Shown: piece by piece, positions 1 through 64,000 of the stretch
How the letters are laid out: every line of letters starts with the position of its first letter
Position numbering within the stretch: position 1 is the first letter of the stretch
From: Sphingopyxis sp. DBS4
GTDB lineage: Bacteria; Pseudomonadota; Alphaproteobacteria; Sphingomonadales; Sphingomonadaceae
Length of the DNA stretch: 64,000 bases
Direction of reading: 5' to 3'
Assembly (NCBI RefSeq): GCF_024628865.1
Contig: NZ_CP102384.1
Coordinates: forward strand, 3,235,001 to 3,299,000
Made by a program: the position numbers and the translations under genes
The notes under the pieces: model-generated
What the model was told of the DNA's origin: nothing
Seen by the model: only the letters and a program-made list of their open reading frames with translations
The model's database searches: none

Positions 1-1
1 G

Positions 2-169
2 CGAGCGGTCCAATTGCGATTCCTCCGCCGTGTCCTCGAAGCAGTACGCACCGGGGATTCCGAAGCGGCGCGTCAGGCCATGGCCCGGCTCGTCTCGGGA
101 TCCGCGTCCTATCTGGCAGAGCGAAGCCCCGAGCTTGTATCCCAGCGTGTCAGGTGGGGGCAGATTTAG
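2..169 (+). CDS. GntR/FadR-family regulator, C-terminal end (partial)
   Basis: This open frame enters from the left edge and stops at TAG 167-169. Its 55 residues resemble the last two helices of an FCD ligand-binding domain, with the pattern R-R-V-L-E-A-V-R-T-G-D-S-E-A-A-R near the middle, the usual helix of FadR-type GntR repressors. It lies 42 bases upstream of the catabolic operon on the same strand, so it is a likely local regulator of that operon; that role is inferred from position only. The DNA-binding half is outside the window. Confidence 0.6.
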   Translation, partial: RAVQLRFLRRVLEAVRTGDSEAARQAMARLVSGSASYLAERSPELVSQRVRWGQI

Positions 170-211
170 AAAATTGCGTCTGATCGGGCGCGGAACGGAG
201 AGGGTAGGATA

Positions 212-1354
212 ATGGCGCTGAAGAGCCCTGTTTGCAAAATTCTCGGGATCGAATATCCGATTCTTCTGGCTGGAATGGGCGGGGCGAGCGTGCCTGCACT
301 CGCTGCCGCGGTGTCGAACGCAGGCGGACTTGGTGTTCTCGGCGCTGCCGCATGCTCGCCCGACCAGTTACGTAGCTGGATCAGGCAAACCCGCGAGATG
401 ACCGACATGCCTTTTGGGGTCGATACCTTGCTGCCGGCGTCTGTCAGGCGCGGTTCGGCGCCGGAGAGCGGAGGTGTAGCAGAAAACCCCCTGGCTTTGC
501 TCGGCGAATATCAGGAGTTCACCCGCGAATTCATGGAGCGCGAGCATTTGCCCGCAGTGGACGCCGCCACGGCGATGCGCGCGGCGGGCGCCCCGGACAT
601 GGGCAAGGGCGGACTGCAGCTGTTCTCGCGGGAGTTCTTCGAAGCGCAGATGGAAGTAATCATCGAAGAAAAAGTGCCGGTCTATGCCGCAGGCCTTGGC
701 AATCCCGAACCGTGGATGGAACGCCTTCATGCCAATGGCACCAAGGTCATGGCGGTGATCGGAAAGGTCAAGCACGCCCTGCAGGTAGTGGAATCGGGTA
801 TCGACCTGATCGTCGCGCAGGGTCACGACGGCGGCGGCCACAACTCTCCTGTCGGAACCTTCTCGCTGATTCCGCAAGTGGTTGATGCAGTCGGCGATCG
901 TGTTCCCGTAATCGGTGCGGGAGGAATAGCCGATGGTCGCGGAGTCGCCGCAGCGATGATGCTCGGCGCCCAGGGGGCGTGGATCGGATCGGCGTTCCTC
1001 GCAACCGACGAAGCAGGTATCGAACAATTTCAGAAAGAAGCCATCACCGAAAGCGGCGATGCCGATACGGTGGTCAGCCGATCGCTAACGGGCAAGCCTG
1101 CCCGGATGATTCGGAACAAATGGGCCGATGCTTGGGTGGCGGCCGGCAAAGAGCCGCTTCCGATGCCTTATCAGTCGATGGTTTCGGGGCCTGTCATGGC
1201 TTCTGGCATCAAGGCCGCACGCAAGGACATCATGCCCGGCTTCGCAGGCCAGGGGATTGGTCTGATCGATGCGATCCGCCCAGCGGCAGTCGTGATGCGC
1301 GACCTTATAGAGGGCGCGGAGAGAGCATTGGCCGGCGCCGGAACTCATTTCTGA
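212..1354 (+). CDS. Nitronate monooxygenase / 2-nitropropane dioxygenase-like flavoprotein
   Basis: A 380-residue TIM-barrel FMN protein of the NMO family. The N-terminus carries the Gly-rich strand P-I-L-L-A-G-M-G-G, the middle has A-Q-G-H-D-G-G-G-H (about residues 201-209), and the following [11 protein letters not shown] is the phosphate-binding loop of the flavin. Members oxidise nitronates or act as enoyl-type reductases of unknown substrate. ATG 212 follows a GGAGAGGG-like ribosome site. It is the first gene of the operon, 25 bases before the thiolase-like gene. In sphingomonad and actinobacterial steroid or terpenoid clusters such proteins recur without a proved role, so the exact reaction here is open. 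Confidence 0.85.
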
Positions 1355-1379
1355 CCGGCGAGCGAGACAGGGACGCGGC

Positions 1380-2570
1380 ATGAATCTTTCATCCACCCTT
1401 TCCTTTGCCGACAAGGCAGCAATCACCGGGGTCGGCCAGACCGATTTCGTCAAGGGCACCGAGCGGACTGCAGTGGAAATGATGCTCACCGCCTCGCGCC
1501 GGGCCATCGCGGATGCTGGACTGAAACCCTCCGATATCGACGGCATGGTGCCGCCGCCAATCTATACGACGTCGGAGGAGATGGCCGCCAATCTGGGCAT
1601 TGATGTGCTGCGCTATGCGGCAACCGTGCACATGGGCGGCGCCAGCCCGACAACGGCACTACAGAATGCCGCCATGGCGATCGCCTGTGGTCTATGCGAT
1701 CATGTGCTCGTGACACTGGGCTGGAACGGCTATTCCGCTCTCAGACCTAAGCCGGGCGCCCCGCCCACCCGGCCGATGAACATGAACACCCTGACCAATA
1801 CGATCCAAGGCTACTACAGCCCCTACGGCGTATTGTTGCCGGTGCAGATGTACGCCTGGCTGGCGACCCGTCACTCGAAGCTCTACGGCGTTGGCGAAGA
1901 TGCGATGGCGGCCGTGGCGCTCGCCTGCCGCCGTCATGCGCAATTGAATCCACGCGCCTTTACCTATGGCCGCGAACTCGACGCGGAAACCTATTATTCG
2001 GCGCGCTGGATATCTGAGCCGTTTCGCCTCTACGATTGCTGCCTCGAGACCGATGGCGCCTGTGCTGTCGTCCTCTCGCGCATGGACCGTGCCAAAGACA
2101 TGCCGCATGTGCCCGTCAGCATCGCCGGCGCGGCCGAAGGCCATCCCTATCCCGCCGACGACATCCCTTCCCGCCCCGACCCCTTCAAGATCGGCCTCAG
2201 CGATGCCGCCCCGCGCGCATTCGATATGGCGGGCGTCACGCGCGACGACATGGACTTCCTCCAGATCTACGATTGTTTCACCTATATCGTTCTGCTGCAG
2301 CTCGAATCGCTCGGATATTGCGAGCCTGGCGCGCAGGCCGAATTTGTCGCCAATGGCCAGATCGAGCTGGGCGGGCGCTTACCGATCAACACCCATGGCG
2401 GCTTGCTTAGCGAGGCGCATGTCTGGGGTCTCAACCATGTTGTGGAAGCAGTACGACAGCTGCGCCATGACTGCGGCGAGCGTCAAGTGATCGGAGCCCA
2501 GACCGGCCTTGTGACAGGCTGGGGAGACCTTGGCGATGGCAGCATCGCGATCCTCAGGAGGTTTGCATGA
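1380..2570 (+). CDS. Thiolase-fold protein, probable side-chain aldolase (Ltp2/SCP2-thiolase-like)
   Basis: A 396-residue thiolase-superfamily protein. The usual nucleophilic cysteine of true thiolases is absent: the corresponding segment reads [11 protein letters not shown]. The C-terminal signature is [11 protein letters not shown], as in lipid-transfer-type aldolases, rather than the thiolase Asn-Gly-Gly with a Cys-Gly-x-Gly loop. It ends in ATGA shared with the DUF35 gene, and such pairs form Ltp2-DUF35 complexes that cleave beta-hydroxyacyl-CoA side chains of steroids by retro-aldol reaction. I therefore favour aldolase over thiolase; the substrate is unknown. Confidence 0.8.
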
Positions 2571-3028
2571 GCGACGAGCATGATGTGCCTCCCAAGGCGC
2601 GGCCCTCCGCGCAGGCAACGCCGGCCAAGCCGCAGCCGCGGCCGCAGGACCCGATCGAACAGGAGTTCTGGAGGCTGTGCCAGGACGGTCAACTCTATTT
2701 CCAGCGTTGCGGAAGTTGCGGCATCTTTCGCCACCTGCCTCGCTACATGTGTGCACGATGCGGCTCGCCAGACTATTCCTGGGAACCCAGCAGCGGCAAG
2801 GGCACGCTTTTTTCCTGGACCGTGACCCATCAGGCGCTGCACCCCGCTTTTGCCGCCGACGTCCCGTTCGTGGCTGCCGTGGTGGAACTTGAGGAAGGCG
2901 TGCGCATGGCCACGCGCCTCGTGGATTGCGAGCGTGACATCCTCGCACTCGATCTGCCGGTCGAACTCGATTTCGAAATGATCGGGGGGGACTTTCGCCT
3001 TCCTGTTTTTCGTCCGCGTGAAGGGTAG
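2567..3028 (+). CDS. DUF35 zinc-ribbon/OB-fold protein, aldolase partner
   Basis: A 153-residue protein. After a Pro/Ala-rich N-terminus it has a rubredoxin-like zinc ribbon (C-G-S-C about residues 50-53 and C-A-R-C about 64-67) followed by an OB-fold acyl-CoA-binding domain with the typical G-K-G-T-L-F-S-W-T strand. DUF35 proteins bind thiolase-fold enzymes or MaoC hydratases and supply part of the CoA site. The start codon overlaps the stop of the upstream thiolase-like gene by four bases, which supports a stoichiometric complex. Confidence 0.88.
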
Positions 3029-3035
3029 AGACGAC

Positions 3036-4286
3036 ATGGATCTCGACTACGGCCCCCAATATGACGCCTTCCGCGCGGAGATCCGCGCCTTCATCAATGC
3101 GCACAGACATTTGGCGCCACCCTCCGCCACCCGGTTCTCCCGGCCCTCAGCCGAAGCTATCCGATGGCAAAAGCTATTGATCGAGCACGGCTATACGGCG
3201 CGCACGATACCGGCCGAATATGGCGGCTACGGAGCGGCGCCGGATATACTCAAATCGCGCATTATCGCGGAAGAGTTTTCGCGAGCTCGGCTTCCGAGCG
3301 GCTTGGCGAACCAGGGCATCTCAATGCTCGTCCCGACTTTGCTCGAGTTGGGCACCGATGAACAGAAGCGGCGGTGGATCGCAGCAACGCTGACGGGCGA
3401 AGTCGTGTGGTGCCAAGGATATTCCGAACCCGGTGCGGGATCGGACCTCGCCAACCTCAAGACCAGCGCGCGCATCGAAAATGGAGAATTCGTTATAAAT
3501 GGCCAGAAAATCTGGACCAGCACCGCGAAGCAAGCCGACATGATCTTTTGCCTTGTGAGGACCGAACTCGAGGCCTCGAAGCATAGCGGTATCTCTTATC
3601 TGATTTTCTCGATGGACATACCGGGGATCGAGGTACGCCCCTTGAAGACGATGACCGGTCACGCCGAGTTCAACGAGACATTCTTTACTAATGTGCGGGT
3701 TCCGGTGGACCAGATCGTCGGCCAGCGAGGACAGGGCTGGTTCGTCGCGAACGCAACGCTTGGCCACGAGCGCGGAATGCTGGGCGATCCCGACGCACTC
3801 GAGAACCGGCTGCAGGCATTGATTGGCCTGATGCAGCAGGAATCCATCGGCGAAGGTCGGGCGATCGACAATGCGGTCCTGCGCGACCGGCTGGTGGCGC
3901 TCCAGGCCGAAGTGACGGCGATGAAATGTAATGGAATGCGCATTCTATCGAACAGCCTCAAGGGCGAGCCTGGCGGCATGGCGAAGCTGATCGTCAAACT
4001 GCAGAGTTGCGAGGTCGCGCATCAGATCTCTGCGCTGGCGATCGACGCGATGGGCGAGATGGGCATTTTGTATCACCGCAGCCCGCGGGAACGAGACGGA
4101 GGGGCTTGGCAATGGAACTATATGTTCCAACTCGGCCTCATAATAGGTGGCGGCACCGCGCAGATCCAGAAGAACATCATCGCCGAACGTGGCCTAGAGA
4201 TGCCGCGCGAGCCGAAGCTGGCGCGGATTTCCGACGAAGCGAAGGGAGCGGCAGGCATGCAGACCGACAGGCAGGGAGCGGCGTGA
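3036..4286 (+). CDS. Acyl-CoA dehydrogenase (first of two)
   Basis: A 416-residue FAD-dependent acyl-CoA dehydrogenase. Visible hallmarks are the flavin/substrate strand S-E-P-G-A-G-S-D, the W-T-S-T motif, and the C-terminal G-G-G-T-A-Q-I-Q-K-N-I-I-A-E-R helix. I chose ATG 3036 because AAGGGTAG lies just upstream; a GTG at 3018 in the same frame would overlap the preceding gene and lacks such a site. The stop TGA shares its last base with the ATG of the next dehydrogenase. Adjacent unequal pairs such as this commonly make alpha2beta2 enzymes that act on steroid or other bulky side-chain CoA esters. Confidence 0.9.
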   Translation: MDLDYGPQYDAFRAEIRAFINAHRHLAPPSATRFSRPSAEAIRWQKLLIEHGYTARTIPAEYGGYGAAPDILKSRIIAEEFSRARLPSGLANQGISMLVPTLLELGTDEQKRRWIAATLTGEVVWCQGYSEPGAGSDLANLKTSARIENGEFVINGQKIWTSTAKQADMIFCLVRTELEASKHSGISYLIFSMDIPGIEVRPLKTMTGHAEFNETFFTNVRVPVDQIVGQRGQGWFVANATLGHERGMLGDPDALENRLQALIGLMQQESIGEGRAIDNAVLRDRLVALQAEVTAMKCNGMRILSNSLKGEPGGMAKLIVKLQSCEVAHQISALAIDAMGEMGILYHRSPRERDGGAWQWNYMFQLGLIIGGGTAQIQKNIIAERGLEMPREPKLARISDEAKGAAGMQTDRQGAA

Positions 4287-5377
4287 TGGACTTCGGCCTT
4301 TCGCAGGATCAGCAGATACTGCGCGACGCAGTTGCGCGGTGTCTTGCCGATACCTCCCCGCTTGAGCATGTCCGCGAATGTGCCGGGCGCGACAACCCGT
4401 TAAGTGACACTATTTTCGGAGCCCTCCACGATCTGGCGGTCCCAGCCATGCTTGTCCCCGAAGAGCATGGTGGCCTAGGCATGACCCTTCTCGACGCTGC
4501 GGTCGTGGCGGAACAACTCGCCTATGCGGTCACACCAGCGCCATTTCTAGCCAGCGTAGTTCTCGCCCCGATCGCGCTGAGCGAGGCAGGAACTAACAAG
4601 CAAAAGTGCCAATGGCTTCCGAAGATCGCGCGTGGCGAGGCCCGTATCGGAGTCGCGATTTCCGCGACGGTCCAGGCGCGCGACGGCGCGGGAGTTCAAT
4701 TCGTCGAAGGGAAGCTTAGCGGCACCGCCCTGTTCTGCCTCGATTTCGAAGGCGCGGACGCGTATCTCGTAGCGGACGCCGGTGGCAGGCTGCACCTCGT
4801 CCCAGCCCTAGCATCGGGACTCAAGGCGACCCGCCTCACCACCATCGATCGCACGCGCAGCGTGGGAGAATTGTCCTTTGCGGCTGTCGAGACCGATCCG
4901 CTTGCCGACGACGGCGGCACAGCATCGGCTCGGCTGCGCGATGCTGGCCGCGTGATCCTTGCCGCCGACAGCTTAGGCGCAGGGCAGGCCATGATTGAAA
5001 AGGCGGTCGATTATGCTGGTCAGCGAGAGCAGTTCGGCCGCCCTATCGGCAGCTTCCAGGCGGTAAAGCACATGTGCGCCGAAATGGCCGCACGCCATGA
5101 ACCGTGCCGCGCGCTGGTCTGGTACGCCGCCCATGTCTTCGATGCGCTGCCGGAGGATGCATCTCTCGCGGCTTGCCATGCGAAATCCCTCACGGGCGAC
5201 GTCCACCGATTTGTCGCCCGCACCGCCACTGAAGTGCATGGCGGGATGGGGTTCACCGATCTGCTCGGCCTGCACTACTGGTTCAAACGGATCGGCTTCG
5301 ATCGGCAGGTCTTGGGTGGCCCCGAAGCGGTGCGAGCCGAGGCAGCGGCTCTGCAGGGTTGGACGAGAGCAGCCTGA
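4286..5377 (+). CDS. Acyl-CoA dehydrogenase (second of two)
   Basis: A 363-residue acyl-CoA dehydrogenase homologue, shorter than the preceding one. It has the Q-R-E-Q-F-G-R-P-I-G-S-F-Q flavin-binding helix and a C-terminal E-V-H-G-G-M-G-F-T motif, while the substrate-face loop is less conserved, as in the non-catalytic or half-site partner of heteromeric dehydrogenases. ATG 4286 overlaps the previous stop (TGATG), so translation is coupled. The same frame is open further upstream, but that part lies inside the preceding gene and looks like a shadow. Substrate unknown; partnership with the upstream gene is inferred. Confidence 0.88.
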   Translation: MDFGLSQDQQILRDAVARCLADTSPLEHVRECAGRDNPLSDTIFGALHDLAVPAMLVPEEHGGLGMTLLDAAVVAEQLAYAVTPAPFLASVVLAPIALSEAGTNKQKCQWLPKIARGEARIGVAISATVQARDGAGVQFVEGKLSGTALFCLDFEGADAYLVADAGGRLHLVPALASGLKATRLTTIDRTRSVGELSFAAVETDPLADDGGTASARLRDAGRVILAADSLGAGQAMIEKAVDYAGQREQFGRPIGSFQAVKHMCAEMAARHEPCRALVWYAAHVFDALPEDASLAACHAKSLTGDVHRFVARTATEVHGGMGFTDLLGLHYWFKRIGFDRQVLGGPEAVRAEAAALQGWTRAA

Positions 5378-5434
5378 TAGTAACGGGAGTCATGCGCCCC
5401 GATGCTGCGGCCCCGTCCAGAGAGGAGAATCAAT

Positions 5435-7048
5435 GTGATCGACTGGAATCTCGGGGATATTCTCGACGCGATCGAGCCCTTCATGCCCGAAGATGCGCCG
5501 GCTCTGATACATGGAGACCGGATCGTCACCTGGCCCGAGATGTCGGCGCGCTCGAACAATATCGCCCGCGGGTTGCGCCAACGCGGCATCCGCGATGGCG
5601 CGAAGGTCGCCTTCTATATGCGCAACCGACCCGAATATGGCGAGTTGATGGCGGCCTGCTTCAAGGGGCGTTTGACGCATGTGAACATCAATTACCGTTA
5701 TCGGGCCGAAGAGGTGTTTTATATCTTCGACGATTCCGACAGCGAGGTCATCGTTTACAGTTCGGAATTCCGCGACACTATCGTCGAACTCAACGACCGG
5801 CTTAGGAAGGTTCGCACCTTCGTCGAAATTGGCGAGCTGTCTTCAATCGCGCCCTTTGCGATCCACTATGAGACTCTCGCGCAAGAGGGGGACGGATCGG
5901 CGCTCGGCATCACACGCTCGCCCGCCGATCTGCTTTTCATCTATACGGGTGGTACGACCGGAATGCCCAAGGGCGTGATGTGGCGTCATGATGACATGCG
6001 CAAGGCCCAACTCGACGCACAGAAGTTGCTCGGCCCCGTTCCAGAGACACTCGAAGAAAATGTCGCGCTGATCGCCCGCGAAGGCCCGGGCAGGCGCACG
6101 CTTTCCTCTTGCCCGCTGATGCACGGAACGGGCTTTATCACTGCGATCGGCACGCTGATGTCTGGCGGCGCGATAGTTACGTTGGAGGCATGGTCTTTCG
6201 ATGCCGAGGAACTGTGGGATACGGTGGAAAGGCACAAGGTGGAAGGTATAGCGATCGTGGGCGACGCCTTTGCCAAGCCAATGCTTTCCGCGCTCGACGA
6301 CCACCCTGGCCGCTGGGATACCAGCAGCCTCGTTACAATCCTCTCTTCCGGTGTGATGTGGAGCAAGGAGGTCAAGTCCGGCCTGTGCCGGCATATTCCG
6401 CAAATCGTACTGATGGACAGTTTTGGCGCATCCGAAGGCCTCGGCTTCGGCCTTGCCGTCACCACTGCGGAGGGCGGCACGAACACCGCGAAATTTGGGA
6501 TCGGCGAGTTCTGCGATGTTTTCGACGAAACCGACCAGAAAGTCGAACCGGGGAGCGGCGTGCCGGGATTTATCGCCCGGAAGGGTGCGATCCCCATAGG
6601 CTATTACAAGGACCCCGAGAAATCCGCGAAGACGTTTCGCACGATCGATGGGGTGCGCTATTCCATTCCGGGCGACTGGTGTCGGGTAGAAGCCGATGGC
6701 AGCCTGACCTTGCTCGGCCGCGGAAGCGTCTGCATCAACACGGCGGGAGAGAAAGTTTATCCCGAGGAGGTCGAGGAAGTGCTCAAGACCCATCCCGCCA
6801 TCGGGGACGCGCTGGTCGTAGGCGTGCCGGATGATAAATGGGGCCAAGCCGTAACCGCGATCGTCCACCTCAACGACCACGCCCAGTTCGACGAACAAGC
6901 GGTCAAAACCCATGTGCGCGCACATTTGGCGGGATACAAAACTCCCAAGACCATAATTCCGACAGACATCCCCATGCGAGCCTCGAACGGCAAGGCCGAT
7001 TATGCAACGGCAAAAGCGATTGCCGAACGATCGAATGTCGCGACGTGA
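5435..7048 (+). CDS. AMP-forming acyl-CoA synthetase
   Basis: A 537-residue member of the adenylate-forming (ANL) family. The P-loop Y-T-G-G-T-T-G-M-P-K-G lies around residue 172, the hinge region reads L-L-G-R-G-S-V-C-I-N-T-A-G-E-K-V-Y-P-E-E, and the catalytic lysine is in S-N-G-K-A-D-Y near the C-terminus. It would activate a carboxylic acid released in the pathway to its CoA ester. GTG 5435 is preferred because AGAGGAGA sits seven bases before it; an upstream ATG at 5402 has no such site. The end overlaps the GTG of the monooxygenase gene. Confidence 0.9.
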   Translation: MIDWNLGDILDAIEPFMPEDAPALIHGDRIVTWPEMSARSNNIARGLRQRGIRDGAKVAFYMRNRPEYGELMAACFKGRLTHVNINYRYRAEEVFYIFDDSDSEVIVYSSEFRDTIVELNDRLRKVRTFVEIGELSSIAPFAIHYETLAQEGDGSALGITRSPADLLFIYTGGTTGMPKGVMWRHDDMRKAQLDAQKLLGPVPETLEENVALIAREGPGRRTLSSCPLMHGTGFITAIGTLMSGGAIVTLEAWSFDAEELWDTVERHKVEGIAIVGDAFAKPMLSALDDHPGRWDTSSLVTILSSGVMWSKEVKSGLCRHIPQIVLMDSFGASEGLGFGLAVTTAEGGTNTAKFGIGEFCDVFDETDQKVEPGSGVPGFIARKGAIPIGYYKDPEKSAKTFRTIDGVRYSIPGDWCRVEADGSLTLLGRGSVCINTAGEKVYPEEVEEVLKTHPAIGDALVVGVPDDKWGQAVTAIVHLNDHAQFDEQAVKTHVRAHLAGYKTPKTIIPTDIPMRASNGKADYATAKAIAERSNVAT

Positions 7049-8682
7049 GATCGACTGGCTCTCCCGATTACGATGCCGTGATCGTCGGTGCAGGCTTCAG
7101 CGGCATCTATCTGCTGCACAAATTGCGTGACGCCGGGTTCAAGGTGCTGCTGGTAGATGCGGCCGCCCAGCCCGGCGGCATTTGGTACTGGAATTGCTAT
7201 CCCGGTGCCCGCGTGGACTCGCAGGTACCGCTCTATGAGTTTTCGATACCCGAGGTTTGGAAATCATGGGCCTGGAGCGAGCGCTTTCCCGGATGGAAGG
7301 AGCTCAGAGCCTATTTCCGGCATGTTTGCGATACGCTGGGCCTTTGGCCGCTTATGCGGATGGGATCGAGGGTCCAAAGCGCAAGGTTCGATGAAGAGGG
7401 ACGACGGTGGCGCCTGCAGCTTGAGGGCGGGGAAGGAATATCGACACACTTCCTTCTGCCCGCTTTGGGATTCGCATCGAAGCCGTATATTCCCGATATG
7501 CGAGGAATCGCGGCGTTCGAAGGCGATTGGTGTCACACGGCGCGATGGCCGCAACAGGGTATCGATCTTTCGGGCCGCCGGATCGCCGTCATCGGCACTG
7601 GTGCGAGCGGAGTGCAGATCGCGCAGGAGGCCGCCAAATGCGCAGAAAAGCTGACCTTGTTTCAGAGGACTCCTATTCTGGGCCTGCCCATGCGCCAGGA
7701 ACGGCTTACCGAAGACATTCAGCAGCGTGATAAGCAGGGCTATCCCGCCATTTTTGTTCGGCGCAAGCGAACGAACGGGGGATTCGAATGCCAGTCGCTT
7801 GACATCTCCGCGCTCGATGTAGACGCCACGACGCGCAACAACCATTTCGAGACCCTGTGGCGGCAGGGCGGCCTCAAATTCTGGTACAACAACTTTGCCG
7901 ACATACTGACCAATCGCGAAGCGAACCGCTACGCCTATGAGTTCTGGCGCAAAAAGGTTCTCGCGCGGATTATCGACCCCGTTCTGGCCGAGAAACTTGC
8001 GCCTGCGGAGCCGCCGCATCCTTTCGGCACGAAAAGACCCTCGCTCGAACAGGGATATTATGAAATTTTCGAGCAGGATAATGTCGCGCTGGTCGATCTG
8101 AAGGCAAACGCGATCATCCGTATCGAGCCCCAGGCCATCAAGATGGAAGACGGTGAGGTCGAATGCGATCTGATCATTTTTGCGACCGGCTTCGATGCCG
8201 GGCGTGGCGGGTTGATCGACATGAACATCACCGGGAGGGAGGGGCTTCCCCTTTGGCAGGCGTGGGAAGACGGTGTGCGCGCCTATCTCGGCATGGCGGT
8301 GTCGGGTTTTCCCAACATGTTGTTCGCTTATGGTCCTCTCAGCCCGTCGGGTTTCGCCAATGGCCCGACAAGCGCGGAAATACAGGGCGACTGGATTTGC
8401 GATTTCATGGTCTGGTTGCGTAGGAGGGACATCGATCTTTTCGAGGGCAAACCGGCTGCCGAAACTGGCTGGACTGAAATGGTTGCCGCGGCTGGCGCGA
8501 TGACGCTCTTTCCCGAGGCGGCCTCATGGTACATGGGCGCGAATATTCCGGGAAAGAAGCGCCAGCTCATCAATTTTCCGAGCGTGTCTGGCTATGCCGC
8601 GCTCTGCGACGAAGAGGCGGCCGGCAGCTATGCTGGCTTCGCTTTCGAAAAACTCACACGCAAGGACGGCCCAACAATATGA
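7045..8682 (+). CDS. Flavin-containing Baeyer-Villiger monooxygenase
   Basis: A 545-residue NADPH/FAD monooxygenase. It has the FAD Rossmann motif V-G-A-G-F-S-G near the N-terminus, the Baeyer-Villiger fingerprint F-E-G-D-W-C-H-T-A-R-W-P at about residues 157-168, and the second dinucleotide motif G-T-G-A-S-G around residue 190. Such enzymes insert oxygen next to a ketone, giving an ester or lactone; cyclohexanone, cyclopentadecanone and steroid monooxygenases are relatives. The start is the GTG in GTGA shared with the ligase stop, and the end shares ATGA with the hydrolase gene, so product hydrolysis is the likely next step. Confidence 0.92.
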   Translation: MRSTGSPDYDAVIVGAGFSGIYLLHKLRDAGFKVLLVDAAAQPGGIWYWNCYPGARVDSQVPLYEFSIPEVWKSWAWSERFPGWKELRAYFRHVCDTLGLWPLMRMGSRVQSARFDEEGRRWRLQLEGGEGISTHFLLPALGFASKPYIPDMRGIAAFEGDWCHTARWPQQGIDLSGRRIAVIGTGASGVQIAQEAAKCAEKLTLFQRTPILGLPMRQERLTEDIQQRDKQGYPAIFVRRKRTNGGFECQSLDISALDVDATTRNNHFETLWRQGGLKFWYNNFADILTNREANRYAYEFWRKKVLARIIDPVLAEKLAPAEPPHPFGTKRPSLEQGYYEIFEQDNVALVDLKANAIIRIEPQAIKMEDGEVECDLIIFATGFDAGRGGLIDMNITGREGLPLWQAWEDGVRAYLGMAVSGFPNMLFAYGPLSPSGFANGPTSAEIQGDWICDFMVWLRRRDIDLFEGKPAAETGWTEMVAAAGAMTLFPEAASWYMGANIPGKKRQLINFPSVSGYAALCDEEAAGSYAGFAFEKLTRKDGPTI

Positions 8683-9656
8683 ACGAGGCGGTAAAGATTG
8701 AAGATTGCCCCGAGGACATCGACGCTCTCTGGGCGGGCGATGGTTCGCATCTGCCCGAATGGTTCGTTTCCGCTCTCAGGGTGCCGCGCGAGGAAGGCTA
8801 TGTAGAGATCGAGGGTGCCAAAGCGCATTACTTTCGCTGGGGCGACCGGGCGAAACCCAAGGTACTGATGACGCACGGTTTTCTCTCGCATGCCCGCTGC
8901 TTTTCCTTCATCGCGCCGTTTCTGGCCGAAGATTATGATGTGGTGGCCTTCGATCTTGCCGGCATGGGCGACAGCGAAATGCGAGGGCACGCCGACCCCT
9001 TGGCCAGGGGGCGCGAGTTCGGCGAAATTGCCGAAGCGCTTGGACTGTTTGCGGATGGCCACAAGCCCACGATCATTGCCCACAGTTTCGGTTCTGGCGC
9101 AGCGTTGACGGCCGTCACCCAATCGCCCGATACCTTCTCCGGCATTGTGGTTTGCGACCTGATGGTCATGCGACCTGCGCTCTTGCAAGCGTATTGGAAT
9201 CTCCGCCGCGCCAGCCCCGGATCCGGCGACCCGGACAAAGCCAAAAGTCGCTATCCCAGCTACGACGCGGCGCGCAGTCGATACGTCCTTTCCCCACCCC
9301 AGCCTGTCGGTGAGCCATTTCTTTTGGACTATATGGCCTTTCATTCTCTGCGGCGTGACGGGGAGGGTTGGACGTGGAAATTCTCTCCCGAAGTGTTCCG
9401 GAGGAGCAACCGGCCCGACGAGTGGCTCACCATCGGCGAGCGCCTAGTGAACGCGCCGGGCCGCAAGGCTATCGTTCACGGCGAGGAGAGCCAGCTCTTC
9501 AACCGGGATTCCGTGGCATATGTTCGTGAACTGGGGGGAGGAGCCATTCCGATCATTGCCGTGCCTCAAGCCCGCCACCATCTGATGCTCGACCAGCCGC
9601 TGGCCTTTGTCACCGCGTTGAGGAGCCTTCTCCGGCTTTGGGAAGCGCCGACTTGA
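8679..9656 (+). CDS. Alpha/beta hydrolase (ester or lactone hydrolase)
   Basis: A 325-residue alpha/beta-hydrolase-fold protein. The oxyanion strand T-H-G-F-L-S-H-A-R, the acid turn F-D-L-A-G-M-G-D-S, a nucleophile elbow A-H-S-F-G (Ala instead of the first Gly of G-x-S-x-G) and a C-terminal A-R-H-H-L-M histidine are visible. The gene overlaps the monooxygenase by ATGA, which makes the Baeyer-Villiger ester or lactone its most likely substrate. It is the last gene of the operon; about 670 non-coding bases follow. Confidence 0.85.
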   Translation: MNEAVKIEDCPEDIDALWAGDGSHLPEWFVSALRVPREEGYVEIEGAKAHYFRWGDRAKPKVLMTHGFLSHARCFSFIAPFLAEDYDVVAFDLAGMGDSEMRGHADPLARGREFGEIAEALGLFADGHKPTIIAHSFGSGAALTAVTQSPDTFSGIVVCDLMVMRPALLQAYWNLRRASPGSGDPDKAKSRYPSYDAARSRYVLSPPQPVGEPFLLDYMAFHSLRRDGEGWTWKFSPEVFRRSNRPDEWLTIGERLVNAPGRKAIVHGEESQLFNRDSVAYVRELGGGAIPIIAVPQARHHLMLDQPLAFVTALRSLLRLWEAPT

Positions 9657-10326
9657 GCAACGTCTAGCGCGATTTTATGGTTGCATGCGACCGTAATGGC
9701 GATGCGAGAATTGCCGATCCAACATTTAGTTAAACGATGAGGCCTCTTTTGCACAGCAAGACATAAATACTAAGGCCGAGGCAGAAATAACCAAGCAGAG
9801 TTCATATGTTCTGTTTAGATCTTCTTCTCTTGCCTGTGTTGCTTGGCGCCACAAAGAAATCTATCGTGGCACAGTTGGTCGATATGCCTTCCGAGGCAAA
9901 CAGCAAGGCAAGGTCATGGAGCCACAAAAGGCTGTCCAGCTTCGGCGGGACATGCGCTCGGGATCGGGCGTGCCGTACCGCAGCCGCATCCAAAAGTCGT
10001 CGGCGCGCGCTCGACCGTGCCAAGGCTGAAGCGCTGACAGCAAGCATCGGATGTATAAACTGATTTCTTCGGATCTGAGATGGAACACCTCCCAGCGCCC
10101 CGAGCAATATAATAAAGTGCCATAATAAAGTTCTTTACCAAATACCGAAAAACTGCTCAGCTTCAAGCCGGGCGGCGAGAATCTTTTCCTCTCCGGAAAT
10201 CTCCTTCTGGCCACCTCTCAAACTCGGGGCAGCTCGGCGAGCTGCCCCATTTTTGAACATCGACTACCGGGGAAAAGGACGGGTTCGCGTAAGAAACTAA
10301 AAAATCGAGACAGGGAGAGAAGGGTG
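9657..10326 (+). other. Intergenic leader upstream of the TonB-receptor gene
   Basis: About 670 bases without a credible gene. Open frames of 60-117 codons exist on both strands but have no ribosome site, domain or consistent codon use. An interrupted palindrome (GGT-T-GCATGC-G-ACC) lies at 9679-9692, just after the operon, and could be an operator for the GntR protein. The 9690-10140 stretch is AT-richer than its surroundings. A strong hairpin with a T-run lies 73 bases before the receptor start. Confidence 0.5.
10226..10254 (+). terminator. Intrinsic-terminator-like hairpin in the receptor leader
   Basis: Perfect 10-base-pair stem GGGGCAGCTC / GAGCTGCCCC with a three-base loop, followed by ATTTTT. 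It ends 72 bases before the TonB-receptor ATG on the same strand. It may end the upstream catabolic transcript or a small RNA, or act as an attenuator of the receptor gene. Confidence 0.7.
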
Positions 10327-13263
10327 ATGAATAACAAAGCTTATTTGTTGGCAAGCGCCGTCCTGATGGCGTTGCCACAGGTCTCAAATGCTCAGGAAGC
10401 CATAGCTGAAGAGCCAGATGGCGGTAACGATGTCATCGTCGTGACGGCGCAACGTCAGGCGCAAAGCTTGCAAGACGTGCCGATAGCTGTCAGCGCATTC
10501 AGCGCTGAGGCGCTTGAAAGCCAGCAGATCGAAAATGCCTCGGATCTACAGCTGACGCTGCCCAATGTATCTTTCTCGAAAGGCAATTTCACCTCAGCTT
10601 CATTCACTATTCGCGGCGTTGGCGACCTGTGCGTCGGCGTCACCTGCGATGCTGCGACCGCAATTCATGTCAATGGATCACCCTTGTTCGGAACACGCCT
10701 GTTCGAGACCGAATATTTCGATCTGGAACGGATTGAAGTCCTTCGCGGACCTCAAGGCACCCTGTTCGGTCGGAATGCGACCTCCGGGGTCGTGAATGTC
10801 GTGACCGCGAAACCCAAACTCTCCCGTTTCGAGGCTGAAGCGCAATTCGAGTATGGCAATTTCAACAGCATCGAAGCGCGTGGCATGGTCAATGTCCCGA
10901 TCGGGGATATGATCGGCGTGAGACTGGCGGGCATATATGTGAACCGCGACGGTTATACGACGAATCTTTATGATGGATCGGACATCGACACTCGGGACCT
11001 TTACGCGTTGCGAGGCTCACTTCGTTTCGAGCCCGGTCCTGATACGACGATCGATCTCATGGGCTATTATTTCCGGGAAAAGGACACGCGCCTCAGAAAC
11101 CAGAAACAAACGTGCCAACGCGATCCATTGGGCGTGCTCGGATGCCTGAACAATCGACGTGATTTCGATACCACGAACGCAAATTCCACGGTCGGTGCGA
11201 CGCTCAGTTCTTCCGAGTTCTTCGCCATTCAGGGCATTCCCGCCGTACTCGGCCTTGGCAGCCTTTATGGCCCTGACGGGTTTTCCGGGTTTCAGGAGCC
11301 TGGCGATGTGCGTGTCGTCAACACGGCCTATACGCCCTTCTATTTTGCGGAAGAGCTACAGGTGCAGGCGCGCCTTGAGCAAAAATTCGGCGCGATGACC
11401 CTGACGGCCACCGGCATTTATCAGGATACTGAAGTCGATTCCAGGCAGGACTATTTTCTTGGAATTCAAAGCCGTGCCGGTTTCGCCCCGGCGCTCAATA
11501 CGCTGGCCTTTTTTGCGGCTAACGGATTGCCGACGGGTCTTGCTCCGCCGGCGCCGGCCTTCATTCCCGGCTCCTCGGCCTATTTTTCGCCGATTGCCGG
11601 CGCTCTCATCCCGGACGGTCCGCAGGGCGTGCTGTGCACCTCGGATAATGATGATGGAAGCAGAGGCGCTTTCGAAGGGAACTCGCTGTGTTCCGAAACG
11701 CCGCTTTCTTTCGATCGATCTTCGGAACAACGCGAATCGTGGAGCGGAGAGCTCATCCTTACGAGTGACTTCGACGGGCCGTTCAATTTCCTGTTGGGGG
11801 GAATTTACGCGAAATCGAAAACCACCGACAATAGCTATTATGTGAACTCGTTTGCGCTCGATTACGCCAGTGCCATATTGGGTTCATTCGGCTCCTTGTC
11901 GGGCGGCCTTCCGCCATCCTATTTCGCGACGTCGATGTATCGGAACAACTCGCTGGAATCGAATCTGGAGAGCTATGGGATTTTCGGCGAGGTCTATTTC
12001 GATCTAAGCGACCGGCTGACGTTGACCGGGGGGCTGCGTTACAACAATGACAAGAAGGATGTAACGGCGCGTACGACACTGATCAGTTTCCTGAACCCTT
12101 ATGCCAACGATGGAGATCCGTTCGATACCCCGATAACGCCTCTCACCGGGCCGTCTGGACTTTTCGATGCCGACCCGGGGACACCGGGCCAACAGCTCGC
12201 CCAGTTTCGCGAAGTAAGCTTCGACGAAATTACCGGACGAGCAGTTCTGGCCTTCGAGGTTACGCCGGACAATTCACTCTATGCATCTTACTCGAGGGGT
12301 TACAAATCCGGCGGTATCAATCCTCCGCTTTCTCCGATTTTCGCCGTCAGCGAGAGTTTCGGCTCTGAATCGATCGATGCCTTCGAGATTGGCTCCAAGA
12401 ACGTCTTCGCAAACGGCGCGTTGCAACTGAATGCCACCGCATTTTACTACAAATATAGTGGACTGCAGCTCAGCCGCATCGTGGCAAGAACGTCTGTGAA
12501 TGACACGGTTGACGCCAATATCTGGGGTGTCGAACTGGAGTCTGTCATCAGGCCGGACCCGAACTGGCTTATCAATCTGTCCTTCAGCTATCTCAATGCC
12601 AAGGTCGCCGGCGATCAATTCTTCTCCAATCCGCGTGATCCGGGCGGCGGAGATCCTGATGCCGTGATTATCAAGGACATCAGCAATGGTGCGCACTGCG
12701 CTGTCACGGGACCTGCGCCTGGCGTTGCTGATGCGTTCGTTGCGGGAGTAAATGCGGCTCTCGGCCTTCGCGCACCGCAGGAATTTCCTTCGGACGGCAA
12801 TATCGCCTCCAGCGGCGCGTTCGGCATTTGCGGTGTCCTCGCGAGCGCTATCCCTGCGAACAGCGGGATCCAGGTATTGAGTCCTGGCGTCGAGGTTAAC
12901 ATCAAGGGCAACACATTGCCCCAAGCGCCGAATGTCAAGGTCTCGATGGGCGTGCAGTACACGGCAGAGGTTGGGAATGGTATGACACTCGTCCCCCGCG
13001 TCGACATTTCCCTTACCGGAAAGCAATATGGCAATATCTTCAACGGCAGGATTAATCGTATCGAACCTTTCGTCCAGGCAAATGCGGTTTTACAGTTGAA
13101 TGGCGCCGACGAGCGCTGGTTTGTCCGGGGGTTCGTTCAGAATATTTTCGATAGCAACTCGGTTACCGGACTTTATGTCACCGATGCATCTTCCGGTAAT
13201 TTTACAAACATCTATACTCTTGATCCGCGGCGTTATGGTGTCGCCATCGGAGCAAAATTCTGA
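10327..13263 (+). CDS. TonB-dependent outer-membrane receptor
   Basis: A 978-residue outer-membrane transporter. The signal peptide is about 23 residues, cleaved after S-N-A before Q-E; a TonB-box-like D-V-I-V-V-T-A-Q-R follows, then the plug domain (V-P-I-A-V-S-A-F ... R-G-P-Q-G-T-L-F-G-R-N-A about residues 130-155) and a long 22-strand barrel ending in aromatic-Lys-Phe (A-I-G-A-K-F). ATG 10327 is preceded by GGAGAGAAGG. Sphingomonads use many such receptors for hydrophobic carbon sources, and its position after the catabolic operon suggests uptake of that operon's substrate. The ligand cannot be read from sequence. Confidence 0.93.
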   Translation: MNNKAYLLASAVLMALPQVSNAQEAIAEEPDGGNDVIVVTAQRQAQSLQDVPIAVSAFSAEALESQQIENASDLQLTLPNVSFSKGNFTSASFTIRGVGDLCVGVTCDAATAIHVNGSPLFGTRLFETEYFDLERIEVLRGPQGTLFGRNATSGVVNVVTAKPKLSRFEAEAQFEYGNFNSIEARGMVNVPIGDMIGVRLAGIYVNRDGYTTNLYDGSDIDTRDLYALRGSLRFEPGPDTTIDLMGYYFREKDTRLRNQKQTCQRDPLGVLGCLNNRRDFDTTNANSTVGATLSSSEFFAIQGIPAVLGLGSLYGPDGFSGFQEPGDVRVVNTAYTPFYFAEELQVQARLEQKFGAMTLTATGIYQDTEVDSRQDYFLGIQSRAGFAPALNTLAFFAANGLPTGLAPPAPAFIPGSSAYFSPIAGALIPDGPQGVLCTSDNDDGSRGAFEGNSLCSETPLSFDRSSEQRESWSGELILTSDFDGPFNFLLGGIYAKSKTTDNSYYVNSFALDYASAILGSFGSLSGGLPPSYFATSMYRNNSLESNLESYGIFGEVYFDLSDRLTLTGGLRYNNDKKDVTARTTLISFLNPYANDGDPFDTPITPLTGPSGLFDADPGTPGQQLAQFREVSFDEITGRAVLAFEVTPDNSLYASYSRGYKSGGINPPLSPIFAVSESFGSESIDAFEIGSKNVFANGALQLNATAFYYKYSGLQLSRIVARTSVNDTVDANIWGVELESVIRPDPNWLINLSFSYLNAKVAGDQFFSNPRDPGGGDPDAVIIKDISNGAHCAVTGPAPGVADAFVAGVNAALGLRAPQEFPSDGNIASSGAFGICGVLASAIPANSGIQVLSPGVEVNIKGNTLPQAPNVKVSMGVQYTAEVGNGMTLVPRVDISLTGKQYGNIFNGRINRIEPFVQANAVLQLNGADERWFVRGFVQNIFDSNSVTGLYVTDASSGNFTNIYTLDPRRYGVAIGAKF

Positions 13264-13300
13264 CGATTTAGCGGTTCCAATCTAACTCGCATAGAAATCG

Positions 13301-13341
13301 CGGCGTCGGAGAGACGGGGGAACCTTCTCCGACGCCGGTTT
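13301..13341 (+). terminator. Terminator-like hairpin after the TonB-receptor gene
   Basis: A 12-base-pair perfect stem (CGGCGTCGGAGA / TCTCCGACGCCG) around a 13-base loop begins 37 bases after the receptor stop. Only a short GTTT follows, so it may be a weak intrinsic terminator or an mRNA-stabilising 3' hairpin. Confidence 0.6.
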
Positions 13342-14087
13342 CCATGCGCCAGGCCCAAGGCACCAAACGGGGGCATCTGCGACGGAAAGAGGCAAGTCAT
13401 CTGGAGCCATCTCAAGGATCTCCGAATTTCGCGGCCTGTGCTTGCGATGTCGCATGCGACCGACGCGAACGGCGCGCTGACCGTTGCCCACGGGCACTTG
13501 TAGGAAGCACGCTGGTCTCCGGCACCGCGAGCTCGCGATCAATCCGGCAGCGTTCGGAGGCGGCACGATCATCGCGGCGGTTTGTGGCCCCTGATTGCCG
13601 AGTGCAGCATGACACTCTTGGCCGCCGCATCGATCACGATATTCCCAAGCTTGCTTGCGAACCTATAATTTTTGAACAGAAAAGAGATATCCAGATCCCA
13701 ATCTGGCAGCCTGGTTTGCGCGGTAATTGAGCCATTCGGCGAGCAAAACACCCATCTGACGCGCGGCGCATCTTGCCACGCGAAGGCCCAGCGGTTCCCA
13801 CGCAAAGCGACGAGCATTTGACATGGGACCATCGGCGAGTTCGGGAACGCCAGTCGGAGACAGCGCGAGGCACGCGTTCATGATCGAAAAACTCATCCGC
13901 GATGGCCGAACCGATAGCGGTTGTGGGCATTTGTCTCGACACGTCCGAAACCGGAAGACCAAACTTCAGCGAGGAAGCTTATTGAGATTCACCGCGGCGA
14001 TTGCAGTTGACGGCTTGAGTTCCGTGCGAGCAAAATTTCGAAGCGCTTTGGCTTCTCTGCGCGCCCGCCAAATGTGCATCATTGGCG
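13342..14087. other. Stretch without a recognisable gene
   Basis: About 750 bases between the receptor terminator and the mlaA stop. Several short frames exist on the - strand (for example 13569-13832), and one ends in a sequence faintly like the tail of a START/polyketide-cyclase domain. No frame has a ribosome site, a full domain or continuous coding character, so this may be decayed coding DNA. I cannot assign it. Confidence 0.4.
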
Positions 14088-15236
14088 TTAAGGTCGCGGT
14101 GGCAAACCGTCCGAGGTCGGCGTCTCGAGTTCAAGGGGGCCGACGGAGATGAGACCTTCTGGATCGGACAAGGGCCCGGTCTGGCTGACCGTGATTTCTG
14201 TTTGAGGTCCAGCCTCGCCATTGCGGTCGCTGCGCCTAACTTTCAATGCGTCGATTTCGCGTTTGCGCAGTTCCAGATAGAGGGTCCGTGTCTCGACATA
14301 GGGATCAAGGCTTTCCTGTTGCAAGCGCTGGATTTGAGCGTCGCCCTCGATGCGGTCATTGAGTTGCCTGACCACAGTTGTCGGAACGGCATATGCCGTG
14401 CGGTCGAAAGGCGCGCCGACCGCGGTCGGCACGACGAGCAAGTCAATGCTGTTGCCCGCCAGATCGCGCAATGTCGTCGACCCGATAAGCGGAAGATAGA
14501 AATAGGGACCGGGCTCGACGCCGTAGAAACCCAATGTATTGGCAAAGCCGTTGCGTCGGTAAGGCAGATTGAAAGGCATTGTCTTCGCGACATCGAAAAG
14601 GCCGCCGACACCAAATGTCGTGTTTACGGCGAAACGGCCGAGCGTCTCGGCAGCCTTGCCGATCTTGAACTGTAACAGGAAGTTCAGAAAATTGACGGGT
14701 TCGCTGAGGTTACGCAGTGCATTGCCCAGCCCGTCGCGAACAGGTTCGGGTACGATACCTTGATAGCCCATCGCGACTGGGGCCACGAGCGCCGCATCGA
14801 TCGACTGGACCGCCCGATAAGAGGCAATATTGACCGCTTGAAGCGGATCTCCCGGCGGCGCATCGCCACGGGCCGTCACCACAATATCATGGGGCGCCGA
14901 GGGCATTTCGGCCATAGTCTCGTCGTCGGAGGTTGCTGGCGCGGCTAAAGAGGGATGCGGGGTGTTGCCGAGTGCTGGCACAACGATCGGCGGCTCGGGT
15001 GGGGCCGAGGGATCATCTACCCGCTGCAACTCGGTCTCAGTCTGGCTTTCGGATGCGAGGTCGGTCGGAGGCGGCGCTACCCCGGACAGAAACAGAAGCG
15101 CGGCGACGGTTGCAGGGCTCATCGCGCGCGCGATCCCGCCACCATGAGAGGGGCGAACATTAATTCCATTTGCCAAACTCCTGCTTCGGCCAAGGGCCCG
15201 AAACGACGACCGACGACGCTCCCTCCATCGACCCAT
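14088..15236 (-). CDS. mlaA: MlaA (VacJ)-family outer-membrane lipid-asymmetry protein
   Basis: A 382-residue protein whose central 220 residues match the MlaA family: E-P-V-N-F-L-N-F-L-L-Q, R-F-A-V-N-T-T-F-G-V-G-G-L-F-D, then G-P-Y-F-Y-L-P-L-I-G and a D-R-T-A-Y-A segment. MlaA sits with porins in the outer membrane and passes mislocalised phospholipids to MlaC. The N-terminus is long and Ser/Pro/Thr-rich and shows no lipobox cysteine, unlike enterobacterial MlaA. The true start may be ATG 15122 (M-S-P-A-T-V-A-A-L-L-F-L), which gives a normal Sec signal. The C-terminal extension is low complexity. Confidence 0.85.
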   Translation of the reverse strand: MGRWRERRRSSFRALGRSRSLANGINVRPSHGGGIARAMSPATVAALLFLSGVAPPPTDLASESQTETELQRVDDPSAPPEPPIVVPALGNTPHPSLAAPATSDDETMAEMPSAPHDIVVTARGDAPPGDPLQAVNIASYRAVQSIDAALVAPVAMGYQGIVPEPVRDGLGNALRNLSEPVNFLNFLLQFKIGKAAETLGRFAVNTTFGVGGLFDVAKTMPFNLPYRRNGFANTLGFYGVEPGPYFYLPLIGSTTLRDLAGNSIDLLVVPTAVGAPFDRTAYAVPTTVVRQLNDRIEGDAQIQRLQQESLDPYVETRTLYLELRKREIDALKVRRSDRNGEAGPQTEITVSQTGPLSDPEGLISVGPLELETPTSDGLPPRP

Positions 15237-15819
15237 GTCAGCTGACCCACGATGCGGCCAATCCAGCTTTAATACTCCCCCATGAGTAGGGAAACATAAA
15301 GAAGCTCGGCCTGCCGTTTAGCCCAGCAACGTCCGTACGGACGGGCAATGGGACCAACCTGTTCTATCAGGTACGATTTTCGCTGGAGGACCCGGCATAG
15401 GCACTTTGCCGACGGTCGCTTAGTTCCGGGCTGGGCGGAAGCGGCTCGAAAACTAACTCTGCGGACGCGCCCGGTCTCAGCGCGAGCAACAGTACCGCCG
15501 TCAAGAGCGAGCCGAACATGCTCCGGATCAATGCTTTGCCCCCAACCACATTGCGCAACCCGATGACGAAAGTATCGCACCCTGCCTGAGACGCGAGCAG
15601 TGCTTGCCCGATCGAACTATTCAGGTTGTTCAGACAACCGCGCTGCGGCTTCAAAGGCGCGGCGCGTGTTTAGCGAGATTGATCGCCGACCCACGGCATG
15701 TCCCTAAAAAAATTGGACGCTAGCCCGAGAAATCATCCTTTGGTCACCCGGTCAATTAAGGGTTGGATGTCGTCAGGAGAAATTTTTCCGGTGGCGATCC
15801 GAGGTGAGGAAGCAGGAAA
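15237..15819. other. Intergenic region between divergent mlaA and esterase genes
   Basis: About 580 bases. Two overlapping - strand frames (15269-15580 and 15367-15654) are open; the second has a hydrophobic stretch (S-L-L-T-A-V-L-L-L-A-L) but no ribosome site or known domain. An A-run at 15704-15710 and a purine-rich ribosome site just before 15820 belong to the downstream gene. I see no supported gene. Confidence 0.4.
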
Positions 15820-15990
15820 ATGCGGAATGTGGGGCGGTTCGGAATTTCATTGCAGCGAAGCGTGATTCCAGCAGGCCTTTTGTGCTTTCAAGGCTTCGTT
15901 GTTGGCTGCAGCGAGGCCGAGACGCGTGATCCTGACGCTAAGGGCCCGACAAAGATGCCCGAGACGGCAAGCGTTGAGGGCAGGGAGGAG
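15820..15990 (+). pseudogene. Lipoprotein signal-peptide fragment, out of frame with the esterase
   Basis: ATG 15820 follows a ribosome site (AGGAAGCAGG) and encodes a lipoprotein-like N-terminus: R-S-V-I-P-A-G-L-L-C-F-Q-G-F-V-V-G-C-S, with the last cysteine in a lipobox, then an acidic linker. This frame runs into shadow sequence after about residue 60, while the hydrolase continues in the frame that differs by -1/+2. It looks like the original signal peptide of the esterase, cut off by an indel near 15975-16000. Confidence 0.45.
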
Positions 15991-15995
15991 GGCGT

Positions 15996-16865
15996 GTGGC
16001 AACCCCAGCGGGCCATCAGCAGACGCCACCGTGGCCTGGAGCGGCGCCGAACATGGAGGATGTCAAACTTCCTCCAGAGTATAGCGAAACGGCAACGAAT
16101 CCGAAACGCTTCGCCGGACGTCCGGTTACCGGCGCCTTCAACGTCACTGTGCCCACTCTCACGGTGTTTCCCGCCCAACAACCAGGCAATGGCACAGCGA
16201 TGCTGGTTTTTCCCGGCGGAGGATTCTCCAAGCTCGCGATCGATCTGGAAGGTAGTGAAGTTCGCGACTGGCTGACTTCAAGAGGCACCACTTGCGTGCT
16301 CGTCAAATACCATGTTCCCAAAAGCGGCCACCATTATGATGAAGACTGCCATTGTGCAGTGACGCCCAAGCACCTCCTTGCGTTGCAGGTCGCCCAGCGT
16401 GCGATACGCCTGGTGCGCTCGCGCGCCAGCGAGCTCAAGATCAACCCCCGCAAGATCGGTGTCATAGGCTTCTCAGCCGGAGGGTATCTGGTCGCGCAGA
16501 CCAGCAATATATTCGAACCTGCTTATGAGCCGGTCGACGAAATAGACAAAGTGAGCAGCCGGCCCGATTTTGCCATCGCAATGTTCCCAGGCCACCTGTG
16601 CAGATCGGGGGGCTCGCTTGATCCTGGTATCAAAGTTACCAAGATGACCCCGCCAACATTTCTTCTTCAGGCTTGGGACGATCCCGTCGATCCGATTTGC
16701 AATAGCATAGTCTATGCGCGAGCGCTGGACGAGGCAGGTGTTCCAGCGGAAGTCCATCTCTTTGCCAAGGGAGGGCACGCCTTCGCCATGCGCCCGCTGC
16801 GTCATCCCGTTGAGCGATGGCCGACGCTCGTGGAAGATTGGCTAAAGGACACAGGAATTCTTTGA
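15996..16865 (+). CDS. Alpha/beta hydrolase, acetyl-xylan-esterase-like
   Basis: A 289-residue esterase/lipase. The oxyanion strand V-F-P-G-G-G-F (about residue 72), nucleophile elbow G-F-S-A-G-G (about 167), acid region Q-A-W-D-D-P-V-D and C-terminal K-G-G-H-A-F histidine are all present in order, as in the BD-FAE/acetyl-xylan esterase group that deacylates glycans or small esters. GTG 15996 is preceded by AGGGAGGAGGG, a strong ribosome site, so a cytoplasmic form may be made. Such enzymes are usually exported, and a lipoprotein signal lies just upstream in a different frame. Confidence 0.78.
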   Translation: MATPAGHQQTPPWPGAAPNMEDVKLPPEYSETATNPKRFAGRPVTGAFNVTVPTLTVFPAQQPGNGTAMLVFPGGGFSKLAIDLEGSEVRDWLTSRGTTCVLVKYHVPKSGHHYDEDCHCAVTPKHLLALQVAQRAIRLVRSRASELKINPRKIGVIGFSAGGYLVAQTSNIFEPAYEPVDEIDKVSSRPDFAIAMFPGHLCRSGGSLDPGIKVTKMTPPTFLLQAWDDPVDPICNSIVYARALDEAGVPAEVHLFAKGGHAFAMRPLRHPVERWPTLVEDWLKDTGIL

Positions 16866-17221
16866 GCAAATAGGGCAAGAAATGACCCCCTCTCCCCGGA
16901 ATGTTCGCTACTCAGGGGAATCGCTGGTCTTGGCCGATCGGAGATCGCCGGGTTTCTGACTGAAACTAACCGAAAGCCGACAACGGTTTGAGCTCCAGGG
17001 TATCTTTTGGCGCTGCCGTACAATTATCGGTCGGCTCGCGACGCTATCCGCGCGGTGCGACCCAGAAGAGCTCTTCCTTTCAGGAAACAGAGATCTTCAT
17101 CTGACGCCCGCACGGTTTCGATCGCGCGGGCGTCTTTTTTTTGGCGCACCGCCGCCAGCGGTTTGAACGAACACATATGGGTGATCACGCCTGACCGACG
17201 TGAGGATGACGCCGCAGACAC
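16866..17221. other. Intergenic junction before the conjugation module
   Basis: About 355 bases separate the esterase from the - strand trb operon. It holds a 12-base perfect palindrome (GAAGAGCTCTTC, 17065-17076), a small CCT-TTC-AGG hairpin and a strong terminator, an arrangement that could be a small RNA. No tRNA fold or attachment core could be recognised, so the end of the mobile element is not fixed here. Confidence 0.4.
17103..17142 (+). terminator. Strong intrinsic terminator
   Basis: Perfect 9-base-pair stem GACGCCCGC / GCGGGCGTC with a 14-base loop followed by eight T residues (17135-17142). It reads on the + strand, 240 bases after the esterase stop, which leaves room for a small RNA between them. 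Confidence 0.85.
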
Positions 17222-17443
17222 TCAGCGCCGCCGCCGTTCCGTCGCAAATCCACGATCGGTCGCGATAAAGCGCTCGATCATCGGCACCGCGATCTTTTCC
17301 GGCGCCATAGGCGCCGCGAGGCCATTAGCCTTCGCATGCACCTCGGCATAGACGAGCAATTCGCGATGGAGGGATCCCGTCAATTCGATCGACAGCTTCA
17401 CGGGCTTGTCGTCGGCGATGGGGCCTAGGCGCAGCTTGCTCAT
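17222..17443 (-). CDS. DUF2274 protein, last gene of the trb operon
   Basis: A 73-residue protein of the DUF2274 family (K-L-R-L-G-P-I-A-D-D-K-P-V-K-L at the start), a small, possibly ribbon-helix-helix-like protein regularly found directly after trbI in proteobacterial conjugative elements. Its ATG overlaps the trbI stop (ATGA). No function is known. Confidence 0.85.
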   Translation of the reverse strand: MSKLRLGPIADDKPVKLSIELTGSLHRELLVYAEVHAKANGLAAPMAPEKIAVPMIERFIATDRGFATERRRR

Positions 17444-18672
17444 GGGGCCGCACCCGCCGGCGGTTCGAGTATCAGATCGCGTGTGACAAGGACCCGCAAA
17501 GCGAAGCCGGGGCGGATCGTGAGGGTTGGCGGGATGTTCATCTGACGCTCGACGAGCCGCCGTCCCGACTGGTTGACCGTATCCTGCGGCCCGTCGCGAA
17601 GCGCCCGCACGAGCGCATCATCCCCGTCCGAGCCAAGTTCGGCTCCGACGCCGAGCAACGAAGAGACGAGCGCCGCGCGCAGCATCGACCCCCAATGATG
17701 GTCGGTGCGATCGGCAATCCCCGCCATGCCCCGCGCATCGGCGCCGGGCTGACGATCGAGCCGGATCGATCGGCCACCGGGCAGGATCAACCGGTTCCAG
17801 GCCAGCAAGACGCGCTCCTGCCCCACGGATATTTCGCTGTCATAGTCGCCGATCAGCCGGGCACCCTGCGGAATGAGGAGAATGCGACCCGTCGGGCTAT
17901 CGTAGACATTCTGGGTCACCTGCGCCGTGACCTGTCCGGGAAGGTCGGACCTGATCCCAGTGATCAGCGCGGCCGGAATGAGACTTCCCGCCTGAAGGAT
18001 GTATGGCGAAGCAGGCGCATGAAGGCGCTCGGCACTCTCGAACGGTTCGGCGGAGCCGCCCGCGAGAAAGGCGCGCCGCGCCGCCGCCGGAGTCCGCGCG
18101 CCGCCTTCGGGTGCCGACATGGTCGCGGCGGACGGTTCGATCGATCCACGCTGCGCGTCTGCCACCGGCGCGCCCGAGGTCCCTCCTCCAAGGAATATCC
18201 GGCTCGCCGTGGCGGCCTCGCGCTCCAGCCGCGCCCGATCGCGCGCCTTGTCGGCGGGTGAGCGCCCGCCGGCGGGCGGATTTCCCATCGGCGGCACCGG
18301 GATCGTCTCGCCGTTCTGCTGCGCCGAGACGATCGGTCGCCCGAGATCGCCGGGTAGCGGCGGTCCGAGCTTCGGCACCTTGCCATAGTCGGCGGGCGCA
18401 CCGGTGACGACTTCGGCGCGATTCGCTCCATCGGCCGTGTAGAGATTCTCGGCGGTCTTCGGGGCTACGGGTTGCAGCGCCCAGAGCAGAGCGCCGCCGA
18501 TCGCGGTGCCGCCGGCAGCGCCGATCATCGCGAGCGCCTTGCGCGAAAGCCGCATGACCCGCGGCGTGTCGCCGCGTAGCCGAAAAGGATCGACCTCCGG
18601 GCCGGGCGCCGTGCGCTCGCCCGCTTCCGGCACGTCGGCGGGCGCCACCGCCTCGCTTGCCGGCCCGGTCAC
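17440..18672 (-). CDS. trbI: TrbI, VirB10-like type IV secretion protein
   Basis: A 410-residue homologue of VirB10, the protein that spans the envelope and links the inner-membrane ATPases to the outer-membrane pore. A cytoplasmic Pro-rich head is followed by one membrane helix (about residues 47-68, A-M-I-G-A-A-G-G-T-A-I-G-G-A), a long linker and a C-terminal beta-barrel domain with Q-A-G-S-L-I-P-A-A-L-I-T-G. It overlaps both neighbours by four bases. Confidence 0.93.
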   Translation of the reverse strand: MTGPASEAVAPADVPEAGERTAPGPEVDPFRLRGDTPRVMRLSRKALAMIGAAGGTAIGGALLWALQPVAPKTAENLYTADGANRAEVVTGAPADYGKVPKLGPPLPGDLGRPIVSAQQNGETIPVPPMGNPPAGGRSPADKARDRARLEREAATASRIFLGGGTSGAPVADAQRGSIEPSAATMSAPEGGARTPAAARRAFLAGGSAEPFESAERLHAPASPYILQAGSLIPAALITGIRSDLPGQVTAQVTQNVYDSPTGRILLIPQGARLIGDYDSEISVGQERVLLAWNRLILPGGRSIRLDRQPGADARGMAGIADRTDHHWGSMLRAALVSSLLGVGAELGSDGDDALVRALRDGPQDTVNQSGRRLVERQMNIPPTLTIRPGFALRVLVTRDLILEPPAGAAP

Positions 18673-19523
18673 GACCGCCCCCGGCGGCGCGGCATTTCAC
18701 GCTTGATCCGAACGACGCGGGCCTGCTTTCCGGCGCCCAAGCGGAGTTCGCCGCGCTCGAAAAGGCGGTCGACGATCATGTAGCGGCCCTGCACCCGGTA
18801 GTTGACAAGCTCTGCCTCGCCGCTGCCGCCGATGACGAAGAGTGGCGGCATATCGCCGGTGGCGATATCCTCACCGAATTCGATGATTAGCTGGCGCGAG
18901 TCGTCGAAGGCGCGCACCGGCCGCCACGCGGCCTTGTCGCCTGCGATGCGGTAGCGGAAGTTGAGCGCGGCGAGATCGATCGCCCCGGCAACGGGCGCCA
19001 CCCTCGCCGCCTCGGCCTCGGCAAGCTGCAAGGCGATCAGCTCATCGGCGGGATAGGTCCAGGATACCGATGCCATATAGGCCGCGGCGGTCGCGCGCAG
19101 CTCGACATGATAGGTGCGCCGGTCGGTGTTGATGATGAGATTCGTGGCGATATCGGATCGGGTGGGTTTCGCCAGAATATGCACGCGCCGCCGGGCCCCG
19201 GTCCCGCTGACCGTATCGCCGATGATCCAGCGCACCGTGTCGCCCGCGGCGACCGGCCCCGGGCCGACGAGCTGTTCGCCTTCCTGAAGGACGATATCGG
19301 TGACCTGCCCTGGCGCAGCATAGACCTGAAAGAGCGCGCCTTCGGACCAGGCATATTGCTGGATGGCGTTCCGATAGCCTTGCCGGTCGGGCTGCACGCG
19401 CGCCTCGGCGTTGGCGCGGCCGACGCGCTGGCGGGGATCGGCGGCCTCGCTCGCCGCGGCGGGCGCCGCAAGGAGGGACAGCATGGCTCCGAGTGCGATC
19501 GGAAGCAGAGGATATCGCGTCAT
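18669..19523 (-). CDS. trbG: TrbG, VirB9-like outer-membrane complex protein
   Basis: A 284-residue VirB9/TrbG protein with a Sec signal cleaved after A-A-A-S (about residue 25). The N-terminal domain carries the Y-A-W-S-E-G-A-L-F-Q-V-Y-A-A-P-G strand, and the C-terminal domain ends in R-G-E-L-R-L-G plus a basic tail. It forms the periplasmic ring around VirB7/VirB10-type subunits. Overlaps trbF and trbI by ATGA. Confidence 0.93.
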   Translation of the reverse strand: MTRYPLLPIALGAMLSLLAAPAAASEAADPRQRVGRANAEARVQPDRQGYRNAIQQYAWSEGALFQVYAAPGQVTDIVLQEGEQLVGPGPVAAGDTVRWIIGDTVSGTGARRRVHILAKPTRSDIATNLIINTDRRTYHVELRATAAAYMASVSWTYPADELIALQLAEAEAARVAPVAGAIDLAALNFRYRIAGDKAAWRPVRAFDDSRQLIIEFGEDIATGDMPPLFVIGGSGEAELVNYRVQGRYMIVDRLFERGELRLGAGKQARVVRIKREMPRRRGRS

Positions 19524-20203
19524 TGGCTGAGTTCCTTCGACCAGTTGATAGCATTGACAAACAGCCCGATCGGGTTGCGGCGAAGCGCGTCGGGCGTGCG
19601 TGGCGGCCGGATCGCGACGGTCACGATCGCCGACCAGCGCGAACGCTCGACTAGGCTGCCGTCCTGATATCGGCGCTCGCTCCAGGCGATGCGGAAGCTG
19701 TCTTTCGAAGCCCGAATGACGCTCGACACATCGACCGCGACCTGGGCCTTGCCGACCTCGGCAAAGGGATCGTTGGTGCGGGCATAGTCATTGAGCGCCT
19801 GCGCTCCGGTCGCGGTGGTAAAGTCATAAGCGCTGAGCCAGTCGGCCCGCAGCACGACCGGATCGGCGGGAATGCTGCGAACATGTTCGATGAAGCGCGC
19901 GAGATGGAACGCGACCTGCGGATCGGTCGGTTGATAATCGCCGTCGGCCGGCGCGACCGCGCGCGCTTCACCCAGCTTGTCGACCTCGACGACCCAGGGC
20001 GTGATCGTCCCGCGGGCGGACTGCCAGACCAGGCCGCCGGCAAGACCACCGGAGATGATCAGCGCGCCGAAGAAGGCGAGCCGCCAGTTCTTGGCCTGGA
20101 CCCGCGCAGAACCGATCCGATCGTCCCACACTTGCGCGGCGCGCTGGTAGGGCGTGACCGGCTCGGGCGCGCGGCCATAATGATTGGTGGGTCTTTTGAA
20201 CAT
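19520..20203 (-). CDS. trbF: TrbF, VirB8-like inner-membrane protein
   Basis: A 227-residue VirB8-type protein: a short cytoplasmic head, one membrane helix at about residues 40-60 (F-F-G-A-L-I-I-S-G-G-L-A-G-G-L) and an NTF2-like periplasmic domain ending in I-N-W-S-K-E-L. I start at ATG 20203 (M-F-K-R-P-T-N-H-Y), which fits family alignments; upstream codons in frame belong to the trbL gene. It assembles the inner-membrane platform of the mating channel. Confidence 0.92.
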   Translation of the reverse strand: MFKRPTNHYGRAPEPVTPYQRAAQVWDDRIGSARVQAKNWRLAFFGALIISGGLAGGLVWQSARGTITPWVVEVDKLGEARAVAPADGDYQPTDPQVAFHLARFIEHVRSIPADPVVLRADWLSAYDFTTATGAQALNDYARTNDPFAEVGKAQVAVDVSSVIRASKDSFRIAWSERRYQDGSLVERSRWSAIVTVAIRPPRTPDALRRNPIGLFVNAINWSKELSQ

Positions 20204-20207
20204 GGGA

Positions 20208-21488
20208 TCAGTCCTTTTCGCTGATGTTCGGCGCCGAGCCGGCCCCGTGGCTGTCGCCGCTCTTGAGCGTCTGCGCGCCGATGGTCGCGCCATGCGTCAT
20301 GGTCTGGCGCCGCCGCATCGCCGCCGCCCAGGCCGGAGGCGCGCTGGCAGCTTGCGCTGGCGCCGCGCTATCGGTGGGACCGTCGCGGCCCGACGCGAAA
20401 TTCGCGCGAACCCGTTCGGCCATGCTGCGAACAGGTGAAGCTGCGCCGCTGGCTGCCGTACGTGCCACATTCGCAAGTCCCCCGCCGATGGCCTTCGCTC
20501 CGCTCTTCCCGGCCGCGCCCGCCGCATAAGCTGTCGACGCGCTCCCCGCTCCGCGGGCACCGGCAGCAGCTGTGCCGCGCGCCGCCGCTGCAGCCGCGCC
20601 GGTGGCCAGGGTCGCGCCAGCCGCCCCGGCGGCAAGCGTTGCGCCTGCGGCGACTGCGGTGCCGGCGGCGGCCCCTGCTCCGAGTTGCGGACCGCCGGCG
20701 ACGATCCCGTTGGCGATCGAGGGACCGAAGATGCCGAGGCCGAGCAGCGTCAGTGCGCCGAGCGCGATCGCCATGACCTGTTCGATGTCAGGCTCCGGAC
20801 CGAGGCCGGCTTGCATGAAGCGGTCGAACAGGGTCACCCCGATGCCGGTGATCACCGCGAGGACGAGCACCTTGATGCCCGAAGATATGATGTGGCCAAG
20901 CACGCGTTCGGCCATGAAGGCGGTGCGGCCGAAGAAGGCGAACGGCAGCAACACGAAGCCCGCGAGCGTCACCAGCTTGAATTCCAAGATGGTAACGAAG
21001 ACCTGCACCGCGAGAATGAAGAAGGCGAGGACGACGATCACCCAGGCGATCAGCAGGATCATGATCTGCACGAAGTTGGTGAAGAGACCGACCGGGCCGA
21101 CGAGGTCCGCCGACGCATCGAGCAGGGGCTGCGCCGCATCGATGCCGGTCGCGGCGACGACGCCGGGACGCATGAAGTCGCCGATCGCCATGGCGCCGCC
21201 GCTCGCCTTAAGGCCGAGGCCAGCGAAGCTTTCGAGCATGATGACGGCCAGCGCCTGGAAGTTGCCGATGATGAAGGCGAAGACGCCGATATAGAGCGTC
21301 TTCTTGACGAGCCGCTGGATGATGTCCTCGTCGGTGCCCCACGCCCAGAACAGCGCGGCAATCGTCACGTCGATGACGATGAGGGTCGAGGAGAGAAAGC
21401 CGACTTCGCCCCCGAGCAGCCCGAAGCCGCTGTCGATATAAGTCGAGAAGACCGCCAGAAACTGGTCGATAACGCCGGTGTCTTCCAT
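20208..21488 (-). CDS. trbL: TrbL, VirB6-like polytopic membrane protein
   Basis: A 426-residue protein with about six membrane helices in the first 260 residues (F-L-S-S-T-L-I-V-I-D and L-L-I-A-W-V-I-V-V-L-A-F-F among them), followed by an Ala/Gly-rich helix-breaking region and a polar tail of about 150 residues. VirB6/TrbL proteins form the inner-membrane part of the DNA channel. The start at ATG 21488 (M-E-D-T-G-V-I-D-Q-F) lies four bases after the trbK stop. Confidence 0.92.
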   Translation of the reverse strand: MEDTGVIDQFLAVFSTYIDSGFGLLGGEVGFLSSTLIVIDVTIAALFWAWGTDEDIIQRLVKKTLYIGVFAFIIGNFQALAVIMLESFAGLGLKASGGAMAIGDFMRPGVVAATGIDAAQPLLDASADLVGPVGLFTNFVQIMILLIAWVIVVLAFFILAVQVFVTILEFKLVTLAGFVLLPFAFFGRTAFMAERVLGHIISSGIKVLVLAVITGIGVTLFDRFMQAGLGPEPDIEQVMAIALGALTLLGLGIFGPSIANGIVAGGPQLGAGAAAGTAVAAGATLAAGAAGATLATGAAAAAARGTAAAGARGAGSASTAYAAGAAGKSGAKAIGGGLANVARTAASGAASPVRSMAERVRANFASGRDGPTDSAAPAQAASAPPAWAAAMRRRQTMTHGATIGAQTLKSGDSHGAGSAPNISEKD

Positions 21489-21492
21489 CGGG

Positions 21493-21735
21493 CTAGTCCT
21501 TCTGTCCAAAGAAATGGCGGCGCCTGGCGTCCCAGGCCGCTTCACAGTCCGCATCGGCGACCGTGACCGTGCGGCAGCGCTCGGCCACGTCGGCGGCTGC
21601 CGGGTGTGCGCCCGCCGCGGAGATCGGGGGGGCGGGCGCACGAGGCGTAGGCGGCGATGACGCATGCAGAATTGCCAGCGTGATGAGCAGGCCGCCCAGC
21701 ACCGCGACCGCCGCTATCTTCGCCGCCCGGCCCAT
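21493..21735 (-). CDS. TrbK-alt, putative entry-exclusion protein
   Basis: An 80-residue protein with an N-terminal membrane anchor (A-A-V-A-V-L-G-G-L-L-I-T-L-A) and a conserved C-terminal motif with two cysteines, C-R-T-V ... D-C-E-A-A-W-D ... R-R-H-F-F-G. That motif identifies the TrbK-alt family placed between trbJ and trbL. True TrbK blocks uptake of a second copy of the element; for the alt family this is inferred from position. Confidence 0.85.
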   Translation of the reverse strand: MGRAAKIAAVAVLGGLLITLAILHASSPPTPRAPAPPISAAGAHPAAADVAERCRTVTVADADCEAAWDARRRHFFGQKD

Positions 21736-21736
21736 C

Positions 21737-22453
21737 TCAATTGCCTTTGCGGAAGCGGCGGAAGCGCTCGCGGCCTTCGGCCTCGGCGGCGGCGCTGCGC
21801 GCCGCGTCGAGCATCTGCGCCCGGCCCTGCGCGGCGAGAGCGGCGGTGAGGTCGGAGATCTGCTGCGACTGGACGGCGAGGATCTGGTTGCCCGCCTGCG
21901 CCGCCTGCAAGGCGCCGGTCGCCGACTGGCTCGCCGAGACGAGGGTTCCGATCGACTGGCGCGTGCCGCCGATGTTGGTGACGACGCCGGCCTGCACCTT
22001 CATCGCATCCTGGAACGCGCCGACGCTGTCGTTCCAACGCGCCTCGGCGTTGGCGACCATCGCGGCCTGCGGCCCCGACAAGGCTGCGCCCTTGTAGCGG
22101 GCATCGAAAGCGGTCTGGATATCGCCGACGTCATAAGCGACGCGCTGCGCTTCACTCAGCAATTGGCGGGTGCGATCGACCTGGCCTTGCAATTCCTTCA
22201 GCGTCGAGACGGGCAGGCTGGTCAGATTGCGCGCCTCGTTCGCCAGCGACGTCGCCTGGTTTTGCAGCATGGAGATCTGATTGTTGATCTGCTCGAGGGT
22301 GCGCGCGGCGGTCAGGATATTCTGCGCATAGTTGCGCGGATCGTGAACGATGCCGCCGATCTGCGCCGCGGCGGGAACAGTCACTCCGCTCGCGATCAAG
22401 GTCGATCCGGCGAGCAGGGCAGCAAGCAGCACGCGGTTCTTCACATTCTTCAT
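21737..22453 (-). CDS. trbJ: TrbJ, VirB5-like periplasmic/pilus-tip protein
   Basis: A 238-residue protein with a signal peptide (cleaved after V-P-A-A-A-Q, about residue 31) and long helices rich in Gln and Ala, including L-E-Q-I-N-N-Q-I-S-M-L-Q-N-Q. VirB5/TrbJ proteins sit at the pilus tip and aid mating contact. ATG 22453 overlaps the trbE stop by four bases and follows AAGGAG. Confidence 0.92.
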   Translation of the reverse strand: MKNVKNRVLLAALLAGSTLIASGVTVPAAAQIGGIVHDPRNYAQNILTAARTLEQINNQISMLQNQATSLANEARNLTSLPVSTLKELQGQVDRTRQLLSEAQRVAYDVGDIQTAFDARYKGAALSGPQAAMVANAEARWNDSVGAFQDAMKVQAGVVTNIGGTRQSIGTLVSASQSATGALQAAQAGNQILAVQSQQISDLTAALAAQGRAQMLDAARSAAAEAEGRERFRRFRKGN

Positions 22454-24903
22454 AAAAAGGACTCCTTCAGCTGGTCGGGGGTTTCGAGGTTCGCGAGCAG
22501 ATCGGCGGCCCAATAGAGGCCGCGGTGACGCAGCCAGAATTCGGCAAAATCGGCGTGGCCGCGCGTCTCGATCAGCTCGCCGATCTTGATCTGGTCGGTC
22601 TTTGAAGAGGCAGCGGTGAAAGCGAGTGCGATGTCGCCGAGGCCGAGTTCGAACAGCCGGTTGCCGCGTCGCGACTGGCAATAATAGTCGCGCTTCGGCG
22701 TTGCGCGGCTCAATATCTCGATCTGGCGATCGTTGAGCCCGAAGCGTTCATAGACCCGCGCGATCTGAGGCTCGGCGGCGCGTTCGTTGGGCAGGAAAAT
22801 GCGTGTCGGGCAGCTCTCGATGATCGCCGGCGCAATGCGCGAGCCCTCGATATCGGCGAGGCTTTGCGTCGCGAAGATCACGCTCGCATTTTTCTTGCGG
22901 AGCGTCTTCAGCCACTCGCGCAGCTGCGCCGCGAAGGCGGGGCTGTCGAGCACGAGCCAGCCTTCGTCGATGATGATCAGCGTCGGTGAGCCGTCGAGGC
23001 GGCCCTCGATGCGGTGGAACAGATAGGCGAGGACCGAGGCCGCCGACGAGGCGCCGACCAGCCCTTCGGTTTCGAGCGCCTGAACACGCGCATCGCCAAG
23101 ATGCTCGGCCTCGGCGTCGAGCAGCCGTCCCCAGGGACCGCCCACGAGATAGGGCGAAAGCGCGAGCTTCAGCTCTTGCGATTGGAGCAGGACGGCAAGA
23201 CCGGTCAGCGTGCGCTCGCGGATTGGCGCCGTCGCGAGCGACGTGAGCGCCGACCAGAGATGCTCCTTCGCGGCCGGATCGACGTCGACCCCTTCGCCCG
23301 CGAGCAAGGCGGCGAGCCATTCGGCTGCCCAGGCGCGCTCCGCGGCCTCGTCGATGCGCGCCAGCGGTTGCAGAGCGACCGACCCGGCGCTGCCGGCATC
23401 GTGCAGCGCGCCGCCAAGATCCTGCCAATCGCCGCGCATGGCAATCGCCGCGGCGCGGATCGAACCGCCATAATCGAAGGCGAATATCTGGTTGCCCTCG
23501 TAGCGGCGGAACTGGAGCGCCATCAGCGCGAGCAGGACCGACTTGCCCGCACCCGTCGGGCCGACGACGAGGCAATGACCGACGTCGCCGACGTGCAGCG
23601 AAAAGCGGAACGGGGTCGAGCCTTCGGTCTTGCCGTAAAGCAAGGGGGCATCACCGAAATGCTCGTCCCGTTCCGCCCCCGCCCACACCGCCGACAAGGG
23701 AATGAGATGGGCAAGATTAAGGGTGGAAATCGGGGGCTGGCGAACATTGGCATAGACATGGCCGGGGAGGCTCCCGAACCAGGCCTCGAGCGCATTGACG
23801 CCTTCCACCGTGCAGGTGAAGTCGCGGCTCTGAACGATTTTCTCGACGAGGCGCAGCTTCTCGGCCGCGAGCGCCGGATCGCGATCCCAGACGGTGATCG
23901 TCGCGGTGACATAGGCGATGCCCGCCTCGTCGGCGCCAAGCTCCTGCAGTGCCATGTCGGCGTCGGCCGCCTTGTTCGAGGCATCGCTGTCCATCAGGAC
24001 AGAGGCCTCGTTGGTCATCACCTCCTTGAGGATCGCGGCGACCGACTTGCGCTTGGCGAACCATTGCCGCCGGATCTTGGTCAGCAGCTTGGTCGCGTCG
24101 GTCTTGTCGAGCATGATGGCGCGCGAGGACCAGCGATAGGCGAACGCTTGGCGGTTCAATTCGTCGAGCAGGCCCGGGAAGGTGACGCTCGGGAAGCCGG
24201 TGATGGTGAGGGTGCGCAGATGATGATCGCCGAGCCGCGGCTCGAGCCCGCCGACGAGCGCTTCGTCGGCGAGCAGCGCGTCGAGATAGGCAGGCGTCTC
24301 GGGCACCCGGACGTGCTGGACCTTGGTCGAGACACAGCTGTGGAGGTAGGTTAATGTCTCGCCGTCATCCAGCCATTCGGCCTCGGGCATGAAGCCCTCG
24401 ACGAGATGGAGCATGCGCCCCGTGCGATCGACGAAGCTTTTCAGCAATTCCTTGGGGTCGACGCCGGTCTTCGAGCGGCCCTCATAGAGCCAGTACTCGG
24501 CGCGCGCCGCTTCCTCTGCCGGCGGCATCCACAAGAGGGTCAGATAATAGAAGCTCTCGAAATGGGCGCCTTCCTCGCGGAACTGCTCGCGGCGTTCGAC
24601 ATCGACCAGCTCGGACACCGCATCGGGGAACTCGGACACCGGATAGGTCACCGCGGGCACACGCTGGGCTTCGACGAAGACTGCCCAGCCCGACCCGAGG
24701 CGCCGCAGCGCGCTGTTGAGGCGCGCGGTGACCGCCACGAGTTCGGCGGGCGTGGCGCTGTCGAGGTCGGGGCCGCGGAAGCGCGCCGTGCGCTGGAACG
24801 CGCCGTCCTTGTTCAGCACCACGCCCTCCGCCACCAGGCAGACCCAAGGGAGAAAATCGGCGAGGCGGGCGGATTTCGTGCGATATTCGGAGAGATTCAT
24901 CAT
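22450..24903 (-). CDS. trbE: TrbE, VirB4-type conjugation ATPase
   Basis: An 817-residue ATPase. Walker A is V-G-P-T-G-A-G-K-S (about residue 444), Walker B L-I-I-I-D-E-G-W (about 640), and the C-terminal domain carries the F-A-T-Q-S-L-A-D motif. VirB4/TrbE energises pilus biogenesis and substrate transfer at the inner membrane. The start is the first ATG of ATG-ATG at 24903, overlapping the trbD stop. The length matches family norms; the large open frame on the opposite strand here is a shadow. Confidence 0.95.
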   Translation of the reverse strand: MMNLSEYRTKSARLADFLPWVCLVAEGVVLNKDGAFQRTARFRGPDLDSATPAELVAVTARLNSALRRLGSGWAVFVEAQRVPAVTYPVSEFPDAVSELVDVERREQFREEGAHFESFYYLTLLWMPPAEEAARAEYWLYEGRSKTGVDPKELLKSFVDRTGRMLHLVEGFMPEAEWLDDGETLTYLHSCVSTKVQHVRVPETPAYLDALLADEALVGGLEPRLGDHHLRTLTITGFPSVTFPGLLDELNRQAFAYRWSSRAIMLDKTDATKLLTKIRRQWFAKRKSVAAILKEVMTNEASVLMDSDASNKAADADMALQELGADEAGIAYVTATITVWDRDPALAAEKLRLVEKIVQSRDFTCTVEGVNALEAWFGSLPGHVYANVRQPPISTLNLAHLIPLSAVWAGAERDEHFGDAPLLYGKTEGSTPFRFSLHVGDVGHCLVVGPTGAGKSVLLALMALQFRRYEGNQIFAFDYGGSIRAAAIAMRGDWQDLGGALHDAGSAGSVALQPLARIDEAAERAWAAEWLAALLAGEGVDVDPAAKEHLWSALTSLATAPIRERTLTGLAVLLQSQELKLALSPYLVGGPWGRLLDAEAEHLGDARVQALETEGLVGASSAASVLAYLFHRIEGRLDGSPTLIIIDEGWLVLDSPAFAAQLREWLKTLRKKNASVIFATQSLADIEGSRIAPAIIESCPTRIFLPNERAAEPQIARVYERFGLNDRQIEILSRATPKRDYYCQSRRGNRLFELGLGDIALAFTAASSKTDQIKIGELIETRGHADFAEFWLRHRGLYWAADLLANLETPDQLKESFL

Positions 24904-25169
24904 GAGCGCATCCAGACGGGATATTTGAGGTGACGCCGGGCGACGTCGACGAACTGCGGGTCGCGGCGGGCGGCCCAGACCGAGAGGGTGTGGCCGACCG
25001 CCCATATCGCGACGCCGACGATCCAGAGCCGGAGGCCGAGACCGACGGCGCCCGCGAGCGTGCCGTTGACGATCGCGAGGCTGCGCGGCGCCCCGCCGAG
25101 GAGGATCGGCTCGGCGAGCGCCCGGTGAACCGGAGCAAAGAAGCCCGGCACTTCCCCTTCCCGGCTCAT
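24900..25169 (-). CDS. trbD: TrbD, VirB3-like membrane protein
   Basis: An 89-residue protein of the VirB3 family with V-H-R-A-L near residue 15 and two close membrane helices (residues 28-65). VirB3 works with VirB4 in pilus assembly. Start ATG 25169 (M-S-R-E-G-E-V-P-G-F-F) shares its first base region with the trbC stop, and the end overlaps trbE. Confidence 0.92.
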   Translation of the reverse strand: MSREGEVPGFFAPVHRALAEPILLGGAPRSLAIVNGTLAGAVGLGLRLWIVGVAIWAVGHTLSVWAARRDPQFVDVARRHLKYPVWMRS

Positions 25170-25501
25170 CACACGAGCGCTCCGCCGCCGAAGGAGAAAA
25201 AGGACAGGAAGAAGCTCGATGCAGCGAAGGCGATCGACAGGCCGAACACGATCTGGACCAGCCGGCGGAACCCACCCGACGTGTCGCCGAAGGCGAGGCT
25301 GAGACCGGTCACGATGATGATGATCACCGCGACGATCTTTGCGACCGGACCCTCGATGCTCTCGAGGATCGACTGCAGCGGCGCTTCCCACGGCATCGAC
25401 GAGCCGCCGGCATAGGCCGGCGCGGATACCGCAAGCGCAACGAACATCGCGGTCGAACAGAGCATGGCGCGCCGTGCGCCATGCCGAAGAGCATGGATCA
25501 T
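25169..25501 (-). CDS. trbC: TrbC, VirB2-like pilin precursor
   Basis: A 110-residue pre-pilin: long signal sequence cleaved near A-P-A-Y-A, then two hydrophobic helices (I-V-A-V-I-I-I-I-V-T-G-L and F-G-L-S-I-A-F-A-A-S-S-F-F) separated by a short polar loop. The processed subunit forms the conjugative pilus. ATGA overlap with trbB. The TraF peptidase at 34.5-35.1 kb is a plausible processing enzyme, as in RP4. Confidence 0.92.
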   Translation of the reverse strand: MIHALRHGARRAMLCSTAMFVALAVSAPAYAGGSSMPWEAPLQSILESIEGPVAKIVAVIIIIVTGLSLAFGDTSGGFRRLVQIVFGLSIAFAASSFFLSFFSFGGGALV

Positions 25502-26481
25502 CGATTTTCTCCTTCAGGGGTGATGAGCGGGGTCAGCCGATATTCGAGGTTCAGCCGGTCGAACCCGTCGATGCGGGCGAGTTCGGCGAGGCGCCGGCCC
25601 GTTCCGTCGCGGACGAGCACGGCGACCAGATTGATCGTCTCGGCGAGAAGAGCGCGCGGGACGGTGATCACGGCTTCCTGGATGAGCTGCTCCATACGGC
25701 GCAGCGCGCCAAGCGCACTCCCGGCATGGATTGTTCCGACACCGCCGGGATGACCTGTGCCCCATGCTTTCAGGAGATCCAGCGCTTCGGCGCCGCGCAC
25801 CTCGCCGATCGGAATGCGGTCGGGCCGGAGGCGCAGCGAGGAGCGGACGAGATCGGACAGCGATGCGACACCGTCCTTGGTGCGCATCGCGACGAGATTG
25901 GGCGCCGCGCACTGCAGTTCGCGCGTGTCCTCGATCAACACGATCCGGTCGCGGCTGCCCGCAATCTCGGCGAGCAACGCGTTGGTCAGCGTCGTCTTGC
26001 CGGTCCCGGTGCCGCCCGCAACGAGGATGTTGAGCCGGTCACGCACGCCGCAGCGAAGTATGTCCGCAGCATCCGCCGACATGATGCCCGAGTTCACATA
26101 ATCGCCGAGCGTGAAGACCGCGATTGCCGGTTTGCGGATCGCAAAGGTCGGCGCGGCAACGACCGGCGGCAACAATCCCTCGAAACGCTCGCCTCCTTCG
26201 GGCAGCTCGGCCGATACGCGCGGCGCGCTGCCATGCACTTCGGCGCCGACATGATGCGCGACGAGACGAATGATGCGCTCGCCATCGGCGGCGCTCAGTG
26301 TTTCACCGCTGTCCTCGATCCCTTGGCCGAGGCGGTCGACCCACAGCCGACCGTCGGGATTGAGCATGATTTCGATGACCTCGCGGTCGGCGAGCCAATC
26401 CGCGATCGCACCGCCCATCGCGGTGCGCAGCATGCGCGCGCTGCGGTGACGTGCCTCCAGCCGGATTGGTTCTGCGCCCAT
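25498..26481 (-). CDS. trbB: TrbB, VirB11-type secretion ATPase
   Basis: A 327-residue hexameric traffic ATPase. An N-terminal domain ([15 protein letters not shown]) is followed by Walker [10 protein letters not shown], Asp box E-D-T-R-E-L, Walker B/His box G-E-V-R-G-A-E-A and G-T-I-H-A-G-S. I take ATG 26481 because family members begin just before A-R-M-L-R-T-A-M-G; the frame is open to an ATG at 26628, but the extra 49 residues match nothing I know. First gene of the trb operon. Confidence 0.92.
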
Positions 26482-26689
26482 CGGGAACCCCGTTTCATGA
26501 GCCTTGGCGATGATGCCCGGCTCGACGGGGATGAGTAAGAGACGCAGAGAAAACCCAAATTCAACAAGGTTTTCGCGCCGTCGTACCGTCTCGTAGAAAG
26601 ACAGGCCGTGGCGTAGGTCGATCCGCATCGGAACGGATAAAAATCATGGTGGAACTTGTGAAACGCCCGATTTTGACAACAGTGTAACA
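26482..26689. promoter_or_regulatory. Divergent promoter region of the trb operon and a LuxR-type regulator
   Basis: About 208 bases between the trbB start on the - strand and the regulator start on the + strand. A TTGACA element lies at 26673-26678, very close to the + strand ATG; part of the region is also open in the trbB frame. The head-to-head layout makes this the natural control point for transfer genes. No clear palindrome was found. Confidence 0.45.
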
Positions 26690-27205
26690 ATGACTGATTC
26701 GGTGTCGCAGCCGTCAGAGGATGAATTGTGCTGGGCGCGGCTCACGGACAAGCAGCGCGCTTGTCTCGATCTTGTGCTTGAGCATCAGACCTCAAAGCAG
26801 ATTGCGCGGCGGCTCGACATCTCGAAACAGGCCGTCGATCTCAGGCTCACGACCGCGCGCGATATTCTGGGAGCGGACAGTAGAGCCGAGGCGGCCGTCC
26901 GCTATGCGCGTCTCAAACGGACCTATGACCGAATACCATGGGATCCGATCATACTACCGCCGCAGGCCAGACTGATGCCATCCGATTTCCCGGACGGAGA
27001 GCCGGCCGCATTGGCGCTGAACGATCATGCATCGCTCGCCAAGCATCCCAATGCGGTCGACCCGCCGTTCAAGGGTCTCTGGAGGCGCGATCACGCGCGT
27101 TCGAGCAAAGTCTGGATCATGGCGGCGATGTTCGCCGGATTGATCCTGCTGACGCTGGCGGGGGTGACGATCGGTGAAACGCTCACCCGTCTGATTTCCG
27201 GCTGA
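26690..27205 (+). CDS. LuxR/GerE-type HTH protein with a C-terminal membrane anchor
   Basis: A 171-residue protein. Residues 17-75 form a helix-turn-helix of the LuxR/sigma-70 region 4 type (L-T-D-K-Q-R-A-C-L-D ... T-S-K-Q-I-A-R-R-L-D-I-S-K-Q-A-V-D). About 60 polar residues follow, and the last 30 contain one membrane helix (M-F-A-G-L-I-L-L-T-L-A-G-V). A membrane-tethered DNA-binding protein divergent from trbB could tie transfer-gene expression to an envelope signal; that is inference. Similar genes occur beside trb operons of sphingomonad elements. Confidence 0.75.
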   Translation: MTDSVSQPSEDELCWARLTDKQRACLDLVLEHQTSKQIARRLDISKQAVDLRLTTARDILGADSRAEAAVRYARLKRTYDRIPWDPIILPPQARLMPSDFPDGEPAALALNDHASLAKHPNAVDPPFKGLWRRDHARSSKVWIMAAMFAGLILLTLAGVTIGETLTRLISG

Positions 27206-27264
27206 TCCTTTCATCCTGTCTGTCACCAATAGGCCGGAGCGATGCTTCCGGCAGAGGAGAAGTC

Positions 27265-27597
27265 ATGTCCCAAGCACTTACAATCACGGCAGCCCGTCTG
27301 ATCCGCGACGTACCCGCCGCCGAAGTCAGGATCGACGATGCACTCATCGCAGTGTCTTCGCTGATGACCAGCGTCGTCACCGCGCGGCGCGACACCGCCG
27401 GGGTGCCGGCGACCAGAGGGCAGGCAACGATCCGCCGATTGATGAAGGCGCAAATGGCGCTGGTCGATGTCAGCGGCGATATTCTGCGGGTTCATGGCGA
27501 ACTCGCCGATATCGGGCGCGAGACGGCGGGTTATGACCTCCATGAATGCCCGTCGATCGCGGAGGCGGGAACGAGCGTGCGGGCGGCCGCAGCCTGA
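27265..27597 (+). CDS. Conserved hypothetical protein of the element
   Basis: A 110-residue, mainly helical soluble protein with no recognised domain. ATG 27265 has a good ribosome site (AGAGGAGAAG). It lies between the HTH-membrane gene and a small membrane-protein gene, all on the + strand, and is probably co-transcribed with them. No motif suggests a function; a histidine/cysteine pair occurs near the C-terminus (H-E-C-P). Confidence 0.6.
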   Translation: MSQALTITAARLIRDVPAAEVRIDDALIAVSSLMTSVVTARRDTAGVPATRGQATIRRLMKAQMALVDVSGDILRVHGELADIGRETAGYDLHECPSIAEAGTSVRAAAA

Positions 27598-27638
27598 CGC
27601 CGGTTGACCGGGAGCGACAGCCGTGAAAGTTTCAGGGC

Positions 27639-28112
27639 ATGCGCATCGCCTTGTTTCTCGCTTTCTTGGCTGTTGCTGTCGGCTATGCCGCCTGGAAGGG
27701 CGGCGGGCCGGAACGGACGATGGCGGCGATCGCAGCAACGATGGTGGGCTTGGATCAATTGCTCCACCTGTTCGTTCCGCCGACCTTCGCTTCACTCGAC
27801 ACCGGTCATCTCGCGATCGACCTGTTTGGAGCCGCATCCACCGTCACGCTCGCGCTGTTTGCGCATCGCTTCTGGCCCATGTGCATCGCCGTCTTGCACA
27901 TGGTCCCGCTCCTTGCGCACTCGAGCCGGATTCTCGACGTGGCGCTGCATCCGGCAGCCTATCTCGCGATGCAGGTGGCGACGTCCTGGCCGGTGCCGGC
28001 GATCCTCATCCTCGCAACCTGGCGCCACCAGCGTCGGCTGGCGCGCGGCGCCAACGAGCCATGCTGGCAGATCTCGTCGCGGCCATCGATCCCGAGCATT
28101 GCGAGTCCCTAG
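27639..28112 (+). CDS. Small polytopic membrane protein, unknown function
   Basis: A 157-residue protein with about four hydrophobic segments (residues 3-20, 28-45, 58-80 and 110-130), starting M-R-I-A-L-F-L-A-F. The C-terminal 25 residues overlap the start of the radC-like gene in another frame. I do not recognise the family. Position in the + strand satellite operon suggests an accessory role in the element. Confidence 0.55.
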   Translation: MRIALFLAFLAVAVGYAAWKGGGPERTMAAIAATMVGLDQLLHLFVPPTFASLDTGHLAIDLFGAASTVTLALFAHRFWPMCIAVLHMVPLLAHSSRILDVALHPAAYLAMQVATSWPVPAILILATWRHQRRLARGANEPCWQISSRPSIPSIASP

Positions 28113-29050
28113 CCGAGCGACTGCTCGCGGAACATCGGACACTCGCACGCCTTTTCGCCCAGTCCCCCGAAGCGCTGGCGCGAACGCTCGGCAAGGACAG
28201 CCCGGTCGGCGCGATGCTCGTCGCCGCACGGTGCGCGACATTGGAGGCCATGCGCGAAGAGCTGAGCGGTCGCGGCATCGACCCCGACAATCCCAAATTG
28301 CTGCGTTATCTCAGGGCATCGATGGGCGCGCTTCCCGATGAGGCGCTGCGCGTGCTGTTCCTTGACCCGTCGCATCGCCTCATCGCGGATGAACAATTAC
28401 AGCGCGGAACGCTCGGCCATCTCGCAATCTATCCCCGCACGATATTTCGGCGAGCGATCGAACTCGACGCCGCCGCGATCATTCTCGTCCATAACCATCC
28501 TAGTGGCGACCCAGCGCCCAGCCGGTGCGATATCGAGGCAACTGAACGCCTGGCTACGATCGGACAAGCGCTCGACGTCGAGGTGCTGGAACATATCATT
28601 GTCGCGCTCCGAGGGCATCGGATGATCCTCCGGGGACGACCTGCCTCCGGTCGGACGTCTTCGCCCGGCACGCTACTTCGCGACAGAATTGCCGATTGGC
28701 GGAACTCACCCGATGCCGAGTTGGCGCTCGCCAACGCGCAGCGCGTATGGCGGCGGCGCCTTCTGCGCCGACAACTTGTCGGCGCAGAAGGCCTGTTCGG
28801 CGAACCGGCTTGGGATATGCTCATCGATCTCTTCATCCATGAGGCAGCGGCGAAATCAGTATCGACCAGCTCGCTTTGTATCGCGTCGGGCCTTCCGAGA
28901 ACGACGGCCCTCAGGCTGCTGCAGCGCCTTTGCGACGAGGGACTGTTGGCGCGGGAGCCGGATCGCCACGACGGAAGACGCAATTTCATCCGGCTGGCCC
29001 CCGATCTCGCGCAACGCCTCCTGGCCTATTTCGCGGCGGGCGACGAATGA
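28061..29050 (+). CDS. RadC-like JAB-domain protein fused to a winged helix
   Basis: A 329-residue protein. The central domain is RadC/JAMM-like, with the metal motif H-N-H-P-S-G-D-P-A-P-S and a downstream Asp in C-D-I-E-A-T; the preceding Glu-containing strand is present. The last 80 residues form a MarR-like winged helix (S-G-L-P-R-T-T-A-L-R-L-L-Q-R-L-C-D-E-G-L-L plus a wing). RadC proteins are common on mobile elements, without a settled role. The start ATG 28061 lies inside the preceding membrane-protein gene; the longer upstream frame is shadow. Confidence 0.82.
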   Translation: MLADLVAAIDPEHCESLAERLLAEHRTLARLFAQSPEALARTLGKDSPVGAMLVAARCATLEAMREELSGRGIDPDNPKLLRYLRASMGALPDEALRVLFLDPSHRLIADEQLQRGTLGHLAIYPRTIFRRAIELDAAAIILVHNHPSGDPAPSRCDIEATERLATIGQALDVEVLEHIIVALRGHRMILRGRPASGRTSSPGTLLRDRIADWRNSPDAELALANAQRVWRRRLLRRQLVGAEGLFGEPAWDMLIDLFIHEAAAKSVSTSSLCIASGLPRTTALRLLQRLCDEGLLAREPDRHDGRRNFIRLAPDLAQRLLAYFAAGDE

Positions 29051-29463
29051 TCGCCGTCCACGTCGCGGGACAATTCGTCACCAAGCTTCGGCCCGAGCTC
29101 CATCCGGCGGCTCAGCGAATCGACAAAGGCCTCCCACCGTTTCTTGCCAGTCACTTGCGCCGCCCGGAGTGCCGCGTCAGGGAGCGGGGGATTGTTGATC
29201 AGCCAGGAGCGGACGAACAGCGCGAAGCCTTCGTTCGACAATTCGACATGCCATTCGAGCCGGTCGAGTTGCCGCGACAGCCGATCGAGCCGCCGCGTCA
29301 GCACGGCCTCAAGTCGCTCCTCATGATCGGGAGTGAGCAAAGATGCGAGCGCGGCCTCGACGATGTCGGTGCGCGTGATGCGGCGGCTGCTCGCGCGTTC
29401 GTCGAGCTGGCGCGCCAGCACGCTATCGATCCGGAAGGTCCGCTTGACCGACGACTTCCTCAT
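29026..29463 (-). CDS. CopG/ribbon-helix-helix protein
   Basis: A 145-residue protein whose first 45 residues fit a ribbon-helix-helix DNA-binding fold (R-K-S-S-V-K-R-T-F-R-I-D ... T-R-T-D-I-V-E-A-A-L), followed by helices rich in Arg/Leu. It overlaps traG by four bases and converges with the radC-like gene, overlapping its 3' end by 25 bases. Such proteins next to traG/relaxase usually bind oriT or control transfer genes; here this is inferred from position. Confidence 0.8.
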   Translation of the reverse strand: MRKSSVKRTFRIDSVLARQLDERASSRRITRTDIVEAALASLLTPDHEERLEAVLTRRLDRLSRQLDRLEWHVELSNEGFALFVRSWLINNPPLPDAALRAAQVTGKKRWEAFVDSLSRRMELGPKLGDELSRDVDGDHSSPAAK

Positions 29464-31472
29464 AGTTCGATCCCGTCGTCCGGATCCTGCGACGCCAGGC
29501 GGGCGCCGCGGCGCATCGCACCGTCGATCGCCTTGCGCTCGCGGACGGGGTCATCCTCTCGTTCCTCGGTTGCGAAATCGAACTCGCTGACATCCGGGCG
29601 AGCCTCAGATACGATATTCTCATGGTCGGCCATCGCCGGCTCCTGCCGGATACCGCTGTTGGCGTCGCTATCGTCCTCCTCGCCGTCGCTCGCATCGGGG
29701 ATCTCATCATGAACTGCGATCTCGACCTTCCCGCCGGACAGGTCTTTCGGTCGTTCCAACGCGCTCCAGTCGTCGGGACGGCTTTCGCCGACTTGCGGCG
29801 GCGCGGGCGGCGGCAGGATCCGCGCCATCAATCGGGGGTCGGCATAGTATTTGGCCTTGCTCGCCCGGATCGGCGCGACGCCGGCGACCATGACGATTTC
29901 CTGATCGGGCGGCAGTTGCATGACCTCGCCGGGCGTCAGCAAGGCGCGGGCCGTCTCGGTCCGCGAGACCATCAGATGGCCAAGCCAGGGCGATAGCCGG
30001 TGCCCGGCATAATTTTTCATTGCGCGCATTTCGGTGGCGGTGCCGAGCGCGTCCGAGATCCGCTTGGCCGTCCGCTCGTCGTTTGTCGCGAAGCTGACTC
30101 GGACGTGACAATTGTCGAGGATGGCGTTGTTCTGGCCGTAAGCCTTCTCGATCTGATTCAAGGACTGGGCGATCAGAAACGCCTTGATCCCATAGCCGGC
30201 CATGAAGGCGAGCGCGCTCTCGAAGAAATCGAGCCGCCCCAGCGCCGGAAATTCATCGAGCATGAGAAGAAGGCGCTGCGACCGCGCACGCGGATTAAGT
30301 TCCTCGGTGAGCCGCCGCCCGATCTGATTGAGGATCAGACGAATGAGCGGCTTGGTGCGGCTGATGTCGCCGGGCGGCACGACGAGATAGAGCGAGGTCG
30401 CCGTCTCCCCCGCCACAAGGTCGGCGATGCGCCAGTCCGACCGCCGCGTCACCGCAGCGATGACGGGGTCGCGGTAAAGCCCTAGAAAGGACATGGCGGT
30501 CGAAAGGACGCCCGACCGCTCATTGGCCGACTTGTTGAGCAGATCCTGCGCCGCCGCCGCGACGACGGGATGGATACCCTTCTCGCCGAGATGTGCCGTC
30601 GACTGCATGATGCGCAGGGTCGAGGCGATACCGCGCCGCGGATCGGAGAGGAAGGCCGCGACGCCTGCGAGCGATTTATCCTCTTCGGCATAAAGAACAT
30701 GCAGGATGGCTCCGACGAGAAGCGAGTGGCTCGTTTTCTCCCAATGGTTGCGCTTCTCGAGGCTGCCTTCCGGATCGACAAGTACGTCGGCGACATTCTG
30801 GACGTCGCGCACCTCCCACGCGCCGCGCCGCACTTCGAGGAGAGGATTGTAAGCGGCCGACGCGATATTGGTGGGATCGAAGAGCAGGACGCGCCCATGC
30901 TGGGCCCGGAACCCCGACGTCAGCTGCCAATTCTCGCCCTTGATGTCATGCACGATGCAGCTGCCCGGCCAGGTGAGCAGCGTCGGCACGACAAGCCCGA
31001 CGCCCTTGCCCGACCGTGTCGGCGCGAAGCATAGGATATGTTCGGCGCCGTCATGGCGAAGATAGCTCCGACCAAAGCGCCCCAAGATGACCCCAGCCTC
31101 GTCGAGCATGCCTGCGCGGCGGATATCGCCAGCCTCGGCCCAGCGCGCTGAACCATAGGTCTCGGCGCGCTGCCGCTCACGGGCCCTCCACACCGACATG
31201 GAAATCGCGACAATGATCGAGGCGAAGCCGCCCGACGCCGCGATCATGGCGCCGCGGTAGAAAATCGGCGGCGCATAGGCATCATAGGCAAACCACCACC
31301 AGAAGAAGGCGGGCGGCGGATAGACCGGATAGTCACCGATGCGGAACCAGGGCGCGCCGAGCGCCGGCTGAAATCCAAGCGCGCCCGCGGTCCACTGCGT
31401 TGCTGCCCAGACCGCGAAGATCACGATCGAACCGACCGCAGTAATCTGTCCCCAGAGGATCTTGTCGTTCAT
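29460..31472 (-). CDS. traG: TraG/VirD4 type IV coupling protein
   Basis: A 670-residue coupling ATPase that brings the relaxase-DNA complex to the channel. Two N-terminal membrane segments (residues 12-32 and 72-95), Walker A A-P-T-R-S-G-K-G-V-G (about 150) and Walker B L-L-M-L-D-E-F-P-A-L-G are visible; the C-terminal 90 residues are acidic and variable. Start ATG 31472 is the family start; the frame is open upstream into the relaxase gene. Two copies of AGAAAGG lie ahead of it. Confidence 0.95.
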   Translation of the reverse strand: MNDKILWGQITAVGSIVIFAVWAATQWTAGALGFQPALGAPWFRIGDYPVYPPPAFFWWWFAYDAYAPPIFYRGAMIAASGGFASIIVAISMSVWRARERQRAETYGSARWAEAGDIRRAGMLDEAGVILGRFGRSYLRHDGAEHILCFAPTRSGKGVGLVVPTLLTWPGSCIVHDIKGENWQLTSGFRAQHGRVLLFDPTNIASAAYNPLLEVRRGAWEVRDVQNVADVLVDPEGSLEKRNHWEKTSHSLLVGAILHVLYAEEDKSLAGVAAFLSDPRRGIASTLRIMQSTAHLGEKGIHPVVAAAAQDLLNKSANERSGVLSTAMSFLGLYRDPVIAAVTRRSDWRIADLVAGETATSLYLVVPPGDISRTKPLIRLILNQIGRRLTEELNPRARSQRLLLMLDEFPALGRLDFFESALAFMAGYGIKAFLIAQSLNQIEKAYGQNNAILDNCHVRVSFATNDERTAKRISDALGTATEMRAMKNYAGHRLSPWLGHLMVSRTETARALLTPGEVMQLPPDQEIVMVAGVAPIRASKAKYYADPRLMARILPPPAPPQVGESRPDDWSALERPKDLSGGKVEIAVHDEIPDASDGEEDDSDANSGIRQEPAMADHENIVSEARPDVSEFDFATEEREDDPVRERKAIDGAMRRGARLASQDPDDGIEL

Positions 31473-31476
31473 TGCA

Positions 31477-31500
31477 AAATGCCTTTCTAAATGCCTTTCT
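31477..31500 (-). repeat. Tandem 12-base duplication of the traG ribosome-binding region
   Basis: AAATGCCTTTCT occurs twice in direct tandem (31477-31488 and 31489-31500, + strand reading). On the coding strand each copy carries AGAAAGG, so traG has two Shine-Dalgarno-like sites, the distal one touching the relaxase stop codon. It may be a replication-slippage duplication that adjusts traG translation. Confidence 0.8.
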
Positions 31501-33259
31501 AGATGCCGATGCCCCGGCCCAGCGCCCAATCGACCGAGCCGCCGGGGGACATGGTGCCGGTGATGTGCTGGCCGAGATGGCGGTCGAGCGCGGGGCGCCA
31601 GGGGACGAGCTGGAAACCCAGCCCGTCGTCGATCATGGCGAAGCGCCCCGATGCGAGCGTCACGCGCTCGCGGTAGACGCCGCTCACATAGTCGCCGGCA
31701 GCCGACGATTTGTGGGCAAGGCCGGTCCGCTCGGCAATCGATGCGGTCGCGGCTTCCAGTTCGCGCGAAGCGAGCTTGTCGATGAGCCCGGATGACAGGG
31801 TCAGCCGGTCCCCGGCGCGCGACGCCAATCCCTGCTCGACGAGATAGCGCGCCCGCTTCTCCATCGCCTGGCGGATTTCGAGACCGAAGCCATTCCCGCA
31901 CGCGACCGGTTCACGGGCGACGAGTTGGCGGTCGAGCCAGGTCGCGCCGGGCGCGGTGACCTGCGACGCGAGCGGGAGGTCCGAGCGCGTCGCAAGCGAC
32001 ATATGCGCGCGCCCCTTGCCATCCTCCCAACTGCGGAGCTCGACGATCGAGCCCGGCCTGGCATCACCGGTCATCTCCATGTAGTTGAAGCGGATGTGAT
32101 GGGTTCGCCCGTCGGCGCCGTCGACGATCGCATAGGCGCTGCCGGCAAGTTCGTCATGCAACCCCCGCTCGACAAGGCGGCCCACGATCGCGGTCTCGGG
32201 CGCGCCGTCGTGAAGCGCGAGCGCGGCGGGATCGAAGCGGCGCCCGCCGCGCGACAGCGCGCGGTGCATCGTCTTGATGATATCGCCGCGCACCGCGACC
32301 TCGCGCAGCGCCGGCTCGGCGCCGGCCCCGAGCGCCCAAAGGCCGGCGCCCTGCCGCTCGGCGAGACCCATCTGCTCGAGCCGGGCGGCGCGGCCGACCA
32401 GCAGGCCGTGCATATGCCGGTCTTCGTTCGCTGCGGGGCGCAGATCGATGACTCCGCCCGCTTCGTCGGCGAGCCTCTGCAGTCGGGCATCGAGACTTGT
32501 CCAGCGATCGGCATCGACTTCGCGCGCGAGCGCGCTTTGCATGTCGAGCTCACTGCGTGGACCGAGTTCGAGCGTTGCAAGTGCTTCGGCCCGTCCGCGA
32601 ATGCCTGCGGCGATATAGCCGCGGTCGATGACGAGATCGGCGCCATCATCGGTGACGCCGCGCACGAGGATATGGATATGCGGATTGTCGGTGTTCCAAT
32701 GATCGACCGCGACCCAGTCGAGGCGGGTCTGGAGATCGCGTCCCATGTCCGTCATGAGATCGCGCGTGAAGGAACGGAGATCGCCGAGATCCGCGGCGTC
32801 CTCCGGGCTCACGATCAGCCGGAAGTGATGCCGGTCGTCTTCGCAGCGCGCGGCGAAGGCATCGCGATCGGCGGCGTCGCCGCCCGCATCGAACATGCTC
32901 GCGTCGCGGCCGTCACGGGTCACGCCTTCCCGCTCGAGATAGGAGATATGACGCGCCAGCGGCGCGGCGCGAAACCGCGCGCCTTGGTGGCGGACGACGC
33001 GCGCCATGACCGTGACGCGCCGGGCGCCAGGCTGACGGCGCATCGCCGCCATGGCCCGCCGGCCCCGTCCATGCGTGCCGGTCCCGCCGCCAGCGCCGCG
33101 GCCAGGCCGCGAGCGGGTGTAGCCCGACCGCGAGGCTGCTTTGCGCACCTGCGTAGCGAGCCGCTTGCCCTTGCCTGCCGACCCTGCCCCGCGATCGCGG
33201 CTCCGTCCCGGCCTGATGCGGAAATCATGGTCGTCACCGCGCATCGGGGGCGGTGCCAT
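31499..33259 (-). CDS. Relaxase/mobilisation nuclease (VirD2-like, DUF3363)
   Basis: A 586-residue relaxase. A basic, Arg/Gly-rich head of about 100 residues precedes R-H-I-S-Y-L-E-R-E-G with a candidate catalytic Tyr, then H-H-F-R-L-I-V-S-P-E and the metal-binding H-W-N-T-D-N-P-H-I-H-I motif; the C-terminal half is the DUF3363 region. It nicks oriT and is led through the channel with the strand. An alternative start is ATG 33244. The 200 bases upstream (33260-33463) are a candidate place for oriT, but no nic site is provable by eye. Confidence 0.92.
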   Translation of the reverse strand: MAPPPMRGDDHDFRIRPGRSRDRGAGSAGKGKRLATQVRKAASRSGYTRSRPGRGAGGGTGTHGRGRRAMAAMRRQPGARRVTVMARVVRHQGARFRAAPLARHISYLEREGVTRDGRDASMFDAGGDAADRDAFAARCEDDRHHFRLIVSPEDAADLGDLRSFTRDLMTDMGRDLQTRLDWVAVDHWNTDNPHIHILVRGVTDDGADLVIDRGYIAAGIRGRAEALATLELGPRSELDMQSALAREVDADRWTSLDARLQRLADEAGGVIDLRPAANEDRHMHGLLVGRAARLEQMGLAERQGAGLWALGAGAEPALREVAVRGDIIKTMHRALSRGGRRFDPAALALHDGAPETAIVGRLVERGLHDELAGSAYAIVDGADGRTHHIRFNYMEMTGDARPGSIVELRSWEDGKGRAHMSLATRSDLPLASQVTAPGATWLDRQLVAREPVACGNGFGLEIRQAMEKRARYLVEQGLASRAGDRLTLSSGLIDKLASRELEAATASIAERTGLAHKSSAAGDYVSGVYRERVTLASGRFAMIDDGLGFQLVPWRPALDRHLGQHITGTMSPGGSVDWALGRGIGI

Positions 33260-33463
33260 ACGAAAAGTTGGGAGAAAACGGCGCGTTCAACGCGATGATA
33301 TGGCAGATTTCGGCAGAGCCATACGCGCAAACCCGCAGAAAACCGACCATGGAGTGCCCGAAGCTGGCACGGCTTTTATCTTGCCCTCCCCCATGTCCCT
33401 TCCAGCAAGCGACCACCGGCCCTGAGCAGAGCCTGTCAAAAAACCCAGCGGCCCCGCCGTCCG

Positions 33464-34171
33464 TCACCGGTCACGGCCATCGGACAAGGGAATGAAAATG
33501 GAAGCACCTGCAGCCCGGGCAGGCGCAGCCGTTCCCGACGGGCTTGCAGGTTGTGCGTCGTCAGACGGCAAATTTCGCTCAGCGAAGAGCGCCGCATCGC
33601 GCCATCCCGGCGCGGGCGACAGCATCGACGGAGCAGTTGCGGCGCTGCCTGATACATGCAATTCGGGTGCGATCTTGGCGACATAGGCGATCGTCTCAGC
33701 GGGCAGACCGCGGCGCCCCGATGCGAAGGCATCGGCGCGGCCCGGCCCCGCGTTGTACGCCGCGAGCATCAACTGAACGTCGCCATAGCGGTCCCACATC
33801 GCGCGCAGATAGGCTGCACCGGCGAGGATATTGGCGCGCGGGTCGAACGGATCCGCCCCGAGCCGATGGCGCGCGGTCAGCGACGCCCAGGTTCCGGGCA
33901 TGATCTGCATCAGCCCCATCGCCCCGGCGTGCGAAACCGCACCAACCTTGCCGCGGCTTTCGGCGTGCATCACGCGCCAGATCCAAAGCTCCGGAATGCC
34001 GAAGCGCTGTGCGGCTTCGGCGACCGGTGCGGCATGAGGATGGCGCGCCGGTTGCACCGCCGCGGCAGCGGGCGGGCAAGCCAGAGGCATCGCGAATGAC
34101 GCAAGAAACGCGCCGCAAGGCACGCTGACGCGAAGCGCGAACCCACCCACGAAGCGCAGCAGCAGCCCCAT
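33464..34171 (-). CDS. Lytic transglycosylase, VirB1-like
   Basis: A 235-residue SLT-domain protein with a signal peptide (cleaved after A-A-A-A-A-V about residue 39). The catalytic Glu is in M-H-A-E-S-R-G, followed by the family motifs A-M-G-L-M-Q-I-M-P and A-Y-N-A-G-P-G. It would open peptidoglycan for assembly of the mating channel. The C-terminal 70 residues are Ala/Ser/Pro-rich. It stands upstream of the relaxase on the same strand. Confidence 0.9.
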   Translation of the reverse strand: MGLLLRFVGGFALRVSVPCGAFLASFAMPLACPPAAAAVQPARHPHAAPVAEAAQRFGIPELWIWRVMHAESRGKVGAVSHAGAMGLMQIMPGTWASLTARHRLGADPFDPRANILAGAAYLRAMWDRYGDVQLMLAAYNAGPGRADAFASGRRGLPAETIAYVAKIAPELHVSGSAATAPSMLSPAPGWRDAALFAERNLPSDDAQPASPSGTAAPARAAGASIFIPLSDGRDR

Positions 34172-34174
34172 GGC

Positions 34175-34507
34175 TCAGTTCCCGGCCTGCGGTTCGGGGC
34201 GCGAACAGAGAATAGACAAATCGCCGTCGTCTGGGCCCAGGCGAACCAGATTTGCGCGCAACGGCGCAGCAAGGCTCGGGTCGTCGATCTGCAGCGCAAT
34301 ATATAAACCGCGCGGACCCGTGCGATCCCAACCGGCCCCGATCTCCGCACCGAGTGCGGGATCTCCGATCAGTAAGCGCCAACCTGGCGCATTCTCTTTT
34401 TCAGAATAGGCTGCCGGTGCGAGCTCGATTTGCGCGTCGAACGCGAGCGTCTTGATCGAGCCGGAATATCCTCCCGTCGTATTCCGGCGCATTGTCCCGA
34501 TGATCAT
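34175..34507 (-). CDS. DUF736 protein (copy 1, diverged)
   Basis: A 110-residue DUF736-family protein: I-G-T-M-R-R-N-T-T-G-G-Y-S-G-S-I-K-T-L at the N-terminus and Y-I-A-L-Q-I-D-D-P-S-L-A-A-P near the C-terminus match the family, but the centre is more diverged than in copies 2 and 3. Four-base overlap with the signal-peptidase gene. DUF736 proteins accompany alphaproteobacterial conjugative elements in multiple copies; function unknown. Confidence 0.85.
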   Translation of the reverse strand: MIIGTMRRNTTGGYSGSIKTLAFDAQIELAPAAYSEKENAPGWRLLIGDPALGAEIGAGWDRTGPRGLYIALQIDDPSLAAPLRANLVRLGPDDGDLSILCSRPEPQAGN

Positions 34508-35091
34508 GATGACGTCTCCTTGCTGCGTGATGGCGGGTGGTCGGGTTCGGCGGAGCCCCAGCGAAGCGCCGCCGTCGGATGCGAGCGGGTGAGGATCGGG
34601 TGCGCGGTGCCGAGCAGACCAGCTGCCGGCATCGCCCCGAAATAGCGGCCGTCGAGGCTGTCGCGCGCCGCATTGACGAGAAAGAGTTCGTCACCGCCGA
34701 CGATCCGGCAACCCGTCCAGACGGGGAGCGGACGACCGGCCCGATCGCGCGCCAGCGCGCGGGCGGCCGCGACGCCATCGAGCGTGACGAAGACGCCGGA
34801 ACGACAGACGAGCGCGCCGGGAAGACCGGCGACCCGCTTCAGCATCGGCACGTCGCGCGGCAAATATCCGCGCTGCGCAAGGAATGTCCCGAGTGCGGAC
34901 GGCGGGGCGATGGCGACAAGGTCGCCGAGCCGCGGCGGCGCGCCCACATCGACCCAATAGAGGCCGGTCGGAGCGCTGGCGCTCACATTCCAGAGGAAGC
35001 GCGGCGCGGGCTTGAGCCACGCAACCGCGACGAACGATGTGCTGAAGATCGCCGCGGCCGCCGCCGTGGCGCGAAGTGCCCGGCGGCTCAT
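34504..35091 (-). CDS. traF: TraF, S26-family signal peptidase for conjugation
   Basis: A 195-residue membrane-anchored serine peptidase. After an N-terminal helix (A-T-A-A-A-A-A-I-F-S-T-S-F-V-A-V-A) come the nucleophile strand N-V-S-A-S-A-P-T-G-L-Y and the general-base lysine in M-L-K-R-V-A-G-L-P-G. TraF enzymes mature and cyclise TrbC pilin in RP4-type systems. ATG 35091 overlaps the DUF2840 stop (ATGA), which decides the start over an in-frame ATG nine codons earlier. Confidence 0.9.
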   Translation of the reverse strand: MSRRALRATAAAAAIFSTSFVAVAWLKPAPRFLWNVSASAPTGLYWVDVGAPPRLGDLVAIAPPSALGTFLAQRGYLPRDVPMLKRVAGLPGALVCRSGVFVTLDGVAAARALARDRAGRPLPVWTGCRIVGGDELFLVNAARDSLDGRYFGAMPAAGLLGTAHPILTRSHPTAALRWGSAEPDHPPSRSKETSS

Positions 35092-35633
35092 AACTCGACC
35101 GCCCGGCGGCGCAGCCATGCCGTATGGCGGTCACGGGAATATGGCCGGAATGGCAGCCCCGCCGAAATCCGGCTGCCGACATGGCGCCAATGATCGGGCG
35201 CCGCATCGCAGGCATCGATGCCGGTCGCTTCGACCGCGTCGATCGCCTCAAGCGCCTGTTGCACTTTCGGCCAGCCGTCGATCCGCGCGAGGATATCCGC
35301 GCCGGGATGGACGAACGGCAGCGTTGCATAAGCTTCGCCAGGCACAACCGCCGCGGCAATCGCGATGGTCGAATGGATCGTCCCGAAGTCGTTCGACGTC
35401 CAGCGCACGTAAGCAAAGACGGCGCCGGGCCGGAACGCCGCGACGCGCTTGGCGCGGCTCAAGATGCGCTCGGCTGCGATGCGGCCGAAGCGGATCCACT
35501 GCTCGTGTCGCCCCTCGATCCAGGTCATTTCGACCTCAGTGAGCGCGGTGTCACGCGGCGACGGGTGTGTGCCAGCGTTGCAATTAGCGGTTAGCCGCGG
35601 GCGCAGCGCCCGTTCAAAATCGACGCCGCGCAT
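35088..35633 (-). CDS. DUF2840 protein
   Basis: A 181-residue DUF2840 protein with the family strands T-E-V-E-M-T-W-I-E-G-R, W-I-R-F-G-R and I-D-G-W-P-K-V, ending in A-W-L-R-R-R. ATG 35633 overlaps the upstream stop as TAATG, supporting this start. The family is restricted to conjugative elements of alphaproteobacteria, always beside traF; no function is known. Confidence 0.88.
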   Translation of the reverse strand: MRGVDFERALRPRLTANCNAGTHPSPRDTALTEVEMTWIEGRHEQWIRFGRIAAERILSRAKRVAAFRPGAVFAYVRWTSNDFGTIHSTIAIAAAVVPGEAYATLPFVHPGADILARIDGWPKVQQALEAIDAVEATGIDACDAAPDHWRHVGSRISAGLPFRPYSRDRHTAWLRRRAVEL

Positions 35634-35875
35634 TAGCGCTGCACCTGCCGCGCCGGGTGCACGGTGCCGGTGCCGGGATCGGACGTCGACGAACGCCGGC
35701 CAAGTTCGACCCAGGCATCGAGTTCGTCGATCGCATAGACGACCCGGCCGCCAAGCTTGCGATAGGCGGGACCCGTTCCATAGCAGCGATGCTTCTCCAG
35801 CGTCCGGTGCGAGAGGCCGACCCGCTTTGCGGCATCGGGGGTCGTCAGAAAACGCGGTGGGTGACCGGTGGTCAT
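35633..35875 (-). CDS. Helix-turn-helix excisionase-like protein (AlpA/MerR type)
   Basis: An 80-residue protein with one HTH_17-type winged helix: F-L-T-T-P-D-A-A-K-R-V-G-L-S-H-R-T-L-E-K-H-R, then G-P-A-Y-R-K-L-G-G-R-V-V-Y and D-E-L-D-A-W-V. This is the typical fold of excisionases and small element-encoded regulators. It starts the operon running into DUF2840 and traF and may regulate it or assist excision; both are inferred. Confidence 0.85.
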   Translation of the reverse strand: MTTGHPPRFLTTPDAAKRVGLSHRTLEKHRCYGTGPAYRKLGGRVVYAIDELDAWVELGRRSSTSDPGTGTVHPARQVQR

Positions 35876-35977
35876 GGGGGGCTCCTTCCAGCGGCCGGAC
35901 CGGAAAGCGCGGGCCGGCGGGCGATGTCGCGTGGTGGCGCGAAAGCGCGCGCGCGGGGGAGCGGCAGAATTGCGGCG

Positions 35978-36755
35978 CTATTTTTGTCGCCCCGCCCGGT
36001 CTGCCAGCAGCGCGCGGTATCCGCCCGCCGCCAGCGCCTCGGCTTCGCGGATGAGCCGCTGGGTCCGGCGCCGCTCGGGAGAGGATTTCCACGCCGAGCC
36101 GCGGCCGACATCCAGGCGTGGATAGATGAGCCGGCGGGCGACCTCATGGCTGGTCACGTCCAGTTCGCCGCGAAGATCGAGAATCGACAGAAGCAAATCG
36201 AGGCGCTGTGCCTGGTAGGATGTCGGCCGAGACACGGCCGACGCCGACGATATGCCGCGGAGCCATCGTTCCAGATCCGCTACCGCCTGTAGGCGCGTCT
36301 CGGCCATGCCATCGCACGGAATCAGCGCAGCAAGCGCACCGTGAGCTGGATCGCAGCGCAGCCAGATCCGGTGCATGATGCGGTTTTCGCCCAATATATA
36401 ATGACCGCCGTCAAGCGCGATCCGAGAGCAAAGGCGATGCGTCCAGCGAGCCGGATCGAGGCGCAGGTCAGCGGCAAAAGTCGGCGGTGCAGCGTCGAGG
36501 ATCACGATATAGGGGCAGACCGCCGCGTCCCAGAAGGCTGGCGCGTCGAGCGCGGAAACACGCGGATCGACCGGGAAAGCAGAGGCCCCATCGCCGGGCC
36601 ATGCCCTCCTGCGACGCCGGATCGGCCTTGCGATCCGACATCACGCTTCGATAGTCACGGCGATAGTCCGGACTGCGGCGCAGAAACTCCTGGGCGTAGC
36701 CGGGAAAGTCGAGGCGCAGCGGCCCTTCGCTTTTTGCCGTCGTCTCGATCGCCAT
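35978..36755 (-). pseudogene. DUF6499/DUF2285 regulator gene with a frameshift
   Basis: The gene starts at ATG 36755 behind GGAGG and encodes a DUF6499-type N-terminus (Y-A-Q-E-F-L-R-R-S-P-D-Y-R-R-D-Y) up to R-R-W-G-L-C-F-P. The homologous continuation (V-D-P-R-V-S-A-L-D-A-P-A-F-W-D and the whole DUF2285 domain to 35978) lies in the next frame. Removing one base in CCCGG at about 36571-36576 restores one open frame of about 258 codons. So either the gene is broken, or the two halves are made separately (the downstream frame could start at GTG 36505), or a frameshift is used. Confidence 0.7.
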
Positions 36756-36844
36756 AACAGCCTCCGGGGAGACCGAAGAGTTGGCGATATGCGGGCATGC
36801 GCCAATTCCAAGACGCGGGGATATCCATCCCCAGTAATGGGTAT

Positions 36845-36867
36845 CCCGCCCGGCGCTGCCGGGCGGG
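36845..36867 (-). terminator. GC-rich hairpin after DUF736 copy 2
   Basis: A perfect 10-base-pair stem (CCCGCCCGGC / GCCGGGCGGG) with a three-base loop lies 11 bases beyond the DUF736 stop on the - strand. No T-run follows, so it may pause or stabilise rather than terminate. Confidence 0.5.
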
Positions 36868-36877
36868 TCCCTGCGGC

Positions 36878-37192
36878 TCAGTCGCCGCGGCGGGTCTGGC
36901 GGCTCCAGACCAGGTCGTGCTCTTCGCCTTCGCCCGCGAACAGTTGCGCGAAGATCGGGGCGGTGAAGCTCGGATCGTCGAGCTTGACCGAAAGATAGGG
37001 GCGCTTGTCCTGCGTCTGCTTTTCCCAGGCTGCGCCGACTTCGACGTCTCCAACGAAAACACGGTGGCTGGGAGCATTGCCGCTGGGGTCTTTTTCGGGT
37101 GCGATGCGAACCGATTTCGCCTGCACCGAGAGAGTGGTGATTTGACCCCGATATTCTCCGGAGACTTTCTTGAACGTGCCGATCTTGGCCAT
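36878..37192 (-). CDS. DUF736 protein (copy 2)
   Basis: A 104-residue canonical DUF736 protein: M-A-K-I-G-T-F-K-K ... G-Q-I-T-T-L, P-S-H-R-V-F-V-G, E-V-G-A-A-W and Y-L-S-V-K-L-D-D-P-S-F. ATG 37192 follows AAGGAATGCGAC. Single gene with its own leader, followed by a GC hairpin. Abundant small proteins of this family occur on alphaproteobacterial conjugative elements; role unknown. Confidence 0.9.
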   Translation of the reverse strand: MAKIGTFKKVSGEYRGQITTLSVQAKSVRIAPEKDPSGNAPSHRVFVGDVEVGAAWEKQTQDKRPYLSVKLDDPSFTAPIFAQLFAGEGEEHDLVWSRQTRRGD

Positions 37193-37501
37193 GTCGCATT
37201 CCTTCCTTGGCTCGGGCCGCACCATCGCGGCCTCGATGCGCATCGGTCGTCAGCGGGGGACCGGCGGTGCAGCCGCAGGCCCGCAGCGCAGCGGAGGATC
37301 GCGCCGTTCGTCTTTCTTGTTTCGCGAGGAATGGCGGCACGCCAGGGGAAGAAAGTCGAACGGCGCGGTTGCACCAAGCCGGGCCAGCGAAGCGGCGCGC
37401 TGACAGATGGCGCATGTCGAGAGGCCGCGATGGGACGGCTCTGCGGACGGTTGCGTTGCCGGTCGGCCGGGAAGCGAAGACGATGAGAGGCGGGCGAACG
37501 C
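37193..37501. other. Leader region upstream of DUF736 copy 2
   Basis: About 310 bases between the DUF736 start and the stop of the upstream membrane-protein gene, both on the - strand. It probably holds the DUF736 promoter. I see no repeat, hairpin or gene worth a call; all open frames are short and GC-driven. Confidence 0.4.
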
Positions 37502-37933
37502 CTAGCTGTGCAGCGCTGGTCGCTCGATCCCACCCCCCGGCGACAGGAGATCACGCCAACCGGCATAGCCGGTGACGACGGCGGTCAGGATGGACATGCC
37601 GCGCTGCGTCCAGGGATTGAGGTCGGCCAGCATCGCGAGCGCGACCCCAACCTGAAAGCCAGCAGCCGCGGCGGCGCCAACGAAAATCAGGATGACGCCA
37701 AGCCTGACGGCGAGCGGAGCCGAGCCGCGCGCCAGGTGCCGGCCGAGGGTATGGACGGAGACACCCGCGAGCAATCCCACCGCTAAAATGACCATCCAGC
37801 CGAAACCTTGGTCCCGAAGCGTGAAGGCCAGACCAAGCCCGGCGAAGAGTGGCAGCGCGTAAGTCGCGCAGCGAAAGAGCAGGAGAAGGCCATAAAATGC
37901 CGCAACCGCGCCAAGGATCAGCATCAGGGTCAT
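37502..37933 (-). CDS. Polytopic membrane protein of the element, unknown function
   Basis: A 143-residue protein with four predicted membrane helices (A-V-A-A-F-Y-G-L-L-L-L-F, Y-A-L-P-L-F-A-G-L-G-L-A-F, W-M-V-I-L-A-V-G-L-L-A-G-V and L-G-V-I-L-I-F-V-G-A-A-A-A-A-G). GGGAGG lies eight bases before ATG 37933, and the start overlaps a small upstream frame by ATGA. No family recognised. It stands among transfer satellites, so an envelope or exclusion role is possible. Confidence 0.7.
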   Translation of the reverse strand: MTLMLILGAVAAFYGLLLLFRCATYALPLFAGLGLAFTLRDQGFGWMVILAVGLLAGVSVHTLGRHLARGSAPLAVRLGVILIFVGAAAAAGFQVGVALAMLADLNPWTQRGMSILTAVVTGYAGWRDLLSPGGGIERPALHS

Positions 37934-38076
37934 GAACGTCCTCCCATCGGACGCGCCCGCCACCACCTCCGCAGCGCAACCTGCAGGCACAGCATAGCCA
38001 AAGCCAGCTCGGGGGAGACCCCGAACCGGCTCCAATCTGGAACCAATTCCAGACGCTTAGCGATTGAACGGGTCAT
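37930..38076 (-). CDS. Small hypothetical protein coupled to the membrane-protein gene
   Basis: A 48-residue frame, M-T-R-S-I-A-K-R-L then V-S-P-E-L-A-L-A-M-L-C-L-Q-V-A-L and a basic tail, suggesting one membrane helix with a positive end. Its stop overlaps the next ATG by four bases and its start overlaps the preceding small gene by about 20 bases. The same frame is open to an ATG at 38115. No ribosome site is evident, so it may rely on coupling. Confidence 0.45.
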   Translation of the reverse strand: MTRSIAKRLELVPDWSRFGVSPELALAMLCLQVALRRWWRARPMGGRS

Positions 38077-38221
38077 ATTCGCTGACGATCGTTTCGGGGT
38101 CGCCGTCGAACTCATCGAGCGGCATGACCGAATATCCGGCGCTGGTCTCGATGAGGATGATCACGGTCATCATGGTCCGGGCGAGGCTCCATCCGAGCGA
38201 CTGGGCGGTGGAAAGCGGCAT
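38057..38221 (-). CDS. Small hypothetical protein
   Basis: A 54-residue protein with a hydrophobic segment (A-R-T-M-M-T-V-I-I-L-I-E-T) and an acidic tail (D-E-F-D-G-D-P-E-T-I). ATG 38221 has a good ribosome site (AGGAG eight bases upstream). It heads a three-gene run with the two following - strand genes. No known domain. Confidence 0.55.
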   Translation of the reverse strand: MPLSTAQSLGWSLARTMMTVIILIETSAGYSVMPLDEFDGDPETIVSEYDPFNR

Positions 38222-38693
38222 GGGATCAACTCCTGTCCTTGGGAGCGGGCCATTCCCGCTCGACAGGCGCCCCGCCGGACGGGGACAGGCCGCAATCACC
38301 GCGCGCGAAGCCGCGGCCCGAGCGAAGCGTGGGGACCCTTCACGGGTTGATTGAAGGAGGCCTGGCCTCGGCCAAGGGATCAGCGGCAATCGAGAGCGGG
38401 TATGGCCCGATCCCATGCGGCAGAGCCCCCACGCCCCACCCGCCCCCGGTTCGCCGCCGCGTCCCGGCCCCCTCGCTGACCTTTCATTTCGAAGACCTGT
38501 CGACATTCTGCCGTTCGCAACATGCGCGGCACTCGTCGTCTGCGACAGCCCAGTCGCCGAAAAGGAGGATAACCGAGTGCCGGGCCCCGGAAACCCACAC
38601 TCGTCAGCACAAGACACGAAAAGGCGGCCCAGAGGACCGCCTTCACGTGATGAAATCAATCGGCTCCGCCCGAAGGCGGAGCCGGGGTGCCCG
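38222..38693. other. Intergenic region between DUF736 copy 3 and the small-protein run
   Basis: About 470 GC-rich bases. It contains two hairpins that belong to the end of the DUF736 transcript and, nearer 38222, the leader of the 54-residue gene. No convincing gene; long open frames on both strands lack ribosome sites. Confidence 0.45.
38617..38644 (-). terminator. Intrinsic terminator after DUF736 copy 3
   Basis: On the - strand AAGGCGG-T-CC / GG-G-CCGCCTT forms a stem with a short loop, followed by TTTT. A second hairpin, a perfect 10-base-pair stem with a CGAA/TTCG tetraloop (38661-38684), lies between it and the gene stop, so the transcript ends in tandem hairpins. Confidence 0.75.
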
Positions 38694-39014
38694 TCAGGCA
38701 GGCGGGTTCCAGATGATGACCTTTTTCATCGGGTCGTCGCCGGGGGCGTTTGCGACATTGCCGTAGATGGTCCCGAACTCGGGGGCCGACATCGTCACTG
38801 CGATATATTCGGCGCCGGTCGATTTGGCGGTCTTGACCCAGGCTGCGCCAAGTTCGAAGCCGTTCTTGCGGCTGAGGATGCGATAATCGGGTTCGTTGTC
38901 CTTGGCCTTGCGGCCGTTCGGGACAATCGCGATCTGCGCGGTGACGTTGAGGGTGGCGAGCGTGCCTTCGAAGCTGCCGTCGGCCTTGACGTTGAGGTTG
39001 GCGATGGTGGGCAT
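38694..39014 (-). CDS. DUF736-like protein (copy 3)
   Basis: A 106-residue DUF736-type protein: I-A-N-L-N-V-K-A-D-G-S-F-E-G-T-L-A-T-L, Y-R-I-L-S, L-G-A-A-W-V-K-T and Y-I-A-V-T-M-S-A-P-E-F. A strong AAGGAG site precedes ATG 39014, and tandem hairpins follow the stop, so it looks like a monocistronic, well-expressed gene. Third member of the family within 5 kb. Confidence 0.88.
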   Translation of the reverse strand: MPTIANLNVKADGSFEGTLATLNVTAQIAIVPNGRKAKDNEPDYRILSRKNGFELGAAWVKTAKSTGAEYIAVTMSAPEFGTIYGNVANAPGDDPMKKVIIWNPPA

Positions 39015-39270
39015 GGACTTTCTCCTTCGGTTGCTCGGGGGACATCCCCGATGGCGCCAGAAGAAGGGACCGCGAGCTGCCGTCACCGAGCGGAACGCGA
39101 GGGCGAACCCCGCATGGGGTTGACGGCCAGAGGCGAGCCGGGCCCGCAGAAAGGCGACAGAAAAGGGGTGGCCTTGAGCAACTGAGAGAGAGCTGCCGCC
39201 GCGTCCATTCAACGATCCGCGCCGGACTCAAAGGCCGGTCCACCTGACCCACCCGCCCGATCCGGTCCGA

Positions 39271-39702
39271 TCAATCGCAGCGATGCGCACCCCAATATTT
39301 GTCCCAGCGCGCGGTGAGGCCGCTGCGGGTCATCGCACAGGAGATATCGCCCGACCGGGGCGATGTGCAGAAGGCGGCGGTGCGGGTGCCGCCGGCCCCG
39401 CCGCGCGATAGGCAGCGCATGGCCGGTCCGCGCACGAGAATATGGCCAGTCCGGTTCCGCCCTTGCGGCGTCCCGAGCAGGCCGACGAGATGATCGCGCG
39501 CCGCGACCGGATCGGCGTCCGGACAGGGATGCGCTGAACTGCAGCTGCCATTCATTTCGCGTGCGGCGACCCCGGAAAGGCGAACATGCGGACCTTCCGC
39601 GCACCAGATCGGCCCATCGCCATCCCAGACTGCGACGGGGGTGCAGGTGAAGGATTGGCCGGCCGGAACGACCGAGGCGAGCAGGAACAGACTGAATATC
39701 AT
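39271..39702 (-). CDS. Staphylococcal-nuclease-like thermonuclease, secreted
   Basis: A 143-residue protein with a signal peptide (I-F-S-L-F-L-L-A-S-V-V-P-A-G) and an SNase-type barrel: V-W-D-G-D-G-P, V-R-L-S-G-V-A-A-R-E and a C-terminal R-W-D-K-Y-W-G-A-H-R-C. Seven or more cysteines suggest disulfides in the periplasm. The usual catalytic Arg/Glu pair is partly recognisable (A-A-R-E). Such nucleases are common satellites of these elements. The start M-I-F-S at 39702 is preferred over an upstream ATG because it begins the signal peptide. Confidence 0.75.
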   Translation of the reverse strand: MIFSLFLLASVVPAGQSFTCTPVAVWDGDGPIWCAEGPHVRLSGVAAREMNGSCSSAHPCPDADPVAARDHLVGLLGTPQGRNRTGHILVRGPAMRCLSRGGAGGTRTAAFCTSPRSGDISCAMTRSGLTARWDKYWGAHRCD

Positions 39703-39979
39703 TGCGGGATCCGTAGTGCCGACCGCCGATCGATTCAAACCCCGTAACTATCGCAAGGCGTCAAAGAACCGCGCGAAGCGCGCAAAGGCAAACGCGCTCT
39801 TGGCGAGGCCGCAGCCGGGCGGCGTGCGCGCGGGCCTGTGGGCCAGCCGCCGTCCGGCAAGGATAGCGAGCCAAGTGCGCTGCGCGGCCCAAGATAACGC
39901 GCGGCCCCTGGCGCCGCCTGCCGGCGCCAGAGCACGCCCATTCAGCCGCGCTCGATCTTTCCGCGGCGAATTGCGAAGT

Positions 39980-40204
39980 TCAGCCTTTGTAACGAATGAC
40001 GTGCCGCGGCTCGCCGCAAAGGCCGCATGGCTCTTTGAGCCGCTCAAATCCTCCGACGCCGGCAGCTGCTCCGGTGGCGACGCTTGCCTGTGACACCGAA
40101 GAAAGGTCGAGCCGGTCTGTAATGCATTCGTCGCAAAGGGGCGCCCCATCCATTCGCCGGACGAGCGCCTCGACACGTTCTGCAATGGTTGAGCGTCTAG
40201 CCAT
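39980..40204 (-). CDS. Small zinc-finger-like protein
   Basis: A 74-residue protein with two CxxC pairs, L-C-D-E-C (about residue 24) and C-G-L-C-G (about 60), likely one zinc site. The N-terminus is helical and basic (A-E-R-V-E-A-L-V-R-R). No known function. It is the last - strand gene of the transfer module before the defence-like cargo; about 275 bases follow downstream without a gene. Confidence 0.65.
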   Translation of the reverse strand: MARRSTIAERVEALVRRMDGAPLCDECITDRLDLSSVSQASVATGAAAGVGGFERLKEPCGLCGEPRHVIRYKG

Positions 40205-40335
40205 TAGGCGGCTGTAGAGAGGGACCGAGTTTTTGGAAAGTCACCGATGTCGGACCACGGGATCGACTCGATTTGATCGTGAGAAACACCGAAATCCCCC
40301 CATATCAGGTCGACGTTCTATGTTATTCTCGCGTC

Positions 40336-40611
40336 ATGACCTCCGGCCTAGAACGAGTCGCCCGCGCACTTTGCGAGTTGGATGCAAATCCACCCAATGC
40401 GCGGATGGATGGCAAGTCGCTTTGGGAAGACTATTTGCCGGAGGCACAGGCCGCGATCATGGCTCTTCGCGAACCCGACATGACGATGATCAGCGCCGCA
40501 GCGCTCGAGGCTGGCCACGTTAGCAAAGATGAAGTCGGAAGAATCTATCGAGCCATGATCGACGCCGCGATGATCCACCAAGTGCCGACCGCAGGCAAAG
40601 CCGAGCGGTAG
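40336..40611 (+). CDS. Hypothetical protein
   Basis: A 91-residue helical protein (M-T-S-G-L-E-R-V-A-R-A-L-C-E-L-D ... W-E-D-Y-L-P-E-A-Q-A-A-I-M-A-L). It resembles short phage or element proteins of unknown function that begin with an R-V-A-R-A-L-C helix. An in-frame ATG-like start 21 codons earlier is less likely. It stands between the transfer module and the TcmP gene, facing the latter. Confidence 0.6.
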   Translation: MTSGLERVARALCELDANPPNARMDGKSLWEDYLPEAQAAIMALREPDMTMISAAALEAGHVSKDEVGRIYRAMIDAAMIHQVPTAGKAER

Positions 40612-40681
40612 GAAAAGCAGAACTGGCCGCAAGCAGACCGACAGGTTTTAGTTTCCTGGGATGAAAAGGGGACGCCGCTCC

Positions 40682-41851
40682 TTAAGGCGCGAGGTGTGGA
40701 GCAATTTTGATAGAGAAATCATCCTTCGGGCGCCTCAACACGTCGCCGCTCCACGCAGGGACAATTATGAGCCCGCGCTTCCTTAAGTCGTTAGCTATGT
40801 CACCGAGGGCGCCGTAAGTAACCGCGCAAAGATCCAACACACGCGGCCAGACATCTTTCCATTTCAAATCGGCCGAGCTCTCCGACAGGATTTGAAGCAT
40901 CGTTGACCGCGCGGCCGCCTCGCCTTGGGATATTTCGCGAGCGCTTCGCTCGCCCGGTTCCATGGCAGATTGGCCAGCAAACATGTCGTTCATTCCGCTT
41001 GCAACCCTCCGCGTCTCCGCCTTTTTCGCCGATTTGTAGGTCGCTTGGGTCTCGAGAGACTTTCTGTGTGCGTCACGGAACACCTTGATGCCGGCTGGGT
41101 GCCGAGTCAGGTAAATGAGCTTGTACAAGGGCCGATCGACCGCCGTCTCGTCGACGGTTAACGCCGGCGCGAATTTATAGTCCCCCATGCGCCGCAACGC
41201 TTGGCGGGCGCGCTCGGAAATGGCCGCTTCTCTTTCGGATCCGCGCAGTTCAGCGAACTCCGCTCTCCAACCGCCATTTTCTTGCAGATCGCCGAGCCAT
41301 CCTTCGAGTGTCGGCATCCGATCCTGTGATCCCGCAAAGCGGTTTGCGAATTGGAACATGAAATTCATGAGAACTTCCGTTCGATCCGGCGAGATCAAGC
41401 ATCGAAACTTCCGAACGTCGGGAACACCTTTGGGGTCTATGACGACGAACCGGAAGGCTCTCGCAGGAATGGCGGTCGCGATTGCGGATGCGTGATCCTC
41501 GGCCTGACCCGGGTGACAATGTATTTCAACGTCGGGAAAGCGCTTTACGGCGTCGATTAGCTCTGCAAAATTAGCGGGATCTTTCTCAACGAGGTGAGCC
41601 ACCATGGTCACTTTACGGCCGAGTTCCGCCTGCTTCGCTTTGGCTTCCGTCATCCTGCGGAGGGCAATTCCAAACGATGTGTCCGAATAATCGCCGCTCT
41701 TTGACTGCCACGGTCCGGCAAAGAGATCGACATAGGTGAATTCGTTTGCCCAGCTGACGATCTTGGGAATTTGGGCCGGCATATAGGTATCGAGGAACGT
41801 GTGCTTCACCAGCGCCTGTTCCCGACCATCGTACCAGCGCGGATCGAGCAT
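40682..41851 (-). CDS. tcmP: Three-Cys-motif partner protein TcmP
   Basis: A 389-residue TcmP-family protein: F-T-Y-V-D-L-F-A-G-P-W (about residue 38) is the Rossmann/methyltransferase-like first motif, then V-I-D-P-K-G in the middle and a helical C-terminal half. The family is defined by its pairing with a three-Cys-motif protein, and that gene lies directly upstream here, its TAA touching this ATG. The biochemical role is unknown; the pair occurs in phages and genomic islands and is discussed as modification or defence-linked. Confidence 0.88.
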   Translation of the reverse strand: MLDPRWYDGREQALVKHTFLDTYMPAQIPKIVSWANEFTYVDLFAGPWQSKSGDYSDTSFGIALRRMTEAKAKQAELGRKVTMVAHLVEKDPANFAELIDAVKRFPDVEIHCHPGQAEDHASAIATAIPARAFRFVVIDPKGVPDVRKFRCLISPDRTEVLMNFMFQFANRFAGSQDRMPTLEGWLGDLQENGGWRAEFAELRGSEREAAISERARQALRRMGDYKFAPALTVDETAVDRPLYKLIYLTRHPAGIKVFRDAHRKSLETQATYKSAKKAETRRVASGMNDMFAGQSAMEPGERSAREISQGEAAARSTMLQILSESSADLKWKDVWPRVLDLCAVTYGALGDIANDLRKRGLIIVPAWSGDVLRRPKDDFSIKIAPHLAP

Positions 41852-42589
41852 TTAGCCGGCCGCCCGCGTCAGGCGGGGCCACTCACTCCACTCGCGGCCA
41901 TCAAGCTCCCGTCCGCCAGACTTTGGTCGAAATCCGCCCCATTGTTTGAAGAAGAAAGGCACGCGCTGTTCTCGGCACGCGTCGCGTATCTCCCGTGCCC
42001 ACTCGATCCGCATCACGCGGGCATTGGGACCGCTTTCTCCGCCCGCTATGACCCAGTGTATGTCCTTCAGGTCAATAGGGCCTACAGAGCCTATGAGAGG
42101 TTCCACCGATAGAAAGCGGACTGCGGATTTGGCCGCACGAAGATGGGCAACCCGCGCCGCGCCTTTCTGGTCTTCGACGGATACGCCTACCCATATGTGC
42201 GCGGGCGGGCTTCTGTCGGCATAGCGGCCATTCATATAGTCCCGGAGCCTCGGGCTCCGCTTGGTCAGGACCTGGTACGTGTGCCAATTGGCCGCCTCCA
42301 TCGTGTCGAATATCCGATCGATGAAGGATGTCGGTATGGCCTTATGGAAGAGATCGCTCATCGAGTTTACGAAAATCATCCGTCCACGGCGCCAGCGCAG
42401 TGGCTGATCCAAGCGCTCGGGCCGGAGGGTCAGGTCAAACCCGTTTTCGAAGGGATGGCCCGGCACTCCACGGAACCGCTCGGAGAAGCGCGCGGCATAG
42501 CAGTTATCGCATCCAGCGGTGATCTTCGTGCAACCTGTGACGGGGTTCCACGTAGCGTCGGTCCACTCTATTGCGCTGTGATCAGCCAT
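41852..42589 (-). CDS. DUF5131 (phage Gp37/Gp68) three-Cys-motif protein
   Basis: A 245-residue protein with the N-terminal motif W-N-P-V-T-G-C-T-K-I-T-A-G-C-D-N-C-Y-A, whose three cysteines are the radical-SAM-like cluster ligands that name its TcmP partner. Further family strands are F-V-N-S-M-S-D-L-F and V-I-A-G-G-E-S-G. It probably binds an iron-sulfur cluster and S-adenosylmethionine. Its start faces the AbiE-like gene across the repeated operator region. Confidence 0.88.
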   Translation of the reverse strand: MADHSAIEWTDATWNPVTGCTKITAGCDNCYAARFSERFRGVPGHPFENGFDLTLRPERLDQPLRWRRGRMIFVNSMSDLFHKAIPTSFIDRIFDTMEAANWHTYQVLTKRSPRLRDYMNGRYADRSPPAHIWVGVSVEDQKGAARVAHLRAAKSAVRFLSVEPLIGSVGPIDLKDIHWVIAGGESGPNARVMRIEWAREIRDACREQRVPFFFKQWGGFRPKSGGRELDGREWSEWPRLTRAAG

Positions 42590-42747
42590 TGTCGTTCTGC
42601 TTTGCCCCGTCTCGAAATCGATTAGACAACCGAATTTTCGTGAAGCTGAATCTCACATAATCCGTGCGAATGGAATCCGGTTTTTGCAGTAGAGGATTTG
42701 AGGCTTCCTGCTGAAGGTCCACAGGCTGGGCGCGGCGCCATTCTGTC

Positions 42748-42886
42748 TGTCCGAAGAGTGCAACATGCTTCGGACATAGCTGTCTGAAGTTTACATCATG
42801 GTTCGGACATTGCCGTCCGAACGAAGTGACATGCTTCGGACAAATTAAAATAGACATTGTCCGAAAAATGTATCATGCTTCGGACA
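42748..42886. promoter_or_regulatory. Four inverted-repeat operators before the AbiEi-like gene
   Basis: Four 29-base sites share 8-base arms TGTCCGAA ... TTCGGACA (one or two changes in the left arm) around a 13-base spacer: 42748-42776, 42781-42809, 42814-42842 and 42858-42886. Starts are 33, 33 and 44 bases apart, so all face the same side of the helix (multiples of 11). The last site ends on the A of the start codon. AbiEi proteins are known to repress their operon by binding inverted repeats, so this is the likely operator array; it could also control the divergent DUF5131 gene. Confidence 0.88.
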
Positions 42887-43557
42887 TGATGGGGAAATCG
42901 TCCGGAGCCGACGATGATGTGGGCAGGAACATCATGCGCCGAGTAAAGCGAAAGCTGGGCCAAGCATGGACCCCGGCAGACTTCAGCGACCTCGGCAACC
43001 GGCAGGTCATCGACAAGAATTTACAGCGTCTGACCAAGGCTGGCGAACTCCGCCGCATCGATCGAGGGCTCTACGATCGCCCCGTCCACAACGAACTTAC
43101 GGGCAAGCCCTCGGTCCCCGATTATCGCGCGGTCATCGAGGCGGTCATTCGCCGGGACCAAGCCCGCATGGTTGTCGACGGCATGACAGCCGCTAACGAC
43201 CTCGGCCTGACGACGGCTGTGCCGGCGCGGATCGAGGTCTTGGTGGATGCGCGGCTGAAACCGATCACGCTCGGCAACCAAGAAATCACCTTCAAGCACG
43301 CCGCTCCGAGCCGCCTCTATTGGGCTGGCCGCCCTGCAATGCGAATCGTGCAAGCACTCTATTGGCTCAAGGATGTGATCGACCGCAGCGAAGAGGAGCG
43401 CACTCGCGTCTATGACGCGCTCTCCGCGATATTGTTGGACCCAAGGCACGGCCGGACCCTTCGCAAGGACTTGAAGGACGGCCTCGCCGCACTTCCGATC
43501 TGGATGCAGGACTTCCTCCGCGAACTCGTCACGCCGGCCAAGGTGCGGCGCGCGTGA
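42886..43557 (+). CDS. AbiEi-like antitoxin/transcriptional regulator (DUF6088)
   Basis: A 223-residue protein with an N-terminal winged helix (D-F-S-D-L-G-N-R-Q-V-I-D-K-N-L-Q-R-L then G-L-Y-D-R-P) and a C-terminal domain like the AbiEi/DUF6088 family. It would be the antitoxin and autorepressor of the nucleotidyltransferase toxin encoded next. I start at the first of two ATGs (42886); the frame is open to a GTG at 42826, but that would place the operators inside the gene. Four-base overlap with the toxin gene. Confidence 0.85.
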   Translation: MMGKSSGADDDVGRNIMRRVKRKLGQAWTPADFSDLGNRQVIDKNLQRLTKAGELRRIDRGLYDRPVHNELTGKPSVPDYRAVIEAVIRRDQARMVVDGMTAANDLGLTTAVPARIEVLVDARLKPITLGNQEITFKHAAPSRLYWAGRPAMRIVQALYWLKDVIDRSEEERTRVYDALSAILLDPRHGRTLRKDLKDGLAALPIWMQDFLRELVTPAKVRRA

Positions 43558-44594
43558 CCCGCGCCGGCTACCAGCAGATCATCGGGTCGAGAGAAGCCGA
43601 TCGCCGGGACCTGTTCCTGTCGGCCGCGAACCGGCTTGGCACGCCGCTCGGCAATGTCGAGAAGGATTTCTGGGTCTGCTGGACGCTGGACCAGCTCTAT
43701 CATGAGCGCAGCGCCGACCAGCCACGGCTGCTCTTCAAGGGCGGCACCTCGCTTTCGAAGGCGCACGGCCTCATCAAGCGCTTTTCCGAGGATATCGACG
43801 TCACCATATACAGGGACGATCTCGGCGAAGCCGCGAGCGTCGACGAGCTCGAAGCGTTGTCGGGCAAAAAGCGTGAAGCGAGACTCGACGCCATCCGGGA
43901 CGCCTGCAGCACTTATATCACCGGTCCTCTCCAGACCGATATCGCGGCGCGCCTCGCCGAGGCCACGAACGGCGCGGGACGCGTAGAGATCGACAAGGCC
44001 GACCGCGACTCCCAGACCCTGCTAGTCTGGTATCCGTCGCTCGAACATGACGAAGCGAGCTATATCAAGCCAGCCGTCCGCATCGAATCTGGTGCCAAAT
44101 CGGCGCTCGATCCGAACGGCAAAGCCACGGTCACGCCCTATGTCGCCGAAGAGTTGCCGGATCTAGATCTCGCGGTTGCCGAAGTAACGACGATCGACGC
44201 CGAGCGGACCTTCTGGGACAAGATCGTCATCGCGCACGGGCTGCGCAGTTGGTTCGATCGCCGAGGCGTCCTCAAGAATGAGGGCCAGCGTATATCGCGC
44301 CACTATTATGACCTTCACTGCCTTGCGGATACCACGCTTGGCCGCGAAGCGATGGAGAAGGATGAACTTGGCGCCGACTGCGTGCGTCATGCCCGCATGT
44401 TCTTCAATCGACCCGACTTCGACCTCGCCTCAGCGGCGAAAGGAAGTTTCAGCCTCGCGCCGGCCAAGGCGATGCGCGAGGCGCTGCGGCGCGACTATGC
44501 CGCAACCGAGGCAATGATCTTCGGCAAGGCTCCAGCCTTCGACGAAATCATCGCAACCACCGAGAAAATCGAAGCCAAGGTGAACGGCCAATGA
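43554..44594 (+). CDS. AbiEii/AbiGii-type nucleotidyltransferase toxin
   Basis: A 346-residue DNA-polymerase-beta-fold nucleotidyltransferase. The family motifs L-L-F-K-G-G-T-S-L-S-K and F-S-E-D-I-D-V (the catalytic Asp pair) lie at about residues 60-85. AbiEii toxins stop growth when antitoxin control fails and can abort phage infection (type IV toxin-antitoxin). It is translationally coupled to the upstream regulator. A second, unrelated-in-sequence AbiE pair lies at 58.7-60.2 kb. Confidence 0.88.
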   Translation: MTRAGYQQIIGSREADRRDLFLSAANRLGTPLGNVEKDFWVCWTLDQLYHERSADQPRLLFKGGTSLSKAHGLIKRFSEDIDVTIYRDDLGEAASVDELEALSGKKREARLDAIRDACSTYITGPLQTDIAARLAEATNGAGRVEIDKADRDSQTLLVWYPSLEHDEASYIKPAVRIESGAKSALDPNGKATVTPYVAEELPDLDLAVAEVTTIDAERTFWDKIVIAHGLRSWFDRRGVLKNEGQRISRHYYDLHCLADTTLGREAMEKDELGADCVRHARMFFNRPDFDLASAAKGSFSLAPAKAMREALRRDYAATEAMIFGKAPAFDEIIATTEKIEAKVNGQ

Positions 44595-44734
44595 TCGCCG
44601 ACATCCAACTGGATTCGGAACAGAAATTCCCAACCGGTTCGCAGAAAGTCGTGCGGCCTTTAAGGAATACTGCAGTTTTGGGGCTAAACGGCGGCGATAT
44701 TCATTGCCGACTCGCCCTGTGTTTCGTAGCGAAA

Positions 44735-44780
44735 GCGAATCATTGCGCCCTGCCGGCCCGGCAGGGCGCGTTCGATTCGC
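44735..44780 (+). promoter_or_regulatory. Long two-tier hairpin directly before the ribosome site of a 63-residue gene
   Basis: Inner perfect 11-base-pair stem GCGCCCTGCCG / CGGCAGGGCGC with a GCC loop (44745-44769), plus an outer 7-base-pair stem GCGAATC / GATTCGC (44735-44741 with 44774-44780). The structure ends one base before GAGGAGGA. It could terminate the toxin transcript, insulate the next genes or control their translation. Confidence 0.7.
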
Positions 44781-44791
44781 GAGGAGGACCC

Positions 44792-44983
44792 ATGAAAAAT
44801 GGTATAAAGTTACTCGCGGACAATACCTACGGACGTGTAGAGATTTCCAATCGCAAGGAATTCAAGCACTTCAATCTTCGACCATCGAAGAAGGCCGTCG
44901 AAGAAATCGAACGGCTCGAAGAGCTGACGCTCGCGGCAGAACAGCGACTCGGAAATTTCGTCGTCGGCGCGAACCGCGGCTGA
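44792..44983 (+). CDS. 63-residue protein upstream of the peptidase-like gene
   Basis: A short charged, helical protein (K-N-G-I-K-L-L-A-D-N then A-V-E-E-I-E-R-L-E-E-L-T-L-A-A-E-Q-R-L, a probable coiled coil) ending in V-V-G-A-N-R-G. ATG 44792 has an excellent GAGGAGGA site. The frame is open upstream, but that part crosses the hairpin and is not credible. It lies 18 bases before the 559-residue gene and is surely co-translated with it. I do not recognise a family; it may be a partner, inhibitor or substrate of the peptidase. Confidence 0.7.
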   Translation: MKNGIKLLADNTYGRVEISNRKEFKHFNLRPSKKAVEEIERLEELTLAAEQRLGNFVVGANRG

Positions 44984-45001
44984 TCGGGAGGCAATCGCTG
45001 A

Positions 45002-46681
45002 ATGCAGGCTCAAATCCAGGTAGGACCCCTGCTCGGCGAAGACGACTGGACTGAATTGGCCGAATTGGTGGGGGCCGACGAGTCCGCGCTGCTGCAACAA
45101 TTGCTACGCGATTACAGGGAGGCGGGTGCGAAGGCCTATCTCCTCGAGCGGGCCTATATCGACCGCGACTTCTCCGCCGCCTATTCGGCCTTCTATTCGA
45201 CCCTATTCCATCCCTATCTCAAATATTGCCAGCGTCTCCACTTCTTCGGGTGTGACCTTTCGTATCTCGGCAAGGTCGATAGCCCCGAAGGCCTGTCGCG
45301 CGAGGTCGCTTCACATGACGACGACTATCTTGGCTTTGTGGTGCTGCGCCCCGTTTCCCACGCGCCGGTTGCAGCGGCGGTAATCTCGGCAGCTGCGATT
45401 GCTTCCGACCCCTCGACGATCATCGACGTAACGGCGGATTATCCCGTTCACCTCGTGGGGGCTGACCTTACTGTCACGGGATTCCCGCTCACCCAGCAAG
45501 ACACACGCGTCGGCGCCTGCGCGCAGGCGGCAATCTGGATGGCAGGACGCCATTTCCATCGCGCGCATGGCGGACCCTGGTTCTCGATGCCTGACATCAA
45601 TGATGCGGCGCTGAAGCCCACAGACAATTTCGTGACCCGCTCACTTCCCGCCGGATCGGAGTTCCTGAGGCCCGACAACATAATCCGGGCGCTACGGGCG
45701 ATGGACCGTCATCCGGTCTTCGATCTCGGCAAGGCCGCGGTCGAACAAGGGGTCGGCATCAAGCCTCTGCATGAGGTGATTGGTCGTTATCTCGATTCCG
45801 GCATCCCAGTGCTGATCGGGCTAAAGGGCCGGGACGGCGCGACGGTCGGCCATGCTGTCGTTGCCATCGGCCGGGTGATGCGCGAACGCGGCGATGACGA
45901 CCTGCCCGATGACCCGACCTCGGCCGAACTGATTTCGCATCTCATCGTCGCCGACGACCAGAGGGGGCCGGTCTGCCGCCTGCCGGTCTACAAGGACGAC
46001 GCGCTGGAGGCGGGCGCGCCCGGTGCCTATCCGTGGACGCTCGAAGAGGATGCGGTTTATTCAGTGACGCCGCTGCCCGGGAAGGTGTTCATGACCGGCG
46101 AAGTTGCCGAAACACTGAGCCGCGACTTTCTTGCGAGCTGCGTCGAGCGCATCGAAGAGTATCGCGAACTCGCCCGCATGCGCGCCGGCGAAGGCAGTGC
46201 TGCACTCGGCAAGGCGATCGCCGTCGATCCCTCCTTTTTTGCGGTTTCGCCTTCAAGACTCGTGGCGCGGACCTATCTTACCTATGGCTGGCGTTATAAG
46301 GGCAGGACGCTCCGCAATCGGCTTCCCGATATCTTCAAGTTCGAAATCTTCCGACACCAATATCCACGCTACGTGTGGGTGACCGAATTCTCGCTTCCCG
46401 ACGATCTTCGCGGTTTCGACCAGTGCCAGCGGAAGGTGCGTGCCCATGTCGTCGTCGACGCGACAGGCAGCAAGTTCGGCGAGAGCATGCTGATCGTCCA
46501 GGTGCCCGGGCTTTCGATGTTCTGGACGTTTGACGCCGACAGCCCGACCCAGACTTATAACCTCATTTTCCGGACGACCGACGAAGCCGAACCCTTCCTG
46601 CCCAAGGTCCGCAATTGGCCCGACTTCGACCAGTGCGAAGTGCCGGACGCCGGGTCAGATTCGGACGCCAAGCTGGCTTAA
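45002..46681 (+). CDS. Papain/C39-like cysteine-peptidase-fold protein
   Basis: A 559-residue protein. Residues about 165-320 show the ordered triad of a papain/C39-like fold: Cys in R-V-G-A-C-A-Q-A-A-I-W-M-A (about 176), His in V-G-H-A-V-V-A-I-G (about 287) and Asp in L-I-V-A-D-D-Q-R-G (about 321). The N-terminal 160 residues contain a Y-L-G-F-V-V-L-R-P strand, and the C-terminal 200 residues are mixed alpha/beta without a known match. No signal peptide or membrane helix, so it acts in the cytoplasm. Its 3' end overlaps the convergent E1-like gene by 27 bases. Confidence 0.7.
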   Translation: MQAQIQVGPLLGEDDWTELAELVGADESALLQQLLRDYREAGAKAYLLERAYIDRDFSAAYSAFYSTLFHPYLKYCQRLHFFGCDLSYLGKVDSPEGLSREVASHDDDYLGFVVLRPVSHAPVAAAVISAAAIASDPSTIIDVTADYPVHLVGADLTVTGFPLTQQDTRVGACAQAAIWMAGRHFHRAHGGPWFSMPDINDAALKPTDNFVTRSLPAGSEFLRPDNIIRALRAMDRHPVFDLGKAAVEQGVGIKPLHEVIGRYLDSGIPVLIGLKGRDGATVGHAVVAIGRVMRERGDDDLPDDPTSAELISHLIVADDQRGPVCRLPVYKDDALEAGAPGAYPWTLEEDAVYSVTPLPGKVFMTGEVAETLSRDFLASCVERIEEYRELARMRAGEGSAALGKAIAVDPSFFAVSPSRLVARTYLTYGWRYKGRTLRNRLPDIFKFEIFRHQYPRYVWVTEFSLPDDLRGFDQCQRKVRAHVVVDATGSKFGESMLIVQVPGLSMFWTFDADSPTQTYNLIFRTTDEAEPFLPKVRNWPDFDQCEVPDAGSDSDAKLA

Positions 46682-47563
46682 CAGGCGGCGCCACCACGAT
46701 CCGCTGGTCGGCGCCACGCGCGTCTCCTCCCGTTCCGTTTCTGACTGCCTTGCCGGCGCCGGACGTCGAACATCGAACAGCGGGTCACCGGTCTCGCATG
46801 CGCCATGGTGCCGACATGTTTGCCCGGCGACCGCCTTTAAGCGATTGCTTGTCGCGACCTGATGACGATTGCCATCATATTCGAGGTAGACGCTGGCGAC
46901 GGGTTCGCGCATCCACGGCAGCAGCAGTTGCATGACGAGGCCCACGGCCAACGACGCCAGCACGCCGTTCGGCCAGACCACCTGCGGTTTGCCGCCGGCG
47001 GCGCCATATTTCTGCGCCTCTTGCTCAAGCCGCGCGTCGGTGAGAACGCCAAGGCACCAGAGGCATGGCCCGCCCGGGGAAGACAGGATGACCTGGCCGC
47101 CGATCGCGAATTGATCGCCGAGGTCGTGAACGTCCATGCCCATATCGATACAGGGGATCATCATCCGGCGGCAGAAGGCTTCGAGTTCGCTCCGTTCGCG
47201 GTAGGAATCGACGCCGCCGACGATGATGTCGCATTCGGCGAGCGCCTCGGTTGCATCCTGCCACCTGCATGCAAGAGCAAGGAAACGCGGCGCCGCGACG
47301 AGCCCGCGCACCATTCGTTCGGCGACATCCGCTTTCGGCGTCGCGTTCTCGGCGTCGGCGGCGGTTGCACCGACGAGGCGGTTGAGATTGCTGTCCTCGA
47401 CGATATCGGGATCGACGCAGACGAAGCCCCCGATTCCCAGATGGGCGAGCTGCTGCACCACATGCGAACCGCCGCCGCCGAGGCCGACGATGCCGATCGT
47501 CACGGCGCGGAGCCGGGCGTCGCTGTCCGGCCCCAGAAAATCCTGCCGGTCATAGCGGCTCAT
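46655..47563 (-). CDS. E1-like ThiF-family adenylyltransferase of a ubiquitin-like system
   Basis: A 302-residue E1/ThiF protein. The nucleotide loop G-I-V-G-L-G-G-G-G-S-H lies at about residues 23-33, with the following D-P-D-I-V-E-D-S-N-L-N-R that binds ATP-Mg. A C-L-W-C pair (about 205) and cysteines near the C-terminus could hold zinc or the catalytic thiol. It would adenylate the C-terminus of the multi-ubiquitin protein. ATGA overlap with the JAB gene; last gene of the operon. Confidence 0.9.
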   Translation of the reverse strand: MSRYDRQDFLGPDSDARLRAVTIGIVGLGGGGSHVVQQLAHLGIGGFVCVDPDIVEDSNLNRLVGATAADAENATPKADVAERMVRGLVAAPRFLALACRWQDATEALAECDIIVGGVDSYRERSELEAFCRRMMIPCIDMGMDVHDLGDQFAIGGQVILSSPGGPCLWCLGVLTDARLEQEAQKYGAAGGKPQVVWPNGVLASLAVGLVMQLLLPWMREPVASVYLEYDGNRHQVATSNRLKAVAGQTCRHHGACETGDPLFDVRRPAPARQSETEREETRVAPTSGSWWRRLLSQLGVRI

Positions 47564-48069
47564 GACATCGCTCCTTCCATCCAGAGGGTGGCGCCGACCG
47601 CGGTGAACCGGGCAATGGGGAGCGGTCCCTGACCACGCGCAAGCCAGAGGTCTCCCGCTATATTGTCGGCGCTCAGCACGATCGCGCCATGCGGTACATG
47701 TGCGGCGACGTTGAAGAAGTCGGGCACGAACTTCGCATTCTCGCGAATGTCAGTGCCGCTGAACCCGGGACGGCCGCGATGTTCGTGCATATGGACGTGC
47801 AGCGCCGCAGTCCGCGACTGGTAGCTGCGCTGCAGCGCCTTGCGGATTGCCTTTGACCCCATCATCGCGCCGACGCTCGGGTCGTCGATATAGTCGGCGT
47901 CCTCGACCGGGTGATAATCCTGCGCGAGGAGAAATAGGCTGCCATCGCCGATGCGCGACACGCCCGCCGAAATCCAGCCAACGCGCTCATATGCGAAGGC
48001 GTGACGCCGCCTCAAGTCGCCTCGAATGGCGTCGAGAAGCGGGGCGCGGATCTTGAAATGGACGTTCAC
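47560..48069 (-). CDS. JAB/MPN-domain metallopeptidase (deubiquitinase-like)
   Basis: A 169-residue JAMM-type peptidase. The catalytic Glu lies in A-Y-E-R-V-G-W (about 28), and the metal motif is H-V-H-M-H followed by P-G-F-S-G-T-D (about 91-106). It could trim the modifier's C-terminus or remove it from targets. I choose GTG 48069, which overlaps the E2 stop as GTGA, in line with the four-base overlaps throughout this operon; longer in-frame starts would run deep into the E2 gene. Confidence 0.88.
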   Translation of the reverse strand: MNVHFKIRAPLLDAIRGDLRRRHAFAYERVGWISAGVSRIGDGSLFLLAQDYHPVEDADYIDDPSVGAMMGSKAIRKALQRSYQSRTAALHVHMHEHRGRPGFSGTDIRENAKFVPDFFNVAAHVPHGAIVLSADNIAGDLWLARGQGPLPIARFTAVGATLWMEGAMS

Positions 48070-48395
48070 CGGAAGGCCGCCAGATGATTTGCAAGGATGG
48101 AAGTCCATGGCTGTTCTGCCTCGATGTAGTTCCAGGACCAGCAAAACCAGTTCCGGGTGAAGAGATTGTGCTGGGTCCAGTTTGCGAGATGACCGGGAAC
48201 GGCGGCGTTAAGGAAGAGCCGCGTCTTATAGCCGCTATGCTCGTGAGGGCAGAGCAGCGCATCGCGCGTCACCGGTCCCGCCCGCGTCGCGATCACCAGC
48301 CCGGGCAGATGGACGAAGGTACGGCCACCTTCGACCAGCGCGACCGCATCCGGGTAGATGGCCTTGATGCGGTCGAACTGATCTTCGGCATTCAC
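48066..48395 (-). CDS. E2/UBC-like conjugating enzyme (prokaryotic E2 family)
   Basis: A 109-residue protein that fits the short prokaryotic E2 family in multi-ubiquitin operons. Strands F-V-H-L-P-G-L-V-I and C-P-H-E-H-S-G-Y-K-T-R-L-F-L are followed by H-N-L-F-T-R-N-W-F-C-W-S-W-N, whose cysteine is the best active-site candidate, and W-T-S-I-L-A-N-H-L-A-A at the end. It should accept the activated modifier from the E1. Four-base overlap with the multi-ubiquitin gene. Confidence 0.82.
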   Translation of the reverse strand: MNAEDQFDRIKAIYPDAVALVEGGRTFVHLPGLVIATRAGPVTRDALLCPHEHSGYKTRLFLNAAVPGHLANWTQHNLFTRNWFCWSWNYIEAEQPWTSILANHLAAFR

Positions 48396-49069
48396 GAGGA
48401 GCCGCCCTGGCGAACGTGGCTGACGAACTTCATGCGGGCGATCACGCGGATCGCCTCGCCGGGCTGCAGGGTGCGGAAGCTGCCCTGCTTGTCGACGACG
48501 TCGAGGTCGAGATCAGCCGATACGCCGAGCGCGTCCTTCAACGTTTCGGTCGTATAGTCGCCGGCGAGGATCCGGACCTTGTCCCCGTTGAGGTCAACAT
48601 TGACGTAACGCGGTTCGTCCGAGCGGTCGGCAGTGTAGAAGTGCTCGACCTCCTTGCCCTTGAGGGTGACGCTCTCGGTATCCTCGACGAGGTCGTCCCT
48701 GCCGCCCTTCGGGTCGAAAAAGATATCCTTAGCCGCCGGCACTAGCGCGAGAACGCGGAGTTCCGCGCCGCTGATCTCATCCTTACCCCAAGGGAAACGG
48801 CGCCCGTCGACGACAAGGAAGAAGAGGCGGTCGGCCTTCACCGAGCTGAACTCTTCCTTGCCGCTCGCGCGAAGGTCGATTTCTTCAGCGAGGTTGATGT
48901 CTTCGAGCAACCCGTCGCCCTGGCGATAGAAGAGCAGATGCTCGTCGACCGGGATACGGCCCGCGATTTCGAGCAGGTCGCGGCCCTTGACCAGTGGGTC
49001 GCTCAGCAGATGTTCGACGCCGTCGATCGTGATCGCAAAGCGCCCAGACATGGAATTCTCGTTCGTCAC
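48392..49069 (-). CDS. Multi-ubiquitin-like modifier protein with three beta-grasp repeats
   Basis: A 225-residue protein made of three ubiquitin-like units (about residues 8-75, 78-150 and 152-220), each opening with a strand such as R-F-A-I-T-I-D-G or L-F-F-L-V-V-D-G-R. It ends V-R-Q-G-G-S-S: a Gly-Gly pair followed by two residues, so it must be processed before activation. This is the Multi_ubiq type of prokaryotic modifier. GTG 49069 has a GGAG site at the right distance; ATG 49051 is the alternative. First gene of the operon. Confidence 0.9.
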   Translation of the reverse strand: MTNENSMSGRFAITIDGVEHLLSDPLVKGRDLLEIAGRIPVDEHLLFYRQGDGLLEDINLAEEIDLRASGKEEFSSVKADRLFFLVVDGRRFPWGKDEISGAELRVLALVPAAKDIFFDPKGGRDDLVEDTESVTLKGKEVEHFYTADRSDEPRYVNVDLNGDKVRILAGDYTTETLKDALGVSADLDLDVVDKQGSFRTLQPGEAIRVIARMKFVSHVRQGGSS

Positions 49070-49111
49070 AACATTTCTCCATACGAAGGCACTTGCGCCT
49101 TGTTGACGTTT

Positions 49112-49132
49112 TCGACATGATGATCGTGTCGA
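49112..49132. promoter_or_regulatory. Palindromic operator between the modifier operon and the XRE regulator
   Basis: A 21-base near-perfect palindrome with arms TCGACA / TGTCGA and the inner GAT-ATC match; only three positions including the centre deviate. A related pair of ATGTC half-sites lies at 49152-49167. It sits 43 bases before the modifier start and 57 before the regulator start, overlapping the likely promoters (TAAAAT at 49139-49144), as expected for an autoregulated XRE protein. Confidence 0.7.
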
Positions 49133-49188
49133 TAACGCTAAAATAGGAAACATGTCGTTTATGTCAATATATTCATCGCGAAATCGCC

Positions 49189-49539
49189 ATGACCGATAAC
49201 AGCGGATCAGGTGAGATTTTCCGGGCCCGGCTTGCAAGTGCCCGTGATGCAAGGAAAATCAGCCAAGGCGACCTAGCAAAAAAAACTGGCCTCCCGGCAA
49301 GTTCGATCTCGCATTTCGAAGGTGGCGGTCGCAAACCATCTTTCGACAATCTGCTGAGGCTCGCCGACGCGCTCGATGTTACGACCGACTATCTGCTCGG
49401 GCGCAGCGAGGATGTGGGCACGTCCGTGGCTGCGCAGAAGCTCCAAAAGCATCTGGACGGGTTGAATTCCTATGATCTCGATATTGCAGAGAAGTTCATC
49501 GAAGTTCTCGCCAGCAAATCGACGAAGCCACCCGGGTAG
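49189..49539 (+). CDS. XRE-family transcriptional regulator
   Basis: A 116-residue Cro/CI-type repressor: residues 12-70 form the helix-turn-helix (I-S-Q-G-D-L-A-K-K-T-G-L-P-A-S-S-I-S-H-F-E-G-G, then L-D-V-T-T-D-Y-L-L-G-R-S). The tail is helical. Divergent from the ubiquitin-like operon across a 119-base region with a palindrome, it is the likely switch of that operon. Confidence 0.9.
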   Translation: MTDNSGSGEIFRARLASARDARKISQGDLAKKTGLPASSISHFEGGGRKPSFDNLLRLADALDVTTDYLLGRSEDVGTSVAAQKLQKHLDGLNSYDLDIAEKFIEVLASKSTKPPG

Positions 49540-49611
49540 AAGGTGCGAAGTGTAAGTTGCGAGCTCAGGGCGTCCGCGGTCCATCAAGCCGATAAACCGG
49601 AACCGTTGAGG

Positions 49612-51261
49612 TCATTGACGGCTAGGGAGCGGCGTTTCCCGACCAGAATCCGATCCGTTACCTACGGCTTCGGCGACCTCAAGCCGCTCCGGACCGACCT
49701 CCCGCAGGTGATCGGGGTGAATCATGATTGGATGCTCATATCGTGATGCAAGCTCCTCCATGTACTCATAGAGATCGGGGACCATCGGCCGCACGTCAAT
49801 TGGTCGAAAGGATACCGAACTGTAGACGCGCTGATCACGCGTGGTGGGCTGAAGTTCAATCTCAACGCCGTAGCTAATGCCGTCGCCCGCGAGCTCGGCA
49901 CTGTTGAAGTAGATCGCCTTTAAGGCGCCCCCATCCCCCGCGATTGTATCCGTGTCGAATGCGAACCGAGCCTCTGGCTTTGCCCGAAGAAGCAGATCCG
50001 CAGCCAGCTGGATCCAGCGGCTGTCCCACAGGTCACCAATCGCGAGGGAGGCCTTGGATCGCACGCCGGCCAGTTCAAGCAACCGCCGCCAATCGGAGGC
50101 GATCTTGTAAAGCGCCGGCAGGTCCTCGACGTCGGGGCCGGTTAGCACATTGCTCATAGGCAGTTTGATCGGGCCAAAGCGACCGTCGTCACCGCTCATT
50201 ACGATTGCACCTTCGCCCGAGGCGAGGTTGGCCATTGCGCGGAGCAGCATCACGAGGTCGTCGAGCGTCCGGCCGCCCTGCTCGAAGATGCCCTTGGTCT
50301 CGAAATCCGCCTCGCGCTCATGGAACAGGAAGCTGAAGTCGGCGTGACGGATGAGCATCCGCAGGCGCGCGTCGAAGGGAGGCGCGAAGAATATCTCGGC
50401 GTGGAAGGTAGCAGGCGGGGTCAGTGGCGCGCCGGTCACCACGATCTCGCAACCACCGGCTGAGGGAGGCGAAAGCATGATCTCCTCAACCGCGTTCAGC
50501 ATGTCGTGATCATAGGGCACCGGCATATCGAAGCGATTGTCGAAGGCCTGAATAGCCAACGGCTTCAGCGGAACCATGCCGAGCACGACGCGGGTCAGCT
50601 GCTCGTCGCTGTCCGGTCTGAAGAAGACGTCGCCGACGATGCGGTCATCACCGTAACCCAGTTCCGCGAGCTGGCCGAGCTTCTCGGCTGAATAGGCGGC
50701 AGGATCTGGGCCGCATGCCCGTTCGATCGCTGCGCGAAGGCCCTGCGGCGTTACCTCAAAGGGGTGGCCGAGCTTGCGGTAGTCGAAGGAGATCGACTGT
50801 CGGTTGATATCGCGGTTTCCGATGAATTGCTCGTGCCTCAACCTGCGGAGCAGTTTCTCAAGCGGCGCGCCGAGAAGATGGACGACATAGCCCCTGATCG
50901 GCGTGCCATCGGGCCTCATCCTGAAGACGATGATGACCGCGGGAAGCGGGCTTTTCGCAAGCAAGTCCGCGGCGGACAATCGCAGTTGGACATTGCCAGT
51001 CCCGACCGACTTCGTGGCCTTTAGCTGGACATGACAGGTCGTCTTGCTGCGCTGGTCCAGGATGCCGTCCTGCATAGGCAGGTCCACGACGAAATCCCAT
51101 CCCGAACGGTCGCGGTCACTCTTGTTACAGACGATAAGCGCGCGCGGGCAAAGATAGATGAAAAGCCCTTCAGCCGCAGCGCCGAGTTCATCGTTAGGAA
51201 GATCCAAGACGACGGGAACGCCATCGCCCTCGGCCCTCGCCTCGCCTTCCGAACCACCCAT
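49612..51261 (-). CDS. DUF4365-like protein, putative restriction-endonuclease fold
   Basis: A 549-residue protein. Residues about 40-100 resemble the DUF4365 nuclease-like fold: S-G-W-D-F-V-V-D-L and H-V-Q-L-K-A-T-K-S give an Asp and a Q-x-K motif spaced as in PD-(D/E)xK enzymes. The remaining 430 residues are unrecognised mixed alpha/beta. ATG 51261 overlaps the DUF2971 stop (TAATG). Such proteins are common in defence islands, but nuclease activity is inferred. Confidence 0.65.
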   Translation of the reverse strand: MGGSEGEARAEGDGVPVVLDLPNDELGAAAEGLFIYLCPRALIVCNKSDRDRSGWDFVVDLPMQDGILDQRSKTTCHVQLKATKSVGTGNVQLRLSAADLLAKSPLPAVIIVFRMRPDGTPIRGYVVHLLGAPLEKLLRRLRHEQFIGNRDINRQSISFDYRKLGHPFEVTPQGLRAAIERACGPDPAAYSAEKLGQLAELGYGDDRIVGDVFFRPDSDEQLTRVVLGMVPLKPLAIQAFDNRFDMPVPYDHDMLNAVEEIMLSPPSAGGCEIVVTGAPLTPPATFHAEIFFAPPFDARLRMLIRHADFSFLFHEREADFETKGIFEQGGRTLDDLVMLLRAMANLASGEGAIVMSGDDGRFGPIKLPMSNVLTGPDVEDLPALYKIASDWRRLLELAGVRSKASLAIGDLWDSRWIQLAADLLLRAKPEARFAFDTDTIAGDGGALKAIYFNSAELAGDGISYGVEIELQPTTRDQRVYSSVSFRPIDVRPMVPDLYEYMEELASRYEHPIMIHPDHLREVGPERLEVAEAVGNGSDSGRETPLPSRQ

Positions 51262-51917
51262 TACTGCCACAGATCCTCCCTCCGCTGCGTAACTACGCGA
51301 TACGTCCCGAATGCCAGGCGCGCCTTGTGCGCTACAACCCCCCGCGCCCCATCGCCAAGCGCCTCTGCGACCTGAGCGCGCGTCGCGGGGCAGTCGGCGC
51401 CTACGATGACCTCCCGCAGGACTAGGTCGCCATCGAAGCCGCGATACCAGATCCGGCACGCATCATCATAGGTTTCGAGGTCGACGATCATGCGCACTTC
51501 ATCCTCGTAGGTCCAATGGACAAACTTCACGTCCAGCGCTTTCAGCACGAATGATCCCATGTCGAACCCGGGCGCATCGATGACGGTGGCATCGACGGCG
51601 GCGCGGGACTTCCGGTACTGCACATCCCGCAGCAGCCGGTCAGGCACGTCGAAGCCCAGGCACAACCCGCGGTGATGGTCTGCATAGTGGCTCCACTGAA
51701 CCGGGTTGCGCCAGCCTCGGCTGAAGCACAGCATGCCCCGCCGCTCACCGAATTCCTTTCGGGCCTTGCCCAAGGTGGCGCGGAGACCACTATCTTTCAG
51801 GTTCAACGAAAGCATCTCGAACGGGTCATTCACGTCAGCGAGAGTCGCGACTTTCAACCGCCTTCGGGCGATGTCCTGGAGACCGTATTCGCAGTTGACG
51901 AAGTGGTAAACGCGCAT
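51261..51917 (-). CDS. DUF2971 protein
   Basis: A 218-residue DUF2971-type protein: Y-H-F-V-N-C-E-Y-G-L at the N-terminus, D-V-N-D-P-F-E-M-L, then C-F-S-R-G-W-R-N-P-V-Q-W-S-H-Y-A-D-H-H-R-G-L and a downstream Y-E-D-E-V-R motif, all typical. The family is frequent in defence and toxin contexts; some members resemble ADP-ribosyl-transferase-like folds, but the activity here is unknown. The frame is fused upstream to transporter remnants, so I take ATG 51917. Translationally coupled to the DUF4365-like gene. Confidence 0.75.
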   Translation of the reverse strand: MRVYHFVNCEYGLQDIARRRLKVATLADVNDPFEMLSLNLKDSGLRATLGKARKEFGERRGMLCFSRGWRNPVQWSHYADHHRGLCLGFDVPDRLLRDVQYRKSRAAVDATVIDAPGFDMGSFVLKALDVKFVHWTYEDEVRMIVDLETYDDACRIWYRGFDGDLVLREVIVGADCPATRAQVAEALGDGARGVVAHKARLAFGTYRVVTQRREDLWQ

Positions 51918-51989
51918 CGCGCTAGAATTGCCGAGAAACGGAGTGCCAGCCAATAGCCAATTGGGCCGAGTCCATGAATGACCGCTTTC

Positions 51990-52601
51990 GGATCCAGTGG
52001 TCGTCGCCGCCGTCCATTGACCGTCTTCAAGCAAGATCGAAGCGAGTGTCAGAACGGTCGCCGACACCAGTCCCACCCAGGCCTGAAAGCGGAACGGTTT
52101 GACGCCATCAACCTGCTTCATCAGCACCGCGCCAGCGGCGCCGGCGAAGGCGCTGGCGGCGACGAACCAGAGCCCCGTCGAAAGCGAAAGTCCACCGGGC
52201 CGCCAGGTCACGATCAGCACGCCGACCAATGTCAGCGCGATGCCCAGTCCGCGGCGCTAGTAGATACGCTCGCCGAGCACCAGCACCGAGAGCAGCATGG
52301 TAAAGGGGACACCGAGCTGCAGAATAATCGCGGCCTCAGAAGGTGAGACAGTCTGCAAACCGACGAAAAGTAGTGAAAAGCTTCCGCCGCCCAGGCACAG
52401 GGCGATGGCAACAATCCGCCATGCCGGCCGCGGCATCGGCAGCAACCATGGCCACATGACCATCGCGACGACCGCAAAGCGTAGCGCCGCATAGAAAAGC
52501 GGCGGGACCGCCCAGTCCGTTACTATAATCTTGCTCAGGACATTGTTGAATGCCCAGATCAGGCACACGGCGACGAGAAGGAAGAAGTCACGAACGCGCA
52601 T
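51990..52601 (-). pseudogene. EamA/DMT transporter remnant, nonsense codon and 3' loss
   Basis: From ATG 52601 the frame encodes a normal EamA N-terminus (F-F-L-L-V-A-V-C-L-I-W-A-F-N-N-V to V-L-G-E-R-I-Y), stops at TAG 52257-52259, then continues in the same frame with family-typical R-R-G-L-G-I-A-L-T-L-V-G-V-L-I-V-T-W and membrane helices until about W-T-A-A-T near 52000. After that the similarity ends abruptly and DUF2971 leader sequence begins. About 100 C-terminal residues are missing, so this is a decayed gene cut by the cargo insertion. Confidence 0.75.
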
Positions 52602-52610
52602 GTGCCGGGT

Positions 52611-53540
52611 CTACTCCGGAGCCTGCACAGCTTCTTCAAGGTTCGCTATCCGTTCAGAGCAGATGGCATGCACGGCGCGGCCCAGCTCCTCCACGCGTCC
52701 AGCCAGCCAGAGCAATTCTTCTTCGCTGATTCGATAATGTTTGGAGTAGCGAGCCTTCACATAGGCTTCCTTGAGCTTCTCGAAGCGCGCGCGGTCTGCC
52801 TTCACCTCGCGCGGCCAAACATCGACAAGCCGCATGTTTAATCGCTCGGCTTGCGTGCGCAAAAATCCCAGGTTGTGGACGTGGGGCGTGTAAAAATTGC
52901 AGACCAAGAGCACGCAATGATAGAGAAACTCACTGCTCTGATGGAGGTCAAACGCGGCGGGCTTCAGAAACCCTTTTTCGCGGCCCATCTTGGACAGCTC
53001 GAACCGCTGCATGGCGAGCGGAAACCACTCGTCGAAATATTCCTGCGCCATCGCCAGCGCCTGCTCGGGCGTCTTGGGCTTCGGCTTGTGCAATTCCTTG
53101 TCGTCATATTCGTAGAGCGCGATCCCGTCGCCCGCGACGTCCATGAAGAAATAGCGGCCGTGAGCCAGCCCATCGTTCACTTCCTGCAGCGTGTGGACGA
53201 TGAAGTTGACCGGCGTGTGCAGCGTCTTGTCGATCGCAAGCTCGCGGGTCAGCCGGTCGTCGAGCTTCGACCAGAAGTCGATCTTGTCGGTCAACCGCTT
53301 GTCGTTGACGATGATCAGGAGATCGAAGTCCGAACGATAGCCCTTTGCGGTGTGCGGCTCGTCGACCCAGCCACCGCGCGCATAGCTGCCGTAGAGGATG
53401 ACCTTGTCGATCCGACCCTTCTTTTTCCAGCCCATGGTGCCGAGCGCGATCGCATCCTCGAATTCTTCGAAGATGATCGCCTTCACACGTTCGAGCTCGC
53501 GCTGCTTGTTCGCCGGAAGATGATCGAGATCGGTTTTCAT
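52611..53540 (-). CDS. Nucleotidyltransferase-HEPN fusion protein
   Basis: A 309-residue protein joining a minimal nucleotidyltransferase (K-V-I-L-Y-G-S-Y-A-R-G-G at about 45-57 and S-D-F-D-L-L-I-I at about 69) to a C-terminal HEPN domain (residues about 165-300) with the R-Y-S-K-H-Y motif typical of HEPN RNases. Separate MNT and HEPN proteins form toxin-antitoxin pairs in which the transferase AMPylates the RNase; fused forms are known too. ATG 53540 starts the frame. Confidence 0.85.
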   Translation of the reverse strand: MKTDLDHLPANKQRELERVKAIIFEEFEDAIALGTMGWKKKGRIDKVILYGSYARGGWVDEPHTAKGYRSDFDLLIIVNDKRLTDKIDFWSKLDDRLTRELAIDKTLHTPVNFIVHTLQEVNDGLAHGRYFFMDVAGDGIALYEYDDKELHKPKPKTPEQALAMAQEYFDEWFPLAMQRFELSKMGREKGFLKPAAFDLHQSSEFLYHCVLLVCNFYTPHVHNLGFLRTQAERLNMRLVDVWPREVKADRARFEKLKEAYVKARYSKHYRISEEELLWLAGRVEELGRAVHAICSERIANLEEAVQAPE

Positions 53541-53602
53541 TGATTTTCATCCTGTAATCCTGCTCGCCGGATGGCAAGCGCCGTCAGATCCAAATCGACA
53601 AC

Positions 53603-54556
53603 TCAGGCTTCCTTGAGCCGAAAATCCCAGACCGGAATGCCGAACGCCCGCGCCTTGTCGACAAGATTGTCCTGGATGCCGATGCCCGAAAAGACGACCA
53701 GCCCGGCGGGCATCGCATCGATCAGCCGCTCGTTGCGCTTGAACGGCGCCGCTTTCTTGTGCCGGTTCCAGTCGGGCCGGAACGCTACCTGCGGCACGCC
53801 GCGCGCATCGGCCCAGCAGGCCGCAGCGCGCTCGGCGCCGGTTGGCGTCGCACCATGCATCAGCACCATGTCGGCATGACGCGCATGAACCTTGTCGAGC
53901 GCCGACCAGATGTGGCGGTGATCGTTGCACGCCGGTCCGCCGCTGAAGGCGATGCGCGTTCCCTCGGGGATCAGGGCCTGGGCCTTTTCGCGGAGGCGTT
54001 TGTCCATGAAGTCGCGGCTGTCGATCATCGCCGCGGTCATCGTCTTGTGACGGACGCGCGACCCAGTGCGCGGGGTCCAGGCCTTGCGGGCATGGATGCG
54101 GAACTGCTCGGCGGCGCATTCGCGGAAAAATTCCATCGTGTCGCGCCGCTCGATCATCGTGATGCCCTCGGCGATCGCGCGCTCGAGTTCGACCGAGCGA
54201 ATTTCGCTTCCATCCTGCTCGCGCTGGAGTTCGCGCTGCGCCTGTTCGTTGCGGTCGAGCTCGCGCTCGATCCGTTCGCCGGCGCGGTGAAAGATATTGA
54301 CGATGCCCCAGAGCAGATCTTCAAGATCGGGCTCGATGCGGGTATCGACCAGGCAGCCCGCCAATGCGTCGAAGATATCGGCGACGGCGCCGCCAGCGAG
54401 CCGGTCGTCTGGAAGCGGCCGTGCGTCGGGTTCGTCCTCATAGGGCCTATGACCGTAGCGGAATAGAAACAGCCGAGAACAAGGGCATGGAGCACCGCAG
54501 CGAAGGCAATGGCCGGATCCTGGGCAAAGGCGTCCTGGAGCGCGAGCGTGCGCCAT
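53603..54556 (-). CDS. DUF2493 (SLOG-like) protein, 5' end lost and fused to parB sequence
   Basis: The recognisable DUF2493-type gene begins at Y-G-H-R-P-Y-E-D-E-P-D (about 54460) and runs through L-E-D-L-L-W-G-I-V-N-I-F-H-R and M-T-A-A-M-I-D-S-R-D-F to the Rossmann-like I-A-F-S-G-G-P, H-G-A-T-P-T-G-A-E-R and I-Q-D-N-L-V-D-K-A. The usual first 35-40 residues are absent. The frame is open to ATG 54556 only through shadow sequence of parB, so any protein made either carries a chimeric head or starts internally. Homologues on related elements are intact and separate from parB. Confidence 0.7.
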   Translation of the reverse strand: MAHARAPGRLCPGSGHCLRCGAPCPCSRLFLFRYGHRPYEDEPDARPLPDDRLAGGAVADIFDALAGCLVDTRIEPDLEDLLWGIVNIFHRAGERIERELDRNEQAQRELQREQDGSEIRSVELERAIAEGITMIERRDTMEFFRECAAEQFRIHARKAWTPRTGSRVRHKTMTAAMIDSRDFMDKRLREKAQALIPEGTRIAFSGGPACNDHRHIWSALDKVHARHADMVLMHGATPTGAERAAACWADARGVPQVAFRPDWNRHKKAAPFKRNERLIDAMPAGLVVFSGIGIQDNLVDKARAFGIPVWDFRLKEA

Positions 54557-55920
54557 GCGGTGAGATCCGACACGAGGCGATCGGGAAGCGGACGCAGCGC
54601 ATCGGATTCGTCTTCGCCATCGCTGCCCACAGGCGGTATGACGTGATCGCCATCCCCGCCGCCACGCAGGCCGGACCCTTCGCCCCCTGCTTCCGTTTCC
54701 GGATCAGCCTCGCCATCGGCCAGTTCCCGCTCCGGCTCGTCCTCAGCCCGCACGAACCCGCGCTCGTTCCGCACCGATCCGTCGCGGTCGATCGAGACGA
54801 AGGCGCCAGCGCGTCCCATCTCGGCGGGATCGAAGACGAGCGGGCGGTCGACGAGCGCGCCGAGTTCGGCGTCGATGGCATCGATCCGCGCATGCACTTC
54901 GGCGGGCACGTCCGGCACCTCGGACCATTGCTCGCAAAGCGCCTCGCTTTCAGCCTCGAGTGCGGCGACGCGGGCCTGTTCATCGTCGGTCATCGGGACC
55001 TCCGTGCGGTCGATCGCGCGCAGGTCGCGCGTCGCGTCCCACGGCAGGTCGATCGAGGTGGTCACCCATTTCCAGCCCTCGGCGAGAATGCGCTCGCCTT
55101 CAGCTTTCAATCTTTCGTCGACCAGCCGGTCGAGCAGCGCCGGGTCGGTGAGCCAGCCGCCTCCGTCGGCCTCAAACAAGTCGCGCACCACGCCGCCGCC
55201 TGCCGTGACATAGGTATCGACGCCGACGAACGCTGCGCGCTTGTCGGTGACCCTTACGCTGTCCTCGGTGAGTTTCTGGCGGATGAAGCCGGGGCTCTTG
55301 TTGAAACTGTGATCGAGCTGCGCCCAGAGCTCCTCCTGGCGCTGATGATCGTCGGCGACGGTGAAGGCCATCAACTGGTCGAGCGTCATCCCGTCGTCGG
55401 CATAGATGTCGTGGAGCTTCGGTGACACCGCGGCGAGCTTCAGCCGCTGGCGCACGACCGCGGGGGTGGTGAAATGATGCGCCGCGATCGCCTCGACATC
55501 GTCGCCCTTGTCGACCATCGCCTGCATCGCGCGAAACTGGTCGAGCGGATGGAGGCTCTCGCGCATGGCATTTTCGGCGAAACTGTCGTCCTCGGCGAGA
55601 ATATCGCTGTCCGCCGCGCGCACGACGCAGGGGATTGGCGCATCATTCGCGAGACGCTTCCGCTTCACCAGCAGTTCGAGCGCGCGATAGCGCCGCCCCC
55701 CGGCCGGTATTTCATAGCGGCCCGTCTCCTTTCCCGAGGCGTCGCGTTCGGGCCGGACGTTGAGGCTCTGGAGCAGGGTTCGCCGGTCGATATCGTCGGC
55801 GAGCGCCTCGACCGACACGCCGGCTTTCACCCGCCGGACATTGGACTGGGAGAGAAACAGCCGGTCGAACGGGATGTCGCGCGACGGGCTGAGGATGAGT
55901 TTCGGGGCCTGTCTGGCCAT
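54154..55920 (-). CDS. ParB-like partition/nuclease protein, C-terminally truncated
   Basis: ATG 55920 behind GGAG opens a ParB-type protein: S-Q-S-N-V-R-R and G-G-R-R-Y-R-A-L (about 80), the E-N-A-M-R-E-S-L-H-P-L-D-Q box, then a KorB-like HTH (F-T-T-P-A-V-V-R-Q-R-L-K-L-A). Residues after about 485 are an out-of-frame copy of the DUF2493 coding region (to the stop at 54154), because a deletion near 54455-54470 joined the two genes. The normal C-terminal 200 or so residues are gone. The element's ParB occurs without ParA beside it here. Confidence 0.82.
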   Translation of the reverse strand: MARQAPKLILSPSRDIPFDRLFLSQSNVRRVKAGVSVEALADDIDRRTLLQSLNVRPERDASGKETGRYEIPAGGRRYRALELLVKRKRLANDAPIPCVVRAADSDILAEDDSFAENAMRESLHPLDQFRAMQAMVDKGDDVEAIAAHHFTTPAVVRQRLKLAAVSPKLHDIYADDGMTLDQLMAFTVADDHQRQEELWAQLDHSFNKSPGFIRQKLTEDSVRVTDKRAAFVGVDTYVTAGGGVVRDLFEADGGGWLTDPALLDRLVDERLKAEGERILAEGWKWVTTSIDLPWDATRDLRAIDRTEVPMTDDEQARVAALEAESEALCEQWSEVPDVPAEVHARIDAIDAELGALVDRPLVFDPAEMGRAGAFVSIDRDGSVRNERGFVRAEDEPERELADGEADPETEAGGEGSGLRGGGDGDHVIPPVGSDGEDESDALRPLPDRLVSDLTAWRTLALQDAFAQDPAIAFAAVLHALVLGCFYSATVIGPMRTNPTHGRFQTTGSLAAPSPISSTHWRAAWSIPASSPILKICSGASSISFTAPANGSSASSTATNRRSANSSASRMEAKFARSNSSARSPRASR

Positions 55921-56044
55921 GGGCTTTCTCCATGACGGGCCGCCGCGAGACACTCTCCCGGCTCCTGGACCCGTCACGAAGGCGCCAGCCCCCCTCTTCC
56001 TCCCGGGGGCCGCGCGTGGCGGTCCCGGCAGGCGGCCAGGCGCG

Positions 56045-56446
56045 TCAGCCGCGCCCCGAAAGTCGTTCGACCGCGCGCCGGAGCCTTTGCTCCCCCAACA
56101 CGATCGACCCCGCTCGCCGCGCCGCTTCGGCATAAGCCGATAGCGGGTGGCTTGCCGTGAAGTGGAGGTCGCGTTCGATCGTGAGGCCGAACGGAAGGCG
56201 GACGGACTCGAGTTCGGACAGCGCGAAGCTGCCGAGTTCGGGGCAGCCGAAGCCGAGATCGGCGAGGCCGAAGAAAATACCGTCCGCATCGATCTCGGTC
56301 GCGAGCCAGGTCGCCGCGCCGACGGGGCTGAACAGGCGGACGACCGGTTTGGGGTCCGGCTCGCGTTCGCCGCGCGAAAGCGTGTCGATCCGGGTGGCCA
56401 GATTGGCGCGAAGCTGCGCCTCGAGCGCGGGGGTCAAGAGTTTCAT
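56045..56446 (-). CDS. DUF2958 protein
   Basis: A 133-residue DUF2958 protein: M-K-L-L-T-P-A-L-E-A-Q-L-R-A-N, P-V-V-R-L-F-S-P, W-L-A-T-E-I-D-A-D-G-I-F-F-G-L-A-D-L-G and S-L-E-type strands ending in R-D-L-H-F. The family is a small single-domain protein found with parB genes on conjugative elements; function unknown. ATG 56446 follows AGGAGA. About 125 bases separate it from parB downstream. Confidence 0.88.
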   Translation of the reverse strand: MKLLTPALEAQLRANLATRIDTLSRGEREPDPKPVVRLFSPVGAATWLATEIDADGIFFGLADLGFGCPELGSFALSELESVRLPFGLTIERDLHFTASHPLSAYAEAARRAGSIVLGEQRLRRAVERLSGRG

Positions 56447-56680
56447 GGTACTTTCTCCTGGGGCGACCGGCGGCGAGCCTCTCTCGCCGCGCGCGGTCCG
56501 CCGCCCAGGGGCGGGCCATCTCTTCCTCGCCGGTTTCTGGCGTTGCCGGTGGCGGCCGCGCGCCCCGGACCGGGCGGCGACGGGCGGCAGCGGCAGCAAG
56601 CGCCCGCTGACCACGCAGGCCGCCCGCGCTGTCCCGGTCACCCACTTGCCAAATTGTTCTCTCTATGTTCTCATTAGGGC

Positions 56681-56872
56681 ATGGACAATATCGATACTGC
56701 CCGAGTCGCAGAGACCATCCTTTCCGCCCCTGGCTGGGCGCGCGTGGGTATCACCGCGCCGACGAATCACATCCGTGTCGAGGCCGCGTTCGAACTCGCC
56801 CGTGCGATCGTCGAGAGCGTCCGTGCCGGCGCGGAGCCCGCAAGCCCCGACCAGCTTGGACTCTCCCTGTGA
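56681..56872 (+). CDS. DUF6771-type small protein
   Basis: A 63-residue helical protein (A-R-V-A-E-T-I-L-S-A-P-G-W-A-R-V-G-I-T ... A-A-F-E-L-A-R-A-I) that matches the small DUF6771-like proteins of sphingomonad mobile elements. ATG 56681 comes 234 bases from the divergent DUF2958 start. It is the first gene of the + strand run that leads to the SRAP genes. Unknown function. Confidence 0.75.
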   Translation: MDNIDTARVAETILSAPGWARVGITAPTNHIRVEAAFELARAIVESVRAGAEPASPDQLGLSL

Positions 56873-56873
56873 C

Positions 56874-57203
56874 GTGGGCGGATGGACAAAGGACGGACAG
56901 CATCGCGCCACGCATGTCTTCGAGGCCGCGGCCTGGTTTCGGGCGATCAAGCCCGTTTGCCGCTGCGGGCATAGTGCGACGTTCAATCCCTATGGGATCT
57001 GGTGGCGCTTCGAGTGCAGGATGTGGGACGGCAATCTCGTCAAGGCGTGCCAGAAATTCTGGTGTGTTCGCTGCGGCGCGCGGACGGGCAAGCGCGTCCG
57101 CCCGGTGCGGATCGAGCTCGTCGACCCGAGCCCCGATGACATCGCCCTGCCGATGCCCGAAGAACGCGAATGGAAGCGCGCGCTCAGCCGTTTCCGCGCC
57201 TGA
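56874..57203 (+). CDS. Zinc-ribbon-like protein of the element
   Basis: A 109-residue protein with two CxC/CxxC knuckles: V-C-R-C-G-H-S-A-T-F-N-P-Y-G (about 33) and W-C-V-R-C-G-A-R (about 66), then R-P-V-R-I-E-L-V and L-P-M-P-E-E-R-E-W-K-R. Similar short proteins occur beside SRAP genes on related elements. GTG 56874, one base after the preceding stop, is the likely start; TTG 56859 is an alternative. Probably a nucleic-acid-binding ribbon. Confidence 0.65.
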   Translation: MGGWTKDGQHRATHVFEAAAWFRAIKPVCRCGHSATFNPYGIWWRFECRMWDGNLVKACQKFWCVRCGARTGKRVRPVRIELVDPSPDDIALPMPEEREWKRALSRFRA

Positions 57204-57214
57204 GGACTGAGTTC

Positions 57215-57727
57215 ATGGATATCGAGACGGACGACGCGCTGGTCGGCATCGGCAAGCTCCACCGCGTGATGGTGTGGAACGGCCAGCGCGAATGCGAGAA
57301 GGAGATGCTGTGGGGGCTGCCCTCGCGCGATGCCGATATATTCCAGATCCCGCTCCTGAAGTCCGAGACCGCGATCATTGATCGCCCCTGTCTGCTGCTC
57401 GCCAATGAGTTCGGCCTCGTGAAGCGCGGCAAGACGATCTACGCCGCAAGCCTCATCAGCGACGAGCCTTTCTTCTGCATCGCAGCGGTCTGGCGTCCGG
57501 CGCACCGCCTGTGGCCTGAGAGCTTCGCGGTGCTCACCGTCCCGGCCTATGACGATCTGGCGCCGCACAAGGATCGCCACGTCGGCGTGGTCCGCCCCGA
57601 GGACTGGTTCGACTGGTTGATGGGGGCGCGGCCGCCGCTGGACATGTTGCGACCTTTCCCCAAGAATAGCTTCAGCATCATGCCGCCGATCCAGCAGAAT
57701 TTCGACGAAATGCTCGGCGCGGCCTGA
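57215..57727 (+). CDS. Diverged SRAP-like protein lacking the catalytic cysteine
   Basis: A 170-residue protein whose C-terminal half (A-A-V-W-R-P-A-H-R-L-W-P-E-S-F-A-V-L-T then H-K-D-R-H-V-G-V-V and W-F-D-W-L) follows the SRAP/HMCES core, but it starts M-D-I-E rather than Met-Cys, so the thiazolidine-forming Cys2 is missing. It is followed after 28 bases by a full SRAP gene. Possibly a degenerate duplicate or a regulatory partner. Confidence 0.65.
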   Translation: MDIETDDALVGIGKLHRVMVWNGQRECEKEMLWGLPSRDADIFQIPLLKSETAIIDRPCLLLANEFGLVKRGKTIYAASLISDEPFFCIAAVWRPAHRLWPESFAVLTVPAYDDLAPHKDRHVGVVRPEDWFDWLMGARPPLDMLRPFPKNSFSIMPPIQQNFDEMLGAA

Positions 57728-57755
57728 CCGAAACCACCCAAGGGGACTCGCCGCC

Positions 57756-58403
57756 ATGTGCAATCTCGTGACCCTCAAGGCTTCGGTCGCCGAAGTGGCC
57801 TCGGCGTTCGGTGCGCGGCGTCCGCTCACCAATGCGCAACCCGGCGAAGTCTATCCCGGCGGACAAGGATTTGTGGTCCGTGACGACGCGGGCACGCGCG
57901 CGCTCCAGTCGATGACCTGGGGCTTCCCGGTGCGGCTCAAGCATATGAAACCGACGAGCAAGCCCAAGCCCGTCAACAATGCCCGCGACGACAAGCTGAT
58001 GACCTTCTGGCGAACATGGTTTACCAATCCCGCCCAGCGCTGTCTGATCCCGATCACGGCCTTCGCCGAAGCCGAAGGCGAGAAGGGCAAGATGACGCGA
58101 ACCTGGCTAAGCGTCGTCGACCAGCCGCTCGCCGCCTGCGCCGGGCTCTGGCGTCCGACCAACGAGTGGGGCGATTGCTATACGATGGTGATGGTCGATG
58201 CGACCGAGGAGCTGTTCGACATTCACGACCGGATGCCGGTCATTCTTCACGCCGCCGATCATGACGCCTGGCTGCAAGCTTCGGCTGAGGAGGCAATGAA
58301 GCTCGTTACCCAATATCCGGCAAGCCGGTTGGAGGTTGAGCGGACCGACGTCCCGTGGTTCAGCCGCAAGCCCCCGAGCGCGTATGCCCCGACGCTCCTT
58401 TGA
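57756..58403 (+). CDS. SOS-response-associated peptidase family protein (SRAP/HMCES-like)
   Basis: A 215-residue SRAP protein. The catalytic Cys2 follows the initiator Met (M-C-N-L-V), and the family residues P-V-N-N-A-R-D-D, the Glu in T-A-F-A-E-A-E and H-D-R-M-P-V-I-L-H are present. YedK/HMCES proteins cross-link abasic sites in single-stranded DNA, which suits protection of transferred single strands of a conjugative element. ATG 57756 has an AGGGGACTC-like site. Confidence 0.92.
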   Translation: MCNLVTLKASVAEVASAFGARRPLTNAQPGEVYPGGQGFVVRDDAGTRALQSMTWGFPVRLKHMKPTSKPKPVNNARDDKLMTFWRTWFTNPAQRCLIPITAFAEAEGEKGKMTRTWLSVVDQPLAACAGLWRPTNEWGDCYTMVMVDATEELFDIHDRMPVILHAADHDAWLQASAEEAMKLVTQYPASRLEVERTDVPWFSRKPPSAYAPTLL

Positions 58404-58425
58404 GAAGCTGGATAGCGGGGCGACG

Positions 58426-58551
58426 TCACCCGCCGAATAGCGACCGGATCGCGCCGATGAGGCCGGCAATGAAGGAGCCGCCGACGAGAACAGCGGCGAA
58501 CCAGAATTCGATCGCCAGCGCGCGCGATTTCCATTTCGGTTCCTGATCCAT
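58426..58551 (-). CDS. Small single-helix membrane protein
   Basis: A 41-residue frame with a charged head (D-Q-E-P-K-W-K-S-R) and one good membrane helix (F-W-F-A-A-V-L-V-G-G-S-F-I-A-G-L-I-G). It lies between the SRAP gene and the second AbiE operon on the opposite strand. No strong ribosome site; the frame is open upstream to 58659. Confidence 0.4.
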   Translation of the reverse strand: MDQEPKWKSRALAIEFWFAAVLVGGSFIAGLIGAIRSLFGG

Positions 58552-58630
58552 CTGACCGGCATGCCATGACCGGTGAATGTAGGAAATAGTGGAATCGGGG
58601 CCATCTCCGAACGCCATAATCATTGCATGA

Positions 58631-58683
58631 CATGTGACAAAACCTATGATACATCGCATTTAAGTTAGAGGTTTTGTCACATG
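58631..58683. promoter_or_regulatory. Perfect 15-base inverted repeat at the start of the second abiE operon
   Basis: Arms CATGTGACAAAACCT (58631-58645) and AGGTTTTGTCACATG (58669-58683) are exact inverses around a 23-base AT-rich spacer. The right arm ends with the ATG of the antitoxin gene. The arrangement, with the operator arm ending on the start codon, parallels the first AbiE locus, though the sequence differs. The likely ligand is AbiEi. Confidence 0.85.
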
Positions 58684-59298
58684 CACACATCGATAACGCA
58701 AGGCGAGACGCTTCGAGCGCTCTTTGGCGCGCATCCGATCCTGCGCGCGCGCGAGCTACGCGCCGCAGGCGTGGCACCCGAAACCATCGCTCGCGCGGTC
58801 GACAGTGGCGACATCGACCGTATCGCGCGAGGACTCTATCAGCTTCACGGCGCGCCGATCGACACCGACCAAGGCCTCGCCGAAATCACCAAGCGCATCC
58901 CGAACGGGGTTATCGCCATGGTATCGGCGCTCGCTTTCCACGGGCTCACCGACCAGATGCCGCGGCGGGTCTGGGTAGCAATAGGACCCAGCGACTGGGC
59001 ACCGGTCATCGATTATCCGCCTGTCCGGATCGTCCGCCTCGCCGACAAATATCGACGCCAGGGGATCGAGCATCACAAGGTCGCCGGGGTCGATGTTCCC
59101 ATCTATTCGGTTCCCAAAACGCTGGCCGACCTGTTCCGTAATCCGCGCCTCGTCGATCGCTCGGTTGCGGTCGAGAGTCTGCGCGCAGCGCTCGACCAGC
59201 GCAAGACGAGTCCCGGTGACATCGCCGAGGCCGCGGCAGCGGGCGGGGTCTGGAAGCGAATGCAGCCCTATCTCGAGGCGCTCAGCTTCAATGGCTAA
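58681..59298 (+). CDS. abiEi: AbiEi-type antitoxin/repressor
   Basis: A 205-residue AbiEi protein: an N-terminal winged helix (R-A-R-E-L-R-A-A-G-V-A-P-E-T-I-A-R-A-V, then I-A-R-G-L-Y-Q-L) and a C-terminal antitoxin domain with V-S-A-L-A-F-H-G-L-T and V-P-K-T-L-A-D-L-F. It should bind the inverted repeat that covers its own start and neutralise AbiEii. Overlaps the toxin gene by eight bases. Confidence 0.92.
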   Translation: MHTSITQGETLRALFGAHPILRARELRAAGVAPETIARAVDSGDIDRIARGLYQLHGAPIDTDQGLAEITKRIPNGVIAMVSALAFHGLTDQMPRRVWVAIGPSDWAPVIDYPPVRIVRLADKYRRQGIEHHKVAGVDVPIYSVPKTLADLFRNPRLVDRSVAVESLRAALDQRKTSPGDIAEAAAAGGVWKRMQPYLEALSFNG

Positions 59299-60196
59299 GG
59301 CACCCGTCAATCTGGCAGCCTCGGTCAAGGACCGGCTGCTCCAATTGGCGCGCAAGGAGCGTCAGCCCTTCGACGTTCTGCTCGTTCGCTTCGCGCTCGA
59401 GCGCCTGCTTTACCGACTGTCGCTCTCGCCGCTACGGGACCAGTTCATTCTCAAAGGCGGTCTTCTCGTCACGCTCTGGCTCGAAGACGATAATCGAGTC
59501 ACCCGCGACGCCGACTTTCTCGCCTTCGGCGATGCAAGCGCCGAACGGCTGATAGCGGATTTCGGCGCGATCATGAAAATCGAGGCGGCTGACGGGCTGA
59601 CTTTCGATATCGACGCACTCACCGCGCGGCCGATCCGCGAGGGAGCCGAATATGGCGGCATGCGGCTAACAACGACCGCCTTTCTCGAACGAACGCGCAT
59701 CCCGATCACGATCGACCTCGGCTTTGGCGACGCCCTCTCGGATCCGGCGCCGCCGACTTCCTTCGCGACGCTGCTGGACTTTCCCGATCCGGAGATCCGC
59801 ACCTATTCGCCGACAAGCGTCATCGCAGAGAAATTTCAGGCGATGGTAGCGCTCGGGATCGCCAATGGTCGCATGAAGGATTTCTACGACCTCTGGGCGA
59901 TTCCGCAGGCCTGCGACATCAATGCTCAAGCGCTCGACGCAGCACTTGCGGCGACATTCGATCGACGCGGCACGCCGATCCCGGCTGACCGTCCGCCGGG
60001 GCTCTCGGCTGCCATGTTCGAAGACGGCGACAAGCGGCGGCAATGGGATGCCTATGCCGCGAGCCTTGAGCTTGAAGGCGTGACATTCTCCGCCGTGATC
60101 GACGCGGTCTGGGGCCTTGTCGCGCCGAGCTGCGAACGACTGCTTGCCCATGACGTTTCGATCGCCACTTCGACTCCAGATGCCGCCGGTGCGTGA
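59291..60196 (+). CDS. abiEii: AbiEii-type nucleotidyltransferase toxin
   Basis: A 301-residue nucleotidyltransferase. Q-F-I-L-K-G-G-L-L-V-T-L-W and T-R-D-A-D-F-L (the catalytic Asp pair) lie at about residues 52-75, and S-V-I-A-E-K-F-Q-A-M-V and K-D-F-Y-D-L-W are further family motifs. It forms a type IV toxin-antitoxin system with the preceding gene and may give abortive phage resistance as well as stabilise the element. Start ATG 59291 overlaps the antitoxin stop. Confidence 0.92.
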   Translation: MAKAPVNLAASVKDRLLQLARKERQPFDVLLVRFALERLLYRLSLSPLRDQFILKGGLLVTLWLEDDNRVTRDADFLAFGDASAERLIADFGAIMKIEAADGLTFDIDALTARPIREGAEYGGMRLTTTAFLERTRIPITIDLGFGDALSDPAPPTSFATLLDFPDPEIRTYSPTSVIAEKFQAMVALGIANGRMKDFYDLWAIPQACDINAQALDAALAATFDRRGTPIPADRPPGLSAAMFEDGDKRRQWDAYAASLELEGVTFSAVIDAVWGLVAPSCERLLAHDVSIATSTPDAAGA

Positions 60197-60474
60197 CGCC
60201 GGCTCCGCCGCGGTCGGCGTATTAAGGCATTAGGTGTCAATCTGGGTCCGATTGGTGCACCAAGCCGCTTTATCAGGTGATTTCCTGTCGTTACACCGAA
60301 GAGGCGATCGGCATTGCGTATAGAGGCTGAGGTATCACCCGCCCGCCGCAGTGCGAGGACCATCGCGCAGCTTGTCCAACTTCATTGTCTCCCGGAGAGG
60401 AAACGGGAGCGATGAGCCATGGAGCGGATCGCGGGCGGACGGGTCGGGAACGCGTCGGCGGCCGATGAATCGAC

Positions 60475-61230
60475 GTGAAGCATTTTAATCTGACGGAGGA
60501 ACTCGCACACGACATATCAGGCGCCGACAAGGAAGAACGGCTCTTTGCCGCCCTGTCGAACGCCGCCGACCGCATGGGATTTGATCTTTTCGCGCTCGCC
60601 TTCGATCGCCGCGGCGGCGGCGGCGAGGGTGCATCGATGCTCGTGCATAATTATCCCGACGCCTGGGCGAATGTCTATGTCGGCTTCGATCTCAGCGGCA
60701 CCGACCCGATCCGGCGCGCCGGCGAAAAATCCATGACGGGTTTTCAATGGCGCAATGTCGATCACTACATCCCGCTTTCTCGCGGTGACCGGCAGTTGCT
60801 GAAGGTCGCCCGCGAGAGCGGAATCGGCGACGGCTTCACGGTGCCGCGGCACTTGCCTGGCGAAGCGACCGGAAGCTGCTCCTTTGCCGTCGCTCCCAAT
60901 GCCAGGATCCCGCTCGAGATGCTCCACGCCGCCGAGATCGTCGGCGCCGTGGCGCTCGCCGCGGCGCGGCAGCTCATCGGGACAGGCTCCTATACTCCGC
61001 GGGCGGCGCTGACCGAGCGGCAGCGCGAATGCGTGCTCTGGTCCGCCCGCGGCAAGACTGCTGGCGAGACCGCCAGCATCCTCGGCATCAGCGAAGAGAC
61101 CGTGGTCCGTCATCTCAAGATCGCGCGCGAGCGCTATTCAGTGCCTTGTCGGCAAATGCTGATCCTCTGCGCCCTGTTCGACGGCGTCATCGGCTTTTCG
61201 GATGTCTATGACTGGTGGCGCCCGCTCTGA
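60475..61230 (+). CDS. LuxR-family quorum-sensing regulator
   Basis: A 251-residue protein with an autoinducer-binding domain (residues about 20-165, with Y-V-G-F-D-L-S-G-T-D-P-I-R and F-Q-W) and a C-terminal GerE helix-turn-helix (L-T-E-R-Q-R-E-C-V-L-W ... G-I-S-E-E-T-V-V-R-H-L). It would bind an acyl-homoserine lactone and act at the lux-box-like site before luxI. GTG 60475 is the likely start; no better ATG lies in frame. Confidence 0.92.
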   Translation: MKHFNLTEELAHDISGADKEERLFAALSNAADRMGFDLFALAFDRRGGGGEGASMLVHNYPDAWANVYVGFDLSGTDPIRRAGEKSMTGFQWRNVDHYIPLSRGDRQLLKVARESGIGDGFTVPRHLPGEATGSCSFAVAPNARIPLEMLHAAEIVGAVALAAARQLIGTGSYTPRAALTERQRECVLWSARGKTAGETASILGISEETVVRHLKIARERYSVPCRQMLILCALFDGVIGFSDVYDWWRPL

Positions 61231-61256
61231 CGCTCGCACATAAATCGTCCCGGGAT

Positions 61257-61272
61257 TGCCCATTTCTGGGCA
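61257..61272. promoter_or_regulatory. lux-box-like palindrome before luxI
   Basis: TGCCCA-TTTC-TGGGCA forms a perfect 6-base inverted repeat with a four-base spacer, centred about 65 bases before the luxI start and 34 bases after the luxR stop. Position and size suit a LuxR-type operator. Confidence 0.6.
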
Positions 61273-61329
61273 TAGCCGCGCGGTGGGAATGATGGTCTGA
61301 TCCTGGCACCGACAAGCCAAGGAACCATC

Positions 61330-61908
61330 ATGATCACTCAATCCACGCGGGCGCAGGATGCGCCCGGGAATGCGGCGCTTCGCGCCATGTTCGCCGCCCG
61401 CAAGCAGGTCTTCATCGACAAGCTGCAATGGGATTTGCCTGCCCTCGACGGCCGCTTCGAGCTCGACCAATTCGACACCCCGGACGCGCGGTACCTGATC
61501 CTGCTCGATCCCGATGATCTGCGCCACCGGGCGTCGGCGCGGCTGCTGCCAACCACGGCGCCGCACCTGCTCGGCGACATCTATTCGCATCTTTGCGCCG
61601 ACGGGGCGCCGTCCGGTGAAGGCGTGTGGGAGATCAGTCGCTTCTGCCTCGACCCCGGACAAACGCCCACCGAGCGCCGCGACGCGCGCAACCAGTTGGT
61701 CACCGCGCTGGCGGACTATGCTCTCCGCCACGGCATAGGCGAATATGTCGGTGTCGCAGAAGCCGGTTGGTATCACACGATCAGCAAATTTGGCTGGACA
61801 TGCCGCACGCTGGGTCCCGTTCACCGGGATAGCGCGTGCCGGATAGTCGCCCTCAGCATAGCGATCGACGAGGATATGGCCGCTTCTTCTGTTGGTCGGT
61901 CTCGCTAA
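61330..61908 (+). CDS. LuxI-family acyl-homoserine-lactone synthase
   Basis: A 192-residue autoinducer synthase. The invariant residues are visible in M-F-A-A-R-K-Q-V-F-I-D-K-L-Q-W (Arg, Phe, Trp), F-E-L-D-Q-F-D-T (acidic pair) and V-W-E-I-S-R-F (Glu, Arg). It makes N-acyl-homoserine lactones from S-adenosylmethionine and acyl-ACP. Its 3' end overlaps the open frame of the downstream S9 gene by at least 17 bases. Confidence 0.93.
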   Translation: MITQSTRAQDAPGNAALRAMFAARKQVFIDKLQWDLPALDGRFELDQFDTPDARYLILLDPDDLRHRASARLLPTTAPHLLGDIYSHLCADGAPSGEGVWEISRFCLDPGQTPTERRDARNQLVTALADYALRHGIGEYVGVAEAGWYHTISKFGWTCRTLGPVHRDSACRIVALSIAIDEDMAASSVGRSR

Positions 61909-64000
61909 CAGCGGGACGGCCGTCGCGGAGGAAGGTCGGCGCTGGACGCTCGAAGATGTGGTGACCGTCCCGGCGGAGTTCGAATTGAGCTTGGCGAGCG
62001 ACGGCAAGTCGCTCGCCTATCTCGAACGGCGAGCGGATCTCCAAAAGAATGAGACCGTCTCAATTCTTCATCTGTTTGACCTGCGCTCGCGCGCCTCGCG
62101 CGAGATTCTGCGCGCGGCGAGCGCAGAGCAGCTCCGACCGTTGCCGAACGGCACGGGCTGGAGCCTACTGCTAGATCGGGGCGACGAGCTTCAGCTCTAT
62201 GCGCTCGACGCCGAAGGGACGATCAAACCGCTGCTGGTGCGCGATGCGAAGGTTACCGTCGGCCAGACCGAAGGCGCGCTGTTCGCCGTGCGAAGCGGTG
62301 CGCCGCGCCGGATCGGGATTTTATATCACGACTGGTCTCCCGACGGACAATGGCTTTGGTACGCCACGCTAAAGCCAAGTTCGGAACCGGCCAATGTTGC
62401 CATCGACGACGCGGTGGTTAGCCAGCGCAATCGGCGTCGCGCGCCGGTCCGGGCGATCGTAGAACTGCGCATACGGTCGGCGACGGGCGAAGACTGGCTG
62501 GTCGCATCGCGGCCATCGGGCGACCGGCTTGCTTTCTATTATGGCGGCCATGTCGAATGGACCGACGAAGGGCCGCGCTACCAGTTAGAGCAATCCGATG
62601 CGGAGCGGGCCGACGGCATCGGGACCTTTTCCTGGAGCTTTGTCACCAACGCCAGCCGGCCCATTCAGGAAAGTTCGGGTTTTCCGGCGATCGGTCTGGT
62701 GCGCGGCCCGAATGGCGGAACTCTTGCAAGCGAGGGTTTCGGCAGGACGCTTGCCCTCACGGAGACGCACACCGATGGCCGAAAAACTCACTATGGTCGC
62801 CAGCCCTATTACATCGGCGACCCGCGTTCGGCAGGAAATTGGCTCTCGGGGGATGGGCTAAGCGCGCTGCTGGGGGTGCGAACGACCTCGCATCCACGGT
62901 ACGGGTTGGTTTTGCTTACCGGTCGGCACGCAACGTCGCTGATCCGCCCCGGCAGCTTGACGGCCTGCGACTTTCGCGAGGATCTCGCGTGGGGCATTTG
63001 CGTCGAGGAAGGGCTGAACCAGGCGCCACGGTTCGTCCGTGTCGAACCGAAAGACGGGCGCGTGCAGGCCATCGCTCCGCTCTCCGCTGCTCATGATTCG
63101 ATCGCACCGTTGCGCGTCACGCCGCATCAATGGACAAACCGGCTCGGCTACCGATCGACCGGATTCATCGTCTGGCCTCGCAATTACCAGACAAGCAGTC
63201 GCTACCCGGCGATCATCATCACTCATGGCAGCGATGCGGACGAGCGCTTCGCGAACGTCGATCTGCAATGGAACTACCCCGCTCAGCTGTTCGCCGAGCG
63301 CGGATATGTCGTCATTCTCATGAACGACCCCTCGGCTCGGCAGCAGGCTGAGCTTTGGCACGCCTATATGATATGGTCGGGCGGCCCAGGCACACTCGGT
63401 CCCGAAAAGCTGCGCGAGCTGATCTGGATCAACGGCGTCTATAGTTTTGAAGACGCGATCGCCGAGTTGGCAAGCGAAGGCATTGTCGATCCCGACCGCA
63501 TTGGCATTGCCGGGTACAGTCGGGGATCGCAGATGGTGAATGTCGCGATGACCCAATCGGAGATGTTTCGCGCTGCTTCCAGCGGGGACGGGAATTATCT
63601 TGAACCCGCATCCTATTCAGATCCGAAAGACGGGTATCACGCCGTCTTCGGCGGCCCACCTTCAGGTCGTTACCTCGACGCCTATCGCCAGCTGTCGCCC
63701 TCGCTCCGTGCCGATAGGGCGTGTGCTCCGGTCCTTCAGCAAATGGCTTCTCCCTTTGCGGGAGCGATCGATTTCTACGCCGCGCTGCGCGAAGCAAAGG
63801 TTCCTGCGCAGATCAGTCTCTATCCTGGCGAGACCACCGCCACCGATGAGACCCATCTGTTTCACATCCCCTCCAATCGGCTGCGCGCGATGCAAGAGAA
63901 TCTGGCGTGGTTCGACTTCTGGCTTCGCGATCGGCGCGACCGGGATCTGGATGACAGAGGCGCATTCGACCGCTGGGCGAAAATGGCGGCGCAATGGAAA
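61892..64000 (+). CDS. S9-family peptidase, probable lasso-peptide isopeptidase (Atxe2-like), partial
   Basis: An open frame of at least 703 codons runs off the right edge. The N-terminus has a hydrophobic stretch (P-L-L-L-L-V-G-L-A-N-S-G-T-A-V-A) like a signal peptide, then a beta-propeller (W-S-P-D-G-Q-W-L-W-Y) and a C-terminal hydrolase with G-Y-S-R-G-S (about residue 542) and D-E-T-H-L-F-H near the end; the order and the W-F-D-F-W-L-R tail match Atxe2-type isopeptidases of sphingomonads. No ATG fits: the frame opens at 61862 inside luxI, and TTG 61892 is the first plausible start. Where S9 enzymes carry the triad Asp, the frame reads Q-Q-M-A-S-P-F. Confidence 0.8.
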   Translation, partial: MVGLANSGTAVAEEGRRWTLEDVVTVPAEFELSLASDGKSLAYLERRADLQKNETVSILHLFDLRSRASREILRAASAEQLRPLPNGTGWSLLLDRGDELQLYALDAEGTIKPLLVRDAKVTVGQTEGALFAVRSGAPRRIGILYHDWSPDGQWLWYATLKPSSEPANVAIDDAVVSQRNRRRAPVRAIVELRIRSATGEDWLVASRPSGDRLAFYYGGHVEWTDEGPRYQLEQSDAERADGIGTFSWSFVTNASRPIQESSGFPAIGLVRGPNGGTLASEGFGRTLALTETHTDGRKTHYGRQPYYIGDPRSAGNWLSGDGLSALLGVRTTSHPRYGLVLLTGRHATSLIRPGSLTACDFREDLAWGICVEEGLNQAPRFVRVEPKDGRVQAIAPLSAAHDSIAPLRVTPHQWTNRLGYRSTGFIVWPRNYQTSSRYPAIIITHGSDADERFANVDLQWNYPAQLFAERGYVVILMNDPSARQQAELWHAYMIWSGGPGTLGPEKLRELIWINGVYSFEDAIAELASEGIVDPDRIGIAGYSRGSQMVNVAMTQSEMFRAASSGDGNYLEPASYSDPKDGYHAVFGGPPSGRYLDAYRQLSPSLRADRACAPVLQQMASPFAGAIDFYAALREAKVPAQISLYPGETTATDETHLFHIPSNRLRAMQENLAWFDFWLRDRRDRDLDDRGAFDRWAKMAAQWK

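Follow-up and report, generated by a model that had tools for sequence, protein, structure and literature searches.

Relation to described systems

Type 6e operons, predicted by Iyer in 2006, were proposed to encode one, two or three Ub-like repeats together with an E2/RWD-like protein that is Cys-less and occasionally stands alone between the polyUbl and the JAB plus E1; in most of them the E1 is fused to the JAB (or to another domain), and an adjacent gene is allowed (PMC1779556). Type 6e operons also have a zinc-finger protein, which was not noticed in the operon studied here. Bub operons have been named and 544 of them counted, 219 with CapW or with CapH plus CapP, and CapP cleaves CapH upon single-stranded DNA binding (PMC13373217). 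In the BIL system (BilABCD) both E1 and E2 use cysteines (catalytic Cys138 in BilB, a Cys417 domain in BilD), and the modifier BilA has two repeats (PMC11354881). An earlier note on the DNA studied here had stated that some related operons protect against phage, which applies to BIL; for Bub, according to the 2026 paper (PMC13373217), protection has not been demonstrated. These papers, and PMC12687455 as a further source of prior knowledge, are quoted from partial texts.

The operon described here lies in a stretch of 64,000 nucleotides from Sphingopyxis sp. DBS4, referred to as the window. The closest known system is Bub (BubA/BubB/BubCD of Citrobacter; PDB 9ea4, 9ea5, 9ea8, 9eae and 9eav). 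Common to both are a multi-repeat modifier, the BubB fold, the JAMM fold with its active residues and a tyrosine in the crossover loop of the E1; a tandem beta-grasp modifier also belongs to the type 6e pattern, as would this tyrosine. A further likeness is the CapH/CapP control found among relatives of the window operon. In the solved Bub structures JAMM and E1 are fused whereas here they are split, and the E2, for which a Pfam search gave no family match, is unlike Bub a separate protein of 109 residues, the short length previously claimed for it. The window E1 carries a CxxC...CxH set but BubCD does not, and the modifier ends in G-x-S-S whereas the BubA construct ends in NNG. Modifier and E2, separate genes in the window, are fused in relatives of the L030 type. 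Set beside the type 6e and the published Bub operons, the window operon is thus, as judged from its predicted proteins, a split, Cys-free variant of Bub. We speak of a variant because the link of the E2 to Prok-E2_E (the name of a Pfam library model rather than part of any stated Bub definition) is remote and was seen only by profile-profile comparison.

Gene content, distribution and selection

A complete ubiquitin-like conjugation operon of BIL/Bub type had been proposed at 46655..49069, and this is confirmed, on the Bub side. Four open reading frames, all on the minus strand, are arranged in the order modifier, E2-like protein, JAMM and E1 (Table 1); the three junctions are GTGA, GTGA and ATGA, each being one of the four-base overlaps that had been described. 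The gene set appears capable of tagging proteins with a ubiquitin-like modifier without the usual cysteine chemistry.

Table 1. Features of the operon and its flanks (window coordinates)
Feature	Position	Strand	Characteristics
Convergent papain/C39-like cysteine peptidase candidate	45002..46681	+	C173, H284, D318/D319
ThiF-type E1 gene	46655..47563	-	302 aa; ThiF and BubCD matches
JAMM (JAB) metalloprotease gene	47560..48069	-	169 aa; E28, H93, H95, S104, D107
E2-like gene	48066..48395	-	109 aa; predicted BubB-type fold, no conserved cysteine
Modifier (Ubl) gene	48392..49069	-	225 aa; Multi_ubiq match
Divergent intergenic region, conserved ACATGTCGA-like elements	49070..49188	.	alignment
Promoter-like site TTGACA-16-TATTTT for the operon	49140..49167	-	
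XRE/CapH-like repressor, divergent	49189..49539	+	116 aa; HTH_3 2.2e-14; PADLOC capH 1e-17

The arrangement is not due to chance: a scan of genome contigs with aligned E2 relatives gave 24 loci, and in all 24 JAMM and E1 genes accompany the E2 gene, with the order kept. A modifier is present in 23 of the 24 loci, with a weak match in L028 (1.8e-5, one repeat). The loci, about half of them from MAGs, span sphingomonads, rhizobia, Dyella, Nitrospira, Acidobacteria and Verrucomicrobia. The E2 occurs in 6 of 60 genomes of the same genus (own included) and in none of 39 further genomes from the order, a sporadic distribution, as for mobile genes. Together with 8 plasmid loci a total of 32 was screened, including five near-identical copies of the window operon (L005-L009); 7 of 11 plasmids carrying a JAMM relative were typed as conjugative. 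When the four genes were compared with the Sphingopyxis italica copy, Ka/Ks was 0.07-0.15, and with the more distant L011 and L012 it was 0.15-0.36, showing that they are under purifying selection.

The modifier and the JAMM protease

The modifier gene has a GTG start with GGAG 7 bases upstream. Its product matches Pfam Multi_ubiq (6.1e-25) over two stretches and is composed of three beta-grasp repeats, the third without a Pfam match. In profile comparisons with hhalign, repeats 1 and 2 aligned with a probability of 93.7% (E 1.9e-7) and repeats 3 and 2 with 83.5 (E 8.3e-6), which bears out the three units counted in the earlier note. The match of repeat 3 to repeat 1 was weaker (30.7%), and with the BubA-type repeat 3 no alignment was obtained (0.4%). 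Sequence matches in the PDB were 8u38, 9d5b, 9cd2 and 9d59. Among the relatives, L014 and L028 have a single-repeat modifier, and the modifier of L026 is partial.

The modifier ends in RQGGSS, with Gly222 encoded at 48406-48404. In 27 tails (L005-L009 excluded) the pattern is G-x-S-S: all 27 have Gly at -4 and only 17 have it at -3, while positions -2 and -1 are each Ser in 26. Because of this difference between the two Gly positions, the JAMM enzyme would probably cleave after the -4 Gly rather than follow a strict Gly-Gly rule, and Gly222 would be the mature C-terminus.

No family match to the JAMM protein was found in a Pfam search. The peptidase assignment of the earlier note stands nevertheless: the residues given in Table 1 are invariant in 21/21 aligned rows (among them L005, nearly identical to the window copy), and for the JAMM model a second-look structure aligner gave a Bub structure (BubCD) as best match. 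In Bub and type 6e operons JAMM and E1 are fused or immediately adjacent, and here they adjoin with a 4-base overlap.

The E1 and the E2-like protein

The E1 is indeed of the ThiF type (a single Pfam ThiF match, 6.1e-29) and also matches BubCD (3.1e-14). It contains the motifs GGGGSH, N59/R62 and D119, a WWRR tail at the C-terminus and a zinc-like set, C167/C170...C250/H252. Its crossover-loop Tyr186 (codon 47008-47006) is Tyr in 33/33 rows of the family (L005-L009 excluded; identical rows were also dropped from a further family alignment). In a mixed Bub alignment, where a two-residue gap adjoins the column, it is Tyr in 21/21 rows. We infer that Tyr186 is the counterpart of BubCD Tyr370, whose role is taken from the construct name and its sequence, and that this tyrosine is a mark of Bub. 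No Cys domain was seen in the E1 sequence, its only conserved cysteines in 21 aligned rows (among them L006, nearly identical to the window copy) are the zinc-like set and core-strand C111, and across the E1 and E2 alignments no cysteine outside the zinc-like set is invariant.

The E2-like protein was more difficult to place. The Pfam Prok-E2_E model matched 0/20 E2 members at E <= 1 and nothing in the Sphingopyxis genome, although other genomes give matches; a search with E2 sequence profiles found no PDB chains. The alignment used for the profile-profile comparison included a mis-extracted row (L042, which has YQRWSRHR), a weak match (L031) and three rows taken from the other strand (L038, L043 and L044). 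Foldseek alone gave nothing at E <= 0.001 for the E2 model, with TSG101 UEV first (0.2) and BubB second (0.30), and the second-look aligner placed Bub structures (BubB) best and TSG101 UEV domains, which are not known to carry the E2 cysteine, after them. The prediction is thus a BubB-type fold without catalytic Cys, with weak Foldseek E-values. Ser87, H53, G55-Y56, RLF, W73, W83 and H104 are invariant, and Ser87 (codon 48137-48135), H53, W83 and H104 are kept in 20/20 aligned rows. In the model Ser87 lies between the final strand and the final helix, which would be roughly where E2 cysteines sit; Ser87 might instead be structural.

We consider it probable that this is a Bub-type conjugation operon in split form, with Cys-free ester transfer and CapH-like repression. 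Less likely, but a serious competitor, is a non-catalytic UEV/RWD-type scaffold in place of an E2, the E1 alone passing the modifier to targets as the adenylate or a Tyr186 ester. A protein without conserved cysteine, whose next folds after BubB are TSG101 UEV domains and whose domain was predicted to be inactive by Iyer 2006 (PMC1779556, partial text), would suit such a role, but a pure scaffold need not keep the four residues conserved throughout, nor is the modelled position of Ser87 expected of it.

A canonical thioester cascade with Cys85 as active thiol is very improbable. The thiol in an aromatic context noted earlier does exist, as Cys85 in WFCWSW, two residues ahead of Ser87, and Cys also occurs in P0002; yet across 27 rows (L005-L009 excluded) this position is Cys in 1, Ala in 20, Thr in 5 and Ser in 1, Cys is found in 2/20 close relatives, and the E1 has no Cys domain. 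There is a slimmer chance still that the similarity of the E1 to ThiF/MoeB reflects a sulfur-carrier or metabolic pathway rather than protein conjugation, given the JAMM and BubB-like partners and the scanned neighbour genes, which are defence, mobility or unknown genes and include no biosynthetic ones. The slightest chance of all is that of a BIL antiphage system, which shares the gene order modifier-E2-JAMM-E1 and supplies the top PDB match of the modifier (named Ubl-BilA), but whose identity with the operon failed on sequence: there is no counterpart of BilB Cys138 (CEHH) or of the BilD Cys417 domain, one ThiF match in 302 residues replaces inactive and active adenylation domains plus a Cys domain, and the modifier has three repeats instead of two.

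Promoter region and regulator

The operon and the divergent XRE gene share an intergenic region, whose ACATGTCGA-like elements are conserved in an alignment of the window (WIN), L005, L010, L011 and L012, and which may be the operator of the XRE gene. The promoter-like site is weak alone, because one was found against a mean of 0.7 in shuffles; the TTGACA and TATTTT/TATCTT blocks are kept in L010, L011 and L012 (S. italica, Novosphingobium and Sphingopyxis H115). The idea that the operon has its own XRE switch is thus supported by the gene and the shared conserved region, control itself being presumptive.

CapH/CapP control combines an XRE repressor with an adjacent M78 peptidase. The CapH-like gene is present, and no match to CapP was found within 40001-56000 of the window. 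In L011 a CapP-like M78 peptidase gene comes after an XRE homologue (69% identical), and CapP-like matches lie near the operon in 17 of the 32 loci, that in L014 being weak (28%). An exonuclease gene stands beside CapP in L022, L050 and L051, and an Xre/RES pair is present in L018, L053 and L055, and by annotation in L052.

Genomic context and mobility

The convergent gene at 45002..46681 overlaps the end of the E1 gene by 27 bases. A Pfam search gave no match for its product, and two homologues had Peptidase_C39_2 scores, weak and below the cut-off. Q166, C173, H284, D318 and D319 are kept in 118/118 rows, comprising the candidate and 117 homologues (those over 480 aa among 120 listed, out of 312 found). 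Of the 9 sphingomonad loci, 8 have the gene beside the operon, five of the eight being near-identical copies; in L006 and L012 the contig end cuts it short, and beside the operon of the Sphingobium plasmid L052 it is absent. Each of the 6 genomes of the genus with the operon also carries this gene; among the remaining 54, there are homologues in 2, and these are only distant. The gene is preceded by the pair AbiEi/AbiEii and by a small ORF, and could instead be part of a separate, AbiE-linked run.

Trb-type conjugation genes are located at 17440-33259, 13-29 kb from the operon. The earlier note had taken the operon for cargo of a conjugative element; the cluster agrees with this, but joint mobility is only plausible because the linkage of relaxase and operon is mixed. 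In S. italica (G341) a relaxase 100% identical to that of the window is on a contig other than the operon's, and a 65% homologue lies 27 kb from the operon. In G302 the relaxase is again 100% identical, and relaxase and operon are both near contig ends that could be joined. No match to the window relaxase was found in G299, an operon-bearing draft of about 70 contigs.

A sister clade joined to IetAS

IetAS, an AAA+ ATPase plus subtilase, is otherwise known as a stand-alone two-gene system. It is absent from the window, but in a sister clade the two genes follow the E1 on the same strand as genes 5 and 6. This applies to 9/32 loci (L013, L015, L016, L017, L020, L021, L023, L048 and L049), or 9/27 without the copies. 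Several of the remaining contigs stop close to the operon, so the pair may have been missed in some of them. The nine group in a single clade with an ultrafast bootstrap of 100 (L005-L009 and L054 excluded from the tree). With PADLOC the L013 pair matched IetA (4.9e-76) and IetS (3.9e-38). If the earliest possible start is taken, IetA overlaps or directly adjoins the end of the E1 gene in L013, L015, L020, L021 and L048, and in the other four it begins about 60-130 bases past it; annotated starts in L048 and L049 are further downstream. The Walker A (GPPGVGKT) and Walker B (LLLDE) motifs, as well as the Asp, His and Ser motifs of the subtilase, are unchanged in 9/9 loci. A review lists ietAS among anti-phage systems (PMC10286901, partial text). 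The IetAS-joined clade is the part of our finding for which the literature searched yielded no published description.

Proposed mechanism and significance

The reactions, like the regulation and any phage-defence role, are what we infer from these features. The JAMM enzyme would trim the G-x-S-S tail to Gly222, which the E1 would adenylate. The modifier would then pass to its target without a Cys thioester, helped by the E1-bound BubB-like E2 and most likely by oxyester chemistry at E1 Tyr186 and/or E2 Ser87, and the JAMM enzyme could reverse the conjugates. The CapH-like XRE repressor would keep the operon off until stress.

More speculatively, and we think it rather unlikely, the family might form a bacterial ubiquitin-directed destruction pathway, in which Cys-free ester tagging marks proteins that IetAS unfolds and cuts in the sister clade, with the convergently encoded papain-like peptidase taking over as protease in the window clade and CapH/CapP as a DNA-damage switch. 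If so, proteasome-like logic would have been built from unrelated proteases. Ubiquitin-like conjugation without an active-site cysteine in E1 or E2 may now be addressed with small, separately expressible proteins. So may the question whether a bacterial ubiquitin-like tag feeds an AAA+ protease, which can be tested because in some relatives the IetAS genes come right after those for conjugation.

The conjugation operon and a second modifier gene

The C-terminal end of the E1 consisted of a variable linker followed by a tail rich in tryptophan and arginine (WWRR in the window). This pattern recurred in 17 of 28 E1s, near-identical copies being left out; comparison of the E1 ends showed that it was missing, for example, from the relatives L019, L028 and L054. 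Contig C2 of the window's own genome (L004) carried a second Multi_ubiq gene, apparently truncated (one repeat, 24.7 bits) and adjoined by transposase-like ORFs as judged by eye. A search of this genome for E2 revealed no second copy.

Flanking genes

Features in the window and on contig C2
Feature	Position	Remarks
AbiE-type genes	42826-44594	AbiEi, AbiEii
Small ORF	44591-44983	between AbiEi/AbiEii and peptidase candidate
Papain/C39-like peptidase candidate	45002-46681	convergent to E1; invariant Cys-His-Asp; comes after AbiEi, AbiEii and the small ORF in a run
E1 C-terminal end	46655-46740	
615-aa protein	49612-51459	adjoins XRE gene
LuxR-type regulator and autoinducer synthase	60475-61908	pair
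Second Multi_ubiq gene	L004 9483-10300	

The 615-aa protein, whose DUF4365 match was weak and below the cut-off, was present in the near-identical copies L005, L007, L008 and L009 but was not found when the sphingomonad loci L010-L012 were compared. AbiE-type genes also occurred at L010, L011, L016, L048 and L049, recurring in different lineages within about 10 kb of the operons; sphingomonad and rhizobial copies shared 27-33% identity.

Upstream of the operon, CapH/CapP was replaced by a Xre/RES toxin-antitoxin pair at L018, L052, L053 and L055, and an exonuclease gene adjoined CapP at L022 (RNase_T and Exonuc_X-T_C), L050 and L051. Downstream, on the same strand, IetA (AAA+) and then IetS (subtilase) followed the operon at L013, L015, L016, L017, L020, L021, L023, L048 and L049. 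These nine loci formed a single clade, and in five of them IetA, taken from its earliest possible start, overlapped or abutted E1.
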